Positions 1 to 27,431 of a DNA stretch of 27,431 nt are shown in pieces. Positions within the stretch are counted from its first letter, which is position 1. Each line of letters starts with the position of its first letter. Below the pieces are notes generated by a model that had not been told where the DNA came from, made no database searches, and saw nothing but the letters and a program-made list of their open reading frames with translations. Made by a program: the position numbers and the translations under genes. Source of the stretch: a virus; the IMG/VR virus record IMGVR_UViG_3300013115_000522, positions 1 through 27,431 of that record. One strand, written 5' to 3'.

Positions 1-381
1 GTCAAGGATGATTTTTCTGTTACCATAGGAGACAAGGGTGTAAAAATTGATGGAGTTTGTGCGGTGCATGTTGTGGGTCAGGCTGATTTTTACTGTGAAA
101 GTGATATCAAGGTAAAGACAGAAAAAAACGCAACCGTGAACACAAAAAATAATATGTATGCTGTGGTTGAAAATTATTTAAATGCGAAGGTGTCTAAAGA
201 TGCATTGGTGACAGCAGAGCAAAATGTTGATATTATCGCAGGCGGGAGTATGAGTATTCAGGCTGGGGGAGAGATAGAATTTTCAGACTCTACTGCAACG
301 GCATCTAATGTAGATGAGATTATCAAAGATACTGTTGATGGTTTTGGTAATTTAAGAATCCGGGTTGATGACCCAAGTTAG
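1..381 (+). CDS. 5: Baseplate central spike protein, gp5-like, C-terminal part (5' end outside window)
   Basis: The frame is open from base 1 to TAG at 379-381, giving 126 residues of a protein whose start lies upstream. Residues 28-99 fall into nine exact 8-residue units (for example IKVKTEKN, ATVNTKNN, MSIQAGGE) with alternating small or hydrophobic positions and Asn/Gly turns. That is the pattern of the triple-stranded beta-helix needle at the C-terminus of T4 gp5 (VXGXXXXX repeats) and VgrG-type spikes. In T4 the needle trimer sits under the hub and pierces the outer membrane. The gp25-gp6-gp7-gp8 genes directly downstream support a baseplate role. A GTG at 64 is only an internal codon; the reading continues upstream of it. 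No lysozyme or OB-fold part is visible here, so whether this homologue keeps the gp5 lysozyme domain cannot be said. A gp5.4/PAAR tip protein is not in the window. Confidence 0.72.
   Translation, partial: VKDDFSVTIGDKGVKIDGVCAVHVVGQADFYCESDIKVKTEKNATVNTKNNMYAVVENYLNAKVSKDALVTAEQNVDIIAGGSMSIQAGGEIEFSDSTATASNVDEIIKDTVDGFGNLRIRVDDPS
82..297 (+). repeat. Nine octapeptide units of the spike beta-helix (protein-level repeat)
   Basis: Starting at the codon at 82, the protein divides without gaps into nine 8-residue blocks: ADFYCESD, IKVKTEKN, ATVNTKNN, MYAVVENY, LNAKVSKD, ALVTAEQN, VDIIAGGS, MSIQAGGE, IEFSDSTA. Block positions 1 and 3 are mostly apolar and positions 6-8 are polar or Gly, as expected for one turn strand of an intertwined beta-helix. 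The DNA copies are diverged, so this is a structural repeat rather than a recent duplication. Confidence 0.7.
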
Positions 382-385
382 TTGC

Positions 386-397
386 CTAAATAAATAG
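386..397 (+). promoter_or_regulatory. T4-type late promoter-like motif before gp25
   Basis: The sequence CTAAATAAATAG lies 4 nt after the spike gene stop and 15 nt before the gp25 start. It contains the T4 late core (TATAAATA) with mismatches, in two overlapping registers, CTAAATA and AATAAATA. Similar AAATAG-containing motifs sit at three other junctions in this window (7106, 8831, 18633). In T4, late promoters of this kind are read by host RNA polymerase with gp55. No start-site data are available. Confidence 0.5.
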
Positions 398-404
398 AAG
401 GAGG
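397..404 (+). promoter_or_regulatory. Strong ribosome binding site deciding a TTG start for gp25
   Basis: GAAGGAGG ends 8 nt before the TTG at 413. An ATG at 406 is only 1 nt from this site and is followed at once by TAA (409-411), so it cannot be the start of the gene. The TTG at 413 is the best-placed start in the open frame and gives the usual gp25 length. Confidence 0.7.
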
Positions 405-412
405 AATGTAAC

Positions 413-802
413 TTGCCGATAGCAAAGCGATGGTCAGACTTTGATTTGGATTTTGTTGCTCATCCAAACACAGGAAAACTAAGCATGAAGCAGGATGCCG
501 ATGCAGTTGTGCGGTCTGTTCGTCATTTGTTACTCACTAATCATTATGAACGACCCTTCCACCCAGAAATCGGTTCAAATCTATCTGCGCAATTATTTGA
601 ACCTATGACATATGCCACTTCACTTAGAATTAAAAGTGATATAATCGAAGCAATAAATAATTTTGAACCGAGAGTTAGTCTGACGAATATTGAGGTTACG
701 CCAAATGAAGCTGAAAATGCATATTATGTTTCTTTGCGATTTTTTATTATCGACGAAGAGGTAGAGCGCCAAACAACATTTTTGCTAGAGAGAACAAGAT
801 AA
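413..802 (+). CDS. 25: Baseplate wedge subunit gp25
   Basis: The product has 129 residues, against 132 in T4 gp25. Recognisable stretches are RPFHPEIGSNLSAQLFEPMT (T4: RPFDPEFGCDLSDQLFENMT), the NFEPRV block containing the conserved Glu-Pro-Arg motif, and the C-terminal LRFFIIDE strand (T4: IRFSVID). In T4 and in related contractile machines (TssE of type VI secretion) gp25 sits in the wedge core with gp6 and gp53 and helps nucleate the sheath, in the inner baseplate. The start is TTG at 413, chosen from the ribosome site at 397-404. The stop TAA at 800-802 abuts the ATG of gp6 with no spacer, so the two are probably translationally coupled. A late promoter-like motif lies just upstream. Confidence 0.93.
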   Translation: MPIAKRWSDFDLDFVAHPNTGKLSMKQDADAVVRSVRHLLLTNHYERPFHPEIGSNLSAQLFEPMTYATSLRIKSDIIEAINNFEPRVSLTNIEVTPNEAENAYYVSLRFFIIDEEVERQTTFLLERTR

Positions 803-2695
803 ATGTCGGATTACATAACAACAACTAATAATTTAAAAATTACTGAACTTGACTTTGATTCGATCAAGACTGCACTAAGAACATATCTTCAGGGGCAGGA
901 TGATTTCAAGGACTATGATTTTACCGGATCTGCATTAAACATTCTACTTGATGTTCTTGCATATAATACGCATTATAACGGATTTTATATCAACATGCTC
1001 GCGAGCGAAATGTTTATGGATAGCGCAAGCCTACGATCCTCGGTCGTGTCTTTAGCCAAGCATCTTGGGTATGTTCCGTCTTCCAGAAGAGGAGCATCGG
1101 TTCATGTGGATTTTGATATTACCAGTTCAGCCAGATCGGTGACTATCCCAAAGAATTTTAAATTTACTTCAAAGATCGGAACGGACACGTATACGTTTCT
1201 TACATCCAAAGCTCATGTTGCACTATACAACGCAATCACCGAAACTTATCAGATTCCTTCTATTGAGATAAAGGAAGGTATTGCTGCCACAACGTCCTAT
1301 ACTGTTCTGGGCACCAATAACGAGATATTTGAAATTCCAAATGAGAACATTGATACAACTACTCTGGGCGTTTCTGTGGAAGGCGAGACTTATCAACTGG
1401 CTGATGATATTACAGAAGTAACTTCAACATCTAAAGTATATTTTCTTCAAGAAGGCGATCAAAATAAGTATCAAATCTATTTCGGAGATGGTTCAGTTGG
1501 CAAGAAGCCTAGCAATGGCGATCAGATTCTAATTACATATAATGTTTCGATTCTCGGTTCGGATGGAAATGGAGCATCTACATTTTTTCCGGCGGACACT
1601 GTGGCAGGAATGACAGATTCATCAGTGACCTTGAGCCCCGGTTTTACCCGAGCCTCCGGCGGCGCAGAAAGAGAGACTACTTCTTCAATTAGAGTTCAGG
1701 CACCAAGGCAGTTTGGGTTACAGAAGAGAGTTGTTACTGCAAACGACTATAAGACCCGTTTAGAAAATGATTATAATTTAGTGGATGCGGTTCGTGTATG
1801 GGGCGGTGAAGAGAATTATCCTCCAGAATACGGTAGGGTGTATATTTGTGTTAAACCAAAGACTGGTTTTGTTCTTTCTGAAGCAGAAGAGCAAAGGATT
1901 GGTGAAGATATTTTGAAGCGAAGAAATGTAGTTTCAATAAGACCAAAATTTGTTGATCCAGATTATATGTTTATTGTGCCGGATATTAATTTTGCGTATG
2001 ATCCAAGGAAGACGACGAGAACGCCAGATCAATTGAAGGAATTGGTTAAGGCAAATATATTAACCTATGCTTCTAATGATCTTAGTAAATTTGATCAGTA
2101 TTTTAGATACTCTACGTTATCTAGAGTTGTTGATGATACGGAAGTGAGTATTATGAACAACAATATGACGGTTGCGATGAAGAAGAGATTTAAGCCCGTG
2201 CCCAGAGTTCAGGGTGAGTTTACTATTCTTTTCGATAATCCAATTCATAGACCACATGAAGATCATATGAGAGTTGTTCAGTCTACTCTGTTTAAATATA
2301 AGAATGTGGATAATTGTATGCTTATAGATGAAAATGGTATAATGAAAATTGTTGCTGCGAGTACAAAGGTGGATTCATTGGTTCCAATAGAGCAACCAAA
2401 AACAAATCCAAGGGGTTATCGTGGCAGCGGCTTGGATACATATTCTATGGATTATCAAGTTGTTGAAAAAAATGTTGGTACGATAGATTATGGTGTGGGA
2501 AGCGTGAGGCTTAGAAAGTTTGTCTCGATGGAAATTAAAGACGGGTCGGATTATGTCTACATTCATGCGAAGCCAAGAATTCAGGATATTATACCAAAGA
2601 GAAATACAATCATTACAATTGAACCTGATGATATTATAATAAATTGTGTTGATGACACTTTGCGGGTTGTAGAAGATAAAGTACGATCATACTAA
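803..2695 (+). CDS. 6: Baseplate wedge subunit gp6 (gpJ-like family)
   Basis: The product has 630 residues; T4 gp6 has 660. The N-terminal region aligns by eye with T4 gp6: GQDDFKDYDFTGSALNILLD, then LAYNTHY, then SLRSSVVSLAKHLGYVPSS (T4: NLRSSVVQAAQDNGYLPTS). Near residues 310-400 it has RVVTANDYKTRLENDY and VKPKTGFVLSE, matching the T4 region RCVTATDYDTF and AKPKSGLYL. gp6 dimerises to make the inner ring that joins neighbouring wedges and interacts with gp25, gp53 and gp7; it shares its fold with the gpJ baseplate proteins of P2-like phages. The start ATG directly follows the gp25 stop, and its own ribosome site is weak (GAGAG around 787-791), which fits coupling to gp25. No truncation or frameshift is visible. 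Confidence 0.95.
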   Translation: MSDYITTTNNLKITELDFDSIKTALRTYLQGQDDFKDYDFTGSALNILLDVLAYNTHYNGFYINMLASEMFMDSASLRSSVVSLAKHLGYVPSSRRGASVHVDFDITSSARSVTIPKNFKFTSKIGTDTYTFLTSKAHVALYNAITETYQIPSIEIKEGIAATTSYTVLGTNNEIFEIPNENIDTTTLGVSVEGETYQLADDITEVTSTSKVYFLQEGDQNKYQIYFGDGSVGKKPSNGDQILITYNVSILGSDGNGASTFFPADTVAGMTDSSVTLSPGFTRASGGAERETTSSIRVQAPRQFGLQKRVVTANDYKTRLENDYNLVDAVRVWGGEENYPPEYGRVYICVKPKTGFVLSEAEEQRIGEDILKRRNVVSIRPKFVDPDYMFIVPDINFAYDPRKTTRTPDQLKELVKANILTYASNDLSKFDQYFRYSTLSRVVDDTEVSIMNNNMTVAMKKRFKPVPRVQGEFTILFDNPIHRPHEDHMRVVQSTLFKYKNVDNCMLIDENGIMKIVAASTKVDSLVPIEQPKTNPRGYRGSGLDTYSMDYQVVEKNVGTIDYGVGSVRLRKFVSMEIKDGSDYVYIHAKPRIQDIIPKRNTIITIEPDDIIINCVDDTLRVVEDKVRSY

Positions 2696-2713
2696 GAGGA
2701 AACTGAATACATT

Positions 2714-5700
2714 ATGGGAAACGTTGTAAGGACATCAAATGGTCATCAGACTTCATTGCAAGTTCGGCAAAATATACCCGAATTCGTAGTACAGGATCAT
2801 CCTAAATTTGTAAACTTTATTGAAAAGTATTATGAGTTTATGGCAAACAATTCCCTGATGGCAACAACATCAAATTCCAGTGTATATTATTATGGTGCCG
2901 ATACAGCGGCAAAAATTTTGCAGGATATTAGGGATGTAGACAAGACGGATTTTGATAATTTTGTTGAGATGTTTCGTCGTCAGTATGCATATGCTTTTCC
3001 ACAAGACCTTTATTCAGAAGCAAATAAAGCCACATTATATAAGAATCTTGTAAATTTTTATCAGGCAGTTGGCACAGAAGATTCTTTTAAGATGTTATTT
3101 CGTTTGCTCTATAACGAAGATATAGAAATTTATTCTCCCAGTAAAGATATATTGATTGCAAGTGGCGGCGACTATGTAAAAAGGGCTAGAATACGAGTTA
3201 ATTATGTTGATGGATTAAATCGAATAGAGAATAAAAAAATTGTGGGTGCCAACTCTGGTGCGTATGGAACTGTTGAGAGAGTTGAAGTTATGCCGAAAGG
3301 CTCTGATACTTTTATAACAGGAAGGGTTGCAAATACAATAACAAATTTTTCGCCTAACCTCCTTTCTTTTTCTAATACCATTCCCAACCCCCTAACTTCA
3401 AAATATAATGAAGTAACTCATCCCGAAAAAATATTAGAAAACACTAAAGAAGTTGCTCATGTATATTTGTCAAATTATTCGGGAACATTTGATATTCATG
3501 AGGATGTTTATTATTCAGAAGCAGGATCTGCAAATACGTCTGTCTGTGCAAACACAGTAATTCTTCCTGTTACAAAGAAATTGCTTTTGTTTGATGGATT
3601 TCAAGGGCCGGAAACTGCCAACGCGGTTGTTTCTGTTTACGATTCCAGACATGCCTATCGGGCAAATAGCACCAATCCTCCTTGGGGTCATGCAAATGTT
3701 ATTTTAGGACATGCCAATACTCAGGAGTCGGGAAATTATATATTTTATTCAAATACAGGATTTTGGCACACTACTGGAGATGGTGAGGGGCAAATAAAAT
3801 TAGTGACCAATAGTGTTTTTGGTTCCTTTGGAGGAAAGGCACTTCAAATAGGGAACAACAGTGTTGCGTCTGGTAATGGAGATTATCGTCAACTTGTATA
3901 CTCTAACAGATATGGATATGGAGGCGAGAATCGTGTTTATCGACTGACTGTCCGAGCAAGAGACATAGGGGGGAATTCTGCCTTTTCTACGGTGGCAGGA
4001 AATCGTTTTTCCGCGGGCATTGTAGCATACGATACCAGTGAAAGAATTATTGATAATGATCAATATACAAATCCGCTCACCCCAGATAGTTCAGGATCAT
4101 ATGAAAAGGCATTTTGGTTTGCCTCGGACAACCAATCTATTGATGACGAGTTTTATAACTATGTTGCATACTTCAAGGGCCGAGAAAAAGAAGCAAAGAA
4201 ATCTGGAATTCCTTTTTCAGAATTAAATCGCGGAAATGGCGGAAGATTGAATCTTCCCAGCGGAACTAGACATTACAATTCTTTACAAAAGGCACTTGAT
4301 GGTAAGGTCAAACTACCTCATGGTACTTTGTGGTTTACTCCAACGATAAAGGTTAATCAGCCTGCAAACGGAGCAACTTTCTCACAGGGTATTACTCAAA
4401 TTGATTATATTGCACTAGATGAAATATCCTCTATGCAAAAACAAGAAGGAGCAAGACCCGGTGCATATCGAGAAGATAGCAGCCTTCTTTCGTCTTCATC
4501 TAGATTGTACGATGGAAAATATTGGCAATATAATGCATATGATATTCGTTCTAAGCAACAGGTAAAAGATTATAAGACTGTTGTTCGTGAGTCTGCACAT
4601 CCGGCAGGTGTGGCAATGTTTGGTACGAAGATCACAGAGTCTTCAGCCAACGGGTCATATGAATCCGTAGAAAACAATTTAACAGACACCTTTACACCCG
4701 ACCAACTAGACTCACTCGCTGCATGGTGGAGAGCCGATGCAATTGGTCCGCAGAATATTGAATATAGAAGATATGACGCCGCAACATCAAACGGAACATA
4801 CGGCACAGAAAGAAATCGTTTCCCAGTTGGTTGGTCGGATTTTGAGGATTTGGATGAAGATTATGATATCAAAACTTTTGCTTCTGTTGATGTAGTTGCC
4901 AAAGGGACCGACGATTCATATTTTGGTGGAAGGGCTTTGAAGATTATTGACGAGCACACTTCCACAGGACCAAATTTTGACTTTCCCACTACATTAGGAT
5001 TAGGCACCTCGCCGTTCTTCGGTGGCGGCGAGATGGGAAATTATCCTGATGAAGAATTCCCAATTATCATTGAGCCTCATAAAAAGTGGTTACTGAGTTT
5101 TTATAGCAAAGTTAGTAATACAACTATAGATAACGGGGATTTTAATTCTCTTCTTGTATACACTGCTTTTGCAAATAATGCCGGAGCAGATCATAGTGGC
5201 ATTGGTTTGATCGGCAGTCAAGCTGTGGGAAATTCTTATCCAACACCCTCCTCTTCAACTGTATTTAAAGACTTCTCGGCAGAGAATGTCTGGGAAAGAA
5301 AATCAATGGTGTTTGATCTTTCATCAAGCCCACATACCAGAATCGGATTTAGATTTCAGTTACCGGACAGATCAGCATTTTCACTGGCAACTGGAAATAC
5401 TACTTATCATTTTGATGGTTGGATGCTAGAAGAATACGACCCGGCACTACATGGAACCGAATGGGGAAACCATACACCCTCACCTTATATTGAAACTGGA
5501 ATGAATGGTAGTAATGTTATTTCTTGGTTTGATCAGAGCCTAAACAAGCACCATGTCTATGCAAACACTCATGGTGGAATTTTCTACGCACCCCAATATA
5601 TTGCCAATGTAGTCGGCGGAAAGCCAGCCGTTCGTTTCTCTGCAAACACTGTGAAGAATGCTGGAAATGTTTATCAGTATAGTTCAATTGGCGGAACTGC

Positions 5701-7099
5701 GAATTCTATTGCATTGGAATTCGGCGATGCCACAAATTTCAAGCCAACTACATCTGGGCTCCAAGCCAAGTCATTTTCTGGTGGAGATTTTGAAGACGGT
5801 CGCGGAACCCTTGCTTCCAATTCCAACTCAAGACCCGTTACCAACACATGGACCGTCATGGCAGTGGTCAGGACAAACCTTGCTCTCAACGCTATTTCAT
5901 ATGATTCTACTTTAACCCAAACTATTATAAATTCTGGGTACGCGGGTGCGAACAATAATCTTAATGATTTTGCTCCAGCAGAAGGAACCTTAAATCTTGG
6001 GTATGAGATCATTGGGGAAACAGGAGCCTTGCAGGCAAGTGTGGTTAATGCTACTGCTGGTCTTCATTCAATGAACACTGCCGCGATAACAGATTTTGGA
6101 GGAAGCCTATCTTCATCAAATACAGAGTCCGCTTTCCGAATCGTTGGAGTTTCTGTCAATGCTTCCAGCCTCAGTGGAGCTTCTGATGATCTTCTGAATT
6201 TCCATATAGATGGAAGGCGGTTTGCTAATTCTGAAATTAATAATTTTGGTGTTTCTGGATTTACAGGGATGGACGGGTATACGCAGAATGTATATGTCAC
6301 GTCAATTGGAAAGTGGAAGCCTTCAAATAATGTCAGCAATCCTCAGTTGTCTGTGACCAATACATATTTGTATGGTTCGGGAGATTGGGATGGAGATATT
6401 GCAGAGATCTTGGTGTTCAACGAGAAGCTATCGAATACAAATATTTCTAAGGTAGAAGGATATCTTGCCCACAAGTATGGACTACAGGATAATTTGATTC
6501 ACAAGGATGGTATAGAGAATCATGCAAATGCATATCATTGGAGCTTTGCAAATACTCACGATGGCTGGAGCTTTATTGACAACCAACCCAACCAAAACCC
6601 ACCAAGTACAGTAGGTTTTGAATGGTATGATAATGATACAAGAAGTGTAATTCATGTCGAGGCTCAGGCTGCTGACTCCAATACTGCAATGGAAATCTTT
6701 TTGCCTCGTTATATTGATGGGACATACTATAATACATTTAGTATAAAATATGCTTGCTATTTTGGGCTTGCAATAGGCGCACCAGCCACTCAGCAATATT
6801 TTAATTTAGCATGGAAGAATACGGAAAGCGAAACGATATATGAAACACAACAACTTACACCTGTATCCAATCATCTTTCTCTTTTTGTGACGCCCTCTAT
6901 TGATCTTTCGTCAAATGAAAATTGGGCTGGTAAAAAGATTAAATATTTAAGATTTAATTTTTTACATAATAATTTGGGGGGTGGTCAGGAACACAAGGTC
7001 GAATATATAGACATTTCAGGAAGAAACTTTACTCATCCATACAAGTATGACGAACCACCTGCTCTTGGAGCAAACACAATGGACAACACAAGCTATTAA
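2714..7099 (+). CDS. 7: Baseplate wedge gp7 homologue with large lectin-like C-terminal extension
   Basis: The product has 1461 residues. Residues about 20-140 match the C-terminal third of T4 gp7: a helical block around HPKFVNFIEKYYEFM, then RRQYAYAFPQDLYSE, then MLFRLLYNEDIEIYSP (T4: KFLFKVLYNEEVEIEIE). The long N-terminal beta-propeller-like part of T4 gp7 is absent. After a short linker come beta-sandwich modules with carbohydrate-binding features: one at about 290-570; a LamG/concanavalin-type domain opening at 668 (LAAWWRAD), resuming at 936 (ISWFDQ) and closing at 1248 (EGYLAHKYGL); a second CBM-like module at about 690-930 nested inside it (ends DGWMLEE...PSPYIE); and another at 1265-1461. 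The core should join the wedge with gp6 and gp8, while the modules probably display glycan-binding surfaces at the baseplate edge. AGAGGA at 2695-2700 is the likely ribosome site, though 13 nt from the ATG. Assignment of the core is firm; the ligands are inferred. Confidence 0.85.
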   Translation: MGNVVRTSNGHQTSLQVRQNIPEFVVQDHPKFVNFIEKYYEFMANNSLMATTSNSSVYYYGADTAAKILQDIRDVDKTDFDNFVEMFRRQYAYAFPQDLYSEANKATLYKNLVNFYQAVGTEDSFKMLFRLLYNEDIEIYSPSKDILIASGGDYVKRARIRVNYVDGLNRIENKKIVGANSGAYGTVERVEVMPKGSDTFITGRVANTITNFSPNLLSFSNTIPNPLTSKYNEVTHPEKILENTKEVAHVYLSNYSGTFDIHEDVYYSEAGSANTSVCANTVILPVTKKLLLFDGFQGPETANAVVSVYDSRHAYRANSTNPPWGHANVILGHANTQESGNYIFYSNTGFWHTTGDGEGQIKLVTNSVFGSFGGKALQIGNNSVASGNGDYRQLVYSNRYGYGGENRVYRLTVRARDIGGNSAFSTVAGNRFSAGIVAYDTSERIIDNDQYTNPLTPDSSGSYEKAFWFASDNQSIDDEFYNYVAYFKGREKEAKKSGIPFSELNRGNGGRLNLPSGTRHYNSLQKALDGKVKLPHGTLWFTPTIKVNQPANGATFSQGITQIDYIALDEISSMQKQEGARPGAYREDSSLLSSSSRLYDGKYWQYNAYDIRSKQQVKDYKTVVRESAHPAGVAMFGTKITESSANGSYESVENNLTDTFTPDQLDSLAAWWRADAIGPQNIEYRRYDAATSNGTYGTERNRFPVGWSDFEDLDEDYDIKTFASVDVVAKGTDDSYFGGRALKIIDEHTSTGPNFDFPTTLGLGTSPFFGGGEMGNYPDEEFPIIIEPHKKWLLSFYSKVSNTTIDNGDFNSLLVYTAFANNAGADHSGIGLIGSQAVGNSYPTPSSSTVFKDFSAENVWERKSMVFDLSSSPHTRIGFRFQLPDRSAFSLATGNTTYHFDGWMLEEYDPALHGTEWGNHTPSPYIETGMNGSNVISWFDQSLNKHHVYANTHGGIFYAPQYIANVVGGKPAVRFSANTVKNAGNVYQYSSIGGTANSIALEFGDATNFKPTTSGLQAKSFSGGDFEDGRGTLASNSNSRPVTNTWTVMAVVRTNLALNAISYDSTLTQTIINSGYAGANNNLNDFAPAEGTLNLGYEIIGETGALQASVVNATAGLHSMNTAAITDFGGSLSSSNTESAFRIVGVSVNASSLSGASDDLLNFHIDGRRFANSEINNFGVSGFTGMDGYTQNVYVTSIGKWKPSNNVSNPQLSVTNTYLYGSGDWDGDIAEILVFNEKLSNTNISKVEGYLAHKYGLQDNLIHKDGIENHANAYHWSFANTHDGWSFIDNQPNQNPPSTVGFEWYDNDTRSVIHVEAQAADSNTAMEIFLPRYIDGTYYNTFSIKYACYFGLAIGAPATQQYFNLAWKNTESETIYETQQLTPVSNHLSLFVTPSIDLSSNENWAGKKIKYLRFNFLHNNLGGGQEHKVEYIDISGRNFTHPYKYDEPPALGANTMDNTSY
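4715..6484 (+). other. LamG/ConA-like lectin domain of gp7 interrupted by an inserted CBM-like domain
   Basis: The opening strand LAAWWRAD (residues 668-675) and the following ISWFDQSLNKHH (936-947), GGKPAVRFS, the TWTVMAVVRT strand and the closing IAEILVFNEKLS...EGYLAHKYGL are the standard landmarks of phage and bacterial LamG-type lectin domains. In ordinary members the first two landmarks are about 15 residues apart. Here 260 residues intervene, and they look like a complete second beta-sandwich (KKWLLSFYSKVS, WERKSMVFDLSS, YHFDGWMLEE, SPYIE), the CBM_4_9-like pattern seen in phage fibres. The domain names are motif-based and need profile or structure confirmation. Confidence 0.6.
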
Positions 7100-7105
7100 G
7101 AGTGT

Positions 7106-7113
7106 TATAAATA
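7106..7113 (+). promoter_or_regulatory. T4 late promoter, perfect TATAAATA core, before gp8
   Basis: TATAAATA begins 6 nt after the gp7 stop codon and lies 29 nt upstream of the gp8 start. It is identical to the T4 late consensus -10-like element. This is the longest gap between genes in the window (43 nt), which fits a promoter being kept there. It would give gp8 and the downstream fibre genes their own late transcript. Confidence 0.7.
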
Positions 7114-7129
7114 GTATTGTATAATTTTT

Positions 7130-7134
7130 AGGAG
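7130..7134 (+). promoter_or_regulatory. Ribosome binding site for the TTG start of gp8
   Basis: AGGAG ends 8 nt before the TTG at 7143. There is no ATG in the correct frame until well inside the conserved N-terminal region of gp8, so TTG is required to keep the family's N-terminus. Confidence 0.65.
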
Positions 7135-7142
7135 AATTTGGA

Positions 7143-8834
7143 TTGTCGGCACTTACTGCGAAAAAATTTAGAGTTTATAGCGCAAACGCATTTCTTTCTT
7201 CTGTAATAACAGATTCGTTGTATGCCTATGTCGGGCGTTCTGTTACATGGAACGACGAAACCAATCCGCCTTCTGCAAATGATGACACGCGAGACTTTAA
7301 TAAAATTTGGGATAATATGGCAGGTGCCATTCGTGTCACAAGGAATCAGGTAGAACTTGGAATTAAGCGAAACGATTGGTCATCTGGGTCGATCTATGGT
7401 AAGTATCACCATGCAAACACAACGCTGGGTGATAATTATTATGTTCTTGCCGGTGTCGCAGACAGAGATGTTTATCTTTGCTTGGATAATAATGGAGATT
7501 CTCCGTCTACTTCAAAACCAAACCACAAAAACTTTTCACCAAAGAGAGAGGCTGATAGTTATCTTTGGAAGTATATGTATTCCATTCCATCCACTGAGTT
7601 TACCAAGTTTGCAACATCAAATGTGATTCCTGTCTATAATAATATAAACAACCAAAGAAGCAGCAGGCTTGGCGCAATTGAATCATTGACAATTAGCGCA
7701 AATGCCACAACTGGAATTGGGTCAAACTATCGCGGAAGTGGATTTTCAAACGGAACATCGGGTGTATCCATTAGCAATGGTACTATTTTTACGACAATTC
7801 CAGCCAACCACACGACCAATGAATTGAAGCTTGTTGCAGATGCTGGTCTTGCCGCCCATGATGATTATTATGTCAACAGTGTGTTTTTTGTAACATCGGG
7901 TAGAGCAAGGGGAACGTATAGGCGCATTGTAGATTCAAAGACGGGGCCTGATCATACGACAACAAATCTTGTGTTTTCTACTGCAATGTCTGGTGTCGCA
8001 AACGGAGATCAGTTTGTAATCGGTCCTGCTGTAGAAATACCCGGCGATCTTCAGGGGAGGAATACTTTTAGGGGTTATGCCGATGTTGATTCAGATGGCA
8101 AGGTGATAAGAATTAATGTGGTTCATTCTGGATTGAATTATGCGAACGGCGATGTTTCTGTATTGATTAATGGTGTTTATATATCAACTTCTGGCGTATT
8201 CAGCGACGGATCTGGGGCAGAGGCAGATATGATACTTGCTCCTTCATACAGTCACGGGTATGATATTCCATATGAGCTTGATGCCAAGTTTGTGATCATT
8301 TCCCCAGAAACAATTTTGCCCAGGGACGAACAGACAGGGCAATTTATCGGGTATAAAAATGAGATTCGTCAGTTTGGTTTAATTTCCAAACCAATAGATT
8401 CTTATACAAATCAGGTTGCGCGAAAAGATTCGTATGACCAAAGAACCACGGTTTATTTTGCACACCCAACAAGTATACCCTTCAAGCAAGATGAGGTGGT
8501 ATATGACACGGGATCGGGGATAGAGAAGGCAAAGGCCATTGTGTATGATGTTTGTGGAGACACGGGAAAACAATATCTTACGCTGACAAATGTTCAAGGA
8601 ATTTTTCAGAATGGAGACACATTGTATAACAGACTTGGAGATTCTGCGAGCATAAGTAGCGCAAATCTATCGTATCATCAATATCCAAGTGGAAGTGGAA
8701 ATTATCCAATGATGCCAGTACAAGCTGGTGGGTTGACTAAATATACAGGGAATATACTATATCACGAAAATATATCGCCCATTTATCGAAGACTAGATCA
8801 AAAAGAAAATTTTAAGATCGTCTTTGAGTTCTAA
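7143..8834 (+). CDS. 8: Baseplate wedge subunit gp8
   Basis: The product has 563 residues, against 334 in T4 gp8. The N-terminal pattern YAYVGRSVTWNDE...IWDNMAGAIRVT...IKRNDW matches T4 ITFGRSEPWSSNE...MWTHMMGTVKVL...IPRRDW. Next come VYLCLDNN and DSYLWKYMYSIPS (T4: VYRCLD, DGYVWEYLFEIPP). The end, LTKYTGNILYHENISPIYRR followed by NFKIVFEF, matches T4 LMRHSGEMIYMENRPPI followed by NILFTF. The extra length is in the middle (residues about 185-440), with Gly-rich beta segments such as HSGLNYANGDVSVLING and a SYSHGYDIPYELDAK block like the GHGxD-ELG motif I recall from marine gp8 proteins. gp8 dimers bind gp7 and hold outer baseplate parts. The start is TTG at 7143. The stop overlaps the next late motif. 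Confidence 0.92.
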   Translation: MSALTAKKFRVYSANAFLSSVITDSLYAYVGRSVTWNDETNPPSANDDTRDFNKIWDNMAGAIRVTRNQVELGIKRNDWSSGSIYGKYHHANTTLGDNYYVLAGVADRDVYLCLDNNGDSPSTSKPNHKNFSPKREADSYLWKYMYSIPSTEFTKFATSNVIPVYNNINNQRSSRLGAIESLTISANATTGIGSNYRGSGFSNGTSGVSISNGTIFTTIPANHTTNELKLVADAGLAAHDDYYVNSVFFVTSGRARGTYRRIVDSKTGPDHTTTNLVFSTAMSGVANGDQFVIGPAVEIPGDLQGRNTFRGYADVDSDGKVIRINVVHSGLNYANGDVSVLINGVYISTSGVFSDGSGAEADMILAPSYSHGYDIPYELDAKFVIISPETILPRDEQTGQFIGYKNEIRQFGLISKPIDSYTNQVARKDSYDQRTTVYFAHPTSIPFKQDEVVYDTGSGIEKAKAIVYDVCGDTGKQYLTLTNVQGIFQNGDTLYNRLGDSASISSANLSYHQYPSGSGNYPMMPVQAGGLTKYTGNILYHENISPIYRRLDQKENFKIVFEF

Positions 8835-8838
8835 ATAG
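8831..8838 (+). promoter_or_regulatory. Late promoter-like motif overlapping the gp8 stop codon
   Basis: CTAAATAG, extended as TTCTAAATAGTATAA, contains the gp8 stop TAA (8832-8834). It ends 21 nt before the next start. The AAATAGTAT part is shared with the motif at 7106-7116, which supports a real element over chance, although the first base of the core differs from TATAAATA. Confidence 0.5.
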
Positions 8839-8859
8839 TATAAAGAGGGAATTTTTCTC

Positions 8860-11800
8860 ATGCCAATAAACTTTAACAAACAGCCATATTTTGATGATTT
8901 CTTAGCAGATGCGAATTATTATCGCATGTTGTTTAGGCCAGGGCGAGCAGTACAGGCAAGAGAATTAACCCAAATTCAATCTATGCTTCAAAACCAAATT
9001 AAAATGTTTGGTGATCATATATTTAAAAATGGTACTCTTTGTGCAGGTGGAAAAATTGAATATGATAGAAATAGTACAAAGTGGATAGCCGTCAAAGGGC
9101 AGGATGCTCATGGGAACCCGGTTCGTGTTCAAGATATTATTCCCGGTATGCGTCTTCGTCGCAGCGCAGAAGCAGATTCTCCATATACCAATGTAAAAGT
9201 TCTTGCGAAGGTCGTTGGCGTTCGCAAGCAAGAGCTTCAAGATCCTAATACGATTTATATTAAGTATGAGCGGGGTTCTGATGCTGGCTTTGGGGCAAAT
9301 GAGAACTTGGTTATATATGAAACCCAAAGCGGCAAAGCCAGATATACTGTAACCACCATAGATGAGCATACATCGGCAGGGGAACAACATCAGGGAAATT
9401 CTGCATGGTTTCGTGTAGAGCCGGGCATTTATTATTGGAACGGGTTTTTTATTAAAACTGCTGGTGGTGGTCTTTGTCTTGACAAGTATTCAAATACACC
9501 AACATATAAGGTTGGTCTTGTTGTATCAGAAGAAGTTATAACATCTGACGAAAATTCAAAAGACCCTGCATCTGGTTCTACTAATTATGGCGCACCCGGA
9601 GCAGATCGATACAAAATCACAGCCACACTCCAGAAGCATGGTGATGGTATAGTTCTTCCAGAAGGCATTCCTGATAATTTCATTCCATTGGCTACTATTG
9701 ATCGCGGGTTGCTTATTCGTAATGAAAGTATGCAGTCAGATCAGACTGTTTATAATATCATCGGCGATCATATTGCAAAACGGACATATGAGGAAAGTGG
9801 TAATTATGTTGTTAGACCATATGAGATTAAAATTGGGAATCATACGACCAAGGACAATCCAAAACTTGCCGTTCAACTCAGCGAAGGAAAGTCTTACGTT
9901 AAGGGATATAGGCAAGACCTACAGGGGTTTGTACAAACCAAGTTAGTTAATAAAGGGCGCGACACGGTTGATGTAGACAATATGGATTTTTCCAATAGAT
10001 ATGGTGATAATTTTGTCTACATCTATGATCGTGCATCCGGTGGTTCTGATAGGCACGCTGAAGATGCAAATGGTATTTTTGTTATCGGATCTGGTGGCGT
10101 AGAATTCAATCCAACAAGTTCTGCCTTTGGTGTTCGTGGCGAGGCAGTCTCTATTCATAGTGTTCCGAGCCAACTTGTTGTTGATTATGGAGTGACTTCT
10201 GGTGATACAGATGGTCATCGCTGGAAGTCTACCTTGGTCGGGACGGCAAGACCAATGCAGATGGTGTATGATAAAGAAGCAAGTCAAGCCTCTGCTGCAC
10301 AACAAAGACCCGGAAATGTATATCGCCTTTGGTTAGATGACTTTAAGCCTGCTTCATATTCAAATACAGTTTCTGTAGATAATATTAAGACCGGGCTTAC
10401 GGGAGCAATTTCCAATTCAACATATTCTGTATTTACATTTACACAAGACACTTCTCATGGAATAACTGCCAATGATCGAATTTCCATTACGGGTGGAAGT
10501 TCTACGTGGAATCATACTCAATACCAAGTTCATATGGCAAACAGCACTGCATTTGTAATTGCGAGCGATCATGAAGCTGCGGGAAATCCAACTGATCTTG
10601 TCGCATACCGCGTTACTGGAAACACGAGCCATCTGAGAACGGTTGTTCTCAATACAACAGAGTCTTCTCCTGCGTGGAACGATTCTTTGGTTGGCGCAAA
10701 AATTTCAACAAGCGGAACCCGAACGGATTCTGGCGGAAATCAAATTTGGGGAAACAATTCCGCAAGAACTATTGTGGGATATATAGGAACCCATCGCGAT
10801 GGCAGCGGCGCTCCAGGGCAGTATAGGGATAAGTATGGTTGGTCGAAAGATGCAACTGTTATAGTTGATCGGGATTGGGAGGTTCCTCCGCTACAGGGAG
10901 ACACGTATACCATCGCGTTTGATATGAAACAAGCTCGATCTATTGTACATAATGTGAACAAGTCTGCCACTGGTGCCGATCAATATCCTGCCGCAATTAA
11001 TCAGAAGTGGAATATTGATCCTATTAATGGTGTCCGATCAAGAACTTCAGAAGACTCTGAGAAGGTGTCTGATGCGGTGTTTGGTAATCGCGTCGGCGGC
11101 GATTGTAATTATAATGAGATTGCAGCCGGAGATAAACTTCTTTTTTCCACAGGCAATAATCCAAAGTTTGCTACTAAGTCAATAGTGAAGCACGGAAATA
11201 TTGATGCCGGTCAGACCTCTAATACAATTATGTACTATACAGAATATTGCATCAAGAGTGGAGACGGTAGTGCCTCTCTGATATTCACTCCTGCACAAGA
11301 AGAAAATTATAAGTTTTGGACAAGATCGGTTCCATATCCATACGAAGATGGTCCTGTAACTGCAACTGAAATCAAAGATAACTATATTGTTGTAGATGAG
11401 ACAACTGGAAATGTAATTACTGATTACATCACCTCTGGTGATCTTAATGGACATTCGTTAACATTAGATCGCGCATCCGGCGACAATTGGTTGAATGGTC
11501 ATAATTATGTTCTTTTATATCCTGCCAAGGCAGAGTTTGCAAACCCAGCATATAAGAAATTAACCAAGGCAAACACGACACATACACGACATATAAATCA
11601 GTTGTCGGTTGCGGGGGATCATACGAATTATGATCGTGGGCAAATTCAAATAGATAAGAATTCCTATGGGGTTTTGACTAACAATTCGAGAATTTCTCTT
11701 GGTATTCCTGATGTATATAAGAATCCTAATGCAACAAACTTTAAGGTTGTTCAGGAATTTAGAAGTGAGAACGCAAATACTGATTTGGCAAACACAACTC

Positions 11801-14800
11801 ATAAAGATGTCACCACGAGCTTTAGGTTGGACACAGGCCAACGGGACATGTTCTATGACAATGCGTCGCTTGTTTTAAAATCAGGGTCAAATTCGCCAAC
11901 AGGAAACCTCATGGTTTGTGTGGATCGTTTTCAGCGAATGACTGGACCCAAGAGTGATACCACAAGAACAGCCAATACAGATACCCCTGGATATTTTTCT
12001 ATAGATTCATATCAATACACAACAGATCTTACGTTTGATAGTCCTGCATCTATAAGTTTTTTGGTTCACGATTTAGTAAAGGGTGAAGATTCTGGCGCAT
12101 CTGGTTACATCGAAACTTTTTCAAATACGGGTCCGGGTTTTGCCAAGGCAAGACTTGTAGATGTGGAAGGAACTTTCCAAGTTGGAGAAAATGTAAAAAA
12201 GGGTGACGCTGTTGGTAGAATCAAGACAATCGTCGAAGCTGATTTGGCATACAGCGATATTCCAGTATATACCGATGCAGCTAAAATTCCACACCTTCTT
12301 CGTAATCATATTGATATGCGACCCTATGTTACATCTAATACAAGGGTTAGCGATACCATTGGTGGAATCATGCCCCTTATTCCAACCTCTGAATCGTTCA
12401 ATGCAGGAATCAAGTCGGGTGAGGCAGTTGTTGGTTCAAGTATGGCATCCAGAATTAGCGTCACAAATTATGCAGGAAGAAAAGCAAAGGTCACAATGTC
12501 CAAAGATGGCTCCGTTGGAATTATTAATGGAGCATACTCCTTGGATAAAACAAAATTAAGACCTCCCAAGGACGACGATAATGATGACGCGCTCACTCTG
12601 TTCACATTAGAGATTCCTCCATATACAGATAACCCAAGGGATGTTATTGTCCAGAGACATACGGCAATGCGATATACAATGCGTGATATTGGTCGTCTTG
12701 CCAAGAGGGTTGAGAATTTAGAATACTATGTTTCTCTGAACGCACTGGAACGGGCTACTGCTGATGTTGATGTTACATTTGAGGACGGCACAGATCGTTT
12801 CAAGAATGGTATCATTACAGACAACTTTACTGGAGATGCAATTCGTGATGTAAGAAGTTCTGATTTGTCCTCTGTGAGTAATAAGGGTGTTTTGCGACCA
12901 TTGTCAACATTCTCTGACAGAGGGCAGATGATGATGGATATTGATATGGCGTTGGATAATAATGGTGCCTATGTCCGTCGAAATTGGTTGGGCGGAAGAA
13001 ACACTGGGGAGAGTCGTAGAAGATTTGGAATGCTTGAATATACTCCAGTGGATTTTCAATCTCAGCCAATTGCAACGATGTCCATGAGTGTAAATCCATT
13101 TGATCTTCAGAATTATACTGGAACGCTTGACCTTTCTCCCGATTATGATCGATGGATCAGTACAACCAAGTCACCAGAATATGAAGTTAAAATTCACGGA
13201 ACTTCAGATTCCGAATTTAGTATGTTTACAACGATTGATGAAAATTCAAGTGCTGATCAAATTGTACAGGCACTACAAAGTTATGATTCTCTTTGGGAAG
13301 ATATTGCAGGAACTTTTGGAATGCGTGATGATGATATTCAAGGTGAGATTGTTTCTTTTGAACAATTAGAAGACGGGACATATAACAGAACAACATCTGC
13401 GCGATCAATCACTCTTGGTAGTGTTCAAGATCAAAGGATGAGCACGGCACAAATTGATGCTGCCATTGCGCAATCTGGTATTGTCGATGGAATGACCAAA
13501 AAGCTGGAGATTCTTCCATATATTAGATCAAGAGATATCTATCTCCACGCCAAGGGGCTCAGGCCAAATCATCTTGCAGTTACCAAGTTTGAGGATGTTG
13601 GTGTTGAATATGCTTTTAGTCGGGCAAATGAAATTTATATGAAATTTGATTCTACCAAACTGGCACTAAACACTACACAATTCCTCCCAGACCAAAACGG
13701 AGATTATGAAAAGGTTAAGATTTATAAAGAAGGTGATACTTCTAAGACTGCCAATGCCATACTGATGGCTATTCGAGACGTTGAAACTTCTGGTGCTCAT
13801 GATCAAATAGCAAGAAACAATGTTCGTAGAGGATTTATTGTTCCTGTAATTCATAATGAAGATACAGGTAAAGTTGATTATGCTACATATAAGGATGGTT
13901 ATTATAGTAGTTCTTGGACTAATTCAAATATTAAAACTCGTGGCTGGCAGGGCACCGATACCAATCTAATTGTTGAGGGGTATGAATCTGGTGCCAAGGC
14001 ATATCTCTGGGGCGGCGGAACACATAATTACAATGGTCATTATACGGGAACTGCGAGAAATACTGGAGCAAACACAACACACTTGCTTCTGTCTCCAGAT
14101 GCTTCTCGTTATATTTCAAAGAATTTTGGAACCACTGGTCCCGATAACCCGACAAGTTATACAGGAATTCCAAGAGAGACTTTGATTCGGTTTGTTGATG
14201 GCGCAGGTAAATATCAAGAATGTATTGCTAATACTGCCTTGGCTACAGAAGAGAATGGCTCTATTGTTTTGGAATTGAGAAAAAATTCACGAGGCGACAC
14301 TGGTGTCAGAACCAATTGGGTTCATGGGGCAATCAATCAAGACGGACCTGACTCCAATCCTACGGTATACTCAATAAGAATGGAGCCTGTTGAGCCTTCA
14401 ATCAGAAATCATAATATTACGCAGCGTGGAACACAACATTCGCGAAGCACATTCCATGGAGAGAAGATGGGCATTCTTCATCTTCCAAGTGATATTCGCC
14501 ACGAGTGGACATATGGAAGGAAGTCTGTTGAGGTAATGGATCGTTATGATCGAACCGAAAATTTGATTACAAGTTATGCACAGGCATATTATTTTGCAGA
14601 AGGCACCGGACAACAAACCGCAGATAGTTCTAAGGTTCTGGGTGTTCTTCAAGAGGTTAGAAGCAAACTCAATGCCTATAGAATAAATAATCACGCAGAG
14701 GATCTTGGTTATGTTCCGGGCATTGATAATTTCTCAGAAAATCCACGCGAAGGTAAACTTGCTGTAATTAAAAGCATTACAGTAAACGAGGGTGCCGGTG

Positions 14801-15120
14801 CCAATGGTCAATATACTGGATCTGAAACTTTCCGACCTGGAAGATCAACATACGGTAGAGTTGCCGAAACTACAGTTAATGAATTGGGAAATCAATACTT
14901 TATGAAGAGCGGCGCATACTTTACTGCGGGGGCAATTACTGACGCCTTCATAGAAGAAGATTCTCAATTGGTTGGTTGGATGTGGGTTCCGAAGATAAAT
15001 GGCGGCGGAGAAATTGTTGGGTGGGAAAAGCAAACTGCTAGCATCGATGACCTGAGAGAACAGCCAAACAGACACACGAACTCGCCGACAACTGCAACTA
15101 ATCCCGAAGGAGATGTGTAA
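8860..15120 (+). CDS. DUF4815-type giant virion structural protein, N-terminal and central parts
   Basis: The product has 2086 residues. The N-terminus (PYFDDFLADANYYRMLFRPG, then RAVQARELTQIQSMLQNQI and FGDHIFKNG) is the hallmark of DUF4815 proteins, large structural proteins of T4-like and other myoviruses. Residues 1271-1296 carry the conserved RYTMRDIGRLAKRVENLEYY block, 1412 onward NPFDLQNYTGTLDLSPD, and 1551-1572 ILPYIRSRDIYLHAKGLRPN, all landmarks I recall from this family. Long beta-rich, low-complexity stretches lie between. The family normally continues into a DPLAQTF-type domain in the same chain; here that domain is in the next gene. The location is probably the baseplate periphery or fibre base; the exact role is not established. 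The ribosome site is GAGG at 8845-8848, followed by ATG at 8860. The protein stops 2 nt before the next gene. Confidence 0.85.
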   Translation: MPINFNKQPYFDDFLADANYYRMLFRPGRAVQARELTQIQSMLQNQIKMFGDHIFKNGTLCAGGKIEYDRNSTKWIAVKGQDAHGNPVRVQDIIPGMRLRRSAEADSPYTNVKVLAKVVGVRKQELQDPNTIYIKYERGSDAGFGANENLVIYETQSGKARYTVTTIDEHTSAGEQHQGNSAWFRVEPGIYYWNGFFIKTAGGGLCLDKYSNTPTYKVGLVVSEEVITSDENSKDPASGSTNYGAPGADRYKITATLQKHGDGIVLPEGIPDNFIPLATIDRGLLIRNESMQSDQTVYNIIGDHIAKRTYEESGNYVVRPYEIKIGNHTTKDNPKLAVQLSEGKSYVKGYRQDLQGFVQTKLVNKGRDTVDVDNMDFSNRYGDNFVYIYDRASGGSDRHAEDANGIFVIGSGGVEFNPTSSAFGVRGEAVSIHSVPSQLVVDYGVTSGDTDGHRWKSTLVGTARPMQMVYDKEASQASAAQQRPGNVYRLWLDDFKPASYSNTVSVDNIKTGLTGAISNSTYSVFTFTQDTSHGITANDRISITGGSSTWNHTQYQVHMANSTAFVIASDHEAAGNPTDLVAYRVTGNTSHLRTVVLNTTESSPAWNDSLVGAKISTSGTRTDSGGNQIWGNNSARTIVGYIGTHRDGSGAPGQYRDKYGWSKDATVIVDRDWEVPPLQGDTYTIAFDMKQARSIVHNVNKSATGADQYPAAINQKWNIDPINGVRSRTSEDSEKVSDAVFGNRVGGDCNYNEIAAGDKLLFSTGNNPKFATKSIVKHGNIDAGQTSNTIMYYTEYCIKSGDGSASLIFTPAQEENYKFWTRSVPYPYEDGPVTATEIKDNYIVVDETTGNVITDYITSGDLNGHSLTLDRASGDNWLNGHNYVLLYPAKAEFANPAYKKLTKANTTHTRHINQLSVAGDHTNYDRGQIQIDKNSYGVLTNNSRISLGIPDVYKNPNATNFKVVQEFRSENANTDLANTTHKDVTTSFRLDTGQRDMFYDNASLVLKSGSNSPTGNLMVCVDRFQRMTGPKSDTTRTANTDTPGYFSIDSYQYTTDLTFDSPASISFLVHDLVKGEDSGASGYIETFSNTGPGFAKARLVDVEGTFQVGENVKKGDAVGRIKTIVEADLAYSDIPVYTDAAKIPHLLRNHIDMRPYVTSNTRVSDTIGGIMPLIPTSESFNAGIKSGEAVVGSSMASRISVTNYAGRKAKVTMSKDGSVGIINGAYSLDKTKLRPPKDDDNDDALTLFTLEIPPYTDNPRDVIVQRHTAMRYTMRDIGRLAKRVENLEYYVSLNALERATADVDVTFEDGTDRFKNGIITDNFTGDAIRDVRSSDLSSVSNKGVLRPLSTFSDRGQMMMDIDMALDNNGAYVRRNWLGGRNTGESRRRFGMLEYTPVDFQSQPIATMSMSVNPFDLQNYTGTLDLSPDYDRWISTTKSPEYEVKIHGTSDSEFSMFTTIDENSSADQIVQALQSYDSLWEDIAGTFGMRDDDIQGEIVSFEQLEDGTYNRTTSARSITLGSVQDQRMSTAQIDAAIAQSGIVDGMTKKLEILPYIRSRDIYLHAKGLRPNHLAVTKFEDVGVEYAFSRANEIYMKFDSTKLALNTTQFLPDQNGDYEKVKIYKEGDTSKTANAILMAIRDVETSGAHDQIARNNVRRGFIVPVIHNEDTGKVDYATYKDGYYSSSWTNSNIKTRGWQGTDTNLIVEGYESGAKAYLWGGGTHNYNGHYTGTARNTGANTTHLLLSPDASRYISKNFGTTGPDNPTSYTGIPRETLIRFVDGAGKYQECIANTALATEENGSIVLELRKNSRGDTGVRTNWVHGAINQDGPDSNPTVYSIRMEPVEPSIRNHNITQRGTQHSRSTFHGEKMGILHLPSDIRHEWTYGRKSVEVMDRYDRTENLITSYAQAYYFAEGTGQQTADSSKVLGVLQEVRSKLNAYRINNHAEDLGYVPGIDNFSENPREGKLAVIKSITVNEGAGANGQYTGSETFRPGRSTYGRVAETTVNELGNQYFMKSGAYFTAGAITDAFIEEDSQLVGWMWVPKINGGGEIVGWEKQTASIDDLREQPNRHTNSPTTATNPEGDV
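15107..15112 (+). promoter_or_regulatory. Ribosome binding site inside the end of the DUF4815 gene
   Basis: AAGGAG lies within the last codons of the upstream gene, 10 nt before the ATG at 15123. This gives the downstream gene an independent initiation signal and argues against the two frames being joined by frameshifting. Confidence 0.65.
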
Positions 15121-15122
15121 GA

Positions 15123-18100
15123 ATGTCTATTTATGAAGACAACATTAGTATTAATCATATGGACTGCCTTGCTGCTTTAGGGTGGCTTGCCTTTGATACT
15201 ACACATATGGGAGATCCAGATAGTTATTTGATGTCGCCTTGCTGTACACACGGTTACCGCGCAGTGTTCGGTCCAAGACCCGCACTGGATTATGTTAGAG
15301 CGTATACGGATCTCTATTCGCGGGTCAACCCGGGCACGGGCGAGACAGAATATCGAGGGCATTGGGCGGTGGACAGCTCAAGGGCTAACTTCGCGGGCGG
15401 CCCCGGTTGGACGTTGGTTGCATCAGCAGAAGACCTCGCGGTCTGGGATTGGAGCGACGACGAAGGAGTAGATCGACCCGACTGGTTCGTGCGGGCGCAG
15501 GGTGCCGGAAAAGATTCCAGTTGGGTGTTGGTTGCAGGAGCAACAGACATTGCGATCGGGGCACCTGTAGAAGCCCAGGCAAAATATTGGGCAACCACAC
15601 AAAGTGATATTGCGACAATTGAGCAAGAATATGACGCTGAAGATTGGGCGGGTCGTGATATTACAGAGGCAGATTTTCAAACTTCTGTTTCGGAATATAC
15701 AAAACAATATGGGCACGCCATTCATGACTGGAACCATTATTGGTGGTGGTTTGGAATCTTTTTTTATCCCCGATACTCTGCCACAACGACAACCACCGCT
15801 TCACAGGTTCCGTATGACATTACTTCTGACTATCAAGAGACGACAGCATACTATAAGTATTGGGGCTGGCGAGGAAATCGGTGGCGTTGGTATAGAAGTT
15901 ATTATGGTGGTCAGTATGCTTCTTTAACACAAACAACTACTGCCACTGGCGCGCTTCAGGGATGGTCAAAATCAGAACATAGTCAAAATGCGCCTGGTGT
16001 AATTAGTCAGACATCTACACTTCCTAGTGCTGCTCAGTTGGGCGATACAGACAAAATACATTGGGTTCGTTATGGGTCAAGAAATCTAATTGGCTTAAAG
16101 CGGTGCAAGGACGGTTATGGAGCAACCGGACCACTATACGGGCATAATCATGGTATATATGGGCAAACACCAAACTGGAGGGGTTTATCACGAGAAGATT
16201 ATAGTATAAACGATATTGTGCAACCCGGTCAGTCTGGTGTTGGTGGGCTTGTCCCAAACATTATTTTTACGGGCGGCGAACTGGAGGGTGTTCAGGGATT
16301 TGCCGAGTGTGAAGAAGACCCAACCTCTCCCGATTTTGGTTCAATTAAAAGTATTAACATTGGTCAGGGTGGATTGAATTCTCAGTTGGCAGGAACCGAT
16401 CCCGGCATTACTATTCTTACTGATATGCGAAAGATAGGATCTTTGCCTTTTGATCTTTCTTTAACTCCCTCGGAAGTTAGTCTCATTGAAGCTCCTGCTG
16501 TTTTAGTAGACTCTCCAGAAAACTATGCACATTTTGGTAACGAAGGTTCTGTTGATATAGAAATTACTACAGACCCAGAAGAGATTAAAACTGCTTATCC
16601 TTGGATGTTTAAGACGAAGGAAGAGATGCACGCACTTCTTTGTGACGGGTATCATGATCCAGTTGCTCAGACATTCATGGTCAATCAAACATTACATCCA
16701 GATGGAATCTTCTTAACGTCAGTTCAAGTTTGTTTCCAAAATAAACCTGACCCCGATTCAAGAGAATGGGTGGTTCTTGAAATTAGACCAACCAACAATG
16801 GTTATCCAGATCATGAAAAAGTTTTAGCTCAAAAGTGGTTGACTAACCATCAAATAAATGTTGCAGACAATGCAGAAGCAAATATAGATAAAAATTGGGA
16901 TTGGCCTACCGGAACAGGAGAAAGAAGGTATCCTACATTTGATGATCCAACAGGAAAATCCTATACGGAATTTATTTTTAGGCAACCATGTTACTTAGAG
17001 CCTGCAAAAGAATATGCCGTTGTAATTCGTTCAAACAGTTCTGATTATAGGGTTTGGCTTGCAGAGTCAAGTCAGCCTGTGGCACCAAGATCCGATGATC
17101 AGTCCAGATTGGAGCAATCCGAAGCTGCCAGAAGAAGTGCCGTCTATGGCAATGAATTTGGTGGTTCTTTCTTTGTTTCACACAACGGAAGAACTTGGGA
17201 GCCAGAACAAAATAAAGACTTGATGTTTAAGTTGCTCAAGGCTGATTTTGGTTCTGGCACGGCGATATCACCGGCAACTCCATTTACAGGAACCATTGAT
17301 GTTCGTGCCAGTGGTGGTTTACCGAATGCGGTTGATTATGATCGTATTAATATTTCAGTTCAAAAGGCACTAATTCCAAAGGTTGGAGTAACTCAAATCA
17401 CAGGAACAGCATATGGACTAACAAAAACAGATGCCGAGGGAGGAGCCACGGAACCCACCACTGTTATAGATGGTGCCTATGGTGACAACCTTGCCGGTGA
17501 AGTCAACACCCACGATTTAAATGAGACTATGAGATTGCTTGCTAGCAAACCATATGAGCAATCTTCCTTTAAGTCTACATTTACATTGTCTACAACAAAT
17601 CGCGACGTTTCTCCTGTGCTTGATATGGATCATGCCAGTATATTCCCGGCAAAGAATGAAATCAATAATGGTGAGCTTACTGTTAATGATATTAATATTC
17701 TTTCTGGCGGCAGTGGTTATCAGATAGGTACTCGGTTTACTGTCTCTGCGCCACCAGATAAAAATGGTGTGGGGGGAAGTACAGCAAATGCATACTTTAA
17801 GGTTTCTAACCTGGGAGATAATGATAGAATTCAGGCAGATCTTTCAACCAGAGGCATTGTTATGTGTGATTCGGGTGGAACCGAAACAACCACTTCGGGC
17901 GCAGGATTCTATAAGGAAATTGTGGATCAGGCTTCGCACATTTCAACGGTTACTGGTAGTGGGAGTGGGTCTGGGGCGTCCTTTGAAATTCTTTCAGAAG
18001 AGGGTGCCTCTGAGGGTAATGCCAAGATGCGTTATGTTACCAAACCAGTCACGCTCGCAGACGGAATGTCCGCAAGGGCACTCAAGGTTTTCCTTACTGC

Positions 18101-18398
18101 CAAACAGCCCTCTGGAAGCGAGATTCATGTTTATTATAAGGCACTTTCTGAATTTGATTCAGATGACATTGAACAGAAGTCTTGGAAGAGAATGTATCAA
18201 AAATCTCCAGACAGAAAGGTTACGTCTACTGCCAACCGAGAATATGAGTTTACTTCGGATGAGTTAATTTCATATACTACTATTGCAGGAGAATCTTTTA
18301 ATACATTCAAGACCTTTGCTGTCAAGATTGTTGGATTTGCTTCAAATGAAGCACAGCCGCCCATTGTTAAAAACTTCAGGGCAATCTCTGTATTTTAA
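15123..18398 (+). CDS. Virion structural protein carrying the C-terminal half of a DUF4815-type protein
   Basis: The product has 1091 residues. Residues about 440-780 hold the domain that normally ends DUF4815-type proteins: DPVAQTFMV (512-520), FLTSVQVCF, VVLEIRPTNNGYP, TEFIFRQPCYLEPAKEYAVV, DYRVWLAES and a TWEPEQNKDLMFKLLKADF block. The C-terminus adds NRDVSPVLDMD, a Gly-rich SGGSGYQIGT segment, LADGMSARALKVFLTAKQP and FNTFKTFAVKIVGF, again like recalled marine-phage homologues. The first 400 residues have no family I recognise: they contain a GC-rich coding patch, an internal duplication and a Trp/Tyr-rich block (about 200-265). It starts 2 nt after the upstream stop in another frame. The two products probably assemble together; this is inferred from domain content. 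Confidence 0.78.
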   Translation: MSIYEDNISINHMDCLAALGWLAFDTTHMGDPDSYLMSPCCTHGYRAVFGPRPALDYVRAYTDLYSRVNPGTGETEYRGHWAVDSSRANFAGGPGWTLVASAEDLAVWDWSDDEGVDRPDWFVRAQGAGKDSSWVLVAGATDIAIGAPVEAQAKYWATTQSDIATIEQEYDAEDWAGRDITEADFQTSVSEYTKQYGHAIHDWNHYWWWFGIFFYPRYSATTTTTASQVPYDITSDYQETTAYYKYWGWRGNRWRWYRSYYGGQYASLTQTTTATGALQGWSKSEHSQNAPGVISQTSTLPSAAQLGDTDKIHWVRYGSRNLIGLKRCKDGYGATGPLYGHNHGIYGQTPNWRGLSREDYSINDIVQPGQSGVGGLVPNIIFTGGELEGVQGFAECEEDPTSPDFGSIKSINIGQGGLNSQLAGTDPGITILTDMRKIGSLPFDLSLTPSEVSLIEAPAVLVDSPENYAHFGNEGSVDIEITTDPEEIKTAYPWMFKTKEEMHALLCDGYHDPVAQTFMVNQTLHPDGIFLTSVQVCFQNKPDPDSREWVVLEIRPTNNGYPDHEKVLAQKWLTNHQINVADNAEANIDKNWDWPTGTGERRYPTFDDPTGKSYTEFIFRQPCYLEPAKEYAVVIRSNSSDYRVWLAESSQPVAPRSDDQSRLEQSEAARRSAVYGNEFGGSFFVSHNGRTWEPEQNKDLMFKLLKADFGSGTAISPATPFTGTIDVRASGGLPNAVDYDRINISVQKALIPKVGVTQITGTAYGLTKTDAEGGATEPTTVIDGAYGDNLAGEVNTHDLNETMRLLASKPYEQSSFKSTFTLSTTNRDVSPVLDMDHASIFPAKNEINNGELTVNDINILSGGSGYQIGTRFTVSAPPDKNGVGGSTANAYFKVSNLGDNDRIQADLSTRGIVMCDSGGTETTTSGAGFYKEIVDQASHISTVTGSGSGSGASFEILSEEGASEGNAKMRYVTKPVTLADGMSARALKVFLTAKQPSGSEIHVYYKALSEFDSDDIEQKSWKRMYQKSPDRKVTSTANREYEFTSDELISYTTIAGESFNTFKTFAVKIVGFASNEAQPPIVKNFRAISVF
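15301..15540 (+). other. GC-rich coding island in the N-terminal region
   Basis: Hand counting gives 147 G or C in 240 bases (61 percent). The flanking 60-base lines at 15181 and 15601 are each 26/60 (43 percent). The reading frame is uninterrupted. Such a sharp local rise inside one gene suggests a segment of different origin, or selection on an unusual amino-acid content (Gly, Ala, Arg, Trp, Asp). Confidence 0.6.
15405..15560 (+). repeat. Short internal duplication (W-x-LVA-x-A-x-D motif, two copies)
   Basis: GWTLVASAEDLAVW (from 15405) and SWVLVAGATDIAIG (from 15519) are clearly related. The DNA also shares the run GTTGGTTGCA with nearby matches. The copies are 114 nt apart, in frame, inside the GC-rich island. 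Confidence 0.55.
15726..15918 (+). other. Trp/Tyr-rich block with repeated aromatic-then-Thr pattern
   Basis: Two successive aromatic clusters occur, DWNHYWWWFGIFFYP and YYKYWGWRGNRWRWYRSYYG. Each is followed by a Thr-rich run (SATTTTTASQ; SLTQTTTATG, which extends to about 15945). The pattern aromatic cluster - Tyr/Ala/Ser - Thr run is thus present twice. No membrane segment is plausible because Arg, Asn and Gly interrupt the second cluster. It may be an adhesive or lectin-like surface patch; the function is unknown. Confidence 0.55.
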
Positions 18399-18404
18399 AT
18401 TAAA

Positions 18405-18641
18405 ATGCCTGATGACGATTTGGTAAAGACGGACGATCCGAATTATATGAAGAATCCTGAAAATGGATCATTGGTATCTACTGATGTTCGTGCATTTAAG
18501 AAATTTAAATTACAACAAGAACAACAAGAGAAAATAAAAATTAAAGAAAACGACCTAAATAATATTAAGTCTGAAGTGTCCGGCCTTAAGAACGAGCTTG
18601 GCGAGATAAAGGACATTTTGAAACAGCTTTTGAATAAATAG
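18405..18641 (+). CDS. Small coiled-coil phage protein
   Basis: The product has 78 residues. The N-terminal part (DDPNYMKNPENGSLVSTDVR) resembles the short DLVRDPxSGAxxNTN-type leader that I recall from conserved small proteins of marine T4-like phages. Residues about 35-78 form a charged heptad pattern (NNIKSEVSGLKNELGEIKDI) ending LLNK, which predicts a coiled coil. No signal peptide or membrane segment is seen. It lies 6 nt after the previous gene and 13 nt before the giant fibre gene, so it could be a virion component, linker or assembly helper for the fibre. No clear ribosome site precedes its ATG, so translation may depend on the upstream gene. The function is not recognised. Confidence 0.7.
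   Translation: MPDDDLVKTDDPNYMKNPENGSLVSTDVRAFKKFKLQQEQQEKIKIKENDLNNIKSEVSGLKNELGEIKDILKQLLNK
18633..18641 (+). promoter_or_regulatory. Late promoter-like motif overlapping the small gene's stop codon
   Basis: AATAAATAG contains the TAG stop of the coiled-coil gene (18639-18641) and lies 13 nt before the fibre ATG. It shares AAATAG with the other three junction motifs. A weak AGGA at 18640-18643 is the only ribosome-site candidate, so the spacing between promoter and start would be very short. This is the least certain of the four. Confidence 0.35.
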
Positions 18642-18654
18642 GACGTTTTAATTA

Positions 18655-21600
18655 ATGCCCAAGTTTGAATCTTCCATAAAAGTCAGCACACTCGAAAGCC
18701 TTACCGGCAATACTCCTTTAGTTCATCTTGGAGCAGATAATCGTGTTGGTGTTGGTACAGACAAACCCGAAACCAAATTGCATGTTAATGGTGCAATTAC
18801 GGCTTCGGGTTTAATTATATCAGCAGGCGCTCTTGCAACACAAGGGGATGCTGCCGAAGTCCTTGGCTTTACTCCCAATATGGATGAATGGTATGTAAAT
18901 ACCGATGGAAAAAATGTTGTCAATGGCTGGACTCAAACGTCGGGTAGTGGATCTGCCACAGAGTCGTCTGATAGACAACTAGGTCTTGCCAGCGCAGAAT
19001 TTGATAATGCCGAGGTTATTTGGGAACGGGAAGTTGTTTTTGATTCTCCATTATATGCAAACGTATTCCTCCAAGGAACCATATCCTATAAGTTTGACTC
19101 TTGGAGTTCTGGCACTCCCGGCATTGCAATCACTGTTACCCACCGAGAAAAAGCAAATTCGGATTATGATAGCATTACAGACGACGTAATTAATTGGAAA
19201 TCTTCAATCTCCAATACGTTTATTACACCCGTTTCTGTTGACTCAAGATTGCCCACCGGATTGGGTAAGTGGACATCTGGTGCATTCCGGGCACACACTC
19301 CAGGCAATCGAGAAATTACAAAACTTAAATTTGAGATTATCTCTTCTTCGGATGAATATTATGATACTGCGATTAATGATGGCGGCTCTGGTAATGCAAC
19401 CTCTCTGGGCAACGGGACAGCCTATAATTGGAATCTTGATGGTTTTAATTTTAGTTTCATGCATCCCGATATGCGGGTTGATCAGCTTGGAAGAATAAGC
19501 GGGGCATTTATTGAAGCAGCGACAATTGACGATCTTCATATCAAGAATATGATTTCATCAACATCTTCTTTGATTGATGATCGCCCAACGGGGCAAGACC
19601 CTGAATTGGATACATTAATTCCAGAAGGGCATGAGCAATATCCTGATGGCGGGAAAGCAACCGGATTGGCTGTCCAGGGTCTTGTTGCAAATGATGTTTA
19701 TGCCTCTGGTTGGAGTATTAGTAAAACTGGAACAATCAAGGCAACAGATATTGAGATTTATGGTAGCAAGGGAAATGTTCTTATTTCCGGTGATGGTGAA
19801 ATCGACGGAAGAGAAAATCCATTTGCCCGTTGGGCAGATAGATCTCTTGAGGCTCTTGATCCAGACGCGAGCGCATATCTCTATGGGCTTGATTTTACAG
19901 AAATAAATCGAACAGACCTTTTTGCAAACAATCGGATGCTTTTGACAGACGGATTAAGTTCAGATGAAATTGTTGCAAATCAACACTCCACATTTATCGC
20001 AAACAACACACCATCTGGTTCTGCGTCTCTGGGTTCTGATTATTCTAATGGTTCGATCTTCTTTAATGGTATTACAACTAATGCTCCTCCTGGCTCCATT
20101 GTCATTGGGGAGAACAAACCGTTCATGCACAATAGAAAGGGATATATTCTCTTTCTTGCCAACACACAAAAATGGGATAGTAACGAGGGAGTATATCAAA
20201 AATATCACGCCAACACATATTTGGGAGAGTATGGTCTTTATGTTTTTGGTCAACAAACAGTTGGCGGCTGGATATATCATCCACACGGAAATAATTCATT
20301 ATATTCTATTTCCGAGACAGTTCCTACTGACGATCGTCTTCAGCAAAATGATTTTCTTGTTATTGGTTCAATGGGAATTGATGGGAGTGGAGAAATTGAC
20401 AGTGCTTCTACGAGAATTGAGGCACCGCGTCATCCCGACACCATCACAAATACAGAAAGATCAACGGCACCTCCAATTGGAATCATTGCCGGTGGAATTC
20501 TTTTTGCTGACATTCATGTCAACCAATGGAATCATTCTGCCAACGTAGGCGAACTTCAATTTACAAATAAAACAAACAACCCAAATACATCATTCACCTT
20601 TATTCACCCCGGAACTGTTGCCGACGGCGACAGTGTTGTATATAGATGTAACGGTGCGTATGGTGTCCTTACGAGCCTTGAGGACTTCCCTGGCTCAAGA
20701 TATATTACATTTGTTGGCGCAGATAGAACAGAAAACCAAAAAGCAACTGCTTCACCAGACTCTCGGTTTATTTTACAAACAGGACATTCTCCCGATTTTG
20801 TTGCGGCTTTCCCAATTGGCAATCGATGGTTTTATAATCAAGATGAGGGTAATTACTCTGAGTTTACTCCAACAGAACGGGACTGTATTGTTGCGCGAGT
20901 AGATTCAGATGGAGTTTCATATGCCGGGGGTGATGGTTCCAGCAAAATTACAAACATATATCGGTATGCAGAACGCGCAGCACGAACGCCAGACGGTTCC
21001 TTTATTGATGATATGATCGTCAACCCGCCACAAGGAATGGCACATGGCGGCGCAGTTTTTGCAGATTTCCGAAAGAATGAAGAGTGGGTGAGCGGCGACA
21101 CATATCAAGCCAACAGTGGCATCATTGCCATGACAAATTCGGAAAACACCCCAAGAAACACATTCTTTGTAATTCACCCAGAAAACACATATACGTGGGA
21201 AGTAGATCAGGTTGGCAAGGGTGTCGTAACAAACAATGCGACCATAGGGACTCGTCATATCGCATTCGTTGGTGGTGATAACAGATCTGCTCCGGGCTAT
21301 GTTAATCGTTTTCCAATGGCATCCGGGTTTGAAGATGTTGCCAATGATTTTATTGCCGTTCTCAAATACGATGACAGCGGAAACACGGCACCAATCGTGG
21401 ATGGAGTCCAGTCGTGGTGGTATGATAACGGTCAAAACACGTCAACATACTTCACGCCTCTCGCAAACGACTTTGTTGTTGCAACCGCAGTTTCACACGA
21501 TGATACCTCAAATGGAATAGAACAACTATACATTTGGTCTTCAAGAGAAGCAAGGATGTCCGACGGAACAACCTTGACAAGCATCAAAAATGCTTTGGAT

Positions 21601-24600
21601 CTTGCAATTGATTCCGCAAACAACGCAGCCAACCTTGCCATGGAACGTGCCGTGGAGGCATTGGATCTTGCCGGAAACGCATTGTCTAATGCCTATGCCT
21701 CTCTCGGGCTTTTGGATGGAGAGATTGCACTATACTTTCAAGAAGAAGGAGACACTGTTGAGGGTGGTAGTGGAAAATTTTTAGAGGGGGTATCCCATGT
21801 TGATTTTGATTATGGTGATATTTGGATCAATACAATTCAACATAATAGAAACATCGATGGTTCCTGGGACACCAATGCGATTTTCCGATACGCAAATACA
21901 GAACATGGTTGGCATGACACGCTTTCGTGGTGGCGCAACGCAAATAGTGCATTGGGTAGGGCAGCACTAAAAACTCTGGAGAATAGAGATTTTTCAGATC
22001 GTGCCACTGTCATTCATTATGCAGATCGTTCGGCAGAGTATCATCCTTTCTATGGTCCCAATGTTGCAGTTATTTCTTCGGGTTCTGATAAGCCAGCAAC
22101 GATTCCAAATCTTAATCCAGAAGGCGATCTTTGGTATGACACCCGACCTTCTCCGGGGCAGACGGGTCCATCTAATCATGCATATGTTTATAGAACAAAC
22201 ACTTCATTTAGTAATACTACACATTATAAAACTTCGGGTGAAGATGGATATGTATCTGACACCCATAAGGGATACATTGCAACAGGTAAGGGTGCCTGGT
22301 CCCAGACGACTCATAACTCTGCAACAAGCGGTCCATGGAATCCTGCTACTGCGCAGACAGGTTGGTGGAGTCTTCAAGATCCGGCAGCCGGTGATATTCA
22401 GTCGTTGGTGGATGCTGAAGCGGCGACAAGAGAGGCGGAAGACAATATACTTAATGCCTTGGTTGGGGATGCACAAGCCGCTGCTGATCGTGAGATTTTG
22501 GCATGGTTCCAACCAGAAACGGAAATTCCAGATGCGTCAGGTAATGGTGATGTCTGGATTCATACCGATAATTTAATTAAAACCGACGGAACCCTGAACA
22601 CAGGGGCAATCTTTGTTGCCAATACAAAGAGCGGAAGCTATGATGATTTGAATAATCATTACTGGTGGCCGGCACCGAATAATGCCATCGGCTTGATGTA
22701 TGCCGAGGCATATTCTTCTGGTATTGCCGGGGAATTTGAGCGTGGCACAAATTATGTTCCACGCGCATTATCTACCTGGGACTCTCCTGATTCTGATTAT
22801 ACATTTGATCATACGTCGAGCCTTCTGCCATCTAAAACGCCATATTATATCACGGGGTTTAATTCTACATCCTTTGCTCAAAAAGCCACTTCAAATGCTT
22901 GGCACGGATCGCACAGTTTGCTCTTGAGTGTCAACGAACCCTCTCTACCGGGGCGTCGTGCCTTTATGTTTGCCAACACAGATTTTACTTCTGGGTCTAA
23001 TCCGGCATTAGAAAATCCCGACCAAGATACATTTGATGTATACGCAATTCAAATTCCAAAAGGAAAGCGGTGGGTTTATTCATTATATGCGACATCGAAT
23101 CATGGAGGAACAGTTTTCCCGATTGACTCGGATGGCTGGGAAGAAAACAGACTTTGTGCTATTACATCTAATGGGAGTCCGATTTCAACCACAATGCTTG
23201 TTGGGGACAATTTTACGGTTTCCAACACAAGCTGGACGAGACTACATGCTGTTTTCGATTTTACGACAGGCGACAATTCTCAAGCAAATAGTATTATCCT
23301 TGGAGTCCAGGGTAGAAAATCATGGACTGGTATTTCTGATCCGCATTACATGTGGGTTGATGGTGTTCAGTTAGAAGAAGTCCCCGATAATGTATATAAT
23401 CCCTCTCAGTACAAAGAACCTTCTGATGGAAAGGCAATTGTCTTCGGTCGTGAAATTACAGATGGAAAGATTGTAACTTACTTCGGACCAAATTATGGAG
23501 ATGGCAATCCTTGGTACGGACCCATTCCAAACACCACGCCATCAGGTCTTCCTAACCCAGAACCACACGGAGACTTCTGGGTCAACACGTCAAATAATAA
23601 TATTATATTCAGATACCATCAAAGCGGCACTGACGTTTCTTCGCAGACAGTATACTGGACCTCAGAAGTTAATGGGTCTGGTTGGTATTCGACAGAAGAC
23701 CTCCGAACAGGGAATGCATTAACAACTTCCTATTATGCAATTGCCAACGCAGCCTCGGCGCGGGCAGCAGCGGATCGTGAAATTGTTGCATACTTCCAAA
23801 CCACTGCACCCGGTCTTTCTGGTAATGGTGATATTTGGATTGACACTGATAGTTTTGCGACATTAAATTCAAGTTCAATATATGTTAATCGTCAACAAGA
23901 TGGGGCGGATTGGGAAAATTCACCAGACAGCGCAATTGGTCGTGCATACTTGCGGGGTTGGTTGGCGGGTGAGCAAGCCGAGCGCGGAGAGGCACTCGCG
24001 ATTGCTGCTTCCGGCGGCAAGGCATTTGAGTTCCCGATTGCTCCTACGGTCAATGGTATTATTGGTGTTGGTGCCACGGGTAATGTTGTATTCTATAAAA
24101 ATAGTACGAGCGAATATCAGGTAGATCAGCCAGACGCCCGTGGAGAGATTTATGTTACCAATCGTGGTGGTATTGATTTTGTAGGGCCGAATGGTTCTAT
24201 TTGGTATCCTCAAGCCGCAACTTATCCTGCATCAAATTATGGAATGCCCGAGGCGGGTATAATTCTTACTCCATATGGACATAATACAGTTCCAAATGGT
24301 GGAGAGGTGGTTGCCAACGGTTATTTGATGTACACCAACATGAATGCTGCCGCAAGATTCTCTACAACAGCCGAAAATGCGTTTGGTACTCACAGACATA
24401 TCATTCCTGTTTTGTGGAACGAGGATGAAAATACATGGCACGCAGTTGATAATAATAACAATAAGTATCCATTTGTGCCCAATGCAGCAAACGGCGACTT
24501 TATTGTTGCCAAGATCACTCGCCCAACAACAGTTCCTGAGGGTCTTGCAACTCTTCAAGATTGGGTCTTTGATGTTCTACCCACACAGATTAAATCATTC

Positions 24601-27431
24601 GTAGACGGAAAGATTGTCACCCATTACGTGACACACTATGCAACGTCTGGGCCAGATAAAGGTAAGTATGGTCCGATTCCTAACACAACACCAACAGGAA
24701 TTCATAATCCAAATCCACATGGTGACCTTTGGATTGACACTTCAAACAACAATCTAATCTTCCGATATCACCAAAACTCATTTAATAATTATGCTCAAAC
24801 AGTGTTCCATGCTCCGATAACTCCTGCAAACACAATGGCAGGATCGCACAGTCATGACCCATCAATATATGATAGTTCAGAACCTTGGTCTGGATGGTAC
24901 TCGACAGAAGACCTAAGAATTAATCTTGCATACACTCTGGCAGAATCTGGATTTAATTTAGCAGACACTGCCCGACAGGCAGCAGCCGATTCGCAGGCTG
25001 CTGCCGACAGAGAAATTCTTGTCTTCTTTGATCCCAGTGAAAGTGATCCTCCGACATCAACTGGTAATGGTGATGTTTGGATTGTTCTTGATCATGCATT
25101 CAAGCCAGGAACAAAAATTGCAAATACAGAATCAATTCGTGTCTCAAATACGAAAAGTGGTGGTCTTAATGCTGGCGCACCTCTACGTTGGCACGTATCA
25201 CCAAATAATGCAATTGGTCTAAGTTATCTTAACAATTATGCCTTAACCAATAGGGTTCAGGGTATTGCCGACGGGAAGGTTGTCACATTCTATGGTCCTG
25301 AATACCCAGAAGATTTAAGTGGACCTCCATGGTATGGTCCAAGACCAAACACAACACCAAGCGGTCTGGATAATCCAACCCCACACGGAGATTTCTGGAT
25401 CAACACATCCAATAACAATCTTGAGTTTATCTATAATCAAAATAATGCCAGTATCACCACTGATCCAGATAAGGCATATGCACAAACCATATTCTGGAAC
25501 CCAGGTATTAGATTTAGATTTAACACAACATCAGATCCTTCTGGATGGTATGGCACTGAAGACCTTCGGACTGCTAATGCGCTCTTGATAGCAGACACTG
25601 CCCTCCAAGATGCTGCCACGGCACAGGCTGCTGCCGACAGAGAAATTCTTGTCTTCTTTGATCCCAGTGAAAGTGATCCTCCGACATCAACTACTGGTAA
25701 TGGTGATGTTTGGATTGTTCTTGATCATGCAACTAAACCCGGAACATCAGTTGCAAATACAGAATCAATTCGTGTTGCAAATACGACAAGTGGTAGTCTT
25801 CCCGCCGGAGAAGATCGATTTTGGCACGTATCCCCGGAAAATGCAATTGGTCTAAGTTATCTTAACAATTATGCCTCGACTAATGGCGTTCAAGGTATTG
25901 CCGACGGGAAGGTTGTTGCGTTTTATGGTCCTGAATATACTGATGGGACATATTATTATGGTCCAAGACCAAACACAACACCAAGCGGTCTGGATAATCC
26001 AACTCCACATGGTGACTTTTGGATTAATACATCCAATAATAGACTTGAGTTTATCTATAATCAAAATAATGCCAGTATCACCACTGATCCAGATAAGGCA
26101 TATGCACAAACCATAATCTGGAACCCCGGTGCCGGATTTGTATTTAACGCAATATCAGATCCTTCTGGATGGTATGGTACTGAAGATGATCGAGTTGCCA
26201 ATGCTCTTGCTCGTGCAGTCGATGCAAATACATATGCAGAAAATGCAAGAGCGGCTGCCGAGACAGCTCAGCTCCGTGCAGATCAGGCATTTGAAGATGC
26301 CGCTGCCGCACAGGATGCTGCCGACAGAGAAATTAATTCATTCTTCCAACCATCAACTGCCGTTGGAACAATTGATGTTCTTTCTACGGGATTTGGTGAC
26401 ATCTGGATTCAAACAGACAATCCAGTCAATTCAGATGGAACCCCAAACACGGCTGCCATCTATAGAAGCAACAGCGTCACTGGTGGATCTGATTATTCGG
26501 TTTGGGTGAGCAATAGTACATTCGGTGGAGCCAACAGTGCCATCGGAATGATGTATCTACAAAGCTATGCGTCAGGAATCTCTGGTTCTTATCAACGCGG
26601 CGACAACATCATGCCTCGGGGATATTCTTTGTGGGATGCTCCTCTCACAGATTATCTACCAGCCACTTTTGATGATATGTATAGCAATAAAAGCTCATTA
26701 CCCTCACCCTCTGGTAATATACCCGAGCCCTATCCGCTTTTGTATTATGATGATCCGTACTTTAAAATTAGCGGAGGCACTCGATATCAAGATTTATCAA
26801 ATGTTGCAATTGACACTTCTGGTGGTGCCAATTCATATATTGGAGGTTCGAGTCTAAGAATAACAACCGCAGTACAGCCTTCTCTCTGGATCGACCCTTC
26901 CGCAGATGAACTTATTCTATTTGGTCGTGCCACCCCAACCAGCGAGGTTAACGCACAAGCAAACCAACCGTATGCCATTAAAATTCCAAAGGGAAAGAGG
27001 TGGATATTTTCTTACTTCGTAAAGGCAAACACGATAACCGAATCTTCATCAAAATTTTACTTCAGTTTTGCCAACGACACTCATACATGGGCAGGCAGTC
27101 ATGTCGGAGAAGAGATTGGTATAGATGATGTCGATACATGGCAAAGATATTCGTCTGTTATTGATTTGACAACATCTGATCTTACGGAGGGTCGGTTTAG
27201 TGATTATCCATATTGGTCGTCCTTCGATGGCTCCAAGACACCAAAGAATCAAGTAAGTAGCATCACACCCATTCTTGCCGTTAATTCATCTTCTTCTCAT
27301 AGCATTGATTATTTTATTGACGGTATTCAATTGGAAGAGTCAATCGGCACCCTGCCTTCTGTTTTCAGAGAACCAACTTCTTATGGAGATGTTGTATTTG
27401 GAAGGCAAATTACAGACGGAAAGATTGTTAC
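18655..27431 (+). CDS. Giant modular tail fibre / host-recognition protein (3' end outside window)
   Basis: Reading from ATG 18655, there is no stop codon to the window end: 2925 complete codons and continuing. Residues 30-44 (GVGTDKPETKLHVNG) are the head motif common in S74-type and other fibres. Residues 286-302 (IEAATIDDLHIKN) and 353-371 (GWSISKTGTIKATDIEIYG) are like the stem of lambda-J-type central fibres. About 480-960 contains repeated W-Y...F-x-P...D-F-x-V-A modules. About 978-1017 is an Ala-rich coiled coil. Eleven G-D-x-W modules lie at residues 1054-2581, with 1463-1575 and 2773-2895 CBM-like (IPKGKRW...DGxQLEE). A second Ala-rich coiled coil is at 2515-2557. The last codons begin another DGKIVT module, so repeats continue. 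The role is most likely receptor binding at the baseplate. The C-terminus, including any chaperone domain, is not visible. Confidence 0.88.
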   Translation, partial: MPKFESSIKVSTLESLTGNTPLVHLGADNRVGVGTDKPETKLHVNGAITASGLIISAGALATQGDAAEVLGFTPNMDEWYVNTDGKNVVNGWTQTSGSGSATESSDRQLGLASAEFDNAEVIWEREVVFDSPLYANVFLQGTISYKFDSWSSGTPGIAITVTHREKANSDYDSITDDVINWKSSISNTFITPVSVDSRLPTGLGKWTSGAFRAHTPGNREITKLKFEIISSSDEYYDTAINDGGSGNATSLGNGTAYNWNLDGFNFSFMHPDMRVDQLGRISGAFIEAATIDDLHIKNMISSTSSLIDDRPTGQDPELDTLIPEGHEQYPDGGKATGLAVQGLVANDVYASGWSISKTGTIKATDIEIYGSKGNVLISGDGEIDGRENPFARWADRSLEALDPDASAYLYGLDFTEINRTDLFANNRMLLTDGLSSDEIVANQHSTFIANNTPSGSASLGSDYSNGSIFFNGITTNAPPGSIVIGENKPFMHNRKGYILFLANTQKWDSNEGVYQKYHANTYLGEYGLYVFGQQTVGGWIYHPHGNNSLYSISETVPTDDRLQQNDFLVIGSMGIDGSGEIDSASTRIEAPRHPDTITNTERSTAPPIGIIAGGILFADIHVNQWNHSANVGELQFTNKTNNPNTSFTFIHPGTVADGDSVVYRCNGAYGVLTSLEDFPGSRYITFVGADRTENQKATASPDSRFILQTGHSPDFVAAFPIGNRWFYNQDEGNYSEFTPTERDCIVARVDSDGVSYAGGDGSSKITNIYRYAERAARTPDGSFIDDMIVNPPQGMAHGGAVFADFRKNEEWVSGDTYQANSGIIAMTNSENTPRNTFFVIHPENTYTWEVDQVGKGVVTNNATIGTRHIAFVGGDNRSAPGYVNRFPMASGFEDVANDFIAVLKYDDSGNTAPIVDGVQSWWYDNGQNTSTYFTPLANDFVVATAVSHDDTSNGIEQLYIWSSREARMSDGTTLTSIKNALDLAIDSANNAANLAMERAVEALDLAGNALSNAYASLGLLDGEIALYFQEEGDTVEGGSGKFLEGVSHVDFDYGDIWINTIQHNRNIDGSWDTNAIFRYANTEHGWHDTLSWWRNANSALGRAALKTLENRDFSDRATVIHYADRSAEYHPFYGPNVAVISSGSDKPATIPNLNPEGDLWYDTRPSPGQTGPSNHAYVYRTNTSFSNTTHYKTSGEDGYVSDTHKGYIATGKGAWSQTTHNSATSGPWNPATAQTGWWSLQDPAAGDIQSLVDAEAATREAEDNILNALVGDAQAAADREILAWFQPETEIPDASGNGDVWIHTDNLIKTDGTLNTGAIFVANTKSGSYDDLNNHYWWPAPNNAIGLMYAEAYSSGIAGEFERGTNYVPRALSTWDSPDSDYTFDHTSSLLPSKTPYYITGFNSTSFAQKATSNAWHGSHSLLLSVNEPSLPGRRAFMFANTDFTSGSNPALENPDQDTFDVYAIQIPKGKRWVYSLYATSNHGGTVFPIDSDGWEENRLCAITSNGSPISTTMLVGDNFTVSNTSWTRLHAVFDFTTGDNSQANSIILGVQGRKSWTGISDPHYMWVDGVQLEEVPDNVYNPSQYKEPSDGKAIVFGREITDGKIVTYFGPNYGDGNPWYGPIPNTTPSGLPNPEPHGDFWVNTSNNNIIFRYHQSGTDVSSQTVYWTSEVNGSGWYSTEDLRTGNALTTSYYAIANAASARAAADREIVAYFQTTAPGLSGNGDIWIDTDSFATLNSSSIYVNRQQDGADWENSPDSAIGRAYLRGWLAGEQAERGEALAIAASGGKAFEFPIAPTVNGIIGVGATGNVVFYKNSTSEYQVDQPDARGEIYVTNRGGIDFVGPNGSIWYPQAATYPASNYGMPEAGIILTPYGHNTVPNGGEVVANGYLMYTNMNAAARFSTTAENAFGTHRHIIPVLWNEDENTWHAVDNNNNKYPFVPNAANGDFIVAKITRPTTVPEGLATLQDWVFDVLPTQIKSFVDGKIVTHYVTHYATSGPDKGKYGPIPNTTPTGIHNPNPHGDLWIDTSNNNLIFRYHQNSFNNYAQTVFHAPITPANTMAGSHSHDPSIYDSSEPWSGWYSTEDLRINLAYTLAESGFNLADTARQAAADSQAAADREILVFFDPSESDPPTSTGNGDVWIVLDHAFKPGTKIANTESIRVSNTKSGGLNAGAPLRWHVSPNNAIGLSYLNNYALTNRVQGIADGKVVTFYGPEYPEDLSGPPWYGPRPNTTPSGLDNPTPHGDFWINTSNNNLEFIYNQNNASITTDPDKAYAQTIFWNPGIRFRFNTTSDPSGWYGTEDLRTANALLIADTALQDAATAQAAADREILVFFDPSESDPPTSTTGNGDVWIVLDHATKPGTSVANTESIRVANTTSGSLPAGEDRFWHVSPENAIGLSYLNNYASTNGVQGIADGKVVAFYGPEYTDGTYYYGPRPNTTPSGLDNPTPHGDFWINTSNNRLEFIYNQNNASITTDPDKAYAQTIIWNPGAGFVFNAISDPSGWYGTEDDRVANALARAVDANTYAENARAAAETAQLRADQAFEDAAAAQDAADREINSFFQPSTAVGTIDVLSTGFGDIWIQTDNPVNSDGTPNTAAIYRSNSVTGGSDYSVWVSNSTFGGANSAIGMMYLQSYASGISGSYQRGDNIMPRGYSLWDAPLTDYLPATFDDMYSNKSSLPSPSGNIPEPYPLLYYDDPYFKISGGTRYQDLSNVAIDTSGGANSYIGGSSLRITTAVQPSLWIDPSADELILFGRATPTSEVNAQANQPYAIKIPKGKRWIFSYFVKANTITESSSKFYFSFANDTHTWAGSHVGEEIGIDDVDTWQRYSSVIDLTTSDLTEGRFSDYPYWSSFDGSKTPKNQVSSITPILAVNSSSSHSIDYFIDGIQLEESIGTLPSVFREPTSYGDVVFGRQITDGKIV
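20110..24533 (+). repeat. Dispersed W-Y / F-x-P / D-F-x-V-A modules in the fibre (four copies)
   Basis: Diverged copies occur near 20110-20400 (GGWIYHPHG...NDFLVIG), 20770-20910 (NRWFYNQDE...FTPTERDCIVARV), 21290-21500 (SWWYDNGQN...FTPLANDFVVATA) and 24310-24520 (NTWHAVDNN...FVPNAANGDFIVAKI). The common skeleton is an N-terminal loop, a Trp-x-Tyr-Asp turn, a Phe-x-Pro and a terminal Asp-(Phe)-Val-Ala strand. Similarity is visible only at protein level, so these are old repeats. Module boundaries are approximate. Confidence 0.5.
22486..23478 (+). repeat. Higher-order fibre block, copy 1 (G-D-x-W module + CBM-like module + DGKIVT)
   Basis: The order is DREI, then GNGDVWIHTD, NNAIGLMY, SSGIAGEFERG, the CBM-like IPKGKRW (23041) and DGVQLEE (ends about 23379), EPSDG, FGREITDGKIVT. 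The same order recurs from 26323 to the window end. Confidence 0.65.
24994..26250 (+). repeat. Recent in-frame tandem duplication in the fibre, unit about 627 nt
   Basis: Copy 1 starts at 24994 and copy 2 at 25624. Identical stretches include 24994-25062 with 25624-25692 (69 nt) and 25420-25491 with 26044-26115 (72 nt). A 3-nt insertion (one Thr codon near 25693) and a 9-nt shortening between 25894 and 25963 change the offset from 630 to 633 to 624, always in frame. Such long perfect matches show the duplication is far younger than the other repeats in the gene. Confidence 0.85.
26323..27431 (+). repeat. Higher-order fibre block, copy 2, cut by the window end
   Basis: The order matches copy 1: DREI (26323), FGDIWIQTD, NSAIGMMY, ASGISGSYQRG, a CBM-like IPKGKRW (about 26986) and DGIQLEE (ends about 27339), EPTSYG, FGRQITDGKIVT at the last bases. 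It is about 118 nt longer than copy 1 and only similar at protein level. Offsets between copies are 3837 nt at DREI and 3955 nt at DGKIVT. Confidence 0.65.

Follow-up and report, generated by a model that had tools for sequence, protein, structure and literature searches.

VrlC is named as an integral component of a two-layered baseplate, and a VrlC-type protein is one of the five shared by the pelagimyophages and cyanomyophages that have been compared (PMC7029224). In A511-type phages, the family member gives a double-layered baseplate and forms the pyramids of the second layer, and carbohydrate-binding folds are predicted in the C-terminal part of the proteins from Deep-Blue, Vp4 and A511 (PMC11406892). 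A511 Gp106, Vp4 Gp120 and Deep-Blue Gp176 (tail fiber/VrlC) are named as the same family, and the likeness drawn here is one of description (PMC11406892); the Vp4 and Deep-Blue proteins are single chains of about 1170 aa from phages of Gram-positive hosts, whereas the protein considered here is made of two chains. Staphylococcus phage 812 ORF65 (PDB 9euf, 9eui, 9euj), also a DUF4815 protein, is a single chain of 1152 aa. In the pelagiphage and cyanophage VrlC proteins of HTVC008M, Mosig, P-SSM7 and S-SM2, a DUF4815 core, a conserved motif (motif M) and a C-terminal half with the motif DPxAQTF are joined in one polypeptide, encoded between gp8 and a small gene. Each of the annotated reference phages that were examined has VrlC as a single gene of about 1700-2600 aa (HTVC008M, Melnitz, Mosig, P-SSM7, Moby, RHph_Y68, BUCT-ZZ01, ORM_20, S-SZBM1, S-SM2, S-SCSM1, S-WAM1, SynMITS9220M01, DSL-LC03 and OLIVR6). 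To our knowledge, the modular architecture of VrlC-type proteins has been little described, and a literature search found no paper on fission of the VrlC gene. The family itself is already known; what is new is a split VrlC protein with a clade-specific N-terminal domain.

The window, i.e. the whole 27,431-nt stretch of viral DNA analysed, is a T4-like baseplate gene cluster. Genes for gp25 (413-802), gp6 (803-2695), a wedge-like ORF (2714-7099) and gp8 (7143-8834) are followed by ORF1 (8860..15120, + strand, 2086 aa), ORF2 (15123..18398, + strand, 1091 aa), an unlisted small coiled-coil-like gene (18405..18641, + strand, 78 aa) and a long fibre-like ORF (18655-27429) that runs off the window end. 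A similar small gene stands after VrlC in relatives, and the 78-aa gene is possibly the counterpart of the putative chaperone Gp107 of A511. Within the fibre-like ORF, several segments are near-repeats of one another, e.g. 'ADREILVFFDPSESDPPTST' and 'GPRPNTTPSGLDNPTPHGDFWINTSNN'. Two larger contigs with close relatives of ORF1 and ORF2 also have a major capsid gene of T4 type. When positions 251-5750 are aligned with IMGVR_UViG_3300007510_000060 (L012/L060), identity is ~100% up to window position ~5250, falls below 65% within ~500 bases and mostly stays low. This drop points either to the distal baseplate module having been exchanged as a whole very recently or to a chimera formed in assembly.

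Together, ORF1 and ORF2 make up a baseplate protein of the VrlC/A511 Gp106 type in two halves, cut between motif M and DPxAQTF. ORF1, the N-terminal half, matches Pfam PF16075 (DUF4815; E 2.7e-46, 158.5 bits with the cut-off at 30) and the initial part of phrog_358 (E 1.9e-183), and the gp8 gene directly precedes it, as it does VrlC in relatives. ORF2 gave no Pfam match when searched alone; its residues 509 onward match phrog_358 from position 1419 onward (E 8.7e-71), so that recognisable VrlC sequence begins near residue 510. Motif M, 'RSRDIYLHAKGLRPNH' (13519..13608, + strand, from ORF1 residue 1554), is the landmark between the DUF4815 core and the C-terminal half; it is present in fused relatives and, depending on the split family, lies in ORF1, ORF2 or a middle ORF. 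Beyond it, the tail of ORF1 (residues 1641-2086; 13780..15117, + strand) is an extra region that hhalign and hmmsearch align weakly to the fused protein of L052 and to the second-ORF start of the L054/58/62/65 family. The C-terminal half proper (16656..18395, + strand) starts at the motif DPVAQTF at residue 512 and is composed of beta-rich domains. Its relation to phage 812 ORF65 is seen at two levels: residues 619-1140 of that protein (PDB 9euf) match the profile of second ORFs (E 1.1e-41), and PDB 9euf is the top Foldseek match of the C-half model (E 1.3e-14). With this low-to-moderate model, phage 812 ORF65 is the best match, and a carbohydrate-binding fold, a CBM22 pair, comes only at E 4e-3. 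ORF1 and ORF2 occupy the VrlC position between gp8 and the small coiled-coil-like gene, and a standard VrlC member is a single polypeptide. Because the window has two ORFs with separate starts, it is filed as a split variant and not as a standard VrlC member.

The fission of the DUF4815 protein proposed in the first-pass annotation is borne out by the presence of two genes in the window and of one in all annotated reference phages examined. A single gene broken by a frameshift, through an assembly or sequencing artefact, could give a similar picture, since the frame changes between ORF1 and ORF2 and only 2 nt separate the ORF1 stop from the ORF2 start. This explanation was rejected and is regarded as very improbable. 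A Shine-Dalgarno sequence, AAGGAG (15107..15112, + strand), lies within the 3' end of ORF1, 10 nt upstream of the ORF2 ATG; upstream of ORF2, its frame stays open only to 15102, leaving no long open overlap with ORF1; and three other types are divided at the equivalent place, with gaps of 29-37 nt between the two ORFs and purine-rich sites before the ORF2 start. These types are represented by six further contigs with the same two-gene layout, recovered in alignment-based scans of viral contigs (ORF1 of 2024, 2017 and 2008 aa; ORF2 of 995, 1053 and 986 aa). Single-sequence peptide-pattern scans of viral contigs retrieved nothing for ORF1 or ORF2, and a scan of genome contigs gave no prophage relatives. 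The split is a real, clade-wide gene fission, common to the window and the three other types, which form a clade of marine T4-like phages.

Between the start of ORF2 and its VrlC part lies a segment of about 480 residues (ORF2-N) without recognisable family. No match was obtained in PHROGs (residues 1-438 or 1-302 as queries), in Pfam (residues 1-438) or in phage records (tblastn at E up to 10). Profile searches of the PDB gave just a chance-level match, and the match to phage P-TIM68 (E 4) is also at chance level. A weak match near residues 374-430 links the L020 homologue to a repeat of T4-like baseplate wedge proteins (phrog_708, E 7e-4). The segment had been delimited as 15123-16030 at first reading; its unmatched character holds, and the end coordinate 16030 proves too short, since the unmatched region runs to about residue 480. 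As had been noted, it lies right at the split; none of the fused relatives examined carries it. It was untraceable in the VrlC proteins of HTVC008M, Mosig, P-SSM7 and S-SM2 that were compared, and a profile search found no equivalent of ORF2 residues 1-480 in phage 812 ORF65. Six-frame hmmsearch of the other collected loci found it absent save for one weak repeat match. A relation of ORF2-N to the middle of fused proteins or of those from other split families was also considered and rejected, hhalign probabilities against the linkers of fused genes and the second-gene starts of other split families being <=3.5% and hmmsearch retrieving the clade only plus the weak repeat. Its carriers are four sequence types only, in all of which it is kept, the relatives being 36-42% identical to the window, close to the value for the rest of the protein. 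Because it is retained in the four split types and absent from the fused relatives and other split families checked, ORF2-N qualifies, by sequence comparison within the collections searched, as a new clade-specific domain.

The domain is unevenly conserved. Its head (residues 1-60; 15123..15302, + strand), with invariant H12, D14, C15, H28, C40, C41 and H43, shows 57-82% identity among the four types; whichever pair is compared, no other region of ORF1 or ORF2 reaches the value of the head. Identity falls to 16-40% over residues 171-290 and reaches 35-62% over the rest of the domain (residues 291-480; 15993..16562, + strand). Tryptophan makes up 3.7-4.3% of ORF2-N in each of the four types and about 1% of the remaining ORF2. 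The poorly conserved part includes the Trp/Tyr block already remarked upon in the first-pass annotation, a hypervariable stretch (residues 206-265; 15738..15917, + strand) in which W and Y occupy 19 of 60 positions; no other stretch of 60 residues in the window has more than 11, and the maximum in 200 shuffles of the window proteome is 15. AlphaFold gave a pLDDT of 27 for ORF2-N (five sequences) and, in the full-length model, values <50 for residues 1-512.

A patch of 61 percent GC at 15301-15540 and a local duplication had also been reported for this segment, and both are found. Windows of 240 nt over 15243-15602 reach 59.6-60.8% GC, against a mean of 41.8% for coding windows (sd 3.5, maximum 53.3), and no other coding part of the window is as GC-rich. 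Codon usage agrees, GC3 in 15243-15602 being 0.61 against 0.35 +/- 0.05 predicted from the amino acids. The patch covers only about a quarter of the unmatched segment and falls mainly in a length-variable slot (residues 62-106; 15306..15440, + strand). From residue 62 to the motif W.W.D, this slot measures 19, 35, 45 or 61 residues in the four types. GC3 in the window slot is 0.67 against 0.33 expected (z 5.1); the slot was picked after the patch had been seen, and the L023 insert, with 0.54 against 0.27 (z 5.4), is an independent second case. The long versions of the window and L023 have no evident similarity to each other, and the short slots of L022 and L027 are compositionally normal (z about -1). 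In the window, a mild shift persists over the 34 codons after the slot (z 2.4), as a weaker trend to residue 140. Because the long slots are GC3-shifted and the short ones normal, the patch is best read as a lineage-specific insert in the variable slot of an older domain. The insert, as distinct from the ~480-residue domain, looks like a later addition, made after the domain existed and probably by recombination. Two broader rules were discarded: a clade-wide GC3 bump seemed likely on raw windows, and after amino-acid correction only the window and L023 keep it; a GC3 peak at the linker as a general property of VrlC genes holds for 3 of 21 fused genes, where 3.4 are expected. The duplication consists of two imperfect 45-nt copies (76% identical). 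Copy 1 (15403..15447, + strand), encoding GWTLVASAEDLAVW, lies mostly within the variable slot, and most of it has no counterpart in relatives; copy 2 (15517..15561, + strand) encodes SWVLVAGATDIAIG, and its core SWVL.AGA is kept in all four types.

Fission of VrlC genes is not restricted to this clade. In a quick tree built from the N-terminal and DUF4815 regions of 43 loci, 15 loci are split, and at least five changes of state are needed (four of them forced by well-supported branches), splitting and re-fusion being indistinguishable. All split examples come from metagenomic contigs. By this tree, the VrlC gene is taken to have undergone at least four or five fissions in the sample, at different sites. 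The other split genes (L054/58/62/65/49; L047; L056/71; L057/80; L077) comprise two or three ORFs and are broken between the DUF4815 core and the C-terminal half, before motif M, after it, or both; ORF2-N was found in none of these families. The L054/58/62/65 family is broken before motif M, and L056 and L071 have three pieces, with motif M in a middle ORF of 488-489 aa. At L077, the break falls directly before DPxAQTF, and only four residues of the second gene precede the C-half motif, an extra segment being absent. Such a segment is therefore not needed for fission. The three ORFs of L071 (9989-17439) and L056 (1029-8503) measure ~1221-1233, 488-489 and 757 aa, and the middle ORF of L071 also has an aromatic stretch. 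Duplicated arrangements are seen as well: L055 (6020-19202) has two consecutive DUF4815/VrlC-type genes (2475 and 1914 aa), and L010 (ACG-2014h) has one such gene on each side of gp8, the first annotated as VrlC and the second as baseplate wedge initiator, yet matching the VrlC profile.

The overall explanation preferred here, to which roughly even chances are given, combines fission, a new domain with a docking head, exposed variable loops and a later insert. A cut chain requires that the outer half be held by non-covalent contacts, and the conserved head of ORF2 is a natural candidate for this role. Residues 1-60 would dock ORF2 onto ORF1 or the baseplate and so replace the lost covalent link; the slot (62-106) and the aromatic block (~206-265) would form exposed loops selected at the phage-host interface, and the GC3-shifted insert would have joined the slot once the domain existed. 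Docking is our best guess from the conservation pattern; a metal, a chaperone or a different wedge protein would be equally plausible partners of the head. A different emphasis, tentative and somewhat doubtful, makes ORF2-N primarily an added receptor-binding (adhesin) domain before the C-terminal half, the split having only freed its N-terminus, with no docking. The tryptophan enrichment in all four types, the two hypervariable blocks and the predicted sugar-binding folds of VrlC relatives (PMC11406892) would suit an adhesin; however, conservation peaks at the extreme N-terminus, an uncommon pattern in a host-facing tip, and PDB profile and Pfam searches reveal no similarity to any known binding module.

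The first-pass annotation had suggested that insertion of a foreign segment caused or followed the fission. A foreign-looking, GC3-shifted insert does exist, and its position in a segment that sits at the split and is missing from every fused homologue examined would fit an insertion between the halves that broke the gene and supplied a new start. As a cause of the fission, such an event is nevertheless judged unlikely. The compositional shift is lineage-specific and limited to the slot and its weak downstream trend, while the remaining domain is about as conserved as its neighbours and is common to four divergent split types at ordinary identity. L022 and L027 share the same split and fill the slot with short, normal sequence. 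Split relatives lacking the segment, which the annotation had taken as contrary to its proposal, occur elsewhere in the family (e.g. L077); a fused gene already carrying the segment was not found among the relatives checked.

Collectively, these comparisons bear on how VrlC-type proteins are built. Repeated fission in one inter-domain zone marks sites where the chain tolerates cutting without loss of function, and the fission points give domain boundaries for structural work on VrlC. The clade-restricted front domain, with its conserved head and lineage-specific inserts, is a candidate for a module that serves docking or host contact in uncultured marine phages. It is tempting, though speculative, to view the middle of VrlC as a recurrent fission zone, where the freed cell-surface half, on its own chain with a clade-specific docking domain and hypervariable insertion slots, may diversify. 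If this is true, phages could alter the adhesive portion of their second baseplate layer and keep the structural portion intact.
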